Of a stretch of 64,000 bases of DNA, positions 1-64,000 are shown one piece after another. The position numbers were made by a program, and so were the translations under genes. Numbering within the stretch: position 1 is the stretch's first letter; the number at the start of each line of letters is the position of its first letter. The notes under the pieces are model-generated. The model saw only the letters and a program-made list of their open reading frames with translations. It was not told the origin of the DNA and ran no database searches. Location of the stretch: the NCBI GenBank assembly GCA_029204225.1, contig CM055100.1, positions 7,318,713 through 7,382,712 on the forward strand. The letters run 5' to 3'. Source of the DNA: Diphasiastrum complanatum. Its lineage: Eukaryota; Streptophyta; Lycopodiopsida; Lycopodiales; Lycopodiaceae.

Positions 1-349
1 CCAGGTTGGCTTCCAGCGCTCGTGACGAAGCTTTCAGTTGGTTAAGTCTGATGTAAGTCAGACCGCTTGCTTGGAATGGATGTTACTCGTTTGTAACGAA
101 GCTTCGAGTTGGTTAAGTTTGATGTATGTCGGGCGGCTTGCTTGGAGGGAAGTCACCCACATCGGGACCCCCGATCTGGCATGGCGCCGGGTTGGATCTC
201 AATGTTGGTCCTCGGAACTTCAAGTTGGTTAAGTCTGATCGTTGTTGGCGAGCTGGCTGCTTGTATGTCAAGTGGGTTCGGATGGCAAGAGTTGAAGGCT
301 GGGAAGCTAAGTCGTGGTTCCCGGCTCCCTTTGGGATGCCTGCGCTACA
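1..349 (+). repeat. 3' part of 5' LTR of a LARD-like retroelement
   Basis: The stretch ends in CA at 349 and is followed by a Met-tRNA primer-binding site, so it is the right-hand part of a 5' LTR that starts before the window. The same sequence recurs in reverse complement at 3381-3727. It contains three degenerate sub-repeats around AGTTGGTTAAGTYTGAT (near 36, 108 and 222). Short frames here are accidental and are mirrored in the inverted copy. Confidence 0.85.
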
Positions 350-351
350 TG

Positions 352-364
352 TGGTATCAGAGCC
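352..364 (+). other. primer-binding site (Met-tRNA type)
   Basis: TGGTATCAGAGCC lies two bases after the LTR end. This is the usual plant LTR-retrotransposon minus-strand primer site, complementary to the 3' end of initiator Met-tRNA. It fixes the element's orientation as plus. Confidence 0.85.
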
Positions 365-1102
365 GACTGGCCGGTCAGCTATGTGGATCTCACGGAAATG
401 GCCACGGTTTGGGGTTCATCAAGACAACTGTTGTGCAAGGTGCTGCCCACAGTGTAAGCACGGGTGCGTCCACGGTCCGGGTGCTCGACAGAACGGGGGA
501 CTTGATGAGTCAAGGTGCTGCCCTTGAGGTGTAAGCACGGTCAGTTCTCGCGGTTCGGGCCTGGCGCTGTCTGCATGTAGGACGGATGAGGCAAAGTGCT
601 GCCTAGGGAGGTGAAAGCACGGTCTGTACCTTGTGGGGTGCGGGGCGACATATTCAAACTGTACGGGTTAACCATTGATACAGAGATGCTGTTCGAATTC
701 GGGTGTAAAGCACGGGTGGTTAGCTGCTGGTGCGGGATAGCTGCCGATCGTTTAGCTATAAGGGCTATCGACCAAAAAGTGGTGGGGCGTGACTAAGGCA
801 ATGTGATGCTTAATGGTGAAAGCACGAATAGTTGGAGGGGTGTCCTATGTGGGCTGATTCCGTGATCGATTTGCATGGGCGTGGCCAGGCAAAGGTCCGT
901 TGGCAGGACCATCTCAAAAGGGGACCTTGCCTTTGTTACTTGTTAGTAAACCTGCCTGAGTGTCTTACTTGTACGTATTCGTGGTGAGTCTTAGTACTCG
1001 TGCTTTGCCTGGTTTGCATGATTGCTTGTGATACAAGGAGCTGATGGCTCGAGAAGGAACCTTTTCTTTTGAAGGCTGATACCATCAAACAAAGAGGACT
1101 AC

Positions 1103-1858
1103 AGAATCTGTGGGGCGGATTTGCAGTTCAAGTACTCACACGTGAACGACAACGAAACAACTCAATGTTTGCAAAGGATGGATGGCTAGCCTGTTTCTTG
1201 GGTTAGTTTCATTTGCGACAACGCCCACCAGACGCAAGCAGGAAGTCAAAAGCTGGAAAGGGCCATTTCAGGGGAGATCTTCTATGGAGCAGTTGGTCTT
1301 CATTTTGGGATGGCCACCTTCGGAACTAAAACTCACTGAGCATGGGCGATATCCAGAATCTGTGCGGCGGATTTGCAGTTCAAGTACTCGCACGTGAACG
1401 ACAACGAAATGACTCAATGTTTGCAAAGGATGGATGACTAGCCTGTTTCTTGGGTTAGTTTCATTTGCGACAACGCCCACCAGACGCAAGCAGGAAGTCA
1501 AAAGCTGGAAAGGGCCATTTCAGGGGAGATCTTCTATGGAGCAGTTGGTCTTCATTTTGGGATGGCCACCTTCGGAACTAAAACTCACTGAGCATGGGCG
1601 ATATCCAGAATCTGTGCGGCGGATTTGCAGTTCAAGTACTCGCACGTGAACGACAACGAAATGACTCAATGTTTGCAAAGGATGGATGACTAGCCTGTTT
1701 CTTGGGTTAGTTTCATTTGCGACAACGCCCACCAGACGCAAGCAGGAAGTCAGAAGTTGGAAAGGGCCATTTCAGGGGAGATCTTCTATAGCAGTTGGTC
1801 TTCATTTTGGGACGGCCACCTTCGGAACTGAAACTCACTGAGCATGGGTGATATCCAG
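1103..1858 (+). repeat. 252-bp tandem repeat, three copies
   Basis: Units start at about 1103, 1355 and 1607, marked by AGAATCTGTG at the first two. Units 1 and 2 are nearly identical; unit 3 has a two-base deletion near 1790 and several substitutions. Each carries the same accidental 71-codon frame. The array lies inside the LARD interior. Confidence 0.92.
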
Positions 1859-3177
1859 TATCAGTTGGGTTTTTCTTCAAAGGGGAAAAGACTAGGATCC
1901 TCTTCAGAGATTGGCAACAAGTTGGATCGAGCCATAATCCTAGCAGATGGGAAGCAAAGTGTTGGAAAGGCTTTTGTCCGAAGAACTCTACTCTAAAGTC
2001 CGATCAGCTGATTTATTAAGTGGAGGGGAACTATCACACACACCTCTCTCTTGGGGCAAATTTTGAATTAAAGTTGATCAAAATGGGGGCAAAGTCAAGG
2101 TGACCTAGCCATACTCACACGAGGAGACTGGCGAACTTTGGACCTAATAAGTTGACAAGTTTTTGTTGTGGAAAGGAAAGTTTGTTATGGGCTTTCTCTG
2201 GACCAGCAATGATGAGGAAACATATGAGTACGCTGGCTTGTGTTACGTGTAAGGCAGCTGATCAATGAAGGAACTGAGAAAGTTGAGTCTTGCATGAGAG
2301 ACTTGGTATTTCGAACGGACGCTAAGGGACAGTTCGCGTTGAGATCGGACTAGTGCAAACTCTGGGTGCATGTGTCTGATTCAAAGAGAACTACTTGAAG
2401 CCAAGCTCGATGTACACTTCTTGTTTTGACTGTGAGGCAACTGACCAGTGATGGAATTGTGAAAGTCAAGTTTTGCGCGACGGACATGGTGCTTCAAACA
2501 AACGCGAAGAGATAGTTCGAATGCGGATCAAACTGGTGCGATTCTTTGGCTTTCCTCGAGGTCAATGGTTACATTTGGGCTGATTCAAAGAGCTACTTCA
2601 AGCTAAGTGAGAGGTGCATTGCGGAGTACTCAATCTTTGCCTACCTTAAAGAGCCAAGATGGAAAAGTATCAAGATCAGGCTGGGACAAGGAGAGAAATC
2701 AAGGTGCAGAAGCAACAAGGCACGAAGTGGACCATAAAGTGTGCAATCAAACGATAAATCCTTCGGCTCAGGGAGCCTTGATACTTGTGCGGAACTGAAC
2801 AAATCTGGAGCTCAGGGAGCTCAACACAAACTGCATCAAGGACAAATCAGGAGCTCAAAGGAGTTCCAAAGTCGAAAGTCAGAAGCGATAGGGGCGAACA
2901 TTTCAAAGAAAGGCCTCTGTCACCAGTTAATAAGGTTCTCGGGTTTTACGAAAGCGATATCAAATCTACGCTTTTCCCAGACAAAGATATATTTTCAAGT
3001 TATGTAATTTTTCAGTACAAAGAGCTGAGCCTCCGACTTGTGGTGTGCCAGTTTCAATGTTAATAAAAAGTGGCCAGTAAATTGAGTACTGTGCCAAGTA
3101 GCTTAAATGTATAGTTATTTTAATTGGGAGACACCTTTACTTTAATCTGACATCTGATGAGGACATCAGATTTTATA

Positions 3178-3380
3178 AAGGTGGGGTGGATGTTGTAAAG
3201 CTACCTTTACAAGCTTTACTTCCGGCGCCATCGGCGCCAACTATGTCCCCGGCGCCAACAGCGCCCCTGCTGCTCCCGGCGCCGCTCCCGACGCCACTGT
3301 GACCAGAATCCAGCAGCGCCCCTGCTGCTCCCGGCGCCGCTCCCGGCGCCATTGTGACCAGAATCCAGTCAGACCGCTTG
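3178..3380 (+). repeat. polypurine tract and head of the 3' LTR
   Basis: AAGGTGGGGTGGA at 3178-3190 is a polypurine tract directly before TGTTGTAAAG, the LTR start. About 180 bp of LTR head follow, rich in GGCGCC and including a ~54-bp direct duplication ending in GTGACCAGAATCCAG. The LTR then jumps to GTCAGACCGCTTG, a motif normally near the other end of the LTR, and at 3381 abuts an inverted LTR. The normal rest of this LTR is missing. Confidence 0.75.
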
Positions 3381-4624
3381 TGTAGCGCAGGCATCCCAAA
3401 GGGAGCCGGGAACCACGACTTAGCTTCCCAGCCTTCAACTCTTGCCATCCGAACCCACTTGACATACAAGCAGCCAACTCGCCAACAACGATCAGACTTA
3501 ACCAACTTGAAGTTCCGAGGACCAACATTGAGATCCAACCCGGCGCCATGCCAGATCGGGGGTCCCGATGTGGGTGACTTCCCTCCAAGCAAGCCGCCCG
3601 ACATACACCAAACTTAACCAACTCGAAGCTTCGTTACAAACGAGTAACATCCATTCCAAGCAAGCGGTCTGACTTACATCAGACTTAACCAACTGAAAGC
3701 TTCGTCACGAGCGCTGGAAGCCAACCTAGCACCTCGCCAGGCTGGACAGCCATAAACAGGTAACATCCACCCAAGCAAGCCATCCAACTCAGCCGACAGG
3801 TTAGAGCCCGTTCCCCAAGAGCTTAACCCATTCACGTTCATGCAAGGAATACTTAGAACCACAAGCCGCGACAGATATGGAAACAACCAGTTCCTGGACC
3901 AAATGGTCCCGACAGCATACCGCTGGCGCCACGGACCGAATGGTCCCGACGGCATACCGCTGGCGTCCCGGGATACGACCCTCAGCTATGTGCCAAGTTA
4001 AAAATTTTGAAAGCGGCCTTACAACTGGCGCTTTTACCGAACATTGAAACCCAGAAGGTAATCAGAGTCAGTTTGAGGAAAATCCCACTTTATTGATAAA
4101 TCTGAGAAGGTTACATTTCAAGTGTGTGACCGACCCTAGTCTCCGGGGCGCTAGCATGCCAAGGCGAGAGCCATGACAACATTCCAGCAAGGGAGGCTGA
4201 GACTTGGTTGGAGCTCGCCCTGAGTCGCAACCCGCACTCCCCTATAGTATTGGTGTGATTCGGCACCCCCCTCATACCAAGCACTCTACCCAAGCTGGTA
4301 AAGCACGTTTTTCTCTCTCTAGGATTTTCTCTTTCTAGAAAGTCATTTTCTCTCTCTAGATTTTATTGATCCCCAGGCTTCCTTTAATCATGCCTAGATC
4401 GTGTGAGGTGATTGCACATCGATCTGAGCTCTCTGGACTTCGCTAGAACCGATCAAAGATTTTCAGCCATAGGAACTTGGCGCCGGCTGGATTCTGGTCA
4501 CAGTGGCGCCGGGAGCGGCGCCGGCGCCGTTGGCGCCGGCTGCAACAGGGGCGCTGCTGGCGCCGGGGACATAGCTGGCGCCGATGGCACCGGAAGTAAA
4601 GCTTGTAAAGGTAGCTTTACAACA
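3381..4624 (-). repeat. complete 1.24-kb LTR in inverted orientation
   Basis: Read on the minus strand it begins TGTTGTAAAG at 4624 and ends GCGCTACA at 3381, matching the plus-strand LTR head at 3191 and LTR tail at 1-349. It has a GGCGCC-rich upstream part (4480-4590), a CT/GA-rich tract near 4311-4360 and AATAAA at 4089-4094 as a possible polyadenylation signal. It interrupts copia B immediately after the protease motif. No five-base duplication is evident (GCTTG versus ATTAC), so it is not a simple solo insertion. Confidence 0.8.
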
Positions 4625-5480
4625 ATTACTCTCTTCTCCTGCAAATAATTCTCATATGTTGAAAATACTTTTACGTTGAAGGTCATGTGTGCCATCGCCC
4701 CTGAGTCCAAATACTAGACTTCATCGTTGTTCCTTTCTCCTAAGTCTGCTACGTCAATCACCATTGGAATGTTTTCCCTCCACCATTTCTTGGGAGTGAC
4801 CTTTGTTTTGACCTTTTGTACATTATCTCCAAGAGCCATGAGAGCTATGTTCTCCTTTGTCTACTTTGCTTCATCCATGTTCACTTGCACCGCTCCCTTT
4901 TTCTTCATGTCCTTAGTTTTCTTGGCACATTCCCTTGCAACATGGCCAGGATTGTGATAGTAGTAGCAGATGATCTGATTTTTCTTCTCGAACTGTTGTT
5001 TTGCTTGGCCTTCTTCCGCACACTGACCTCCTTCCCTCTGTTGAGCTTTCTTTGAACTTTGCCTTTGATCTACCTTTAAATATCCACTCCTATCATTCAG
5101 TGTCAGCTTTCCAATGAGTGCTAACTCATCCCTCATCGATTGGCTCTTACTTCTCCCATCTTAATGAAGTAGCCTCTGTTTGACAACATTCAATTCCAGA
5201 TCCTCCACCCTGCTATTTTCAAGGATCGTGATCAGAGGACCATATGATATTGGGGGACTATCCAGGATCGTAAATACCAAATGATTCTTCTCTATTGTTG
5301 CACCCGCCGCTTCCAGTTGCCACTCGATTGCCTTCATTCTTTCCAAGTGTTCCTGCAATGAATCAGCCTCGCTCATCATCAAGGAGCCAGTTTTTTCCTT
5401 AGCATCAACACATTTGTCATATTTTTCCTTTGTATATGCCCTCCAATATGTCCCAGACCTGCTTCACATCCTTTGCATCC
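4625..5480 (-). pseudogene. copia B: gag to protease fragment
   Basis: Minus-strand pieces in order are gag residues ending in VEDLELNVVKQRLLH (5382-5161), a zinc knuckle CYYYHNPGHVAREC (5136-4861) and a protease start DSGAMAHMTF (near 4705). The second Cys of the knuckle is replaced by Tyr, and the frames are broken. Gag forms the particle and the protease matures it in active relatives. The coding sequence is cut at 4624 by the inverted LARD LTR, so integrase and RT are absent. Confidence 0.8.
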
Positions 5481-5600
5481 TACACCCAAAAAATTGATAG
5501 AAAATTGTGAAAAACTACGTCCTAACTTGAATAGAATCAGAATTTTTCATACATTAGATGATTATAGCATTCAAAACTTAGTTTGGCTTTGATACCATGA

Positions 5601-6163
5601 CAAAAATCAACAAGTTCACATGTGTGGGATGTACAATAATTGTGTGAATGATCCTACTAAGCTTTGTGTTAGCACATAAATCAATTGAGATTCTATGGCT
5701 AGGTCACAATCTAGAATGCTAATTATCAAACTATGAACACTTTCACACATGTGGGAAAAGTACATAAATATTCAAGTATGAGAGAAAGCAATTTAATCTT
5801 AAAAGTGCAAAATCCAAATTGACAAGAAGATAGCCTCAATGCTAATTCATCATCAAAATTTGTGAGAGATCCCACATACATATATAGTGATGGTATCGTG
5901 CTCATGGTAGATATGCAACTCTATCTACCTACTTTCTACATGTGTCATTTCTAGACTACAAATGTACAAATCTTCATGCATGTCACAATACAAGTCTTAG
6001 TTTGCCTTGCATGTCACATTTGTCAAAATTAGACATGCTTCATGTGTAGTGGCTCGAGTTCTACTAGGCCAATTTTGGCATTTTCAAGTTGTAATACTAC
6101 ATGGATGTTGTAAAACTTCATCAACACCAAAGGTCAAGATAGATGGCTTTTTGATTTTCAACA
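5601..6163 (-). repeat. 5' LTR of copia B
   Basis: On the minus strand it runs from TGTTGAAAATC at 6163 to TTTTTGTCA at 5601, and a primer-binding site TGGTATCAAAGCC follows (5588-5600). The length is about 563 bp. It contains TTCACATGTGTGGG at 5615-5628 and a second half-palindrome near 5750. It lies next to the truncated integrase of copia A, suggesting B landed in or beside A. Confidence 0.72.
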
Positions 6164-6204
6164 ACCGTGGTCTGAAACCATGAACCAACATTTCTTCCTC
6201 TTTA

Positions 6205-7803
6205 GAAGATATATCCAACAATATCTACTAAATTCATCAATGCAAGTCACAAACATATTTGTTCCTCCATTACTCAAAGAATAGTACAATGCACATCCAA
6301 ATGTACTAAGTGAAATGGAATCTTAGATCTTGAGCTAGATCTAGAATAACACAACCTTTGAGACTTTGACATTGAACCGAGCTCACCAACTTGCTTCTTT
6401 GCCTTCAAACCACCATAGTTACTACCAACATATCCATCAAGTTTGTAGAGCTCACCTTGTCTCTTGCCTTGGGCAATCAAGACTTTTGATCAAGCAAAAA
6501 TCACCAACAAATTCTAGTTTAAGCCCCTTTTCAACCATTTGACATACACTAAGAACATTCTTAGTAAGGGTAGGTATGAATAAAACATTCTTCAAGCTTA
6601 CATTACTATTTGTTGATGAGAGAAAAATAGGAATAGTATCAATTCCCTTGATAACAACTTTACCACCATTTGCCATGTTGATGACTCTCTTTCATAAGGC
6701 ACCAAAGAAGTGAAGACGTACTCATTGTGACATGTCATATTAAAGCTTTCTCCACTATCAATCCATCATGGATAATATCTCCATCATCAAACAAGAAGAC
6801 ATAAAAATAGAACCACTTGAATTTTGCTCATCAACACCATCATCATCAAAACTGAAATTGCATTGCTTCTCACCTTGATCTTTTTTCTTCTTGAGCCAAT
6901 CGCAAGGAAAATGTTCTTTGACTCCACAATAGAAACATTTCAACTTTGACTGTCATTTTTACCCTCAAAAGAAAATGACTCACCTTGATCTTGTCCTTTA
7001 GACCACTTGCCTTTGTCCTTGCCCTTGAACTTGATCTTGCCCCTCTAGAACATAGATTCCTCCTCTCCAACTTGAGATGTAGAAGATGATCTTCCTCTTG
7101 CTTGGAGTCTAAATTCTTCAGCCACCAAGACCTCTTGCAAGTCCTCCACACTTGGAAACGTCTTTTGAATAGAAAAATTTTCCACCAAGTTAGCATGATC
7201 ATCCAGTAAGCCATTAAGAACAACTTGAACAAGCTCCACATCATAATGCTTTCACCAATACATGCTAATTCATCATTCAAAACTTTAACATTCAAAACAA
7301 AAGCATGAGCACTTTCATTATTCTTTTGAAGACTTTGAAATTTTTGGCTCCTTAGAGTTAGAACCCTAGATGTAGACTTGGACTCATAGACCTTCTTCAA
7401 AGTTTTTCAAGGCTCACGAGATGTTGTGCACTTATCAACTTCCTTGAGAAGTTCATTAGTCACATTCATCTTGATCACATGAAGAGATTTCTTTACCCTC
7501 CTATCATAATTTCTCTTAAGATGCCAAAGGTCTCTCCTCCACACCTACAACAATATCCATGAACTCATTCATCTCTAGCAAAGACTCCATCCTCACCTTC
7601 CAAGTTGAATAGTTGCTTGAGGTAAGCCTATCATTGCCTTCCAACATGAATCCACTTGAGGTTGCCATGTTGTAATGATTGATCTTCTTCCTTGAAATTA
7701 TTCTAATGCGCTTAGCACTCTCTTGAAAATCAACAAATGATGACAAGAAGAAATCACAAATATTTGCAAACAATCTAGCCTCTCTTTTTCTCTCTTCTAG
7801 CAA
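6205..7803 (-). pseudogene. copia A: gag, protease, start of integrase
   Basis: Minus-strand homology in order: gag start MATSSGFMLEGNDRLTSSNY near 7670, gag body 7400-7000, zinc knuckle CFYCGVKEHFPCDW (6943-6900), a protease C-terminal part (NVLFIPTLTKNVLSVCQ, 6676-6480), the GAG-pre-integrase segment (GELYKLDGYVGSNYGG) and the start of the integrase core (LDVHC, then SRYCWIYLLKRKK near 6215). Frameshifts and stops break it, and nothing of RT remains. It belongs to the same gag family as copia I at 47.2-48.4 kb. Confidence 0.88.
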
Positions 7804-8256
7804 TTCCTAGCACGTAGAATCTTGATTTCTTGATCACAATAGATCTAAACAAATGTGATGAACTTTTTCCAACAACTAAGATTGAAACACACTATTGAAA
7901 AAGTCTAGCAACCTAAAATCAAGATATCCTATCAAATTTAGAGCCTCACCAAAAATGCAAAATATTGAATCAAGCAAATTCTACATGCAAAAGCTAAAAT
8001 CTAGATATCTCATCTAATAGAATATAGCATGCATAATCATGAGCAATTTTTGTCTCCACATTCCAGTAATTGGATTAAAAAAAAATCCTACTCCACGTGA
8101 TTTGACCTAAAATGATGCTAGGATCACAAAGATCCACTTGCTACACTTGAAAATGCTTGATTTGAGCTAGAAACCACTCCAACTCCTCATAGAATTGATG
8201 GCGCCCTTAAATAAACCTCTAGATTTGGCAAATCCACCATATTTATCCAGAAACCT

Positions 8257-8916
8257 GCTCTAATACCATGTGATAAAATCAGATTCAAAACATGCCTAAC
8301 GGATCATTAGATCTTTAGGCAAAGGACGCACATCTAGAATCATTCACGAGCTAGAAATCATGCACTACCATGCTAGAACTTGGAAATAGATGAAGATTTG
8401 ATCAAAATCACTAAGATATGATACAATACTATTTTTTTTTATACAAAAGCATTAGCACATTACCCTTCACATGTGTGAAATCAAGTACAACAAGAAAAAT
8501 CACATTCTACACATTAGAACTCAAGATATCATGAGAAATACGCAAGAGATAGACATAGAATCAAAAGAGAAAAGTTCTTCATACAAAATGACAACATGAA
8601 GATCATTTCTCCACTTTTTTACAACTATTTATACCATCCATAATGCCATTTGGCCAGTTTCCCTAAACTTGCCCTAAAATGACAACTTCTAGGTACTTCA
8701 CTGAAAACCTAGAAATAAGTGACTAGTTTCAATGTATCTCAACTAACCAATAGTAGTAGCTCTAGATCCGACCTTATCTACTTATATACTTGCTATTATA
8801 AATAGGAAACTATTTTTAGTCCTTATTGACATTAAGAAATATATCTTTGAGCTTAAATTTCACATTGGCCTCCAAATTGCCAATTAAACCAACTAAACTA
8901 ATTCACATTTTTCACA
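8257..8916 (-). repeat. 5' LTR and primer-binding site of copia A
   Basis: The minus-strand LTR starts TGTGAAAAATGTG at 8916 and ends TTTTATCACA at 8269, about 648 bp. A primer-binding site TGGTATTAGAGC follows at 8268-8257, then a leader to the gag start near 7670. It carries the palindrome TTCACATGTGTGAA at 8466-8479. Confidence 0.78.
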
Positions 8917-10187
8917 AAGTTTTTTTTGACAAGGAAATATGTAGATCATCAAATTCACATTCACAATTTCCAGATATTACATAGGCTTGAGGACAAAAAT
9001 GTTTTGAAAAATTGAGGGATGTAGCTAATAACAAATTATAATACTCAAATGTTACATAGAACATAAAACTCTCATCAACCTTCCTCTCGATTTGTAGAAT
9101 GTGAGAAGCTCCTAACATTCACTTGCACATACTACAAAGAGGAACAACAAGGACAACTTTACTATGTACTTGTTAGTCAGTTTAGAAGCACATTTTTATT
9201 TGTTTAGTATTTAGCTAGCCATGAAAATCTTTGAGAATCATTATCCTAGGCAACTAGCACATGGCTTTAACTTGAAAAATGTAAGATGATGGTGGTGGAA
9301 ATTCATATTTCTTTTCAAAATGCAACTACAATGGTTAGCTTTCTATTCTACCAAAAGGTTGCTAACCGTTTACATGGGCTTTAAGCCTTGAAAAGTATCA
9401 TGAATCTAGTATTAAGTTCTCCTATTGATAATTCATAAAAAATAAGCTTTATCTACTATGTCAACATCAATTTTTTTATTATACTTTCAACACGTTTTGC
9501 TCTTCTTATGCTTTTCATTGTTTTGTTGAGATTTTTTTCTTTCCAAGACAAATACAAACAAATATCTAAGAATATTGTGCTTAAAGTTGTTATACTCAAG
9601 GACATGAACGTTGATGCATAATTTGAGCATATAAACAAAAATTTCAAAAACTTGAATTCCTCGTGTCAACATGATATACAACTATCCTCCTTCCAACAAG
9701 TAACAACTATATATGGCATACAATTGGATCATGTCTAGACAAACATACAAAAATTCAAGAAATTTATCTGGATCTACATACGCTTATTGGTGAAATCATT
9801 CACCAATATATTCTAAGATGCATCTCTTTTTTTCCTACAAAAGCAAACAATGAAAACCAAATCATTGTTAGATTACAAATCAAAGAATCATTGTTAGTTT
9901 ACCGATCAATCAACAAAAATCAAACTATTATGGTGGCATGCACTTTATAAGCCAAATTTAATCTACATCAATTTGATCTACATCAATTTGAGATGTAGAC
10001 GATACTATGAAATAAACTGTATGAATTGAATGTAATCTAGAAAAAGTTATGATGTATGACATACCTCATGTATTTCCTTGGATTGTCTCCTTTCCTTCAA
10101 AATTGCATCACTTTCTTCTACAAAAGCCAACAACAAACAATCATTCATTAATCAACCAATAAACAATGATAAACCAACAAACAAAAG

Positions 10188-10302
<115 letters not shown>

Positions 10303-10423
10303 AGCCTCTCTCAAAAATTTCAAAATTGATCTCCAAAAAGAGCCTAGGACCCCAATTTTCTCATTTCGTGCATTTTTTTTATTCCAAAATTTTTGCGTGG
10401 CAATGCCACGAACTCTCCCCGAG

Positions 10424-10885
10424 TGAGGACTTTCAATGCTCAATTGGCACTAATGAAATAGTGTCATGATGTTGTTAGGTTCAATGAGGACTTTAAATCT
10501 TCCATTTGCACTAATGACATATTTTGGTATTACTGGTAGGATGTTCCCGATCACATAGATCTAGGTACATAGAATCAAAATCCATTTGATAAAGTTGTTT
10601 ATGGTAGTCCTTTTTACCAATAATGCTTACCAACTCGGATCCGAACAAGGATAAATCCCTTGACCTTGGATTCCTTGACCCAGGATCACAGTTATGAACT
10701 CCCCATTAACTCTATTGAATCCTACTCCCAATCGGCATTAATGAAATAGTGGTATGATGTTCTTAGATCTATATGAGGATTCAAAATTATTTATTTGTAC
10801 TAATAAAAAAGTAGTATGATGTTCCTAGGTCCATATGAGGACTCGAAATTCTCAATTGGCACTAATGAAATAGTGGTATGATGTT
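10424..10885. repeat. degenerate ~60-bp tandem repeat
   Basis: The unit is recognisable by ATGAGGACT, CAATTGGCACTAATGAAATA and GGTATGATGTT. About five diverged copies are seen near 10430, 10487, 10735, 10785 and 10840, with an unrelated insert at about 10560-10720. Confidence 0.65.
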
Positions 10886-11072
10886 ATGTTATTTGCCATA
10901 AAAAAATAAGAAAAGGATGATTTTTTTTTTATATTACTAATGGAACTATTAATAAATGGGTAGGGTTGGCTTTGTGTCGTTGTAGTAACAATTCCTTCAC
11001 GGAACAAGATAAAAAAAAATATAAATAATTTTTCTATTGGAGCTAAGTATTCAAGCCAAGAACTCTATGTAA

Positions 11073-11763
11073 TGTGAAAAGTACAATACTAAGGACCATA
11101 AATGGATCTTTGAATGATCCACAAGGTGATTGTATGCTTGTTAAACAATCTATCAGAAACTAGTCATCAGAAAACAAGATCTAGTTTAGCAGCTTGATAG
11201 GAAACAAGTAGAGACAATCAAAGCATTGATCAAATAGTCTAATCCAACTCCGCAGGTGTGGAAATAAGGCTGTAGTATGGCCTGTAGATAGTGTTTACAA
11301 AGTGCCAAAGCTGGGTTTCATTGGAAATCAAGAGTAATCACCATACAATGAGAGGAAACTCGAGTTTCTCCTTGAGGCTCCAAAAAGTTTCTATCTTCTC
11401 ACTATGGAGAATGGGAATACATAGTAAAACACACTTCCTTTGCAAAGTTATGTGAAAATCCAGCATGCAATAAGGAAGTAGACTCCACTCTCTTGCCCTA
11501 ATGTGAAAACCCTTGCCTAGATCCAAGAGTCATGCTTGGTAGGTGCATGGTAGGTACAAATCTCATCATAAATCATGGTCTAGATCCTACAAAGTAGGAA
11601 TCACTACCAAATAGACACAACCACTCCTCTTGACTCGTGGTAACCTACTTAAGGTGTGTATGTACAAGTGGCACTTTAACCATTCAAGTAACCAACAAAC
11701 AATATTGACAAAATATACAATATTCTACATGGCTAGATTTGCCAATGTAGGCAATTTTTCACA
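11073..11763 (-). repeat. 3' LTR of copia G
   Basis: On the minus strand it begins TGTGAAAAATTGCC at 11763, directly after a purine-rich AGGAGGAG tract, and ends ACTTTTCACA at 11073, giving 691 bp. A related partial copy lies in plus orientation at 55.24-55.58 kb. Confidence 0.75.
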
Positions 11764-12786
11764 CTCCTCCTCAAATCTAGCCTTGGAGATCACAATGCTT
11801 TTATCAATAACTCCAATTGAAGATCTAAGCTTGACAAATGAATCTTTAGGTAAAGGTTTAGTAAACAAATCAGCCAAGCAACTTGATGATGGCACGTGTT
11901 GGAGCTTGATCTCTTTAGCTTGCACTTTTTCCCTCACGAAATGATGAGCAATTTCGATGTGTTTGCTCCTTGCATGGAATGTAGGATTAGTTGCAAGTGA
12001 TTGGGCTGATTGGTTGTCACAATAGATGATAGGGATCTCCTCCTCCATGACATGAAGCTCCACCAATAGCCTTTTGAGCCACAAGACCTCCTTGCATGTT
12101 GATGTCAAGGCCTTGTATTCGGATTCTGTGGAAGATAGGGAGATGGCATCTTGCTTTTTGGAAAGCCATGATACTACTCCATCACATAGAAAGGTGGCAA
12201 AGGCACTTGTTGATCTTCTATCCACTTTGTCACCTGCAAAATCCGAGTCACTATAGGCTCTTAAGCCAAGATTAGTTCCTCCATACAAAATACCAAAGTT
12301 CTTAATGAATGAAATGTATCTAAGAACTCTTTTGGCCATCTTCCAATGTGAAACTAGAGGACTTTGCATGAATTGGCTTAACTTTCCAACACTATAACTA
12401 AGATCAGGTCTAGTTATAGTTAAATAGATCAAGGAGCCAATAAGCCTTCTATGTAATGTGATGTCCTCAAAGGATGCTTCATCACAACCAATAGATGCTT
12501 TTACATGTTGCTCCATTGGTGTCTCAATGCCTTTACAATTCTTCATTCCAAATCTATCTAGGATGGATGTAGCATATTTAGATTGACAAATGAAGCTAAA
12601 ATCACATCCTCTAATAACCTCTATTCCAAGAATGAAGCTCAATAGACCGAGATCTACCATCCTAAACTCTTTTGCTAAAGCAATTTTTACATCCCTAATT
12701 CCATCTAGATCATTACCACTCAAGATAATGTCATCTACATACAAAACAAGAATAATGATCATGCCATCATGAAAACTTATATACAA
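11725..12786 (-). CDS. copia G: RT C-terminal half plus RNase H, 5'-truncated
   Basis: An open 353-codon frame beginning within reverse transcriptase. It has the catalytic LYVDD motif near residue 16, the SLIYLTITRPDLSYSVG segment, then RNase H with SSTESEYKAL, CDNQSAQSLA, RSKHIEIAHHFVRE and LADLFTKPL. In a full element this polyprotein copies RNA to DNA and degrades the hybrid. Everything upstream (gag, protease, integrase, most of RT) is lost at 12,786. The last 13 codons run past the polypurine tract into the 3' LTR, as is common in copia. It is a fragment, although the remaining frame is intact. Confidence 0.9.
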   Translation of the reverse strand: MYISFHDGMIIILVLYVDDIILSGNDLDGIRDVKIALAKEFRMVDLGLLSFILGIEVIRGCDFSFICQSKYATSILDRFGMKNCKGIETPMEQHVKASIGCDEASFEDITLHRRLIGSLIYLTITRPDLSYSVGKLSQFMQSPLVSHWKMAKRVLRYISFIKNFGILYGGTNLGLRAYSDSDFAGDKVDRRSTSAFATFLCDGVVSWLSKKQDAISLSSTESEYKALTSTCKEVLWLKRLLVELHVMEEEIPIIYCDNQSAQSLATNPTFHARSKHIEIAHHFVREKVQAKEIKLQHVPSSSCLADLFTKPLPKDSFVKLRSSIGVIDKSIVISKARFEEECEKLPTLANLAM

Positions 12787-14121
12787 TGATCTGACTTTAC
12801 TACCACACCTTTTCCTTCTATGTACGACTAATTAGAGTAATAGAAAGGAATATAAATAATATACTAATCATCAAAAAATGATTCATAAGAAGGAAATGAA
12901 CCATGGAATTGGTTCATCCTTTAACCCCATTCATTTCTTCACTGGTTTTTCATGTGAAGTATTTCAGATGGAGCGAGAAACAAAAAACCTATGAGCTTCG
13001 TGCTAGATATGCCACAACGTAGTTGACTCTTGATTTTTGTTCTATTTTCCAATGATAGGTGCTTTTTGGGTCCTAGCGGTCCCTAAGTACCGTTATTAGC
13101 TACAGACCCGCTTCTCGTTTTCACTTTCTTACCTTATTCCTTAGGCATTCCCAGAAAGCTTTCTCGATTGCTTTTGTTGTTATATGTTGGATGGTTTTTC
13201 TCTCTTTGTGACCTATGGTGCTTGTAGAGGTTGGCTCTTGATCCGCATATTCTAGATTATGAGATGCATGAGGTCTTATGGTTACCAGTTGAAATGATGT
13301 TGTTTTGTTAGAACGTTAAGATACTTCCTTTAAGAGTGAACCGCATCGATGGTCTTCTAGCGTAGGTAATTAGATTGCTTACACATGAATCCTATAATGC
13401 TTGTAGATTTCGATGATCGTGGCATGCACTATGGATTGTGCTCTAGGTGTGGCATCAAAACAAAAACAACTGTGTTCAATTACCTAGGCCCAAGAGGATA
13501 TTTCGCCTTAGATCTATTCCAAACCCTAGATCTCAAGTGACTAGATTCAATGTATCTAAATCAACCAATTACAATAGATCTATATGCGACCTTATCAACT
13601 TGCCTAAGTTGTCAAAAATAGTAAATCAACTATTCTTAGGCCTAAATAACATTGTAAAGTTTATCTTTAAGTTTTAAAATAAATATTGACCAGAATTGCC
13701 AATTAAACTCAACATGATAAATCTCAAACTAGTTGACAATTTCTCACAATAATTAGTTTGGCTCTAGACTTTAATACATTTTTTCAGTGGCCCATAATAA
13801 AGTTTTAACAAAGTGCATGCCATTTTACTTCTTGTTAAATACAAAGATCCTACAAGTATTTCTTAATCATTATTAAATCCTAACATATATCAAAATGTAC
13901 AAATTTAACACTATGATATTGATTATTTCATTATTATGATTTTTTGTGTTTTCTAGTTGTTGCCAGTTTTTCTAAAATCTTGCCTTCCAGATTTTGCATC
14001 TCAATTTGTTGGCAAAATAATACGATTCACATTAATAAATCATTTTGTTGACTTAATAAAGCTATGGCGCAAACGTACGCTTTATATGGATCTACCTACT
14101 TTACTACACATATATTGTTTG
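12787..14121. other. no gene recognised
   Basis: AT-rich sequence with only short chance frames. I see no tRNA, LTR pair or protein similarity. Confidence 0.5.
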
Positions 14122-14600
14122 TTTTTTTTTTTTTGATAGCTTAATTTCACTATTAGATATTCACAAATGTACAAATACAAAAAACGACTTCCATGGCCGA
14201 AAATTACTGTAACTTACAGAACTGTCAAAAGCCCAAAAGTTAGGCACTCTAGCATACCACGCAGGGTAGCAGTCTAAAAACAACTTTAAGTAGAATGTAA
14301 AAAGTACATAGCTAGCCGAATACAAGCCGTGGCAGACAAAGAGGGGGGGTTCCCCCTCAAAAACCTGATGATTCCTGGCTGTCCAAATCCTCCACAAGAC
14401 CGCTAGCCTGCACACATGCCAAAGGGTAAGAGTAGAAGAATCTGTCAGAACGGATTCCCCCCCGATAAGATAGTAGCAGTGTCCATAGAAAAGGTGAGAC
14501 CCCACCGCGAGAAGATGTGGCTCAACTCCAACCAAATATGTCGATAACAGTGAAGGAATTGTTTGAATTTCATAAAAGTTGTCAATTTTTTAAGAGTCAA
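14122..14600 (-). pseudogene. LINE 3' end (zf-RVT-like) with poly(A)
   Basis: The minus-strand frame 14535-14161 contains LWHVCRLAVLWRIWTARNHQ followed by VFEG. This resembles the conserved WxILWxIWxxRNxxxF segment at the C-terminus of plant LINE ORF2. A T-run at 14,122-14,134 becomes a 3' poly(A) tail on the minus strand, as expected for a 5'-truncated non-LTR insertion. Confidence 0.72.
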
Positions 14601-14962
14601 TTTACTGTAAGTATTTCACGAAGTTAGTTTATGGAGAATGATGCTAGTTCCATTCCTATACTTTGACGGCTTTCTCGAACAATGACCCAAAATTTAAATC
14701 TATTGAAATCTAACGAAAAAGAACAAATGCCTTGTAAAGCGTTGACATATAAAAATTTGAGATGTATTGAATTATTTTTTTTTTGAGCCTTCTCCTTATG
14801 ATTCTTCAGGCTTTTAGCCCATGATTGTTAAAAAGCTTGCAAAATTAGGTTTTATGTTAGATTGAAAAAAAAGTTTTTCTTAAGCTTTGCTCATAAGAAT
14901 AGATTCATCTATTTGCTTTCTAATTAAAGGTTGCGACGTTTTTGGATTTAGACGTGCTGCTC

Positions 14963-15039
<77 letters not shown>

Positions 15040-15914
15040 AATACACTCTTGGACGCTTATATTTCATATAATTGATGTTGGGTTGATTTTAACGCCTTTT
15101 TGGGCTCTATATTGAGTTATGCTAAAAAAAAACTTGCATTTTTTTTAAAGCCGTTGGTTTTTTGAAAACTTTTACTCAACAGGGTATATATATGCTTGTA
15201 TAAAAATCCATCGAGGATCGAGGATTTTATGAACGGTTTTAGGGTAATTACGCCGGTTCTTTTCCTATTGTTTGCCGGTTTTCCCAGGACTGGGCCAGGG
15301 CCTAGCCCCCACAGCCCAGGTCAACTCGCCATTGATTGGTTCGTCTGAGTCTTCAGTGTTTGTTCTGATCTGCGTTTTTTGAAGCCTGTAAAGCAAGTCT
15401 GAATGCCATGGCCTACCATAATTCATGAGCAAATAGATTGATTTCCTGTTCATTTGTCCAAATCTGCTGGTGTCATTGTTGCAGCAAAGATGGTTGAATC
15501 ATAACTGAGGCAGATGTGGGAAGTGCAATGTATCTGGTCAGATAGGGAAGGATTGAAAAGGTGCAGCTCATGGGGGGGCAATTGGCACACCAAGGGCCAA
15601 CGGATCCAGATAATTTAGCAGTGGTGGATTGTGGTGTGGCCCCGCTTCGTCCAGATTAGACAGAAATCTGAAGGAACATGCGCTTGGAGATTGTTTGATA
15701 GTTAAATTGGAGTTTTAACCATTGAGGTGATGCATTTCAGTTGAATGCTTCCATCTTGGATTTTAAAGATTTGTTGCTTCATGTTTATACAATACAAATG
15801 TGACGGAATTCGAGGACTGTAGATGCTTTTTCATTGTTGTGTAGTTTGTGTACTGCTAGATTGAACTTGTAGTTTGTCTTGCCGCTTGTTGAAGGCAATT
15901 CTTTCTGTCATACA
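14601..15914. other. upstream region of the LCIB-like gene
   Basis: No recognised coding sequence. It holds the GA microsatellite and, at 15,184-15,206, TATATATATGCTTGTATAAA, a TATA-like stretch about 720 bp before the start codon. The interval between could hold an untranslated or targeting-peptide first exon, which I could not define. Confidence 0.4.
14966..15037. repeat. (GA)n microsatellite
   Basis: A perfect AG/GA run of about 36 units about 0.9 kb upstream of the LCIB-like start codon. GA tracts can serve as GAGA-factor sites in plants; a role here is speculative. Confidence 0.96.
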
Positions 15915-18204
15915 ATGAGTTCGCAACCTCTCCAGGCGTCAGAGGCTGCTTTGGAAACCATTTCCAAGTATTTTCCAATTGCCTTGGTAGACACCGTTTT
16001 CTTCGGCGCCTTGTTTAATGCTCTCGAGGCTTTGGGATTTAAAAGGTGATCTCACAAATGAGCATCTCAGGTTGTCTTTCTAAAAATCTTTAATATCAGA
16101 GGTTACTTCCGCAATATTAATTTAGCAAATTTGCGGGTTGATCGAGATCGTTTTCTTAAATTGCTCACGTTGCACAGTGATACGCTGTAGATTATTTTGA
16201 GCGGGTCTTCAAAATTTCAATCTTATCTGAACTTGTTTCAAAATGAACAGTGATAACTCCATTGCGATAGTCAACACTTGCCGAGACGAGCTTGCGCGAC
16301 CTCTTTCCAACAGTTTCGACAAGGTTAACGCCGGCCCTTTCATAAGCCATTCTCAATCATCGCATTAGAACCTAGAAGCACGTTAACTATCTAAGTTGAT
16401 AATGTGGAGAAACAAAAAGGAGAAGCTAGGAAGGGGGGTTCAACTCACCTTCTCTAGTCCGAATTATACATCATTTTGAGTATGAATTGTGAACTTCTTA
16501 ATGGCCACATTCTGATTGTTACCATTATGGTGGACTTCCAGATTAATTGCTTGTACGGCGAGATTATTCGCCAGGATGCAGTATAGTCTTTACTTCTTAT
16601 GGCTAATTGAGCTTTACGTCATTGTTGTGTTACGTGTAGACATATGGTAACTCGTTCAATCTGTCGGGTATAGCTGGTATCGTGACGGCTGGAACACTTG
16701 GCTTCAAGGCTGCCATATCACATTCTCCAGTGTCTGAAGATGGAAAGGAAAAGTGTAAGTTCTTGAAATTTATGACAGAAAACGTTTGAACGTTGATTGT
16801 TAGACAGCTACACTTACCCTTTCTTGGCTGGGTAAATGCGTTGACGACAAGTTGGCAATGATGAATGCGACAATGTGAATCTCTGTAAAATCTTCGCAAA
16901 CACATGCACGCTGATAGGCCTGATTACTTCAGGTATAATATGGATATATAAGCATGTGCTTTATCAAGTGTAGCACTGTAGTTTGCAATCATTAGTGTAG
17001 GAGAAACAGGGATAGCAGTTCGATCTCTAATTGGTTCCTGCAACTGGAATCTGCAAAATTTCACCTCCCTTGTACATAATTTGCTGCCCTTAAAACTTTG
17101 ACCTTCAATAGTTGCGAATGATTGTTTGCAGATGTGTTTTTCGGGTCTACACATGTTGCGGTGGATGAGAAGGGTATGTTGCATTTGGCCTTACTTTCAA
17201 AATTCATGGGTTAAACTCAGTGTTCATTGTGGCACTACACGTCTGCATAGAACGTATAATTTGAATAAAGACATACTAACTGAAAACTGGATTATTTTAC
17301 CTCCTCCAGGAGTCGAGGGTCAAGTCCTGAGAGAAGGCCGACCGAAGCCATCAAATGCATGTGGAGCCATCGTGGCTATCAAGCAAGAATTTGATAGCAA
17401 CATACAGCAGGATGGTGTGGTTCACGATGACAATGTTGAGTACGGAATTTTGAAGAAGAAGCTCTTTGCAAAGGCTCGTGGCAGTTGCACTTTCTCTCAT
17501 TATGAGCTCACAGCATAAGTACCTAGTGTTCGGTAGCTTAGCTTTGCATTGTCATCATACACAGCTTGAAGTTTGATTCATTACCTACATAACTGCAGAA
17601 TCTTGGCGCTAATCCAACCATCTTTGAATTGACAAAGGCCACATGTGAGGTAGGTGGCAGAGATTTTGCTTCTAATTATTAGCTCTCCAATCTACAAGTA
17701 CTTACTGATATTGCATGTTTAGTCCGCCCCTTGGATTTGAATGTTTCTTCTAATACGTTGCTCAGATTATCACTAGTGACATTGAGGACCATATCTCTAA
17801 AACTGTCGATCCAAAAAAGTCTGACTATGCTGTGATCACGGGAGTACAAATTCATGCGGGAAGGCTTGATGGCTCCTGGATTCCAGATGCTGTTATTGAC
17901 TACATTGCACCTTGTAAGAGTTGGTATTCTTATGCAAACGTACTAAAGCACATTATAATCCAGATTATTAGATTCAGATTTTTGTAAAGCCAAAGTTCAG
18001 CAGTCCACAAATTCTAGTTAAAGGTGAATATATGTCAAAAGAGAAAAAGAGTGGGCTCGGAATGTATTATCTCTACCCTTATCTTTATTTCATTGACTCG
18101 TAAATAAGCTAAATGCAGTGACTTCCTATGTTGTGATCGGAGGAGAACGTCATGAACTCAAGACAGATGGGAAAAGCTACTTCCCAGAGAAGACGGCAGC
18201 GTAG
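15915..18204 (+). CDS. LCIB-family (beta-type) carbonic anhydrase, spliced
   Basis: I assembled eight exons by eye: 15915-16045, 16251-16323, 16640-16754, 17132-17173, 17310-~17518, 17599-17649, 17766-17913 and 18119-18204 (stop TAG). Phases agree at every junction except exon 5/6. The product is about 270-285 residues and starts MSSQPLQASEAALETISKYF. LCIB-type landmarks come in order: VNTCRDEL (exon 2), NSFNLSGIAGIVTAGTLGFK and SHSP (exon 3), YVFFGSTHVAVDEKG (exons 3-5), RPKPSNACGAIVA (exon 5), LTKATCEIITSDIED (exons 6-7), DYAVITGVQIH (exon 7) and YVVIGGERHE (exon 8). Known family members hydrate CO2 or support inorganic-carbon recapture in algae. The Cys of CRDE, the His of THVAV and the Cys of ACGA are likely zinc ligands, with the Arg-Asp of CRDE as the catalytic dyad (inferred from beta-CA logic). 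No transit peptide precedes the domain, so either the enzyme is cytosolic or a 5' exon was missed. Exon 5 reads into TAA at 17516-17518 before the next usable donor. Family assignment is from motif recognition, not a search. Confidence 0.78.
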
Positions 18205-18496
18205 ACAATGCACTGGGAGGATTGCTATGATGGGGAAAGCTTTTTATTTGCTACGAAATATTAGTAAATCGTTTGTCTCTACTCAGAAGAAAACACTGTC
18301 AGGTTAAGTTTTATCATAAGCTGACGTTGCAAGGCGCAGCTACTAAACACAAATGATTTACCTTGATGTAGTCCAAGCAATGATCGGTCTTTCTGCATGA
18401 TTTTCTCTGTTATCTTTCTGCAGTTTATTGCAAGCTGTGATGCACAAATGTAGTCTGATGCTTTAACGGTTGGATATTAGCATCCGACATAAATCT

Positions 18497-18630
18497 TTTG
18501 TTTATCATTACTTTCCTATGTCATGAAGCTGGTTCTATCCTGACATATACATATCACTAATCTTTTTGTTTATCACTAGTTTGCCATGTCATGGAGCTGG
18601 TTCTATCCTAACATATGCATATCTTTCCGA
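18497..18630. repeat. ~70-bp tandem duplication
   Basis: The segment TTTGTTTATCA...GCTGGTTCTATCCT...ACATATGCATATC occurs twice about 70 bp apart, with roughly 10% difference, in the 3' flank of the LCIB-like gene. Confidence 0.8.
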
Positions 18631-18639
18631 AATGCTTAG

Positions 18640-19258
18640 CCAAAATCTCGGTCGATCTCATGCTTACACGCCGGTTTGAAAATAAGAAGAACTGAATTTT
18701 AACATGCAAGTGTATCTTTATTGCAATGGTTTATGATATCGAGTCTATGGACCATGGCTTAGTTTGTGATCCTGATGCTCGTAGAGGACAACCTTTTGAA
18801 CTAAATGATGGCCAGATCAATCCTAAGTTGGGTTTGTCTAAGTTGAATTTATTGTTTGGCATTGCTTCATAAGTGTTGGGTTCTAGTAAGGACAATGACA
18901 TTGTAGAACAATCATGTAGATGCATTTCTAGGGGATGGGGCATCACCGATGTGGTCCCGAGAGAGGCCCTCCACATATCTCATATGAAATGTATCTTTGT
19001 AAAGAATTTGGGCCTAAGGGCCACGCACACACACGTACCCACGTGAGCCGCTTACTGGGATCCCAACCTTAGTCGCCTAGCCACCCGCCATCCGTCTAAA
19101 CCCCAAAAGGGTTGGAACCAGGGAATAGAGGATATAGAGAAGCCCCAACTTATATATGGGAGATCTCAAGGCAAGCAGTTACTTATGGGATATTGAGAAT
19201 TCTCAAGGCCTTCACTGGGCGCTCAAGCCCACGACACTTTCCTGTGTGTGGCTTGCAA
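18640..19258. other. no gene recognised
   Basis: Contains short chance frames on both strands and a GC-richer stretch (19,020-19,260). No homology is recognised. Confidence 0.4.
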
Positions 19259-19284
19259 CTAAACATTCCGCAACAAGGCCAGCT

Positions 19285-19464
19285 CCTGTATCTGTCTAAG
19301 AGACGGTTTGAAAAGGTTGCCGAAGCAGACGTAGAGAACTGATGAAGCTTCTTGATCGTTCAACCAATTTAGAGCTTTCTGGACCTCTGGCTTTGAGGTA
19401 GATCCATCATCGGAGGTTTCTGCAATAGCCAAACATGGGCCTATTGGAAATATCTTTACCACGT
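19285..19464 (-). pseudogene. UDP-glycosyltransferase fragment
   Basis: The minus-strand frame reads VKIFPIGPCLAIAE, then KALNWLNDQEASSVLYVCFG and LFKPSLRQIQELAL. This matches the segment just N-terminal to the PSPG sugar-donor motif of plant family-1 UGTs, which glycosylate small molecules. The PSPG box itself and the N-terminal acceptor domain are absent. The fragment is cut exactly where the gypsy-like LTR begins at 19,465. The missing half is not visible on the other side at 23.68 kb, so it is dead. Confidence 0.78.
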
Positions 19465-20092
19465 CAATCTAGCATCAAAGAGATGAAGTTAGTTGTCACA
19501 CATAGATTCATTCCCATGAGAGCGATAGTATAGTTCAGATTTTAGCATGAATGGAAGATTCACATCTAACTCTAACATCCATTAACCCTAAGCATTAACA
19601 CTACATCCACTAACACTAGATCCACAATGAAGATAGCTTACTCTTTCTCTCTCTCCCTTTCTCCCTCATAAAAGTATAAAAAATATGCAATCCCAATAAC
19701 AATCAAATCTAACAATTAGCAAAACACAAATAAAGCATGAGAGATGGAGGAAAAGTAAGAGAGAGTAAGGACATTCATAAATCCATTTCACAAGAGAACC
19801 AACTGCTTTATTGAAATGAAGAAATGTACATGTGTAGGAACTCGAGCTGGTCCCTTTTTATAGTAGAGAAGAGGACCCTGGCCTCTGAGTCCTATTGGTC
19901 CATTTCTACCTCCCTAATTATTCAAATTTGAAAAAGAGTGGGAACCATCCAAATTGGAGGGAAACCCAACTTTATTCACTAACTAAGCAGAACCTTAGGC
20001 CCTACGACATTAAAAGTCCCGCAAAAAGGCCTAAAGTCCTTTTATTGACTTGTAACTAATCAAATAACTATGTGATCATCAGGTTGGACTTA
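19465..20092 (-). repeat. 3' LTR of gag-only gypsy-like element
   Basis: A direct repeat of 23,068-23,675: both run from TCTAGCATCAAAGAGATGAA to TGATCATC(A/G)GGTTGGA, with scattered substitutions and a few indels. This copy lacks the ~43 bp that begin the other one (TGTAGTGGG...), so its outer end is truncated at the UGT junction. The divergence suggests an old insertion. Confidence 0.85.
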
Positions 20093-23024
20093 CACACGCA
20101 CAAAAAAGTGGCTCCTGATGGACTTCTGGTTCTGCTTGAGCTAACTTTTGCGCTGATACTTCTTTTGCTTTTGGCACCAACTTCAGGAACTCTCCCAATA
20201 AAATATTGATCTTACTAGACAAAATTTTCATGAGCAGTTTTGTTTGCGGTGCTTCCGGTTCAGTCATCCTGAAGGGTTCTTCATGATGATGCAACTGATC
20301 ATTCATATCTGTATGTGAATTTTTCGGTGGCTGCAAAGGTGAAGAATGAACTTCGGCTGTTCACTTTAGCAGCTTCAAGTTACTCTTCTTCTTGTAGATG
20401 TTTAATCCACTGTCTCATATCCTGATATCTTCTTCTTTTTGCATGAAGATTTGGATAGTTTCCAGATGTTGTTGGTATATCAGTTAATGGCATAGAATCA
20501 GCAGGTATTGGATCTGCTACCGGTTCTTTCTGCTTTTGTGCTCTGGCTACCACCATCAAGGGTACACTTGGTTTACTTTGAGCTACTGGTCTTTGCTTGA
20601 TTGTTATCAAATTTACAAGAGTTGTAGCTAGTGGTGGCTTCGGTCTTGCTGGACAGTCTTTATAGCAATGCCCATAACCACAATCACGATAGAATGGTAC
20701 AAATTTCTCTTTATTTGGACATTCTGCAACTTTGTGATTTTCTCCACATGCAAATCATCCAAGTGGTGCTCTGGTCCAGTTTCTAGATGCTTATTGTTGC
20801 GCGGCAGCATAAATAGCATATTGTTCTGAAGATCCACCTTCTTGATCATTATCATAATTCCATTGCTCGACACCTTTGTAAGGTTTTGGTTCCATCAAAT
20901 TGGCAGGAGGAGCGGGGTGCTTTAGTGGGGTAGGTAAGGCTAAACGCTCCGGGTATCCAAGATTGTCGAGGTCTAGCTGCTGGATTTCCTCCATATTGTG
21001 GTTCTCAATACTCCATCTGAGCATACCATTGCTAAACTATTCGAGGATTGAAGTTGCGAAAAGCAGTCTCATGATTAGGTGAATTACACAAATGGCATAT
21101 ACTGATTTCCATTCGTTTTTTCAATTGAGGATGGTCATTCACTGTGTGATTTCCTGTACAAATAGAACACCATACATTTTCCCTAGTAGGAAAAGTCTTC
21201 GCAAACTTCTCAAGTTCCTTGTTCGCTTGTCCATGGAAATCTTCCAATGCTTTAATCTTCTCATCCAATTGCGACTGCAACTTTTCCATCTGTTTCTACT
21301 GGTTCTTCCCAAGTTTCTCAAACTCATTGAGCATCATTTCTACAATAGCGTTGACATTCGTTGATGCAATAGTGGTGGACGTCGTAGTGGTTTGCCCTGC
21401 TATATAAGGAAAGATACTGATCTTCGGCTCATCATCTAAATCTTCATCCTCCTCCCAAATTGCATCATCCATAGAATTCTACAACATTGCGTACTCATTA
21501 TGGCATTTCAGCTCACGTCTGATCCCTTAGGTAAACCTGACAGGAACCACATAATCATGACATTTTTGTTAATCAGCTCAAGTTCGCACTCAGATCAAAT
21601 AGTACCAATCTTGTGCTGCGCCTGTTAAGGCCATAGGAAAGAGCTTAAGTTTATCTTCGAAAAAAATTTCACCATAGACTTCACAAGATTCAGAATAGAT
21701 CTGAACTATTAATTCATTGTATTTGGATAGATCTAACCGGGGTGCTCTTCTAACAATGATTGGATTGACTTCCTGAGGAGCACCTCTAGGGGTAGCCATC
21801 TTCATAGATTAAATCAAGCAGACGATGAGATTGGATCTAGATTTCCAATCAAAACTATCTTAGATCTGATCTGCTAGATCTCATCCACTTGACAAGAATC
21901 AGATTCCCATATCGTGAAAAAAAATTTGAAATTCAACCAATCGATACTTCTCAAAAATGAAAAAAATTTCAGAATCAAAATCAGACTGTATCAAATTTGA
22001 TCCAAAATGTGACAAGGACATGATTTGGAAAAATCTAAAAATAGAACTGACGAAGGTTTCCTAGGTGAAGATTCACTCGGCGAAGGTTCAACAGTGCTAT
22101 TTTGAAAAAACCCTCTGATCAGGCCTTTCTGACAATTTCTATGGAAATAACCTTCGTCGAACTCTTAGACTAGAAATCTGACACAGATAAAGCTAGGGTA
22201 AAACCGACGAAAGTTTTTGGCACACAAAAACACAGTTTCTGTAGTTTGATGAGGGTAAAAATCAAGATTTTCTATGATCTGGATAGGGTTAATGTTTGTC
22301 GAATTCAAAAATAGTATTTTATTATAAATAGAATGATCTGGAAACTCGACGAAGGTTCTGGCAAAGAATGAAGAGTAATACAGGTATTTTTGCAAAAAAG
22401 AGACTTTTTTGACAAAAATATGACAATATGACAACTGATCCTCTGAGAAATCTTCTATATCTGATATTATTCTTCTCCGACCTAGAAATAGATAGATCTA
22501 AATCACACCTATGTACAGTGAATCGAACAAAGGTTCTTTTTCTGTATTTTTAGGGTTTTGGTGATTTTTTGGTGTTTTTTGATGGTTTTTCTGATGTTTC
22601 TGAAAATCTGCTGGGAAGGATTGTTCGCCCTTCAAACTGAAATTTATGTGATCAAAAGAAAAGGTGCCTACAACTTGGCGAACATTTCTTGAAAGAGGAC
22701 AAAAAGTATCAGCTCTGATTACGATTTTTGCCTCCTTTTGACCAAAATTTGGTAGATTTAACCGATTTTTGTTGTTTTTTCTGATATCTCAGATCCAAAT
22801 GGATCTTAAGATTGGTGATCTGAATAGCTTTTTCTTTTCCATAATCAGATTAGATTTCAAACAAGCAAATCCACTCAAATCAAGCAAAATCACTCCAAAA
22901 CTAACCCTAAATGCAGATTTAACATTATTCATGGAACGACAAGATGTCTAATGCAAGCTAACCATCCAACAAACATGCTGCAAACTGAAAAATTGGCGTA
23001 GCTCCACGGCAATGGTGCCAAAAT
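20093..23024 (-). mobile_element. gypsy-like interior with gag only
   Basis: Minus-strand order: primer-binding site TGGCACCATTGCCGTGGAGC (23020-23001), leader, gag start MATPRGAPQEVNPIIVRRAP (near 21,797), capsid segment LKLFPMALTGAAQDWYYL (21,650-21,594), a coiled-coil stretch (21,289-21,180), then two zinc knuckles (CSICTGNHTVNDH and CHLCNSPNHETAF). The final positions of both knuckles deviate from the CCHC consensus. Pro-rich, Gln-rich frames continue to 20,079. No protease, RT or integrase is present, so the element is non-autonomous or internally deleted. In active relatives gag builds the particle. Confidence 0.75.
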
Positions 23025-23675
23025 TGTAGTGGGTTTCTTTTCTTGCCTAACCTCAACCCAATATCTAATCAATCTAGCATCAAAGAGATGAAGTTAGTTC
23101 CCATGAGAGCGATAGTATAGTTCAGATTTCAGCATGAATGGAAGATTCACATATAACCCTAACATCCATTGACCCTAAGCATTAACACTACATCCACTAA
23201 CACTAGATCCACAATGAAGATAGCTTACTCTTTCTCTCTCTCCCTTTCTCCCTCATAAAAGTATAAAAAATATGCAATCCCAATAACAATCAAATCCAAC
23301 AATTAGCAAAACACAAATAAAGATGAGAGATGGAGGAAAAGTGATAGAGAGCATGGACATTTATAAATCCATTTCACAAGAGAACCAATCTGCTTTATTG
23401 AAATGAAGAAATATACATGTGTAGGAACTCGAGTTGGTCCATTTTTATAGTAGAGAAGAGGAACCTGGCCTCTGAATCCTGTTGGTCCATTTCTACTTCC
23501 CTAATTATTCAAATTTAAAAAATAGTGGGAACCATCCAAATTGGAGGGAAACCCAACTTTATTCACTAACTTGACATTTAGGCCCTGCAACATTAAAAGT
23601 CCCGCAAAAAGGCCTAAAGTCCTTTTATAGACTTGTAACTAATCAAATAGCTATGTGATCATCGGGTTGGAGTTA
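23025..23675 (-). repeat. 5' LTR of gag-only gypsy-like element
   Basis: The full-length partner of 19,465-20,092. On the minus strand it ends CCCACTACA just before the primer-binding site. Its outer boundary near 23,675 has lost an obvious TG. Confidence 0.82.
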
Positions 23676-24509
23676 TTAACTAGGGTTAGGGTTGCCTTGG
23701 GATCCGCAAACCCTCCAACAGTCATATTGGCATTAACCTCTATTCAAATTCTCCATGTGGTAAAAAAACTCCTTCCTTTTAGCAACATATATATTTGAGT
23801 TTGAAAACTCTTAGAAAGCTTCAACCCTAACCAATTATGTGAGTCTAATCCATCCAAAACATTTTTGGTCCTTACAAAGTCCCCACATGACCTTACATGC
23901 TTTGACTGTCATTGAAGCCCTAATTTGACAATTTGATTTTTTTCTGACTAAGTAATTTTTCAAATTTGCCATAAGAGATCCAATTATTACACGAATATAC
24001 CTCTCATATAGTCAATTCAATAATTTTTTGTTCTATAAAGTACCCATATGACCTTTAATGCTTAAAATGTCTTTTTGGTCATAAATATGGATTTCATCGG
24101 CTGATTGTTGTTTTTGAGTGATTTGACATATGAGATATAAGCATGACACAAAATTTTGCAACTAATGTAGTTGTCATAGATTTGATCTATTGGCCATGCG
24201 ACTCTCTAAAATGCTTGCATAGGCCATGCAAAGTCCATGGTCAAAACATTTGTTGTGTAGGTATTTCATTCCAATATTGATATAGATATCCACACAAATC
24301 TAATATTTTGCTATCATAATCCTAGCCATCGCCTGATAAAAATCCAATGATCAATTGCTCTATGTAATTGCTTGCTCACTCGCTCGATCTGAGGACATTG
24401 ATTAGTACTTAGGGTGTTTTCACTTTATAGACACAAGGGGATAAAGTTCATTTCCAAAATGGACTTTATGTCACAACCACTTACTCCTTTAAGTGACTTC
24501 AAATGAATA
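23676..24509. other. no gene recognised
   Basis: AT-rich flank between the gypsy-like element and copia H, with only short chance frames. Confidence 0.5.
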
Positions 24510-26290
24510 ATGTGGAAAGGAATCTCATTGGAGTGGTCAAATATGTCGTGGTGGTCTAAAATTCTAAGTCTTGGAATTTGGCCGAGGGCTAAACTATCAT
24601 GCAATTGTTGGCATTTAAAATTCTACAAAGATTCTAGATTTATCAGCATTATGTTCATCAAGAACAAGTCTGAGGCATTCAACTATTTCAAATACTTCAA
24701 ACAGCTCGCTGAGACAAAGACTGTTCAACGACTCAAGACCACCATGGTGGAGAGTTTTTGTCAAACAAAATGTTTGACTATCTAGCATCATTTGGCATTC
24801 ATCACCAGTTCACCACCAGCTACACACCATAGCAAAATGGAGTAGCTGAAAGGAGGAACCAAACATTGCTAAATGCAGCACGATTGATGATGTCAAATGC
24901 TCAACTCACCAAGAACTTTTGGGCTAAAGCTATTTCAACATCTTGTTATGTACAAAACTATTCGAGTACCGAAGCAGTCGACTCAAAGACTCTCTTAGAA
25001 GCTTTCTATGGCTACAAACTGAGTCTACGACACCTCTAAGTGTTTGGTTGTCTTTGTTATGTACACATTCTCTCTGATCTGAGAAAGAAGCTTGAACTTG
25101 TTAGTTGCAAAAGTATCTTCATTGGATACTTGACATCACACAAAGCCTATCGAATCTACGATGTCGAAAGCAACCAATGCAAGAGTTCGTTCCAATGAGT
25201 CCCATCACCATCGACAGGCCTCGACCTGTGAGTGTTCCAACGAGCATGGAAGATGCCCCTGTCACACAGTAAGGAGAATCATCATCTCAGCAACTGACTA
25301 TTGTTTGAAGATCCGCACGACATCGACAAAAACCTGATCATTTCGTTCCTCAGACATTCATCAGCAATGATCAACCTACTTCGGTAACAGAAGCATTGTC
25401 GAGTTCAAATGCAGACATCTGGCGTTCTGCCATGCATGCTGAGTACAATTCATTGATGAAGAACAAGACCTAGTGTCTTGTCGAAGCTCCTATAGATGCA
25501 AAGATCATCGACACTAAGTGTATCTTCAAGATGAAACTCAATTCAGATGGTTCAACAGCCAAATGAAAAGCTCGTCTAGTAGTCAAAGATTACGAACAAA
25601 CCTATGGGATTGACTACATTGAGACATACAGTCCAGTCATAAGACTTAAGTCAATTCGATCTTTATTCACCTTCGTAGCTTACCCGTAAACCAGATGGAT
25701 GTTCAAATAACATTTCTAAACAGATACATACAAAAAGACATCTGCATCTATCAACCTGAAGGTTGCATCCTTCAAGGCCAAGAACACAAAGTATGTAAGC
25801 TACAAAAAGCTCTCTATGGGCTAAAGCAAGCTCCAAGGGTCTGTTTTGATAGAATCAATCGATTCTTGTTGCATCATGACTTCATCCTAAACTTGCTGAC
25901 TCTAATGTTTATCTCAAAAACAGAGGCTCAAGCTATGTCATAATAGCTCTATATGTTGATGACTCACTGATCATCAACAATTCGAACCAATTGCTTCATG
26001 AGACGAAGACTCTTTTGTCGAAGGAATTCGAAATGATTGATTCAAGCCCTATGCACTACCTTCTGGAGATCGAGATAACCAGAGATAGAGTGAAGACAAG
26101 TATCACACAAAGTCAAGAAAGGTATCTAACTAGTATACTCTACAAGTATGGCATGGAAAACTACAAGTCAATAAACTCGCCTTTGGACCCAGGATTCAAA
26201 TTGTCAAAGGATAAGTGCCCGAAGACTAATGCAAAGAAGAAACTGATGTGCAACTACCCCTATCAACGTAACATTCTTGTAATATTTTAA
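24510..26290 (+). pseudogene. copia H: integrase to RT, heavily decayed
   Basis: Plus-strand similarity in order: integrase core (SRFISIMFIKNKSEAFNYFK near 24,630; AERRNQTLLNAARLMMSNAQ near 24,845), RT start (QPEGCILQGQEHKVCKLQKA, then LYGLKQAP, near 25,760), LYVDDSL (25,948) and the segment up to KYGMENYKSINSPLDPGFKL (26,215). Many stops and frameshifts interrupt it. The first half of the integrase and all of RNase H are absent. Confidence 0.88.
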
Positions 26291-27099
26291 AAGCTATCAT
26301 TATTTCAATTCCGTGTTTAGGAAAGCCAACACATAGTGAGAATGGAATCAACATTTTAGAAAAGTTGGTTTCTGATTTTTTAGAATGTAACATAGGACTA
26401 CTTTAAGCTTATTATCATTAATCTCAAAAAATACAAGAATTTCCACAGTGCTTGAATTTTGCAACTTGGGAAAAGTTACATTCAAAGAATACAAGAATAA
26501 ATTATCAATTTTCAACATCGTCCAGGTAAATTTTTTATATTGGGTAGGCCCAAAGAAATATTTGATAGGAACGTAGGAAAATTTTGATTTTTGGTCAGGA
26601 GGCAATGGCTACAAATTTGTCATCATCCTAGCTATTCACAATAAATGCCAAATATGGTGGCATGAATATCAAAGAGAATTTAATTAATAGGGAGAGTTTG
26701 AAAATTTTCAATTTTTATGTTCTGAGAGGTAAACTTAGTATTAAGCTAATTTAGTTGCAGTTAGTTATTAATTTGTCACCATGCTAGCTAGTTGTTATTA
26801 ATGTCAAAATTTATTTACAAGAAGATTAGAATTTGCAAGGGTTTAGGCTCTAAAAGACAACGATATCCATTTTAAACTGAGAAGCTTCAAATGTAGGGAA
26901 ACTCAAATGAGGTTTTAGAACCCCTTTCCTTATTAGAGTCATACATGTACTACAGCTTGTCATTCAAACCAGGAGTCTGCCTCTAACTATAGATCATCTC
27001 TTAATTTGTACAATAATTAAGCTTTCAACATATTATAATAGTAAGGAAGTGTGCTACTACTTATCTTATTCCTTTTATTCATGTACTTACCTGCTTCTC
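26291..27099. other. no gene recognised
   Basis: AT-rich sequence between copia H and the surviving end of copia C. No homology is seen. Confidence 0.5.
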
Positions 27100-27719
27100 T
27101 AACTTTTATGTCATGAATGAAGGCACTGACATGTCATCGATAAAAGTGATAAAATTCAATGTAGAACGTAGAGAGAGAGTACTCATAGGGCCACACAAAT
27201 TACTATGTATCAGTTCTAGAATGGACTTAGATCTAGTGGCTTGTCCCTTTGGAAATCTTGATCTAAGTTGTTTGCCTAGTAGGCACATCTCACAGACTTG
27301 TCGAATGTTAGAGGAGACAACATTAAGATTTAAATCCTTGACCATGCTATTACGATGCATATACAAGATCGATCTCATGTTTAGTTGTCCTAATCTTCGA
27401 TGCCATAATTGGGCATTTGAAGTACTCACATTTTTGAAAGTGCATATTCATGACTCAGAATGTACAAATTACCTTCTCTGTTTGTAGAGAGGATTTCTTT
27501 ATCGCACTTGTCTAGAATGATATATTGTCTTGAATTGAACATGCTTCTGCAGCCTTGATCAGTGAACTTGCTGACTAACAATAAGTTTTTGGTCAGTTTG
27601 GGTATATACAGTACATCCTTGAGCAAAATCAATTTGTCATTTGGAAGATAAAGACGAATAGATCCTTTGCCTTCAATCTGCAGTACTAGACATACTTCAA
27701 ATCTGCTGGTGTGAGAGCT
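27100..27719 (-). pseudogene. copia C, downstream half (protease end to integrase start)
   Basis: Minus-strand translation continues the copia C protease: LRLYLPNDK-like residues, LLKDVLYIPKLTKNLLLVSK, then GAG-pre-integrase WHRRLGQLNM, the zinc-binding CEMCLLGKQ and integrase start ELIHSNLCGPM. It ends near 27,100. Its upstream half lies at 37,082-38,143, on the far side of element D. GAGCT at 27,715-27,719 is one copy of the target duplication made by D. Confidence 0.88.
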
Positions 27720-27910
27720 AGAATTAAAGTAGAATCATTGTGCTACTGTACTGTGGGTCCTATCAGCTGATAAGGATCAGTTGGCCTCACCACGAGGCAA
27801 GTCGATGGGACACGCATCCCGTCAACGACAACCTGGGTCATGCATGGGTTGCCTGAGTGAACAACTATATGTACAGTGTAATTTCATTTTGAGAAAAACA
27901 GTTGCTATGG
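27720..27910 (+). repeat. 5' LTR of copia D
   Basis: A short ~191-bp LTR matching 36,891-37,081 with about ten substitutions, mostly transitions. The ends set by the GAGCT duplication are AGAATTAAAG and GCTATG(G/T); canonical TG/CA is not preserved, so edges are uncertain by one or two bases. No clear Met-type primer site follows. Confidence 0.8.
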
Positions 27911-28369
27911 CCTTCAACTTCATTAAAAAATTTTAAAGTGAAAGTTGAGTTGGGTCCCTTCACAAGTGAAGAGTGAAGTTTCTTCAAGGTGAAGAAACAG
28001 TTCAAAAACAAGGAAAATCCCTATTTTTGGGTCCTTTGCCCGTTTTGACCCAAATGTAAGGCTATAACATCAAACGAAGGGCACCCAGACTGTACCTACA
28101 AGTACGGTACAGCAAAACAGAGTAATTGTAGTGGAGAAAGTGTTCGGAGTGCACCAAAAGTGATTTCACCATTCCATTGGGCACGTAGTTGGGAGTTGAC
28201 GACTGAGTGCATTTCGGAAGCAAAACCTTTCTTTTAAAAGCTATTTTTGACGCCGATTTGGCTTTCAAATTGGTGAAAAAGCGGCGAGTGGCCTGGTAAT
28301 GGAAAAAGTCCAAGTCATTATTTTCAACTTTTGACATCACAGTTGTCCTCGGCATACTGTTTTTAGCCT

Positions 28370-29418
28370 ATGACAGAAAGCTCAAGCAGTTTTGCGATGA
28401 CAAACATGGGAGAGTCCATTTTGAGTGAAAGTAGCAAATTGGACGGGATTTCCAACTATGCAGTGTGGAAATTCAAAATGAAAAACATACTGATGGAGAA
28501 AGACGTTTGGGAAGTCGTCACAGGTGATGAGAGAAGGCCGCCAAATGAAACAAATATCAAAGTGTTCGACAAAAAGATGAGAAAAGCTTTGACCCTCATT
28601 AATTTGTCAATGAAGGATCACATCTTACCCACATTTGTGATGCTATTACACCCAGACAGGCATGGGATGTGCTAAAGGAGCAGTTTGAGATGTCAAATCC
28701 GTCTAGAATCATGTTTTTGAAGTCAAAGTTGAATAGTGCCCGCATGGAGCAAGGAGAGCACATTCAGACGTACATGACCAGAATCAAGACAATGAGGTCT
28801 GAACTGCATTCTATTGGTGAGTGCATACGTGATGTGGAGCTGGTTCACAATGCATTGTGCGGCATTGCAGAATCCTATCAGATGTTTGTGAGTGGAATAT
28901 CATCAAGAGAAAGATTTGCAATCTTTGACGAGCTCATAGGAATCTTGATGCAGGAAGAGCAACGACGAGAAATAGTGAAAGCTAGATGTCAAAATACTGA
29001 CGATCAAGCACTTGCGACATGCCAAAAACAAGGCAAGGGCAAGGGCAAGAAGAAGTCTAAACAACAATTTGCCAAGTCTCAGGAGGATGACGGATCTTCC
29101 AGTAAGACCAAGAAGAAAGACAAGTGCTTCCATTGTGGTAAAAAGGGCCATTGGAAGAGTGATTGTCGCAAATTCCTGGCAGAACAAGGCAAGGGAAAAC
29201 CAAAACAAGCAGGCAACCTTGTCGATGACGGTGAGATTGAAGACTCTAATATCTTCATATCCGCATTGTCATCTAATCAAGATGATCAGGCATGTTATAT
29301 TGACTCGGGAGCCACAAGACACATGACAAGTAACAAGAATTGGTTCAGTAGCTTGAAAGTGTTGGATAATGGAACGATGAATCCAAGATGTATGAAGACA
29401 AGGATGCTGAGGAGATAG
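28370..29418 (+). pseudogene. copia D: gag and protease
   Basis: Gag begins MTESSSSFAMTNMGESILSE, with the core SNYAVWKFKMKNILMEKD. It frameshifts near 28,670 and resumes through LKEQFEMSNPSRIMFLKSKL. A Lys/Gly-rich stretch, a complete zinc knuckle CFHCGKKGHWKSDC (near 29,130) and the protease active-site segment CYIDSGATRHMTSNKNWF (near 29,295) follow. The frame then leaves the protease. Gag packages the RNA and the aspartic protease matures the polyprotein in active elements. Confidence 0.9.
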
Positions 29419-31129
29419 ACTACTCAATCTCAAGAGACAGGTTGCAAAGGTAGAGACAAACCTTTTGGTGCAAGAAGAATTGAAGTTGCAGGTGACAAAC
29501 TCAAGGAGAAGGATGTACCGTGGGAGAGATTTTCACCAGGAAGCTGATCACCTGACAGGAAGCTCCCTAAGTGGTTTGAGAGATTGTTGGAGAGTCGTGA
29601 CATGGATGACTTTCCAGGATCATCTAGCCAGGGAGAGCTACGAAGATCAACAATAGAGAAGACACAAACTGAAAGGTATGAAACAAATTATGCTCTCTTA
29701 TCTAGCACTATTCAAAGAAAAGGACCTTCGACTTATGGTGAAGCGAAGGATGATGACATTTGGGTCAAGGCCATGGGAGAGGAGATGGAGTCAATAACTA
29801 AGCATAGCACATGGGACTTAGCAGAACCACCAGTTGGCAAGAAACCCATTGGTTGCAAATGGGTATACAGGACTAAGTATCATGCAGATGGTAGTATAGC
29901 AAAGCACAAGGCAAGATTGGTGATCAAAGGGTATGCACAAAGTAAAGGCATCGACTATGAGAAGACCTTTGTGCCAGTATGTAAGTGGAATACTCTACGT
30001 CTACTTGTTGCTTTAGCTTCACATTTTGGTTGGCCTTTGCATCAGATGGATGTGAAATCTGCTTTTCTAAATGGTGAGTTAGAAGAAGAGGTGTTCATGG
30101 ATCAACCTGAAGGCTTTGTAACAAAGGGACAGGAGAATAAAGTATGTCGCTTGAAGAAAGCCCTTTATGGTCTTAAACAGGCACCACATACGTGGTATAG
30201 CAGGATTGATGCCTACTTTCATTTAAAGGGGATGGTGAGAACACACTTTGATCCAAATCTATATGTCTTATGCTTTGATGGTATGGTTGCTTTGATTGCT
30301 CTTTATGTTGATGACTTGATTATTATGGGAAATAATCAAGAGATGATAGATATGATCAAGAAAAGACCTCATGGAACAATTCAATATGACATATCTCAGC
30401 CTAATGCATTATTGGCTTGGAGTAGAGGTGTGGCAAAAAGGACACGAAGTGGGTTTAACACAGGTGAAGTATGTCAAAGAGTTGCTGCACAAGTTTAGGT
30501 TGCAGGATTGCAAACCAGTGAATACTCCCATTGAACCAGGTAAAAAGCTTTCTAAGCTTGATGAGTCACAGCCATTTGATGCTACGCTGTATAGGCAGTT
30601 AGTAGGGAGCTTGATTTACCTTACCATGACTAGACCAGATATATGCTATGGTGTTGGCATTGTAAGTCAGTTTATGGCAGCACCTACAAAAATGCATTGG
30701 AAGGCAGCTAAACGCATTCTGCGTTATGTGAAAGGCACTTCAGATTATGGATTGATTTACAGGAAGCATGATGGGTTACATGAGTTGTGTGGCTATGTAG
30801 ATGCGGATTGGGGAGATGACTATGATGATTGTAGATCCACCACATGGTATGTATTCTAGTTTTGTGGTAGTTGCTTTTCCTGGTCTAGTAAGAAGCAAAG
30901 TACAATTCCTCTATCCACCACAGAAGCAGAGTATAAGACAATGTGTAGTGCAACATAGGAAGCTATATGGTTTAGACAAATCTTGGAAGAAGTTGGCATG
31001 AAACAGAAAAATCTCACAACATTACATAGCAACAGTCAGAGTGGCATTCAGCTAGCAAAGAATCCAGTATTCCATGTGAGAACCAAACACATTAAAATTC
31101 AGTATCACTTTATACGTGAGAGGCTGCTA
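29419..31129 (+). pseudogene. copia D: RT and N-terminal part of RNase H
   Basis: After a poorly conserved linker the RT starts near 29,720 with DDDIWVKAMGEEMESITKHS and continues through GCKWVYRTKYHADGS, QMDVKSAFLNGELEEEVFMD, LYGLKQAP and the catalytic LYVDDLIIMG (near 30,304). One frameshift occurs near 30,370. RNase H follows (YVDADWGDDYDDCRST, TTEAEYKTMCSA with an in-frame stop, RTKHIKIQYHFIRERLLS) and is interrupted at 31,130 by element E. No integrase core lies between protease and RT, so that segment has been deleted. Confidence 0.9.
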
Positions 31130-31134
31130 AGTCG
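31130..31134 (+). other. target-site duplication AGTCG (left) of element E
   Basis: AGTCG precedes TGTGAAAATTG of E's 5' LTR and is repeated at 36,707-36,711 just after the 3' LTR. A five-base duplication is typical of copia integration. Confidence 0.95.
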
Positions 31135-31781
31135 TGTGAAAATTGTCAACATTTCCTTGTCTAGTTTTAGGCCAAAATTGCTAAAAATGGCACATAGTTT
31201 AGGATCTGACTTTTCACACGTGTGAAACAGGTCTAGATATTTTTAGTAAGTGTATTTTTTCAGTATGAAGAAGTGTCAAACTTCAAGACCTTCAAAATGA
31301 GTCCATTTTCATGTATTTTGGACATATATGCCAATTTTACCTATATAGGGCATATTTTAGGTAAGGAGGGTCTAGAGAGAGGAGAGAGAGTCATCTCTCT
31401 CAGCTATATATAGCAGGTAGGCCGTGGAGAAACAGGTTGGAGCAGATCCATTGTATTCATTTGCTTAATGAGAGATTTTTCTATTGGGTTCTCCTTCCAT
31501 TGTTGGCATTGTGTAGTGATTGAGTTCAAGCTTTGTGTGTATGATCTTAGGTGCTTTCCAAAAGTGGTAGGCTGATGTATTATGGACTGTATAATGCTAT
31601 TTTGGGCCGCACTTGATGTTTATGGAAGTTTCCATTTGTGATAAATGTTTTTTGATCAAGTTCTTTGCATTCTAGGTAGCATAGAATGTGTTGCCAATTC
31701 CTAGCTTATGTAGTTTGGAGTGCAAGCATTCAAGCCAATGATCTTGGAGTTTAGATCCACTTAGGATCTGTATTTTTCACA
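31135..31781 (+). repeat. 5' LTR of element E
   Basis: A 647-bp LTR from TGTGAAAATTG to ATTTTTCACA. By eye it is identical, with no gap, to 36,060-36,706. It carries the palindrome TTCACACGTGTGAA (31,213-31,226) and a TATA-like TATATATA (about 31,405), a plausible promoter. Identical LTRs indicate a very recent insertion. Confidence 0.95.
31213..31412 (+). promoter_or_regulatory. E LTR promoter: G-box palindrome plus TATA
   Basis: TTCACACGTGTGAA is a perfect 14-bp palindrome centred on CACGTG, the plant G-box bound by bZIP and bHLH factors. It lies about 180 bp before a TATATATA element that follows a GA-rich tract. The promoter role is inferred from position in the LTR. Confidence 0.55.
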
Positions 31782-32953
31782 TGGTATCAGAGCTGGTTGG
31801 CTTCTATTTACAGTAAGTATTCCATTTTTGGTGATATTTGGATGTTTGATCAAGTTCTAGCATGATTTTGCATTGCTTTGTTGATCAAATCTTACTAACC
31901 TTTGTTTTGTGAGTTGAACTTGTGGATCAAAAGCATATTTCAGGTCTATTGAAGATCAGAGGCTGAAAAGAAACTATTTTGGATCAGATCATAACACCTA
32001 ATCATTTGTGATTGTGAGGCTTGTGCATATTCAATACTAACAATGTTCTTTTCAATCCTATTGTTGACAATCTCCATTCTTGGATGAACACTCTCCTTAA
32101 GTGGATGAAACTTCTCCTTAAGTGGATGACAAATGCTCTTTTGAGTGAGTTGTAATTCTCCTAAAGGCTGAGCAAAGCTCCCATTTGGATGAAAGATCCC
32201 CTTTTTTGGGTGAACATATTGTAAGCTCCATTGTGAAGAGCATATTGTAAAGATTGTCATCAATTTTGGCATAAATATTGGTGTACTTTGTTGAGCATGT
32301 AAGTAACTCTCCTTATGTAATTTGATTGGAGCATTTGCTGGAAGGTGTTAACCATTATGCAAGTGTGTTTTCAGGTTCTTAACAGGTTGAGGAACATTCT
32401 CATGTGAAGTGATCTTAGATCTACATCTAAACACCAAGATTTGACAAGATAGTGAAGCTAGTCTTGTGATTCACTAAGTGTGCTCATTCATTCACCTCTA
32501 AATCTTGTATTTATCACTTGCTGGAGTTTATAAACTTTTAGAAGTGTGGTTTACATGTGGTTTTACAGGTTGAATCAATATCTTAGTGTGTTGATCATAT
32601 GTTGATCAAGTTTGTTCATTACTAGGTAATCTTGGCATCCTAGTTTTGGGTATTTTCTAAGAATGCAAGTAACTCTTCACACCATAACTTGATTTGGTCA
32701 CTTGCTGGAAAGTTTGAGAGCTTAAGCAAGAGTGTGTTCAGGTTGGTTTGATTTTGTAATCCATTCTTAGTGTGTGCAAAGTGTTGCATGTGTTTCAATC
32801 TTCCTTTCTATGCTTGGAAACCATCTAGGTTCAAGATAGAAGTGTTTTAGGGTCCTAAATCTTCATAGATCTCTTTATCTATCATTTGTTGAGAGAAAAG
32901 TGAGTGCTAAGTGCTTTAGGACAAAACCTAAAAGTTGAAGAAACATTAGAATC
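31782..32953 (+). other. E primer-binding site and ~1.17-kb leader
   Basis: TGGTATCAGAGCTGG (31,782-31,796) directly follows the LTR. The leader before the gag ATG is unusually long. It contains repeated units around GTAACTCTYC...GCTGGAA...GTGTTCAGGTT (near 32,293, 32,520 and 32,668) and a cluster CTCCTTAAGTGGATGAA near 32,095. No protein is encoded. Confidence 0.8.
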
Positions 32954-35900
32954 ATGGCTTCCAATGGTGGGATCATGCTAGAGTCTAGTGAAAGGTTGAG
33001 TTCATCAAACTACTCTACTTGGAAAGTGAGGATGGAGTCCTTACTTGAGTTGAATGAACTCATGGACATAGTTGCAGAAATTGAAGAGAGACCTCTCACA
33101 CTTCAAGAGCAACAAAGGTTTGATAAGAAGGCCAAAAGGGCTCTTCATATCATTAAAATGAATGTTACAAATGAACTTCTCAAGGAAGTTGGAAAGTGTC
33201 AAAGTGCAAGTGAGGCATGGAATGCCTTAAAGAAGCTCTTTGAATCAAAGTCCACATCTAGGGTATTGACCCTAAGGAGACAAATATTTTCTAGTAGGCA
33301 AAGAGAGGGTGAAAGTGCTCATGCATTTATCTTGAGAGTTAAGTCCCTAAGTGATGATTTAGCATGCATTGATGAGAACATAAAAGATGGTGAAATAGTC
33401 CAAGTTATGTTGAATGGTTTGCTAAATGAACATGCTAACCTTGTGCAAAGTTTTGCCATTCAAAGAGTCTTGCCAAGTGTGGTTGACTTGCAAGAAATCT
33501 TATTGGCTGAAGAACATAGGTTGCAATCAAAGCTTGATGGTGCATCCTTGCAAGGTGGAGGTGAAGAGGCTTTCTTCACAAAAGGCAAATTCAAGGGCAA
33601 AGGTAAAGGCAAAGGAAAATGGTCCAAAGGTGGTAACTTTGATCATGATGATCACTCTTCCTCTTCCTCTTCTACTAAGAACAATAAGTCAAAGTTCAAG
33701 TGCTTTTATTGTGGGATAAAAGGACATTTTGCAAATGAATGCCATAAGAAACAAAATGCTAGATCTAGGTTGAGATCTAATGTACTTCTTGGAGATGATA
33801 ATTGTTGTGCTAACTTGGCAAGCTTTGGTGAATCTATGGTCAATTTTTTGGATCCATTGGATCTTGAAGATGCACTAGTGTTACCTACTAGTCATATGGA
33901 GTCATGTGGAGCTAAATTAGCATCATGTTTGTACTCTTCTACTCATGGACTTCCAAGGCTTGGTGGTTCTTCAATGGTGCTAGATGGCAAGTGCAAAAAT
34001 GGAAAAGGTAAGGAAGGAGCTAACTTCATCAATGGAGTTGATGAAGATTCTTCTTTGGAAGTGATTGTTGCTAATGACTTGTTTGTTCATATGGAAAAAG
34101 ATGGAGATGCTAAGTGTCATTCTTTGCAAGAAGATGGTTGTTCTTCTAATTCTTTTCATATTGATGTATGTAATCATGTGGGAAAAGATGATGGTGCTTT
34201 GAGCATGCTTGAAGGAAATGGTTCTTTTACATCTTTTTGTGATAAAGTCATTTGTGCAACAAGTGGTGTCACATTTCTTCATAAAAAGAGTAGATCAAAG
34301 GTTTCTATCATGAGACTTGGTGAGGGAGATCACAAGTCAAAAGGAAGAGAAGTATGTGAAGTGTTCAAAGTAGGATGTACTTTGAATGATGTTTTTATGA
34401 ACGATAGTGAGGAAGAATCATTATCATATGACTCATTACCTAAATCATTGAGTAGAAGTTCATGTTTGAAAAGAGAGAGTACTTCAATCACTCTTATGTT
34501 GAAGGTACTAAGGATTCTTTTCTTGGCTTCTAATATTCAAGAGTCTTCTACTTCTTATGGTGCAACTATCAAGAGGGAGGTTTCTAACTTTTGTGGTGCT
34601 AGCATTAAGAGGGAGTCTTGTGAAGGAAAGGGCAATGGAAGAGTGGTTCTTGGGAAGATCCAAAGCATGGATCTAACATCTCTTCATCAACTCAAAGCAT
34701 TCTATGATTGTGGTGGATTGTTCATTCATGGTCAAGATGGCAAAAGGTTGGTTGAAGAAGACTACATGGAGCAACTCAAGTGGCAACTTCTTCAAGGCAA
34801 GGGAGATATCATTGGTGAGCTTATTGAGGTTTGTTATGAACTCAAGAGGGCTATTTTGATTAGGTTTGATACTCATCTTCACCTACTCTACTTCATGTTA
34901 AATGGAAATGTTGGAATCTATCTTTTGGTTTATGATGGTGGCATTGTTTTCACTAACTATAGTGAAGGGTCAAATTTGAGCATTGATGAGATCTTGTGGG
35001 ATCTTAATCATGTGTTTGAGAGGGAGTATCTTCAGAGTTTCAGATCTGAAGATGTTCACATATGCAAGATCTTTGATGTCTTATTGGAAGATCAAGAGGT
35101 TGATCTTGGATTGCTTCATCAACACCAAGAGACAAGTGGCAATTCGAAGCTAGTGAAAAGCATCAAAGAAGAGACAAATGGTCAAGGCATTTTGGATCCG
35201 TTTTTACAGGTTCTTGAAGGTTCAAGTAAGGTCTTTGAAGCTGCAAGGAAGTGTCTTCTTACTCTACCTCACTTGCCTAATCTCATGTATGAACATTGTT
35301 ATGTCAATGTGTTGAAATTGTCAAATTTCAATAAAACTAGTTCCATAGTTTTGCATCCTTTGGATCTTGGAGATGGAATAGTTATCATTGCTGGTTTGTA
35401 TGATCAAGTACATGAATTCATTCAGATCTTGAAAGGTATTGAAGTGGTCAATATGTTTTCTTTTGAACAAAGTTCAAGATCTAGTATTCTAGTGTTGGCA
35501 AATTGGCAACTTGTTGACATTGTAGGATCAAGCGTTGTGTGCAAATCTTGTGGAGGTACTTCAAGTATTTCAAGTTCAGGTTTTGGTCATTCAAATGGAG
35601 TAGGGAACACATCTTTTTGGCATTCATTCACTCAAAGGCTTTCATGGATTGAAGATCTACAAAGGCAAGGTGGTGATGGAAGTTCATTCATGGAGATACA
35701 TGTTGCATTCACTATATGTATAGTGAAATGTGGAGGAGGCATGCAAACACTTGTTGATCACTTTCATTTACAACTTGTTTGCTGCTATTTTACAGAGAAA
35801 CCAGAGATGGATACATGGAGGAATTCATTAATTGAGATTCTATGTTCTTTTACATGTACCATTTTTATGATTCTATGTAAAATTGATGTAAGAAATAGTG

Positions 35901-36046
35901 AAGCATCCTATATGGACACTATTATCTATATCAATTATGTTGTGTCCTATTTTGTACATATTAGGATCCTTGAGAAGAGATCTATTCTGATGATGGAGAT
36001 CATTCTTAAGTTGGAACAAAGTAGTGTTGTAAAACTAGCAAGTTAA
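32954..36046 (+). CDS. element E gag fused to a novel ~765-aa region (1,030 codons)
   Basis: A single uninterrupted frame. Residues 1-190 are copia gag (SSNYSTWKVRMESLLELNEL, AWNALKKLFESKSTSRVLTL, GLLNEHANLVQSF). Residues 209-223 are Lys/Gly-rich, and C250-C253-H258-C263 forms a complete zinc knuckle CFYCGIKGHFANEC, so the gag part should bind RNA and form particles. From about residue 265 to 1,030 I find no protease DSGA, integrase, RT YVDD or RNase H motif. This part is Ser- and Cys-rich, has paired GATIKRE/GASIKRE segments near 540-560, and ends with hydrophobic stretches (CSFTCTIFMILCKI; TIIYINYVVSYFVHI) that might span a membrane. The function is unknown. It sits between a primer-binding site and a polypurine tract, so it is the element's own gene. 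The start follows gag alignment with relatives. The open frame and identical LTRs suggest it was recently mobile with enzymes supplied in trans. Confidence 0.85.
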   Translation: MASNGGIMLESSERLSSSNYSTWKVRMESLLELNELMDIVAEIEERPLTLQEQQRFDKKAKRALHIIKMNVTNELLKEVGKCQSASEAWNALKKLFESKSTSRVLTLRRQIFSSRQREGESAHAFILRVKSLSDDLACIDENIKDGEIVQVMLNGLLNEHANLVQSFAIQRVLPSVVDLQEILLAEEHRLQSKLDGASLQGGGEEAFFTKGKFKGKGKGKGKWSKGGNFDHDDHSSSSSSTKNNKSKFKCFYCGIKGHFANECHKKQNARSRLRSNVLLGDDNCCANLASFGESMVNFLDPLDLEDALVLPTSHMESCGAKLASCLYSSTHGLPRLGGSSMVLDGKCKNGKGKEGANFINGVDEDSSLEVIVANDLFVHMEKDGDAKCHSLQEDGCSSNSFHIDVCNHVGKDDGALSMLEGNGSFTSFCDKVICATSGVTFLHKKSRSKVSIMRLGEGDHKSKGREVCEVFKVGCTLNDVFMNDSEEESLSYDSLPKSLSRSSCLKRESTSITLMLKVLRILFLASNIQESSTSYGATIKREVSNFCGASIKRESCEGKGNGRVVLGKIQSMDLTSLHQLKAFYDCGGLFIHGQDGKRLVEEDYMEQLKWQLLQGKGDIIGELIEVCYELKRAILIRFDTHLHLLYFMLNGNVGIYLLVYDGGIVFTNYSEGSNLSIDEILWDLNHVFEREYLQSFRSEDVHICKIFDVLLEDQEVDLGLLHQHQETSGNSKLVKSIKEETNGQGILDPFLQVLEGSSKVFEAARKCLLTLPHLPNLMYEHCYVNVLKLSNFNKTSSIVLHPLDLGDGIVIIAGLYDQVHEFIQILKGIEVVNMFSFEQSSRSSILVLANWQLVDIVGSSVVCKSCGGTSSISSSGFGHSNGVGNTSFWHSFTQRLSWIEDLQRQGGDGSSFMEIHVAFTICIVKCGGGMQTLVDHFHLQLVCCYFTEKPEMDTWRNSLIEILCSFTCTIFMILCKIDVRNSEASYMDTIIYINYVVSYFVHIRILEKRSILMMEIILKLEQSSVVKLAS

Positions 36047-36059
36047 GTTGAAGAGGGAG
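36047..36059 (+). other. polypurine tract of element E
   Basis: The purine-rich GTTGAAGAGGGAG lies directly before the 3' LTR and immediately after the ORF stop. It primes plus-strand DNA synthesis. Confidence 0.85.
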
Positions 36060-36706
36060 TGTGAAAATTGTCAACATTTCCTTGTCTAGTTTTAGGCCAA
36101 AATTGCTAAAAATGGCACATAGTTTAGGATCTGACTTTTCACACGTGTGAAACAGGTCTAGATATTTTTAGTAAGTGTATTTTTTCAGTATGAAGAAGTG
36201 TCAAACTTCAAGACCTTCAAAATGAGTCCATTTTCATGTATTTTGGACATATATGCCAATTTTACCTATATAGGGCATATTTTAGGTAAGGAGGGTCTAG
36301 AGAGAGGAGAGAGAGTCATCTCTCTCAGCTATATATAGCAGGTAGGCCGTGGAGAAACAGGTTGGAGCAGATCCATTGTATTCATTTGCTTAATGAGAGA
36401 TTTTTCTATTGGGTTCTCCTTCCATTGTTGGCATTGTGTAGTGATTGAGTTCAAGCTTTGTGTGTATGATCTTAGGTGCTTTCCAAAAGTGGTAGGCTGA
36501 TGTATTATGGACTGTATAATGCTATTTTGGGCCGCACTTGATGTTTATGGAAGTTTCCATTTGTGATAAATGTTTTTTGATCAAGTTCTTTGCATTCTAG
36601 GTAGCATAGAATGTGTTGCCAATTCCTAGCTTATGTAGTTTGGAGTGCAAGCATTCAAGCCAATGATCTTGGAGTTTAGATCCACTTAGGATCTGTATTT
36701 TTCACA
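36060..36706 (+). repeat. 3' LTR of element E
   Basis: A 647-bp copy of 31,135-31,781, identical by eye. It is followed by the second AGTCG duplication at 36,707-36,711. Confidence 0.95.
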
Positions 36707-36711
36707 AGTCG

Positions 36712-36890
36712 TGAAATTCATGTTGTTCATTGTAGCACAGAAGAACAACTAGCTGATATTTTCACTAAGCCACTTATTGGAGAAAAGTTTGATAAGTTTA
36801 GATCAAAGTTTTTTGTACTTAAAGTTTGTTGACTTTAAAGCTATGTAAATGACTGTATAAAAAGTAGACTCTACTTTAAGGGAGAGAGTT
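36712..36890 (+). pseudogene. copia D: C-terminal RNase H tail and polypurine tract
   Basis: D resumes after E with REIHVVHCSTEEQLADIFTK, then PLIGEKFDKFRSKFFVLKVC and a stop (about 36,832). This joins directly to RERLLS before 31,130. A purine tract AAGGGAGAGAG precedes the 3' LTR. Confidence 0.92.
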
Positions 36891-37081
36891 AGAATTAAAG
36901 TAGAATCACTATGCTACTATACTGTGGGTCTTATCAGTTGATAAGGATCAGTTGGCCTCACCACGAGGCAAGTCGACGGGACACGCATCCCGTCAACAGA
37001 AACCTGGGTCATGCATGGGTTGCCTGAGTGAAGAACTATATGTACAGTGTAATTTCATTTTGAGAAATACAGTTGCTATGT
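36891..37081 (+). repeat. 3' LTR of copia D
   Basis: Partner of 27,720-27,910, followed by GAGCT at 37,082-37,086, the second copy of D's target duplication. About 5% divergence between the two LTRs makes D older than E. Confidence 0.82.
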
Positions 37082-37086
37082 GAGCT

Positions 37087-38143
37087 TGCTGTGGAGAGCG
37101 TTTTTTGTCTATGTTACTATGTAGCATGATCTGTGTTCCTGTTCGAAGTAGGTTCTAAGTGTGAGATCTTCAAATAAGGACTTATATGAAGTCATGTGCT
37201 GAGAAGCACCAGAATCGAGATACCAATCAAATGCATCTCTTATGGGTACATCTTGTATCAGTAGTAGTGTTGGGTCTTCGAGAGAGGTTCTGGCAGAATC
37301 AGATCCTCCATCCTGCTGCATCTTCGTCTTTGCTTTGTTGTGCTTGAGAACTCGACAATCCTTGATGTTGTGGTTGTTTTTCTTGCAGTACTTGCAGAAG
37401 AGTCTAGTCATAGGCTTTTGAAGTTGTCTATTGTGATATTGTGATTGCTGGTCTGAATCAATTTGTTAAGCTTTTGTCTTCTTGTCCTTTGAAGATTTCT
37501 TCTTTGGGAGCTGTTGCTTATTCGAATAGAGAGCAACTATCTTTAAATTTGAAGTGGATAAGCTTTTCCTCCTTACTTATTCTTGTAATAAACTTGCTAT
37601 CACCTTTTGCAGAGACAGGTTAGTAGTATTGCTAAATAGCAATACTAGATTGTCATAAGAGGGAGAAAGACTAGATAGAAGAGATATGTTAGCATCTTCG
37701 TCTGATACTGGCGAACCTACTACAGCTAACTGATTGAGTAGTTATTTGAATTTATTTAGATGATCAATGATTGAGGTCCCTTCACTCATCTTGAGTGATA
37801 GGAACTTATTCTTCAAGAAGAGACAAGTTGAAACATCTACAGTAAGAATGTCCCATGCTTCTTTGGAATTGGAATAGTTAGCTACGTGAGCTATTTGTGA
37901 GTCTTCGAGATTCAAAGATACAATGGCAAGAGCTTTGCCATCATTAGCTTCCCAAACGGTCAGCATGTCAGGTTCAGCCGGCTTAGCTATTGAACCATTA
38001 ACGTATCTCCAGAGTTCTTTTTCTTTGAGTATCATCTTCATCTTAAACTTCCACATGTGGAAGTCATCACCATTGAACTTGTTGATCAAGCGGATTTTTG
38101 AACATGTTCCTTCCATGATAAATGATCTAAGAATAGTAAACAA
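37087..38143 (-). pseudogene. copia C, upstream half: gag and protease
   Basis: Minus-strand gag begins MEGTCSKIRLINKFNGDDFH (near 38,117) and continues WKFKMKMILKEKELWRYVNG and SKEAWDILTVD. It then runs through broken frames to the zinc knuckle CKYCKKNNHNIKDC (near 37,390) and protease segment WYLDSGASQHMTSYKSLF (near 37,220). Translation stops near 37,110 and resumes beyond element D at 27,719. Confidence 0.9.
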
Positions 38144-38173
38144 TTTTGAATACTAAAAGTAGTTTGGAACGAA

Positions 38174-38821
38174 AGCTCTAATACCACTCTGTTGGGGTGT
38201 TCTTGAATAGATTAGGTGCGAAATAAGAAACATTGCTCCAACATAGAGAACATAACAAGATCTTTACCAAAACTACAATATCAGCATTGACTTAGATTGA
38301 ATGGAGGAATGTCTTGGTAGGTGTCAGAGACAACCATGAAGGGAGCGAACAATTAGGCGTCTGGACAACCAGGCTTCCTTTGAGATTAGACATTCCGAAT
38401 GGAGTGATGTCAATAGAGAAAGAAAATTATCATAAAGCATTCATAGTGCAATGCATAGTAAGAAAATAGAGAATCTGAATTAGGCAGTTGTGAATACAAC
38501 AATCAGATCACAATCTTGTGCCCAAGAATGGTTCACAGTAATGGCGCACTGTGTGTGTGCAGTGATCTTACTAAGCTAGCTATATATTAAATAACTATCT
38601 CTATTCTCTGAATGACATTCACTCTCTCTAAGATCTCCAATCCTATGGAATCAGATAATTAAGACACAGTGGAGATCGCGCAAGAACTCTGATTCACGCT
38701 TCTCCAATTGCATGTGTTCCTCACATATTGTCTCATCACTAGTTCATAGTTTCATGAGTTGTTGTTATGAATATATACATGGAATAGTTACAATGACTGC
38801 GTAGGCAACGAGCGTGAAACA
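38174..38821 (-). repeat. 5' LTR and primer-binding site of copia C
   Basis: TGGTATTAGAGC is read on the minus strand at about 38,186-38,175. The LTR ends CCCCAACA at 38,191. Its other end is probably near 38,821, where the minus strand begins TGTTTCACGCTCG, but no partner LTR remains to confirm it. Confidence 0.6.
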
Positions 38822-39090
38822 ATGTATTTGCTAAAAAGTGCTAAAGTGAACTGTGACGTGGTCTGCGTTTGGACAGGGCAGTGTGGATGACGTGGATTTC
38901 GAACTTGAATACTTTGAGTTTGTAGACGATCGAAGAGGATGTAGTCGAATATTTCAAACTCGAAGAGTTTGTCATAGATCCTACTTCTACTCTAGTTGGT
39001 TGATGCACAAACGTTCGATTTCAGAGAGTAAGACTGCAATGTTGTCGTAGAAAGAGAGTGTGTGTGTACATATTTACATAATGTACTGGT
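38822..39090. other. no gene recognised
   Basis: A short interval between the copia C LTR and the gypsy remnant. Only chance frames are present. Confidence 0.4.
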
Positions 39091-39850
39091 GCTTAGATAT
39101 TGAGACGAACTCGAATGTTTTGTATTCTGATGACTCGAATTTTGGAGATTCAAATTTTGGTGAGTTCCAAGTGATGCTTAATTCCATAGAAGCTACTACT
39201 GTAATCCGTGCATTACATGAAGAAGATTTCGGTGGACATTATGCACTTAAGAAAATATTGCTAATAAAATTTTGAATGCTATATATTCGTGGCCCACAGT
39301 TTATAAATAAGTTTGATCTTTTATCCAAAAGTGTGACACATGTCAAAGGATGGGAAAATCCAGCTTTGCGACTCACTGGCCATTAACACCCATTATACCT
39401 CTAGCACCTTTCAGAAAATGGGAAATTGGTTTCATCGGACCCATTAAGCCACAACTCACAAAACTAGGAGACGTTATATACTTGTTGCTACCGACTGTGT
39501 GACCAAAATGGTAGTAGCTAAAAATGATGTTAAAATAGTAGGTTTTTATTCCAGAATATTATTACACATTATGGTTGTCTATTAGAATTAGTTAGCGATA
39601 GGGGAACTCATTTTCTCAATCAAACCATCGAAGCATTACTCTCATTTTGTTCCATCACCCATAGACAAACCACACCATATAACCCAAATGCCAATGGACT
39701 TATTGAAAGAGCCAACGCTATTCTGTGCAAAATTTTGAACAAAATTATAGAAACACATTCTTTCGATTGGGATAAAAAACTTTTATCCATTTTATGGGCA
39801 TACCATTTACTAAGCCCTATTATACATACAACTACGTAATTATTGCTTCT
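39091..39850 (+). pseudogene. Ty3/gypsy integrase remnant
   Basis: Plus-strand pieces across several frames match the H2C2 zinc domain (ALHEEDFGGHYALKKIL; then CDTCQRMGKSSFATHW) and the integrase core: FRKWEIGFIGPI near 39,413, ELVSDRGTHFLNQTIEALLS near 39,590, TPYNPNANGLIERANAILCK near 39,675. The first catalytic Asp (usually DFIGP) reads Gly; the SDRG Asp and ERAN Glu remain. Frameshifts and stops make it non-functional. RT and gag are absent. Confidence 0.9.
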
Positions 39851-40566
39851 CTTATTTCCTATTCCCTCTTGTCAGCCCGACATCTATATATAATAAACAT
39901 TCCACCTCAATATACATATGAAACACTATCTCTAACAGTACCGTCTACTAAAATGTCTGAAGTACTGACCAAAGCAAATTGGTATGATCACCTTGTGAAT
40001 TATTTTTACTTTGATCGATGTGCCAATTGGTCTACTGGGAGGAAAGAAAGATGTGGGTGGATATCAAGATCTTGCAGTCAATGAAGACTACCTCAGATGG
40101 GAGACTACCTCAGATGGAATGATTATTTTCTTAGGACAGTTGGAAAAGCAGTGGACCAGGTTAATGAAGAAAATGCTGCCAAAGCTAAGACAGTGTTTCT
40201 CAAAAAACCAATCACTAGGAAGCGAGCCATAAGGACATGAATAATTGTTTGTGAGCCACCTATTATCCAATTATTTGCTATATAGTGTCAATTTTTGAAT
40301 TTTTGAACCCTGTGAAATCTGTATGCTTTCTCTGACAAAAAGGTTGCTTACTGTTTATCCTTGTTGTCTGAAAGATAAACTACATTTTGAATCCTTGACC
40401 AAATCTTTTCGCATTGGTGTTATTGGATGTCAATTTAAACCAATATCTTTGGATAACCATACTTTCCATTGTGGTATTCAGCTCTAAATATAACACACCT
40501 TACCTCTTCCATTATTCATTTTACATTTCTCATCCAAAAGAAGACATTTATTTCTTTCTAGGGGAA

Positions 40567-41428
40567 CGATATGTTGAAAATTGTCACTTCTCACTTGACA
40601 TTGTTATTGTAAATAAAGATCAATCATTAGAACAATGTTCATGATCTAATTTCACACATGTGGAGCCTTTTCCCACATGTGAAACAAAGTACTTTTCATA
40701 CTTGTATATATCTATTTTGATTTTGTATTAGTCAAGTTAGTGTGAACATGATATGACTAGTTTTTAGTCAAGTTGACTAGTCACCTAGAAATTAGCTTTT
40801 CCTTGCATGTGCATGAGTAAATGCTCCCACATGGCAAATGGATGTTCACACACGTGTATAGAGTTCTAGAAGATAAGAGTTGACCATTTTCCTTAGATTC
40901 TATTTTGAAGGAAATATTCCTATATCCTAGGAGACTAGCTCTTTGGATTTTAGCCATATTCTAGAAGGTCAACTTTGGATAAGGATCAAGGATGGATCAA
41001 ATGGATAGATCTGAGTGATGTGTCACTCTTCACACGTGTGAACACATTCTGGACTGTACCAAACTCGTGGATGTACTAGATCTATAAAAGGATCATCATT
41101 TTGCTAATGAGATTGATGAGACTTTTGCATTCTACACTTTTGTGAGATTTCTAGTCAATAGAATTTTGTCTATGAATGATTGCTATCAAGAACAATAGTA
41201 CTTGTTGTTTCAGGTACAGGCTGTATTGTGGACAGTACTCCACACATGTGAGGCTTCCTTCACTAATTTATGATTTTTTGATCCATTGCTCTTGCTTAAA
41301 TCTAAGTGTAGTGAATCTAGACCAAGATCTAATGTGTAGAACTTGATAGATCCATTGATTAGGCAACCAATAACTCTCTATGATTGTTAAGTACAATCAT
41401 TATTGTCCTAAAAACTGAAATTTTATCA
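40567..41428 (+). repeat. 5' LTR of copia F with CGATA duplication
   Basis: CGATA at 40,567-40,571 is followed by the 857-bp LTR, TGTTGAAAATTGTC to TTTTATCA. CGATA recurs right after the 3' LTR at 43,590-43,594. Contains TTCACACGTGTGAA at 41,029-41,042 and related half-palindromes near 40,651 and 40,849. Confidence 0.9.
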
Positions 41429-42020
41429 TGGTATCAGAGCTAAGTAAGAGAGTGATCATTTGAATCATAAAACTTGCAAAGATCATTGGCAAAATTTGTT
41501 TTTGGCCAATACTAGTGAGGGCGAGTTCATCTAGAGTGATAGCTTGTTTCTATTTGGATCAAATCGACTTGGAGGCTGTGTATGTACTTTTCACACGTGT
41601 GAAACTGTACAACAACTTTCATTTCATGTTACTTTGTGTTTGTTGGTCCTAAAATCACAATTCTAGTTCATTTTTAGTGTTTTTTGAAGCATAGTATTGA
41701 TCTAGATTCAATCTAGCTAATGCCTATGACCATATAGAGTTTTGGATCATTGAAGCATTTCCTTTTGGAGTTTAAGATCAGATCTAAGAGGCTGATTTGT
41801 TCAGATCCTTAGTTGAAGTGAAATCTCTAAGAAAAGTGTAAAGCAAAAAATTTTGTGAGAGTGAAAGCTAGGAATTTTTGTCAAGATCTTTGTGTATCAT
41901 TCAAGCTTGTGTGCTAGTTGATAGAGACAAGGCTATAGGCAATCTTGTGAGATTTAGGCCTTTCATAGATCTTTAAAAATTCAGAAATCTTTGTGATTTT
42001 TGTAGAACATTCGTTCTACA
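41429..42020 (+). other. F primer-binding site, leader and pre-ATG hairpin
   Basis: TGGTATCAGAGC (41,429-41,440) starts the leader. TTCACACGTGTGAA occurs again at 41,590-41,603. The last 20 bases, TGTAGAAC-ATTC-GTTCTACA (42,001-42,020), form a perfect 8-bp stem with a four-base loop ending one base before the gag ATG. Confidence 0.8.
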
Positions 42021-42701
42021 ATGTCATCCATGGGTGGATATTTGTTGGAATCAAGTGAGATACTCACTTCCACAAATTATTCCATTTGGAAAGTGAGGAT
42101 GGAATCACTGCTGGTGATCCATGACCTCTTTGACATAATTCTAGGAGTTGAGGAAGAGCCTCAAGCTCCCCAAGAACAAATCAAATACAAGAAGAGAGCA
42201 AGATTAGCTCTACATTGCATAAAGTTGAATGTATGCAGCAATGACCTCTTGAAGGAGGTGTCTTCTTGTGCCTCATCCAAAGAGGCTTGGGATTCATTAA
42301 AGAGTATCTATGAATCCAATAACACTTCAAGAATCCTCATGCTAAGAAATCAAGTTTTTCAAAGCATGAAAGGAAGTGGAGAGAGTGGACAAGAGTATGT
42401 CTTTAGGATCAAATCTCTGAACAAGGAATTGAGTGCTATAGGAGAGAAGATCCAAGATCAAGAGCTAGTACAAATCATATTGAATGGCCTAGGTGATGAG
42501 TTCACCAACTTGGTCCAATCATTTTCTATTAAAGACAATCTTCCATCCATTGAAAAGTTGCACAATGTTCTTGTAGCCGAGGAGAGTAGACTTCTACACC
42601 TCAAGACAAGAATGGAAGGCATGTCACTTAATGGAGGAGATGAGAATGCAAATTTTACATCCAAAGGCAAGAAGAAACAACAAATAAAAATCAATCATTA
42701 A
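42021..42701 (+). CDS. copia F gag, truncated (226 aa)
   Basis: An open frame encoding copia gag: MSSMGGYLLESSEILTSTNY, then STNYSIWKVRMESLLVIHDL, LKEVSSCASSKEAWDSL, ILNGLGDEFTNLVQSF and AEESRLLHL. It stops before the zinc knuckle because of a deletion that joins GKKKQQ to sequence inside the 3' LTR, which supplies the last few codons (IKINH). The gag core is intact, but without the knuckle and pol the element cannot move by itself. Confidence 0.88.
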   Translation: MSSMGGYLLESSEILTSTNYSIWKVRMESLLVIHDLFDIILGVEEEPQAPQEQIKYKKRARLALHCIKLNVCSNDLLKEVSSCASSKEAWDSLKSIYESNNTSRILMLRNQVFQSMKGSGESGQEYVFRIKSLNKELSAIGEKIQDQELVQIILNGLGDEFTNLVQSFSIKDNLPSIEKLHNVLVAEESRLLHLKTRMEGMSLNGGDENANFTSKGKKKQQIKINH

Positions 42702-43594
42702 AACAATGTTCATGATCTGATTTCACACGTGTGGAGCCTGTTCCCGCGTGTGAAAGAAAGTACTTTTCATACTTGTATATATCTATTTTGATTTTGTATC
42801 AATCAAGTTATTGTGAACATGATATGACTAGTTTGATTTTGTATCAATCAAGTTAGTGTGAACATGATATGACTAGTTTGATTTTGTATCAATCAATTTA
42901 GTGTGAACATGATATGACTACTTTTTAGTCAAGTTGACTAGTCACCTAGAAATTAGCTTTTCCTTGCATGTGCCTGAGTAAATGCTCCCACATGGCAAGT
43001 GGATGTTCACACGTGTGTATAGAGTTCTAGAAGATAAGAGTTGACCATTTTCCTTAGATCCTATTTTGTAGGGAATATTCCTATATTCTAGGAGACTAGC
43101 TCTTTGGATTTTAGCCATATTCTAGAAGTTCAACTTTGGATAAGGATCAAGGATGGATCAAATGGATAGATCTGAGTGATGTGTCACTCTTCACACGTGT
43201 GAACACATGCTGGACTGTACCAAACTCGTGGATGTACTAGATCTATAAAAGGATCATCATTTTGCTAATGAGATTGATGAGACTTTTGCATTCTACACTT
43301 TTGTGAGATTTCTAGTCAATAGAATTGTGTCTATGAATGATTGCTATCAAGAACAATAGTACTTGTTGTTTCAGGTGCAGGCCATACTACGGATAGTACT
43401 CCACACGTGTGAGGCCGCCTTCACTAATTTATGATGTTTTGATCCATTGCTCTTGCTTAAATCTAAGTGTAGTGAATCTAGATCAAGATCTAATTTGTAG
43501 AACTTGATAGATCCATTAATTAAGCAACCAATAACTCTCTATGATTGTTAAGTACAATCATTATTGTCCTAAAAACTGAAATTTTATCACGATA
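42683..43594 (+). repeat. 3' LTR of copia F, head deleted, with CGATA
   Basis: Matches the 5' LTR from about its 45th base onward, ending TTTTATCA at 43,589, then CGATA. The first ~40 bp are missing at the gag junction. It carries three copies of a 45-bp unit at 42,787-42,921 (TTTGATTTTGTATCAATCAA start) where the 5' LTR has one. TTCACACGTGTGAA is at 43,190-43,203. Confidence 0.88.
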
Positions 43595-44830
43595 TACCTT
43601 TTATACTACATATTTTAACCAATATAGTGGAAATCTATAACGACTAGGCTACCACATATATCAACACGAGATAATTTTAAAGGGGAAAAGATTGAAGGAT
43701 AGCTGACAAAATAACTCTCATCTTATTGAGCACAAGAATACATGACTTTCTAGAATCTTTAGGTTGCCTATTACTAGTCTATGAGCACCATGTTCCACAT
43801 GGCAATAACTTAGTGGCTCATGAGGAGACATCAACACATGTCAAAACACTATCGGAATGTTTCTCGAAGTAGTTTGCAATAACTCTTCCCTCTTGCTCAT
43901 TTTTCTCTAGCTATAACATGCCGGACTTTGCCATTTTGCTATTCATTCATTCTCTGTTCAGTCTTCTTTGCTTTGTTTTGTAGGAAGTATAGGTAGAGAT
44001 TTCTTGAACTCTGTGGAAAGTGCAAGATACATGTACTCTTACCTTTGCTTCCTTGTGAATGAATCAATTTAGAACATTGACCATCAAGTATTTTTCTCTG
44101 TTGTTGATAGTGCCAAAACTCTTTGCTTGTCAAATGGATGTTTTTTTAAAGTAGATACAAAATGAATGCTTGCAGCAACCTTTACTTTCTACATTGTTTG
44201 AATGCGTGGTTTTTTTATGCATGGTTCCCTCTTTCAACTACGGTGCTTCAGCATGCTCTGTGAACTATATCCATGCAAGAAATAGATTAATCATTAAAGT
44301 TTAGACCATATATTCTAAATATATTGGCAACATCATCATTCACTAGTTTATCCTAGACAAGATGGATGCTTGAGCATATTCACAAAGAATGGTGATTCAA
44401 AACTCTTGGAATTGATCCCAATTAGCTCTATTGAGAATATTGAAAGTATGAATCTGTTTTGAAAATCTAGCTTATAAATGTCACTACTTTGCTAAAATCT
44501 ATGCAGAGTGAATAGGATTGCTAAAAATTTGCGTAATTATATGTTACAATCGATCTATGTTTCAATGTTAGTATGGTTATCTATTTTGTCAACCCTTTCT
44601 TCATAATTTTTTGTCTCCTCAGCCATAGTTGCTACCGCATCAAAACTCAAGTAGGCAAAGAATAGAACAGATGTAGCATTTAATACACCTTTACTCCAAA
44701 TGACAAAAATTTTGTAACATTCGAACTCTTAGCCTTGATTAACACCACTATAATAACAAAATTAATCACAGAGATTTTCACAGAGATTGTTGCAAAACTA
44801 AGTTTGAAAGTCAAGACATTCATGGATTCA
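43595..44830. other. no gene recognised
   Basis: AT-rich flank downstream of copia F with chance frames only. Confidence 0.45.
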
Positions 44831-45300
44831 GATTAAGGGGGAGTGTTGGATTTATCTGAATAATCGATCTTTAATCTACATCCATTCATCTATCTAGTTA
44901 TGTAATTTGACACCTGTTTTTACACTGTCTGTAGAAATACACGAGAATAGCTAACAGTCGAGTTCGACAAAGAGTATCAAAGGTGTTTGAATTATTGAAT
45001 GTTAATATAACTTGTTTCCACTTGTTTTGGAGGTAACGACTTGCTCTAACACTTTTTGCAAGTAGTTCCCAACAAGCCCAACTGGAAAAGTGATAGTGCA
45101 TTGTGGCTAAAGTGCCAATTGTCATCTGCGACCATACAACTATCTTCAACTGTCATTTGGATAACCCTAAATGACATTCATAACTAGTATAGATAGTTGA
45201 TCACTTTCTAGGTAATGCTTCTTTGTTCTATTGTAATCTGATTATTTTCTCATAAAATTTTGTCTGAACTATCGAATACTTCGCCACAAAATGTTTATTA
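44831..45300 (+). repeat. polypurine tract and start of an isolated LTR
   Basis: A purine tract AGGGGGAG ending at 44,843 is followed by TGTTGGATTTATC, a typical copia 3' LTR start. The right end is not defined and no partner is in the window. Confidence 0.55.
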
Positions 45301-46149
45301 TATTATGTTTGTCTACAAAATCAATTTAACGAAATCTGGGGATTTTAAAATTAGAATTACTTAGAATTCAAACGTGGCAATAGTTGCGATAGTTCTGTTC
45401 AAATTTGGTAGGCGTAATCGTACATTAGGAGAAGGATTATTCCATAGAGACCGATAGTGCATATGTCAAATGCACTATTGAGCATCCTTTTCTTCTTCCA
45501 ACATAAAACTTTTTGGGAAAATGGGAAAAAGAAAAGACGAAAGAAGGAAGAGCTATGGTTGAAACTTGATAAAAAAATAGTGTAGAACAAACAACCTTAG
45601 AAAAAGATGTAGAGTCCACTTGCTAAAGGATGGTGAAGTCATCACTAGATTTTCTTGAAGAGGTTAAAACTAAAAGATTATAAAGTCTTGTTAATTTTAT
45701 GGATAAGAAGCTAGATGTTGCAGAATTAGCAAATCGGGAGATTTACTAAAAGAGAAATAATTTTATGAAACTCTTTCCATTCTTAAAGGAAACAAAATCC
45801 ATGAATACATAAAATCTTCAACGGAAATGTATAATCTTGTTGGAATGACTTTAAAGGAGAAACAATGAAGCCATTGCTTATCATTTAAAACAAGTATCAT
45901 ATCTCAAAAGTATTATGAAGGATATAATGTACTTGTTTCCAAGAATTTTGATTCATTTTTTTAACGAAGATTAAAAATATTGAATGATGCTCAAGACTCA
46001 TTATAGAACAACCTTGAAGTTCACTGCCACGAAGATGAATTTTTTGCTTTTTCCTTAAAAAAAATATGGTGGTTTCAAGTAGAAAGATTGAGTACTTTGG
46101 ATAATGTTTTCAATTTATGGTGGAATTGGATGATTTCTTTTTTTTATGA
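45301..46149. other. no gene recognised; possible LINE debris
   Basis: AT-rich, with degenerate frames on the plus strand (45,640-46,000) that could be upstream parts of the LINE RT that follows. Not supportable as a gene. Confidence 0.35.
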
Positions 46150-46600
46150 GCTATTCATCGACTAGACCTGAAAAAGCCTTTTGATGGAGTAAGTTGGGAC
46201 TATTTTTTCATTTATTATAAAGAATTTGGGACTCTCTTATATCTTCTTAAGACTGTCAAAGCTTTGTTCAACATCAAGTATTATTCAATGGAAAATAATT
46301 GAGTAGATTTAGCATTCAAATTGGGGTAAGACAAAGATGCCCTTTGTCACCTTAGCTATATGCTATAGGCATGCAATATTTGACAAAGAAATCAGGGATG
46401 CAGTTCGAGATGGGAAGCTAAAAGTTGGAAATTTAGGTTGACAGTTCCTTCACCACCTATTTGATGAGAACTAATATCACCTAGATGAAGATCCATTAAA
46501 TGGATGTGAAATCAACGGTATGGCTATGATGGTACTTAATTACTCAGCAACTTTGGCATAAACCAAACACAAGGAATGATAGTTTTTTTTAGTGTGTCAA
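46150..46600 (+). pseudogene. LINE reverse transcriptase fragment
   Basis: Plus-strand pieces read LDLKKPFDGVSWDYFF, matching the LINE RT segment DLxKAFDxVxWxYL, and GVRQRCPLSP-like residues near 46,325 followed by YAIGMQYLTKEI. Stops and frameshifts separate them. This is the palm/fingers region of a non-LTR element; neither end is preserved. Confidence 0.72.
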
Positions 46601-46859
46601 ACCTCTGGATAGGAGATGCTCATCAAAGTGGCTATACCAATATTGCAACCAAGTTCTCTTTGCAATGGACACGGATGCAAGAAATGCAGTCACAAACATT
46701 GGATATCTGCACTTGGCCATCAAGGGAGAGTAGATTAACTTTGCTGCATGCTCATACAGGGAATAGACAGTTCATTGACAACAACATCAATTGGAAATCT
46801 TTTCAAAAACCAGAAAATTCAGATTGGACACAATACTATTCTCAGCTTCTCCTTCAAAA

Positions 46860-47190
46860 TTAAAACATGATGTTAAGCACATTACCAACAATTTTAAAGA
46901 GCTCCAAGAATTAACAAGTTCAATTCCAAACCTCCTTTGAGAATTTAGCACTCCAAACCGGGATGTAATTCCAAGTGCTTTGATCTTCCAATCCAATGTA
47001 GAGCTTGCCACCACTCCTATCCAAGACCGTATCTTAGCCAAGCTCTGATACCAATGTAATGACCATAAGGGATAACCCCTAAGATGAGGATAGGAGAACA
47101 CAATAGAAGAGACTATGGAGCCAAACCGCCCAACCAATCCTAGATCAAACATGGATCTAGCCCCCAAGCCATGCCATGTGAAAGCTAGAG
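46860..47190 (-). repeat. primer-binding site and LTR edge (minus strand)
   Basis: GCTCTGATACCA at 47,045-47,056 is the reverse complement of TGGTATCAGAGC. The adjacent TGTAATGACCATAAGGG starting at 47,057 reads as the edge of an LTR running rightward. It is truncated by copia I near 47,190. Confidence 0.5.
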
Positions 47191-48483
47191 GAAAAGAGTA
47201 TGATAGGAGGGTAAAGAAAGCTTTGCATGTGATCAAGATGAATGTGACTAATGAACTTCTCAAGGAAGTTGATAAGTGCACAACATCTAGTGAGGCTTGG
47301 AAATCTTTGAAGAAGGTTTATAAGTTCCAAGTCTACATCTAGGGTTCTAAACCTAAGGAGCTGAAATTTTCAAATTTTTCAAAAGAAGGATGTTTTGAAT
47401 GTTAAAGCTTTGAATGATGAATTAGCATGTATTGGTGAAAGCATTAAGGATGTGGAGCTTGTTCAAGTTGTTCTTAATGGCTTATTGGATGATCATGCTA
47501 ATTTTGTGCAAAGTGTTTCTATTCAAAAGATGTTTCCAAGTATGGAGGACTTGCAAGAGGTTTTGGTGGCTGAAGAATTTAGACTCCACGCAAGAGGAAG
47601 ATCATCTTCTACATCTCAAGTTGGAGAGGAGGAAGCTATGTTCTCAAGGTGCAAGTTCAAGTTCAAGGGCAAGGACAAAGACATGTGGTCTAAAGAACAA
47701 GATCAAGGTGAGTCATCTTCTTTTGAGGGTAAAAATGATAAGTCAAAGATGAAATGTTTCTATTGTGGAGTCAAAGGACATTTTCCTTGTGATTGGTTTA
47801 AGAAGAAAAAAGATTAAGGTGAGAAGCAATGCAATTTCACTTTTGATGAGGATGATGTTGATGAGCACAAGTCAAGTGGGTCTATTTTTATGTCTTATGT
47901 TTGTTAACCAATGATGGAGATATTGATCCATGATGGATTGATAGTGGAGCAAGCTTTCATATGACATGTCACAATGAGTACGTCTTCACTTCTTTGGTGT
48001 CTTATGAAAGAGAGAAGAAAGTCATCAACATGGCCAATGGTGGTAAAGTTATTATCAAGGGAATTGGTAGTATTCCTATTTTTCTCTCATCTACAAATAG
48101 GAGTATAAGCTTGAAGAATGTTTTGTTCGTACCTTCCACTACTAAGAATGTTCTTAGTGTATGTCAACTGGTTGGAAAAGGGGTTAAACTAGAATTTGTT
48201 GGTGATTCTTGCTTGATGGAAAGGAATATAGTCTTGATTGCCCAAGGCAAGAGACGAGGTGAGCTCTACAAACTTGATGGATATGTTGGTTCTAACTATG
48301 GTGGTTTGAAGGCAAAGAAGCAAGTTGGTGAGCTCGGTTCAATGTCAGTCACAAAGGTTGTCTTATTCTAGATCTAGCTCAAGATCTAAGATGCCATTTC
48401 ATTTATATGTTTGGATGTGCATTGTACTAGTTCTTTGAGTAATGGAGGAGCAAATATGCCTATCTTCTAAAGAGTAAGAAACG
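47190..48483 (+). pseudogene. copia I: gag, protease, integrase start
   Basis: Gag enters mid-domain with YDRRVKKALHVIKMNVTNEL, then frameshifts near 47,330-47,400. It continues through LNGLLDDHANFVQSVSIQK, the zinc knuckle CFYCGVKGHFPCDW (near 47,755) and a stop at 47,817. The protease segment WIDSGASFHMTCHNEY (near 47,935), NVLFVPSTTKNVLSVCQ and the pre-integrase GELYKLDGYVGSNYGG follow. The integrase is cut a few dozen residues in, just before an LTR. It is closely related to copia A on the other strand at 6.2-7.8 kb. Confidence 0.88.
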
Positions 48484-49129
48484 TGATAGATTTCAACTAG
48501 TTTAGTCAAATTTGCTACATTTGTTTATTTGGCAATTGAGAACAATTTCATATTAGACTTAGAGTTTGACTTTTCAAAGTTATATTAGTCTAAAAGCATT
48601 TCAGTAAATACTTTTTGAAAGTATGGGAAAGTGTAGTACACGAGTTTTGGTAGATTCAATTTGAATGTTGAGACATTTGAATCTAGTCCACAATGGTAGG
48701 GTTTTTGTTATGGAGGGAAACCAAACTCATTAATTAGTCATGGATCTGTTATATATAGTTGTACACTCGTGGGAAGAGAATTTTTTCTCTCTCTCTTATC
48801 TCACTTCATGCTTATACATGAGTTCTCTTTGGTTGATCTATCCATTGGTGCACTATATTTGTGATATCTTGTAATTTTGTGTGTAGAATGCTCATTAAAT
48901 GTTGTTTTCAGATCCACACGTGTGAAATACAGTAGCTTACTATTTTTGCATGGATAGAAACTTCATTTCATATTTTGATTGATGTTTGATCAAGATCTAC
49001 TAGAGTTTGCATCTCATTCATATAGTATATGCTGATTTATTCTACATTGGTAAGATTGGTGATTTGTTGTCTTTCTAACCCAAGGTCATTTTATGGATTT
49101 GGATCTTAATTTATCTGAAATCCTTCACA
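48484..49129 (+). repeat. copia LTR (646 bp)
   Basis: Runs from TGATAGATTTCAACTAG to TCCTTCACA and is followed by a primer-binding site. The purine-rich AAAGAGTAAGAAACG precedes it. The head matches the LTR that starts at 63,867. Contains CCACACGTGTGAA at 48,914-48,926. It may be both the 3' LTR of copia I and the 5' LTR of the truncated element to its right. Confidence 0.78.
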
Positions 49130-49743
49130 TGGTATCAGAGCTTGTGTTTCAGTTTATGAAGGACACAATCACTTCTATCAATGATTTGGAGAAGATATGA
49201 ATGCTAGAGCATGCTAGATTGACTTCTACTCAAAAATCGAGTTTCTTGCATATGTAGATTGGATCTTTTGTAGATCAAAAATCAAATTAGGTTTATATAC
49301 TTGATCAATTTTGATTTCACACTTCACATATTGAATCTGGCCAATTTTTTATGCATTAGAAAAGCCTAAGAGGTAGCTACAAGATTGCATATCAAGTTCC
49401 AAGCAATTGCATGTAGAATTTGAAATATTCAATTTTTTTGTGATTTTGTCAAAAACCTAATTTTGATTGGATCTCTCGTTTGTGAAGTTACCGTGTTTCA
49501 ATCTTAGGAAGTGGCAAAAGTCATTAGATTGAGAATAGATCATAGGTTGATCAAGATTTCTATGTGTTGATTTGCTAGATATAAGTGCTAGAAGAGAATT
49601 GAGAGGTTCCATATCTTTGTGATTTCTTTTTTAAAGCATTTGTTGTTGTTCAAAAGAGGCTTTGTGCATTGAAATAGGTTGAAAGAGAGGTTCAGGTCAT
49701 TGTTACATGGCTACATCAAGTGAATTCTTGTTGGAAGACAATG
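49130..49743 (+). mobile_element. primer-binding site, leader and 12-codon gag stub
   Basis: TGGTATCAGAGC (49,130-49,141) opens a ~565-bp leader ending at MATSSEFLLEDN (49,708-49,743), the start of the same gag family as copia A. The sequence then departs from gag, so the element is broken at about 49,744. Confidence 0.78.
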
Positions 49744-51238
49744 TGTTGTGTTATACTTATCTTAATTGTAAGGATATGTAGTATAAAATATTGTCGTTCC
49801 CCAAAGAGACTGCCTTATATTGTGATTTTAGATGTTTTTAACTCATTTATTGTTCTTGGATTAGAAGCTGGTTGTCAACGGACATTTAGAAGTATCGGCA
49901 ACCAGTATCATTATTAAGGATGTAGTTTCAAACATACAAAAGTGAAAGATATTGATGCCAACTAATATCATATCGAACATGTTGTATTTTTTATTATTGT
50001 ATCCTATCGGTCTGTGCACTTAATAAAGTTTGTCAGACAAGCGAGGTCTGATGCACCAGATAAACCAAGGTAGAGAAACATACACATGTCTCTCCACACA
50101 ATCCAAAATGTACTCTGACAATCTGTCCTCAACAACAGAAAGCACTCATTCAAAAGAACGACTGACTACTATCTTAAATTGCATGACTATCCATATGCAA
50201 ATTTTAGAGTATTGATTTACAACAATACAGGAGAGTAAGCTTTAGGTTGTCTAAGTCTAGATATACGTCAGTGTAATGTAACAGTGATTTTAAATGTTAA
50301 CATCACAATTAAGTTCCAAATAATCGATTATTCGACCACACAGGCAATCAAATAACCAATGAGTTTTAAGACAATCTTGGCAATGAATTTACGGTTGCTC
50401 GCACATGACAATATCAAGGCTAAGAGAGTGTCTGACCAGAGTTACAATCACAAGCACATTCGACAAGGTGAGGCTTACCAACTGTCAAAAACAAAAGTAC
50501 TCAACAAGCAAAAGGCTTATGAAAGGAGAGAGAAGGAAAAACTTGAAGACTCAAACTGTCCTCTTTGTGATCTCTTGAAAAACTCGATGGTTGTATTGAA
50601 GTGTAAGTGGTGTAGATATAGGGAACGAGTGCAAAAGTACGCATCAACCGATATGTCGCTTCTTATTTAATTTAATTAACTAATTCCATCCAATAGGAAA
50701 ATTACAAGTGTACATTTCCTAGGTGGCATCCTTGTCACGCGACTTGCTCCAATTAGATGCAAGCACATGGAAGGTTGCAACGTTTGCTTGAGGCATAATA
50801 AATGAGTCTTCTAGCATGTTCTTCTCTTAGGGATAGCCTTCTTATTATTGTTCATGTCATTTCATAACTGCCCTTCACATTTATTTTAGGACCCTTTATC
50901 TTCAATATATCTTTGAATAACTTGTCATTGTCAGGATCATTAGATATTTCTTCATATTCGGTGGTTATCTTCATCGGTTGAGTAGGTTGATTGGGGTTTT
51001 GCATCACCAAATAGTAGTTCAAGAAAAATATGCATGTAATAGGGTATTACATATCTCCCCCCCCCCCCCCCCTCCCCCCCTCAAATGTGAAGCGCCCTTA
51101 CGAACAATCAAAATCAGCAACACATCAAAGAAAAGATATTTCTTGAACACATTCCATAATGGATCTCGAACAATTATAAAAGATAAAAAGTCTTTACTTA
51201 AAAATATATACAATGTGTATACATTACTCTGGAACATT
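49744..51238. other. no recognised gene; one unassigned 103-codon frame
   Basis: The plus-strand frame 50,359-50,670 is Lys/Arg-rich and has a CPLC...CKWC arrangement (CPLCDLLKNSMVVLKCKWC) that could be a zinc ribbon. I recognise no family and no neighbour supports it, so it is not called as a gene. The rest is AT-rich. Confidence 0.35.
51057..51080. repeat. poly(C) tract
   Basis: A run of Cs broken by one T, an unusual G-quadruplex-prone sequence on the minus strand in an otherwise AT-rich region. Confidence 0.95.
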
Positions 51239-54015
51239 CTATAATCTCAGAGATAGCTTTGCATCAAGATGAATTTGTCTTTCAATTTTTCTTCTTTTGG
51301 CCTCATGAAACTTACCAACAACATGATTGCCCAGTTTAGCAAAACATGTCCTCAAGAAAGTTATGTTATACACAGAAGCTGCAACAACAGAATCTTCATA
51401 CATGTCCTTTCTCGGTATATCATTCTTCAACAACTCAACATTTATTCGGACGAAGGAGCCATCCAAATAGAGACTCTGCATCACTGCCAGGACATGGCCG
51501 ATAAGAGTGCCAAAGTGAGTTACTGAACAAATAACAAACTTATGTGCTCTTCTTTCTTTGATGGAGCAGGCAACATTCTCATAGTGAACATGATAGCCAG
51601 CTTTCCAGTCAGAATACAGCTCCCACAGCTCCAGATAAGTGACATCAATATCTTGCAATAAGTTCTCTCTGTCGAACCTTGCAAAATTTGACTCTTCCTT
51701 TGGCCGGTATAGGTCAAATTGACAATGTCTAATTTCGAAGGTCCTGAAGTTTAAGACTTCTTCAATATGAAATATATACTAAAATAAAAGTATCTAGGCC
51801 TCAATTTGTCCTAGATAATACTCAAAGAAATCCATTTCCTTCTGTTTTAAATAATTTAATGTATATAATAATGTACAACCTACATATAATTCTACACTAC
51901 CAAAAGGAACTACAAAAAATATTCCTGTAAAATTGCCCAACAAAGGCATTATTTTTGTTCCCTACTAAGCCTATTCCATAGAACTAAGAAGTCTGATTTC
52001 TCCTAGGGAACTTCCCAGTCGGCCCAGGTATAACCCATTAAACCTGGCAAAAAAGATTAGTCCACACGCCATTGCAACTCAAGTTAAATTGCAGCGACAA
52101 TCAAACACGAAATCAACAAAAAGTCAAAATTCTTGCGCAAGTATCTTATTCGTCTTCTTTGACTTAGTTGCTCGGGTTCACTTGTCTTTGTGGGTGTCAG
52201 CAGCATCAGCCTCTGCTTCAATCTCCTTCGCATAGATTGCGTCTTTGATCTAGGTCTACAACGACTCAAGTTCTCTCTCTAGTCTATCATTCTCAGCTAC
52301 CATGTTGCGAAACTTCTCATGGACTTCCACACTAGTGCAGCTGAAAACTTTGAAACTGTCGAGGTTGTTTGAATCTACTTGCTTTTTCTTTCGATAGGTT
52401 AGAACCTCTATCATCAAGCTATCGATTTTTTTCAAGGCCTAGGTGTGTTCCTCGTGTGAATTCACACCAAAATATCCAGCCTCTGATAATTCCTTCAAGT
52501 TGATCGACTCCTCATCAAATATGTTCTTTTTCTCATATAGAGGTTGAAGGAGTTCACTCTTGAAGGTGTCCTGCAATGTGGATTGCACCTGCTTCCATTT
52601 GGCTACATCAACTTTTATTGTGCCTCCATTTGAACAACACTGTAGTACTGTGTCGGCAATTATCCTCACCAGTTTCTTAGCATCGACGAGCTGCTATTGT
52701 AGATCTTCCGCCTTCTACTGGTAGAAGTCTACCTTATTGCTAAGAGCAATGCACTCTGAATCGAATAACCAATTTGCTTCTTTGCAGCAAATAACTCATC
52801 CTTGCTCTTTTCCAATTCGGACTGAAGAGACAAAGAGTAGTCATTCGACTTTCTTAATGTGACCTCAAACTTCTTGTTACTCTGCTCCATGGTATTAAGC
52901 TAAGCCAAGAGTTTGGTCATCTTCTTCTTCATATCATCATTCTGCCCCCTGCATTTTGGATATCTTCAACTCATACTCTCTTTGGACAACATCTATGTTT
53001 TGCAGATACAAGATCATATGCTTAACTTCAAGGTTCACATCCACAACCAGTCAGGTATCTGGTTCCGGAATCTGGTCTTTCTACTCTGCTTGATCAAGTA
53101 TAGCTTCAGTATCGACAACAACAGTGGTGGTGGTGGTAACAACCTCGGCATCAGAAACTTGAATGGCTTCATCCTGGACCTGCTCGATTCTGAAACTAGC
53201 AGCATCCTGATTGTCGTCATCCACATTTTCTGCATCTGCCATGATAGTGCCTACAGCAGTATAAAAAATGACAAACATAGAGTCCTATGCAGCTTGACTC
53301 ATCCCTGCATCGACATCAATGACCTCAATAGCAGTAAGATCCATTTGTTGTGGGGCTGCAAGTGCGGTCTTCCTCCTTTCCAGTAGCACCAATTTCCCTA
53401 ACATCAAAATGTTGTAATACAGGCACAAGTGGGAGATGTGGGCTGCGTATATTGCAAACTTGCCATGCCTCATCGACCTGTGGAAGGCCTTGAAGATTTC
53501 TGAAAGTTTTAGTGCTAAAAAAATGTGGAAATTTGCCATAACAATCTAGAATGGATGAAGCATGTGGTGACCCATCTATGAAAAGCTTCTATATTCTGGA
53601 TCCACCTCAATTTTCTATCTTTTAGCTTTGAATGGAATGAATAGTGTTACTGAACTGCTGAAAGCCGGCTGTTCGGATGGTGGACAGTACAGTGTGCTTA
53701 CTACTGCTTTTGTTGAAGCTAGATTGCCTGTAAACTGACAACCGCTTGAAACCAGATGAAGTTGAGTTGTAGATCTAATCAATGTTAGTTGGAAACTATT
53801 TCTATCAAAAACTGAGGACATTGCTATGATTGTGGACAATGGATAGCGCTACCTCTGGACGCCATTGTCAGAGTAATCTCTGAATGCTTTGAACATAGTG
53901 AGGTGCAGCCTATTTGTTTGTTCAGAAGGTTAGTTGGAAGATGAGGCATAGCTTTTCTAAGCTTGGAAGGAAGCTCTAGAAGCTTTTCGAGGTGCAACGA
54001 GAGCTGTGGAAGCAA
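51239..54015 (-). pseudogene. decayed coding region with coiled coil, family unknown
   Basis: On the minus strand, protein-like segments follow in order: FAIYAAHISHLCLYYNIL (near 53,450), an acidic region MADAENVDDDNQDAASFRIE (53,240), coiled-coil SNKKFEVTLRKSNDYSLSLQ then ELEKSKDELFAAKKQIGY (52,880-52,780), KLVRIIADTVLQCCSNGGTI (52,675), HEKFRNMVAENDRLERELES (52,320), and NVELLKNDIPRKDMYEDSV further down. Frames shift, and many stops sit where Gln is expected (FYQ*KAEDLQ*QLVDAKK). I do not recognise the family; it could be a repeat-encoded protein or a dead host gene. Confidence 0.5.
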
Positions 54016-55239
54016 AATTGTGGTGCAGCGATCTGTTTTTTATTTCCCTGTGACAGTTGAAGAGAGTGTGAGGGGTTGATCCTTGCTATGTTAAGTGATT
54101 CTCATGCGCGATGCCTTGCTATGTGTAAGGGTTGATCCTCACTAATGTGATGAGGAAGCGATCCTCTCTGGCCCGATGAAGAAACCATTTTCTCTATCCC
54201 GAGGGTGGCGGCTGTAGAAACCAGCAATCCCCTTTGTAATCCTTCCGTGTTAAAAAAACCCTATTAGGCTTTGAAATAGGTTGTGAGGGGCCCTTGGGGG
54301 AAGGGTAGTATGGGTTTGTTTGGTTGTAAGGTTGAGTTTGAGCCAGATGACAATCCACAATTTCTTAATTGCATGGCTTGTTGCAATATAGTTATCCAAG
54401 GATCACCTTGGTCTTTGTATATTGTTTCCCGGTTATGGTTAGAAGAAAATTGGATTTTCTTTTTCCATGGACAATTTGCATGTCATACGCTCTTATCAAC
54501 TTGGCATTCGGCTTTCAGCAATGTAAGCCTAGATTTTGTGGAACTTGAGTACCATCATTCGTGGTCAAGCAGTATTAATCGGTTTTGGTGGGAATTTTTT
54601 CGAAGCCGATCTTGACGGAACGAAGGGAGTGGTACAGTTCTTAGGCATATACCTGGTCTAGGAATCCGATTCCTTGGTACGATGCTATTTAAACCAGTTA
54701 ACTCTATAGTATTGGTACTCCCAGAGAATAGAGTTAAATTGTGTTTTGTTTTTTCTCCTGTCAAATCAGTACAACATGGATCAGTTGGTTATTGTGGCTT
54801 TTGATGATTTTTCTGTCATTAAAATTGAACAAACCAAAGCTTTTGAAATACTTGTTAAATAATTAATGGAATAAAGATCATAATATTTGGAGGTAATTTT
54901 TTATTCGACAAAATTATTTGTAGTGAATACAAGATAGAAAGTACCCGAATCCAAATTTTATGAGTTTTTCATTAATTACAGATAATTTTAACGAAGTAAT
55001 TCTTAAGCCAATAAGTGAAAAGAGAGAACAGTCCAATTTTGTTGGAAAATCATAATAATAGAAATTAGTAAAAAAATTGCTTTCATTTCCAGTTAAATCC
55101 TATGATGAAATATATTCAAAAGATCATACTAGTAGTGTTTTTTACTAGTAGTTGATTTTTGTATATCGGTAATTCAGCCCAGGTAGAGGATAGAAATGAA
55201 ATTGTTTCAAATTTTTTAAACATTAATTAATTTAATGTA
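54016..55239. other. no gene recognised
   Basis: A plus-strand 110-codon frame at 54,283-54,615 has no recognisable similarity. The remainder is AT-rich. Confidence 0.4.
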
Positions 55240-55585
55240 TTCACTCTCCCCATAGTGAGAAAATAGAAATTTTTTGGAGCTCATTGGCAATCTCAAGCTA
55301 GTTCACTATGTACATTGAGTTTTTGTGATCCAAATGAAACCAAATCAATTTCTACTTGTTTCTCAGGTTGAAGGCCGTACTACAGCCTGTAGTACACATG
55401 TGTGGGCTCAGATTTCAATGTTGATCAATGCTTTTGATTGTTAATGCTTGTTGTTTGTCAAATTGCCAATCTAGATCAACTTTTTTGTGTCTAGTTTTTT
55501 GATAGATTGTTAAGCAAGCATCCAATCACTCTTGTGAATCTTTTGTAGATCCATATATGGACCTAAAGTACAGTACTTTCACAAA
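55240..55585 (+). repeat. LTR fragment of the copia G family
   Basis: The segment CCCATAGTGAGAAAATAGAA through AGTACTTTCACA matches the reverse complement of the copia G LTR (about 11,073-11,415). It ends with CA at 55,585. Only the 3' half of the LTR is present. Confidence 0.68.
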
Positions 55586-55649
55586 CTAGAACAACAAACT
55601 CTACCAAACTTAACAAAAACCACCAAATCTGATGGGAAAAAGATCTAAT

Positions 55650-56830
55650 GCTCTGATACCAAAATTGTCATGTGCCAATCTTAGCATTCAAATATCTTAT
55701 CTATCCATTAACATCAAATTATAATTGAAATGCAAGAAATCAAGAAAATACTCAAGAAATCAAGAAACTAGAGAAAAGTAGCAAAGCTTCACCAAAATAG
55801 GCAAAGTAAGGTATCATTATTCATGATTATTGATCATTCAAAGGATAGGGGCTGATTCTAGAGCATGATCATAGCTCTCATGTGATTTTAGGCACATGAA
55901 CTACTTTCTTCATCAAGAGAGCTCTCCAAGAGAAGCTCCAAGATCTCTTGAAACTCAAAATTACAAAATGAACAATAGCCTACAAATTTAGCACGGCCTC
56001 AGCTATTTATACTGGTCATTTGTGCCTCTATTATAAGTTTGGGGCCTTATTTGGCAATTCATTGATAAGCTCATGGGCTAATTACATGCAGCACATGACA
56101 TTGATCTAGAACTTCAACTTCTTTCACCCACTCCTTCATGCATCTAAAGTTACCTTGCTCAACCGTGGGATTTGGGTATTCATCTACATATAAGGAACCA
56201 GATGATCCACTAGCAAGACCAGTGGTAGCAAATTTGGATGGCTCCTTCTCTTTCCATTTCTGGGCTTCCTCTCCATGGTAGTAGGGTTTTTTGGTCACTT
56301 CGACCATGTTCAATTGTTGAGCAACTGGTTGTGGTTTTCATATTACTAAACCTTGGGTTCTGGAAGAGATGGGGGGTAATGCCAATCTAGGTGGTGGTTG
56401 GGGTAAGGCACCTTGTCATTGTGCCAATGGAGCAAGACTGGCTACTTGGTTCTTGAGGTTATATCGACATTCGTTGGTATCATGATTGCTCATATTACAA
56501 ATATGGCAATATTAAACAGGTCGCTCTAACCTCTATCTCAACTGCGGACACTCATTTTTTGTATGGTTATTAGAGCAATGTGGACACCAGGTGGATTCTC
56601 ACCTTGGAGATATAGGCGTGGGTAGGTCCTGATTGTATGCCTTTCAACTTTTGATCGACAGTCGTGGTAAGGTCGATAGCGAGCTTTTTAATTTGCTCGT
56701 TGCTCTACGTGTGCAACTTCTCTAAGGCAGATATGATGGTATCGGTGCTATTTGATACTTGAGCTCCCCCTATTGTTAGCTTTAACTTTTTAAAAGCTTT
56801 CTCAAACAACATGAGCACATAGTCTTGCCT
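55650..56830 (-). pseudogene. gag fragment with two zinc knuckles, plus LTR edge
   Basis: GCTCTGATACCA near 55,652 is a reverse-complement primer-binding site next to TGTCATGTGCC. Further right, minus-strand translation gives WCPHCSNNHTKNECPQL (near 56,580) and YCHICNMSNHDTNECRYN (near 56,510), two consecutive CCHC knuckles spaced as in the gypsy-like gag at 21.1 kb, then Pro-rich residues and MNMVEVTKKPYYHGEEAQKW (56,313). Frames are broken. Confidence 0.65.
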
Positions 56831-57034
56831 TTTCAATATAAGGGCTTTCAATATAAGGGCAACGACAAACCTAAATCGTGCTCACACAAGCAATGCAAGT
56901 GAAAATACTTTGGGATATTGATGAACAAATTGATCACACAACTCCATCCACACACAAGCCTTGTATTTTAGCATTACTATGAAATGAATTTTACTTTTTG
57001 CACAAAAGCAAGAGTATAATAGCAAACAACTCAT

Positions 57035-57245
57035 CTCTTTCTTTCGTAAAATCACTTTTTAACATTTTTACGAAGGAAATGGAACAGCAAATGGAACAGC
57101 CTCACAGAATACGTTCTGTGAGGCAAATTTTATGGCAGATTTTCTTTACAAGCACCTTTCGGATGCCGAAAGGTGCCCATAAATTTAAATTTACCTTTTT
57201 TCTGCACACACCTTCTGCCCAAAAGGTGTGTAAAAAAATTTTACA
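57035..57245 (-). repeat. hairpin-array repeat, copy 1
   Basis: Three successive near-perfect palindromes: CCTCACAGAA/TTCTGTGAGG (about 57,100-57,123), GCACCTTTCGG/CCGAAAGGTGC (about 57,160-57,185) and CACACCTTCT/AAAAGGTGTG (about 57,205-57,229). They are separated by A/T-rich GTAAAA-type spacers. The reverse complement is related to 62,285-62,465. Confidence 0.75.
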
Positions 57246-57390
57246 ACAAAAAAAAAAAGAAAAAAAAATGTACCTTGCTAGCCCCATGAATGAGTCACTT
57301 CTGAAACTTCGACGAGTTGTCAAGACCTTGATGTACTAAAAACCCACAGGAATTAGCCTTCAGAATGAGGAAAGTCAGATTCTCTATAGA

Positions 57391-57392
<2 letters not shown>

Positions 57393-57424
<32 letters not shown>
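57393..57424. repeat. (AT)n microsatellite
   Basis: A perfect AT run of about 16 units. Confidence 0.97.
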
Positions 57425-57426
<2 letters not shown>

Positions 57427-58878
57427 AAACCATCCACATCATTATCATTATGAGCTCTGAGAAAAGTTCGCCCAATGGGACAGAAGATCCAAATTTCACA
57501 ATTGACTGAACATTCTCAAATGTCAAATCAAAATTGATCAGGACATTTCACAGAAATCATGTCACAAATATACAATTTGACCACTTATGGATTGCCCATA
57601 ATTGAAGTGACTATCATTTAGGGCCATATATAAAAATTAGACCTGCTCCTCTATTGCATATATATGGACCATGATATTGAAACAAAGATGGATTGCCCCA
57701 TTCAATGACTTCACTAGGTGCTTATTACAGCAGTAAATGCAGGTGCCCACTGCCCATGCCCCCAACATCTTTAGTGCAACACCAATAGAACCCCTGTTGA
57801 TCAAGGACAGAGATTTGCAATTCCCTAATATATAGCATTATAGACTCTTAACACTGATAAAGGAGCAACAGCAAGAGATAAATAATTGTGCAGATATAAA
57901 TTTCTGATAAAAGACCATGAGAGCTGTTGATGTGGGAGTCCATCAATATGAGACATGCTCATGACTCTAAAACCAACGACAGATTTTCATATACAATGTT
58001 GTCATTACCAACTGCTTGTGGCTCCCCAGCCCAGATTTAAGTCAGCTTGAAGAATTATCCCAATTTAATCTGGTCAAGCAACTGATTCTTCCAATGGGCC
58101 ACGTAGAAGCTCTTGACAAATCCCTCTTTTCTTCAGAAACAACTATCTGACCTAAAAATTGAATATCTCAACGATGATTTGATTCGATTTTATTCACACT
58201 GAAACCTGAGCTAAAGAGCGTCGTTTATTCACTCGGAATAGAACTAGATGATCTTTCAGCATCTCTTTGTGGTTATAATCGGTCCTGCCTTAGCACATAA
58301 AACACCAAATGGAGAGCCAGAAGTTAATACAAAGTGATTGTACTCTCTTTTGTACTAAGCTAGACTTATACACGCACGAATTCTTATTGCTATTTCTGAG
58401 CATACTCCCGGATCGGAAAGAAAGTCCTCAACTCCTCAACAGGCAGCCCTCCGAAAAGGAGTTTCATTTCGTGGCAGCAACAGCAGAGTATGGCTTCTTA
58501 GGAATACTCTGTTACAATCGCCATTGCAACCGAGCTTATATATAGCACAACTTTTTACAGAAAGCAGACAGTATGCCAATGAAGATCGTTGTTAATGCAT
58601 TTGCCACATAGAGCATAGCAGCACTGGAATTTGCAGATCGCATCCGAAGCTGTTACAGGCTCTCAAGATTGCGTTCATAGAAGCATATTTGTACCGCCGA
58701 ACCCATCCAGAGCGCTTTTTTTAAAGGATGATGCATCGTATACTTTCTCGCGTGCACTTCCTTCGCCAAACGCTAAAACAAGCCACGAGAGTTGGCACAA
58801 TGTCCATATTAAAAGCTGGAAAAATTGAAATGACGAGGATGTTTTGTCTTCTGCTATAATAACATCGTCTGTGAGAAG
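57425..58878. other. no gene recognised; 3' flank of the RING-H2 gene
   Basis: AT-rich with chance frames only. The 3' untranslated region of the minus-strand RING-H2 gene should lie in its right-hand part. Confidence 0.45.
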
Positions 58879-59919
58879 TCACAAATTACTATGATGAAGT
58901 TGGCATAATGCTGGAAAAGCGCCTTCCTCACAATCCGCAGACGTGGACGCCGAAGGAGCAATTTTTCTATCTCGGCTCAGTATCCGTCGCAGGCTAAACC
59001 GGCCGAGAGGAGATTTAGGGCACAGGCCACTGGAAGCTGAGGAATGGCCACTGCGGGAACAAGAGGCACACGTAGGGTCAGAACAAGGCCTTGGCAATTC
59101 AATAGTAAGGTGTGGTGGTACCCTCAGTGATCCCTCTCGTTGAGAAAACGACAAGGAGCTTAACTGGCCTTGCTGTTTGTTCAAGGTTTTGGATTCTGTT
59201 GCTGCAGGTTGCTGCAAACCCTCCAAATGAGTAACAGAGCTTATTCCCTGCACCTGCTGAAGCGCTGTCGCATCGGCATTCTCTTCTGACATTTGTGGTT
59301 GATGAGATCTTTCCTCTGACAGTAACACATTGTCTAAGCTGCTAAAATCGATAGAAACCGACGACGAGGTCGATTGAGGCAACAGGGAATTCCCCAGCGA
59401 ATCCATAATCGTGGAGCATTCTACAATCTCTGCTTTCGCAGTTGTAGTGGGCATTATGCTAACTCTGCACAAGGGGCAGGTTGAGTGAGATCTAAACCAC
59501 ATATCTATGCACTCTGTGTGAAACAAGTGGTTGCATGTTGGCAGCAGCCTCCCCGTCTCCTTTTCCTCAAACTCGCACAGACAAACCGCGCATTCTATTC
59601 CCTTTCTCATGGATTCTCCAGCATATGTAAAAGTGGGAAGTGACTCCACCACAGCCTTTTCAAGACCTGTAACCTCAATAGGCTCATCAATTGCGTAATT
59701 AAGCTCTTGCCGATGTTGGCTGAGTTGAGCGTTCCTCCAGAACCACTTGGCATAGAGATGCAAACAAATAATAAATATTACCACGGAGAATAGCACAACA
59801 ATCGCAGCTGTCATTATTCTAACGTTGGCCTCATCTCTGTTTGAGTGATGAGAAAAAGCGTCTGTGACTGTTTGGATGGTAGCAGAACCTGCAGGAGGAG
59901 ATACTCTCAAATTAGACAT
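58879..59919 (-). CDS. ATL-type RING-H2 E3 ubiquitin ligase, membrane-anchored
   Basis: An intact, intronless 346-residue frame, as usual for plant ATL genes. Residues about 34-57 (TAAIVVLFSVVIFIICLHLY) form one membrane span. The ATL GLD-type motif appears as GLEKAVVESLPTFTY (85-99). The RING-H2 domain has all eight ligands: C110, C113, C129, H131, H134, C137, C148, C151 (ECAVCLCEF, CNHLFHTECIDMWF, CPLC). It should recruit an E2 enzyme and ubiquitinate membrane-associated or signalling targets; the substrate is unknown. The C-terminal ~190 residues are Ser-rich and end with LGRFSLRRILSRDRK and an acidic patch. Frames opposite it are shadows. A 71-codon upstream frame overlaps the start. Confidence 0.95.
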   Translation of the reverse strand: MSNLRVSPPAGSATIQTVTDAFSHHSNRDEANVRIMTAAIVVLFSVVIFIICLHLYAKWFWRNAQLSQHRQELNYAIDEPIEVTGLEKAVVESLPTFTYAGESMRKGIECAVCLCEFEEKETGRLLPTCNHLFHTECIDMWFRSHSTCPLCRVSIMPTTTAKAEIVECSTIMDSLGNSLLPQSTSSSVSIDFSSLDNVLLSEERSHQPQMSEENADATALQQVQGISSVTHLEGLQQPAATESKTLNKQQGQLSSLSFSQREGSLRVPPHLTIELPRPCSDPTCASCSRSGHSSASSGLCPKSPLGRFSLRRILSRDRKIAPSASTSADCEEGAFPALCQLHHSNL

Positions 59920-60122
59920 TGCTCCTGATATGGCTTAAACTTTGATTTCCTTCGATATTGTTGCGATGATCTGAGTGAAGAGACGGCCCTGCTCTGGTTT
60001 TTCCCCTGTTTCTTGCCTCCTCTTTGCACTCTCTTCGACCTTATACTACACTTGCATGTTCTCGGAAATGGATCAATGGCCAGATCTACAAAGAATATCA
60101 CGAAAATGATAGTCTGCGTCAA
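59907..60122 (-). promoter_or_regulatory. possible overlapping upstream ORF of the RING-H2 gene
   Basis: An upstream ATG at 60,122 opens a 71-codon Lys/Arg-rich frame ending at 59,907, 13 bases past the RING-H2 start codon and out of frame with it. If transcription begins upstream of 60,122 this uORF would repress the main start. The transcript start is not known. Confidence 0.35.
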
Positions 60123-61460
60123 GAAATTTTCTATTTTTTCTTTACGGAAATATTACCATCTCCTTTCTGTAAAACTTGTCGACTTCTAGTCTGGATCTTT
60201 ATTGTTTCTACCTTCTTTCGTAGAAAGCACAATCTTCAACATAACTACCATGATCATCTTGGAGGTTATCAGAGTGCTCAAAGTAACACCCGCAAGCTAA
60301 TAAGGGATAGCTTACAGCTATTCCGTTGAACATCAACATCAAAGTCAAACAGCCGAAATGACTACAGAGGACTTTAGATCCAAAAGCACGGTCCATGCGT
60401 TCGAAGCAGCTGCAGGAAATTCTTCCACACGCAAGGAGTATAGCGAGAATCAGATGGCGAAGCGCTTTTTGACACCAGACCTTGAAAGCGGCAAAATCTA
60501 ACTACGGATTCGAAAGGCGAGGTTCGTGTGAACGGAGCAGGAGCCACAATGCTTGGCCAATGGAAGGAAATTTCAAGCAAAAGCAACGAAAAGGACACAA
60601 GGAGCAGCTGCTTAGTGCTTAAGCATGCCAAAAGCACCGAAACTGACATTAAAACACTCAGTAAGGATCCATAAAGTCTTCCGCACCCATCAAAACCTTC
60701 CCCCATTCACGAAAAGCGAGCAACCTAACCCCGTAACCTAGCTAGATCTAGGTAGCTTCCACAACAGTCAAAGGTCTCGGAAACTTCACAACAAAGCAAG
60801 AAAAACCGAGGCGACCCAGGAAACCAACAACAACCAACCCACAAAACGCAAGATGCCACATAGCACGATAATAACACACATACCATGTCCTTGCAGCATC
60901 CGTATAAGCTCGGTATTCGAGATCCTACGCTGTAACATACAGCTTGAATCCCAAGCTACGTCCGACGTGCATGAATCAATCCGTCCATATCACAACTCAG
61001 AACTAAGGAAACAATCATAAACAAACATCGCCATTCCCAGCACGCAATCCCCACCCACTCCCCCCTCCTTCAGCCTTCCATCTTCGCTGCTCTTTCTCCA
61101 CCATCTCTGACCTCTCCTCTCATTCTTCTTCAATAATCAATGCATTATGCTCCGATCACAGTTTCTTTCCAATTTCCTCCTCCCATTGCATTATTATTGT
61201 GTTTCATCTCGAGATTAGCACGTAAAGGCTGAAAGTGGAGGCATCTGTGATACTATTCCGATGCACAAATCTTGGGGCGATAGAGTATTTAGGGAGGCAA
61301 GGGTGAAGTTTTATTAGCTTAGCCTTTTATTTTTGCAGGGTGTACTTAATTGTCTGTCGCCGCGCTTGACCGCGCTTGACGTTGACATTACTCCCAATAT
61401 TTTAAATTTCATTTTTTGTTCTTTTCACTTTCAACGAAGAAAGTACTAAAAAAGACAATG
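60123..61460. other. presumed promoter and 5' flank of the RING-H2 gene
   Basis: No convincing coding frame. A minus-strand 110-codon frame (60,374-60,706) shows no recognised similarity. The CT-rich stretch near 61,030-61,140 reads GA-rich on the gene's strand. No clear TATA box could be assigned. Confidence 0.4.
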
Positions 61461-61629
61461 TCATAAAATATGGATTTTAATCAAAAGTCCATTGAGGTCG
61501 TCGCATTGAAATCTGCCATGCCCGGACTGCCTGAGCCTGGCCAGAGACGGCCCCTGAGAATTACAGTCTCCACCACCACCACGGTCCACTGCCATGGTGT
61601 TTCGGATTTCCTACCGGCGGGGCTTCCTG

Positions 61630-62010
61630 AACCCTGCATGTATTATGAAGGAGCCGGGCAGAAGCCATTCTGCCCGGTAAGGATTTTCAAAAAAATTTGG
61701 GCAAGGCTCGGAGGGGCCGAGCCTAAATTTTTTTGGAAAGCCAAACCGGGCAGAATGTCCTTTGCCCGGCTCCTTCCATTGCGTAATGGATACCTAAAAT
61801 TTTTTCAGAAGCACATTACGAAGCATAATAGGCAGGTTTGACCAACACAAATGTGCCATGTGGTAGTTGTACGGAATCCGTACAGACGGGCACAGACAGG
61901 CAAAAAAAAAAAAGCAGAATCTGCCTTTGAAAAAAATGCATGCATTTTCTACTTTTTAATTTATTTGAAAATGGGCATAATATGCCAGAGGTATCCATTA
62001 CATACCTATT
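61630..62010. repeat. hairpin-array repeat (CCGGGCAGAA type)
   Basis: Palindromes follow one another: CCGGGCAGAA/TTCTGCCCGG (about 61,657-61,679), AGGCTCGG/CCGAGCCT with AAATTT flanks (about 61,695-61,733) and CCGGGCA/TGCCCGG (about 61,746-61,772). An outer inverted pair ATGGATACCT / AGGTATCCAT (about 61,788 and 61,991) encloses the right part. No coding sequence. Confidence 0.72.
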
Positions 62011-62154
62011 GATGAGGGTGGACTATATATTGCCCACATGTCAGTATGCCAGGGCCTTCTAAACTTCTCTATGCCTCCCATTATGTGTCTTCATATTTGT
62101 TTTTTGTTTTTTTTTTTTTTTTTGGTGGGGAGGGGGGGTGGCTGAGGCATTTTA

Positions 62155-62465
62155 GGGTGTTCTGTCGAGGAAGGGCGGCCTCTCCATGGTGGAGGCCAAA
62201 GCGAGGATGCCCTTCCTCGGACGGAACACCCAAGGAGGCGTCCTTCCTCGACGTGAAGTCAATTTTTAAGTTTTCTTTTTTTTTTTTTTGGTTGTAAATT
62301 GTTTTTACACGCAACTTTCAAGCGAAAGGTGCGCGTAAAAAAAAGTAGATTGTTTTAGGTGCAATTTTCGACATCCAAAAAGTGCTTGTAAAAAAAATTG
62401 CCCCACAGATTACGTTTTGTGCTCCATTTCCTTTGTAAAAATGTTGAATGTGATTTTACAGGGGC
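62155..62465 (+). repeat. hairpin-array repeats, including copy 2
   Basis: 62,157-62,250 folds as nested palindromes: GTGTTCTGTCGAGGAAGGGC against GCCCTTCCTCGGACGGAACAC, with GCCTCTCCATGGTGGAGGC inside. A/T-rich spacers follow, and at 62,305-62,465 a diverged copy of the 57,035-57,245 repeat lies in opposite orientation (TTCCTTTGTAAAAATGTTGA end). Confidence 0.72.
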
Positions 62466-62560
62466 AAAAGGTTGCCTTCCAAGGGCTTTCCACCCAACGA
62501 CCTTGAGGCTGCGATTCCTTGCTCCCAATGGCTTCTACTCTTCTCTTCTTCTGATGAGCA

Positions 62561-63280
62561 ATGTCTTGTGTTTTTTTAATACACAGAGGTGCCTTTATCA
62601 TTTCTCCTACTGCATACGACTTTGTTTTTCAACAGCTGGCCAATCTCCCTCAGAAACGTGGCAAGGCGGCTCGCCCCTTCCCCTCATTCAGGTCCCCCCG
62701 CTCTGCTCTTGACAGGTTCGACCCTAATAATCTCCCGCTCAACCCTATGCTTCCTCTTCCGACCTCTGTCCATCTGGCTCTTAGCTATTTAGATGCTCTC
62801 AAAAACAAATCAGGTCCTCCTGCTCCCCCTCCCTCCTCTGAGACAAATGGGTGAACATGAAGAAGGTTAATATCTTTGTTGAATCTAGAAACGGCACTCT
62901 CACATTTTCCTTTTTATCGGACCTGGAAGCCCTCAATACTTCGCATGCTGCTCTGTTTGAAACTTCTATAGTCATTTTTTTTCGGAGCTCTTCTTACTTA
63001 CGTCAAAGAGTTTATCAACCATTCTATTGTTTCTCACTTCAAATTCTTTCTCAGCTTCGAGTCACTGGAAACCAACTATTTCCTTCTCCATTTCGGCTCT
63101 AGAGCCGACGTTCATGAGCTTCTTCTTTCCTCTCCTTTTAGATTCAATGATTCTCTTGTTTCAGCTCTTAAATTTAGCAAGAACTTCAATATTCAAAATG
63201 CTTGATCCATTTCTCTTCCTGTCCATTTATCGCTCTCTTTCTTTCTTGCTAGATTCAAATGCCTCTTTTTTGGTCTGGTG
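62561..63280 (+). pseudogene. possible LINE ORF1 fragment
   Basis: Plus-strand frames starting MSCVFLIHRGAFIISPTAYD continue after a stop into VNIFVESRNGTLTFSFLSDL. With one frameshift they then read FESLETNYFLLHFGSRADVH and ELLLSSPFRFNDSLVSALKF. This arrangement resembles the DUF4283-like RNA-binding part of plant LINE ORF1, but the match is from memory of the pattern and weak. It ends where copia J begins near 63,280. Confidence 0.35.
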
Positions 63281-63866
63281 TCTAGTTTAGATGAAGTTTT
63301 GTGGCAAGATGGAGATGGAGGCTCATTCATGGAGTGTCATAGTGGATACACGGCAACAAAGGACAAAGAAGGAGGAGACATGCAAGCAAATGATGATCAC
63401 TCACATTTATTGTTTGTTTGTTGTATATTTCTAGAGAGTTGGAAGCATGGTGGAATCATTTCATTTACATTCTATTTGATTCTTCATGTTCTAGTCACAT
63501 TTTTACATGTAAAATCGATGTAAGAAATAGTGAAGCATCCCAAGTGGACACTATTCTCTATATCAATTATGGTTTTTTGAGAATTACATGATCATTGAAA
63601 GGAAATCTATTCTTAGGAAGAAGATCATTCTTATAATGGATCAAAGTTCTATGGTCAAAACTATGCTAGGAGCAAACATATTGAGGTGCAATATCATTTT
63701 GTGAGGGAGTAAGTCAATACAAAGGAGGTGGAGCTTCAACATGTGTCCTCAAGGGAATGTATAGCTGATATCTTCACCAAAGCATTGGGAAAGGACTTGT
63801 TCATGAAGCATAGGACATCACTTGGAGTGTTATCAAAGTCCATGCTAAAACTAGTTGAAAAGAGAG
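63281..63866 (+). pseudogene. copia J: region shared with E, RNase H tail, polypurine tract
   Basis: 63,290-63,650 is related to the 3' end of element E's ORF (for example ATGTAAGAAATAGTGAAGCA, found at 35,886 and 63,519). Next comes a copia RNase H tail across a stop: RSKHIEVQYHFVRE, ELQHVSSRECIADIFTKALG and KDLFMKHRTSLGVLSK. The purine tract GAAAAGAGAG ends at 63,866. The rest of pol is not present in the window. Confidence 0.8.
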
Positions 63867-64000
63867 TGTGAAAGATTCAACTAGTTTGATCATATTTGGC
63901 GAATTGAGACCAACTTTGTTTTTAGACTTAGAGATTGACTTTTCAAAGTTCATTAGTCTAAATTTCATTTGAATAAACACTTTTTGAAAGTGTGGGAAAG
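63867..64000 (+). repeat. 3' LTR of copia J (start only)
   Basis: Begins TGTGAAAGATTCAACTAG after the polypurine tract and runs off the window. It matches the head of the LTR at 48,484, including GAGATTGACTTTTCAAAGTT-type sequence. Confidence 0.85.

What the first reader, a model, noticed from the sequence alone, without database searches (positions are those of the whole stretch)
32954..36046. Young LTR element whose gag is fused to ~765 residues of unknown protein in place of pol
The element has a primer-binding site, polypurine tract, AGTCG duplication and LTRs identical by eye, yet its single 1,030-codon frame carries only gag plus a long region without protease, integrase, RT or RNase H motifs. 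A 3-kb frame open in AT-rich DNA suggests recent constraint or very recent origin. It may be a non-autonomous parasite with a new trans-acting or membrane-associated function, or a captured host sequence.
Basis: partly seen in the sequence, partly recalled or inferred. Interest (0 to 1): 0.82.

Follow-up and report, generated by a model that had tools for sequence, protein, structure and literature searches.

The report
Jumping gene with a fossil polymerase
A young, highly copied plant jumping gene makes only its coat protein and probably borrows everything else from an intact relative found in the same genome; the long "unknown" part of its gene is at least partly a dead reverse transcriptase that stays readable although its protein sequence no longer seems to matter.

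Summary
Window 31135-36706 is a 5,572-bp Copia LTR element: identical 647-bp LTRs, AGTCG duplication, PBS, PPT, one 1,030-codon frame; 1,342 related 3' ends exist in the genome. The tail (X) is at least partly dead pol: residues ~598-690 match the reverse transcriptase of an autonomous relative (z 7.7), YVDD now YDGG; residues 269-276 look like an integrase relic; a gag-protease-X sister shows the protease was deleted. The rest of X is unrecognisable. X shows no residue-level constraint (N/S against neutral 1.01; gag 0.21-0.42), yet its frame stays open (0 stops where chance placement gives 7-9.5; P 0.0002-0.0004). The autonomous partner was found: intact protease-integrase-RT-RNase H, gag 99.1-99.5% and leader end 99.3-100% identical, LTRs 82-85% with the same termini. 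Another subset carries a different gag on the same X: gag is exchanged by recombination. It works like wheat RLG_Quinta (GAG plus DUF1), but is Copia. Host capture and a conserved trans-acting or membrane protein are not supported. Counter-evidence: a derivative found at two places has a truncated, broken X.

The parts
31130..31134 (.). target site duplication AGTCG, left copy
31135..31781 (+). 5' LTR, 647 bp, identical to the 3' LTR
31782..31793 (+). primer binding site TGGTATCAGAGC
   Evidence: that it pairs with an initiator tRNA-Met is recalled
31782..32953 (+). leader, 1,172 nt; its last 260-276 nt are 99.3-100% identical to 5 of 5 autonomous copies read
32954..36046 (+). single 1,030-codon frame gag-X
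32954..33757 (+). gag: Retrotran_gag_2 (residues 27-192) and CCHC knuckle (249-263); 99.1-99.5% identical to gag of 5 of 5 autonomous copies read, over 797 nt
33758..33781 (+). residues 269-276 ARSRLRSN: likely relic of the integrase zinc motif (read by eye), where the protease region was deleted (compare ...AKSKELPYARSRLRSN in L070)
33815..33987 (+). c-block: moved or duplicated piece related to the X core of other families (74% nt to L039)
33988..34744 (+). unrecognised part of X (residues ~346-597)
34745..35023 (+). diverged reverse transcriptase segment (residues ~598-690); catalytic YVDD replaced by YDGG at 34931-34942
   Evidence: an extension ~30 residues upstream is suggested by the sister's blastp alignment but is not significant on its own
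35034..36037 (+). X core, shared with the older L039/L040/L041 elements, where it lies between an RT-start remnant and an RNase H-end remnant
36050..36059 (+). polypurine tract GAAGAGGGAG
36060..36706 (+). 3' LTR, 647 bp
36707..36711 (.). target site duplication AGTCG, right copy

Best explanation
The element is a young semi-autonomous (gag-coding, pol-less) Copia LTR retrotransposon. Shown: it shares LTR ends, polypurine tract, leader end and an almost identical gag with an intact autonomous Copia family in the same genome. Its tail X stands where pol stood and contains a drifted piece of reverse transcriptase and a likely integrase relic. X is kept open but its residues are free to change. 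Copies with the same X carry two very different gags, so gag has been exchanged by recombination. Inferred: its RNA is translated into Gag-X, the Gag part builds particles, the partner supplies protease, integrase, RT and RNase H in trans, and the shared leader and LTR ends let the partner's machinery package, copy and insert it. Inferred: the rest of X is the drifted remainder of pol. Inferred: the frame is kept open for the RNA's sake (for example to avoid nonsense-mediated decay through a 2-kb 3' UTR behind gag), not for the protein made from it.
For: Anatomy. Recent burst: the 40 scored ORF hits (window copy included; 4,477 first-look candidates) are all about 100% over the whole frame; 8 of 8 LTR pairs in hand, the window's included, have identical mates and matching duplications (picked as best LTR matches, so biased to young). 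1,342 places match the 3' end junction with at most 2 mismatches, sister families included. Partner: 40 scored hits for an RT-start query, 25 near 100% (these include the recombinants L079 and L094); 9 of 10 loci read have intact RT-RNase H; 6 of these 9 are open over the whole stretch read, 1,044 codons; L086 has Pol_BBD, gag_pre-integrs, rve, SH3 and RVT_2 2-243/244. In 5 of 5 autonomous copies gag is 99.1-99.5% and leader end 99.3-100% identical; the 3' LTRs of 2 copies 82.5-84.9% with the same termini. RT fossil: residues 598-700 against the partner's RT-RNase H, Smith-Waterman 80, shuffles 33.0+-6.1, 0 of 400; residues 560-700 against the whole partner pol, 89, shuffles 36.1+-5.5, 0 of 500; blastp E 3e-6 to the partner RT and 0.001 to another Copia RT (database of three sequences). 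Path of loss: L068/L070 = gag-protease-integrase relic-X. No residue constraint: X against L079 N 100, S 39, ratio to neutral 1.01; gag A against gag B 0.21 and 0.30, P<1e-9; differences from the sister majority, X1' N81/S19 and X core N65/S24, near neutral. Frame selection: 202 changes and 0 stops, random placement mean 9.5, 1 of 5,000 with none; likewise with other relatives; the three indels shared by all three sister copies are 9, 3 and 9 nt, while 17 of 23 private ones are not multiples of three. gag exchange.
Against: Residues 277-597 and 701-1030 show no detectable similarity to pol, nor does the X core of L039 or L040, so the pol origin of most of X is inferred from position and similar length. 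The sister's RT segment scores more weakly (L079 X z 2.7, P 0.0125; L068 E 0.002, L070 E 0.07 to another Copia RT). Plain NG86 ratios for the X core are 0.59-0.80 against three sister copies and 0.63 for X against L079, before the transition bias is allowed for. Derivatives L072/L074 share a truncated X with a broken frame, so an open X is not always needed. No transcription, translation or transposition data exist here. LTRs differ by 15-17% from the partner; its PBS was not read. Frame selection rests on a few relatives.
Confidence: 0.8

Rival explanations
1. Most of X (residues 277-597 and 701-1030) is captured foreign or host sequence, into which or beside which an RT piece survived; the element is a Bs1-like transducing element.
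For: Those parts have no detectable similarity to INT, RT or RNase H of the partner. X has coding-like codon usage in its frame.
Against: No significant Pfam, NCBIfam or PDB sequence match. X is collinear with pol, with a likely integrase relic at its start and an RT piece inside; from the YMEQ motif to the end it is 423 residues against 394 for intact RT-RNase H. No host gene copy was seen, but the many element copies mask such a search.
Confidence: 0.25
2. X encodes a fast-evolving functional protein (trans-acting or membrane-associated) under positive or relaxed selection.
For: The frame is kept open. Fixed differences in X1' lean to nonsynonymous (N81/S19, expected 72/28).
Against: Changes fall about evenly on codon positions (45/43/34; X1' 34/36/30); tblastx between X cores is about equally good in all three frames; a derivative with broken X is present at two places.
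Confidence: 0.08
3. X is plain junk whose open frame is only a by-product of recency.
For: The seven other best-matching copies differ from the window copy by 4 nt each, and L072/L074 spread with a broken X.
Against: Between diverged relatives chance placement of the differences gives 7-9.5 stops against 0 seen (P 0.0002-0.0004); L079, 88% identical in X, is also open; shared indels are in frame.
Confidence: 0.1

Closest known systems
RLG_Quinta / RLG_Cereba pair of wheat and oat (PMC11302176; passages seen)
   Same: Non-autonomous element whose single ORF is GAG plus a tail of unknown function (DUF1); autonomous partner in the same genome with matching LTR ends and PBS; two lineages with different gag on otherwise similar sequence, explained by template switching.
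   Different: Quinta is centromeric and belongs with Cereba, a Gypsy family (the class is recalled from the RLG code), with gag lineages ~65% identical; here Copia, gag of one subset is 99% identical to the partner, the tail is partly identified as dead RT, and its lack of residue constraint is measured.
TR-GAG elements (Chaparro 2015, not held; AT5TE33540 described in PMC8704663, passages seen)
   Same: Two LTRs around a single ORF with gag; moves without its own pol; autonomous relative in the same family.
   Different: The frame runs ~765 codons past gag. The 562-aa ORF of AT5TE33540 may also carry a tail; not tested here.
Semi-autonomous RLG_Sabrina_SA and RLG_WHAM (PMC9744471; passages seen)
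   Same: High-copy elements that keep gag-protease and lack RT and INT, with a proposed autonomous partner.
   Different: Gypsy; protease kept. The sister family L068/L070 here keeps gag-protease too.
Bs1 of maize (gene transduction; mentioned in PMC7264820, first of three parts read)
   Same: LTR element that carries sequence other than its own genes; gag-like part and lack of RT are recalled.
   Different: Bs1 carries host gene pieces; none was found here.
BARE-2 of barley (seen as a mention in the passages of PMC9744471, and PMC8704663)
   Same: Parasitic element that leans on an autonomous relative for a missing part.
   Different: BARE-2 lacks gag and keeps its other genes; here the reverse.

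Membership tests
Ty1/Copia LTR retrotransposon | Copia-type gag (Retrotran_gag_2) with CCHC knuckle | tested here: met
   gag E 1e-23; zf-CCHC 20.6 bits against a cut-off of 20.8, marginal
Ty1/Copia LTR retrotransposon | LTRs, 5-bp duplication, PBS after the 5' LTR, PPT before the 3' LTR | tested here: met
Ty1/Copia LTR retrotransposon | own pol in the order PR-INT-RT-RH | tested here: not met
   only a likely INT relic and a drifted RT piece. It is a pol-less derivative; the relatives L079 (partial RT) and L086 have the Copia order
TR-GAG | two LTRs and a single ORF coding for gag only | tested here: inconclusive
   Single ORF with gag met, but the ORF is ~3.8 times the length of gag; the size limit of the class was not checked (original paper not held)
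RLG_Quinta-like semi-autonomous element (functional class) | gag plus non-pol tail in one ORF, with an autonomous partner sharing LTR termini | tested here: met
RLG_Quinta family by descent | Gypsy-type gag and LTRs | tested here: not met
   gag is Copia-type; no direct comparison with Quinta sequences was made
Autonomous/non-autonomous pair | same PBS in both partners | not tested
   the partner's 5' LTR/PBS junction was not fetched
Autonomous/non-autonomous pair | same LTR termini and PPT | tested here: met
   2 of 2 partner 3' LTRs read
Autonomous/non-autonomous pair | mobilisation in trans shown by experiment | not testable with these tools
   no expression or mobility data
Bs1-like transducing element | tail homologous to a host gene | tested here: inconclusive
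   no significant Pfam or PDB match; a genome search is masked by element copies

The most novel reading that the evidence does not exclude
Frame-only selection: in this element lineage a former pol region of ~760 codons has lost all residue-level constraint, but its reading frame is selected to stay open because ribosomes must travel through it to protect or route the genomic RNA. The 'proteins of unknown function' fused to gag in semi-autonomous plant elements would then be translated spacers, not proteins with a job.
Probability: 0.4. Interest if true: 0.75.

Novelty: new variant of a known kind. Interest (0 to 1): 0.52.

Why it matters
Elements that keep gag but lack RT and integrase are among the most abundant retrotransposons of wheat (PMC9744471, passages), and at least one such tail is on record as a domain of unknown function (RLG_Quinta DUF1). 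Here a tail of that sort is partly traced to dead reverse transcriptase and shown to lack residue constraint while its frame is kept. That gives a testable explanation for such tails. The intact partner, the gag-protease intermediate, two gag types and a gag mosaic, all in one genome, also make loss of pol and exchange of gag with the partner traceable step by step.

Tried and rejected
Captured host gene as the main reading: no support in Pfam, NCBIfam or PDB. Fold of X: single-sequence AlphaFold2 gave mean pLDDT 31.9 for X, but only 39.8 for gag as a control, so it says nothing either way; no fold search was run. First comparisons of the window's X with other Copia RT-RNase H found nothing (in one search my window pieces were also out of frame), and I first took X for foreign; the close partner RT changed that. 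First partner search by RNase H end plus LTR start found one place only, which looks like a family variant and was not read; the partner's RNase H end differs there. The shorter pattern gave 89 exact places (my count of the list), of which 2 were read (L041, an X-bearing element; L042, an ordinary Copia RNase H), neither the partner. Donor of gag B: 20 of 40 listed gag-B loci were checked and 20 of 20 are joined to X, so the donor was not found. A gapped pattern for a diverged gag-X fusion gave 0 matches. The NG86 omega of X against L079 was 0.63; with the observed transition bias the ratio is 1.01. Searches failed on my wrong frame and were repeated in frame (108, 119); RVT_2 in L079 stops at profile position 101 and Pfam sees no RT in X itself. 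The first stop simulation used a wrong offset and was redone; broke off half-way and was finished. Genome-search calls not answered because the machine was busy: 8, 16, 20, 23, 27, 30, 38, 44, 47, 50, 51, 54, 57, 59, 63, 65, 67, 70, 71, 77, 81, 83, 88, 90; the copy-count pattern first sent did not complete and was replaced by another. One search was this report in a wrong format.
Full report
What is there. The finding lies inside a complete LTR element at 31135-36706 (+). Both LTRs are 647 bp and identical; AGTCG flanks the element; TGGTATCAGAGC follows the 5' LTR; GAAGAGGGAG precedes the 3' LTR. One frame of 1,030 codons (32954-36046) begins with Copia-type gag (Pfam Retrotran_gag_2, residues 27-192, E 1e-23) and a CCHC knuckle just below its cut-off; profile and PDB sequence searches find nothing significant in the ~765 residues after it. 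Shuffled DNA of that tail (X) has on average 57.5 in-frame stops, the frame has none. The element sits in the RNase H end of an older Copia (nested insertion; reading).

How many and how young. The genome is 1.745 Gb in 5,176 contigs. The 40 scored hits to the frame, the window's own copy among them, are about 100% identical over its whole length; 40 is the scoring limit, with 4,477 first-look candidates. The 3' end/PPT/LTR junction occurs 1,342 times with at most 2 mismatches, sister families included. Eight of 8 LTR pairs in hand (the window's and seven others) have identical mates and matching 5-bp duplications; they were picked as the best LTR matches, so they lean to the youngest. [quoted passage not shown] Eight of 8 best-matching ORF copies are open; one is the window's, the other seven differ from it by 4 nt each. 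Of 8 copies I chose, spaced, from the roughly 100 exact matches listed of the 1,342, 5 of 8 are open over the whole ~3.1 kb read (four gag-X, and L079) and 3 of 8 are not: L080 and L083 are broken sister-type copies, and L076 holds only the last 0.3 kb of X.

What the tail is. A sister family was found through X (41 places; four loci read). L068 and L070 read gag - zinc knuckle - protease region (Pol_BBD, E 1e-23 and 2e-21) - integrase relic ending ARSRLRSN - X - PPT - LTR; L071 shows X onward, and L069 holds only a 0.3-kb piece of X. I read '...AKSKELPYARSRLRSN' by eye as the end of the integrase zinc motif, compared with the integrase of L040. In the window the knuckle is joined straight to ARSRLRSN, so the protease region was deleted and residues 269-276 are a likely integrase relic. 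A search with the RT start of another relative, L079, then gave 40 scored hits, 25 of them near 100% (L079 itself and the recombinant L094 are among them). Nine of 10 loci read carry an intact RT-RNase H with YVDD; 6 of those 9 are open over the whole 3.1 kb read and 3 of 9 have a break upstream of RT. L086 has Pol_BBD, gag_pre-integrs, rve, SH3 and RVT_2 2-243 of 244. Against this partner, residues 598-700 of the window score 80 where shuffles give 33.0+-6.1 (0 of 400; one of 18 segment tests); residues 560-700 against its whole pol score 89 where shuffles give 36.1+-5.5 (0 of 500), and the alignment falls in RT, with YDGG in the place of YVDD. blastp gives E 3e-6 to the partner RT and 0.001 to the RT of another Copia in the window; the sister's segment gives 0.002 (L068) and 0.07 (L070) to the latter; these E-values are for a database of three sequences. 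Residues 277-597 and 701-1030 show nothing against INT, RT or RNase H, and neither does the X core of L039 or L040; X of L079 scores weakly (z 2.7). That the rest is drifted pol too is inference: it is collinear, and from the YMEQ motif to the end X has 423 residues against 394 of RT-RNase H. Part of X (35034-36037) also occurs in older elements L039-L041, between an RT-start remnant and an RNase H-end remnant. A ~170-bp piece near the start of X is a moved or duplicated part of that core.

How X evolves. gag is under purifying selection: gag A against gag B, N/S ratio to neutral 0.21 and 0.30 (P<1e-9); against L040 0.42. X is not: window against L079, N 100 and S 39, ratio 1.01; X core against L040, 1.16. 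Differences from the sister majority are X1' N81/S19 (expected 72/28) and X core N65/S24 (expected 64.9/24.1). Changes on the window side of the comparison with L039, L040, L041 and the window relic at 63 kb are N96/S24 (expected 89.5/30.5), spread 45/43/34 over codon positions. tblastx between X cores is about equally good in all three frames. Plain NG86, which ignores transition bias, gives X core 0.93 (L040), 0.85 (L039), X1' 0.94-1.05 and X core 0.59-0.80 against three sister copies, 0.63 against L079, and gag 0.18 (L040) and 0.36 (L068). Yet the frame is kept: 202 differences from the sister majority, no stop on either side, random placement mean 9.5, 1 of 5,000 with none; 139 differences from L079, expected 7.2, P 0.0004; 122 changes in the L039-L041 comparison, expected 7.2, P 0.0002, with one stop in the mixed other-side string. 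The three indels shared by all three sister copies are 9, 3 and 9 nt; of 23 private ones 17 are not multiples of three. Against this: L072 and L074, another derivative, have lost most of X and its frame in the same way at two places (2 of 4 loci read in that round). That fits a need for openness only while X is long, but it also weakens the claim.

Partner and recombination. In 5 of 5 autonomous copies read, gag is 99.1-99.5% identical to the window's over 797 nt and the last 260-276 nt of the leader 99.3-100%; their 3' LTRs (2 read) are 82.5-84.9% identical with the same termini and PPT. So gag and leader end were exchanged recently between elements whose LTRs had long diverged; the direction is not settled. 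Another subset (6 of 19 leaders compared; gag pieces L043-L046) has the same LTR, leader start and X but gag B (dS about 1.0-1.25 from gag A over residues 1-240, while residues 283-562 of L043 are identical); L047 is a gag A/B mosaic. Twenty of 20 gag-B loci checked are joined to X. L079 and L094 are partner/X recombinants joined at the shared YMEQ motif; the L079 copy also carries gag A (99.0% over 409 nt) and lacks a recognisable 5' LTR in the stretch read.

How it most likely works. Shown: the anatomy, the partner, the exchange of gag, the RT fossil, the relaxed residues with an open frame. Inferred: translation to Gag-X, assembly by Gag, enzymes from the partner in trans, shared leader and LTR ends as the handles, and RNA-level selection for the open frame. 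I put the semi-autonomous reading at about 0.9, pol as the source of most of X at about 0.55 (lowered a little on re-check, since the supported RT segment is ~95 rather than ~125 residues; the capture rival rises to 0.25), and frame-only selection at about 0.4.

Comparison with what is known. The closest case is RLG_Quinta/RLG_Cereba: GAG plus a tail of unknown function in one ORF, a partner with the same LTR ends, and two lineages with swapped gag (PMC11302176, passages). TR-GAG (PMC8704663, passages; PMC9784723, passages) and RLG_Sabrina_SA/WHAM (PMC9744471, passages) are the same functional class; Bs1 and additional ORFs are reviewed in PMC7264820 (first of three parts read). By descent this is Copia, so not a Quinta. 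The listings of my nine searches of the held library and the passages read showed no report of a gag tail traced to dead RT with a measured lack of residue constraint, but most subscription papers are not held and most listed papers were not opened.

Verdict: real, well supported, a new variant of a known kind. I see no sign that the tail is a new protein family; the open but unconstrained frame is the interesting part.

Noticed in passing
window 40611-43166 (+): A short LTR-gag-LTR element (repeat pairs 93-95% alike; gag frame 42006-42701 running into the 3' repeat): looks like a classical TR-GAG with gag about 52% identical to the one studied.
   Followed up: no
window 63266-63868 (+): 3' relic of an L040-type element: X core, RNase H end, PPT, LTR start.
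   Followed up: partly
window 7741-6173 (-) and 47103-48371 (+): Relics with related gag (pieces 42-73% aa identical) followed by protease, the first also by integrase.
   Followed up: no
window 27713-37080: Host Copia of the nested insertion: repeats 27713-27909 and 36884-37080 (94%), gag and RT between, interrupted by the element.
   Followed up: no
L072 and L074 (C1:37.156 Mb, C18:38.913 Mb): Derivative of the sister family with X truncated and out of frame, the same deletion at two places. L073, whose hit ends at the same query position, is not truncated.
   Followed up: partly
L016 and L030: Same 3' flank after the element on contig C60 and on C9: perhaps a haplotig or duplicate, so copy counts may be inflated.
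   Followed up: no
L069 1844-2146: A 0.3-kb piece of X (87%) alone in other sequence.
   Followed up: no
window 58879-59934 (-): 351-codon frame with a RING-H2-like finger after a hydrophobic stretch; by eye an ATL-type ubiquitin ligase (recalled, no search run).
   Followed up: no
window 1102-1857: Three tandem copies of a 252-bp unit (98% and 76% to the first).
   Followed up: no
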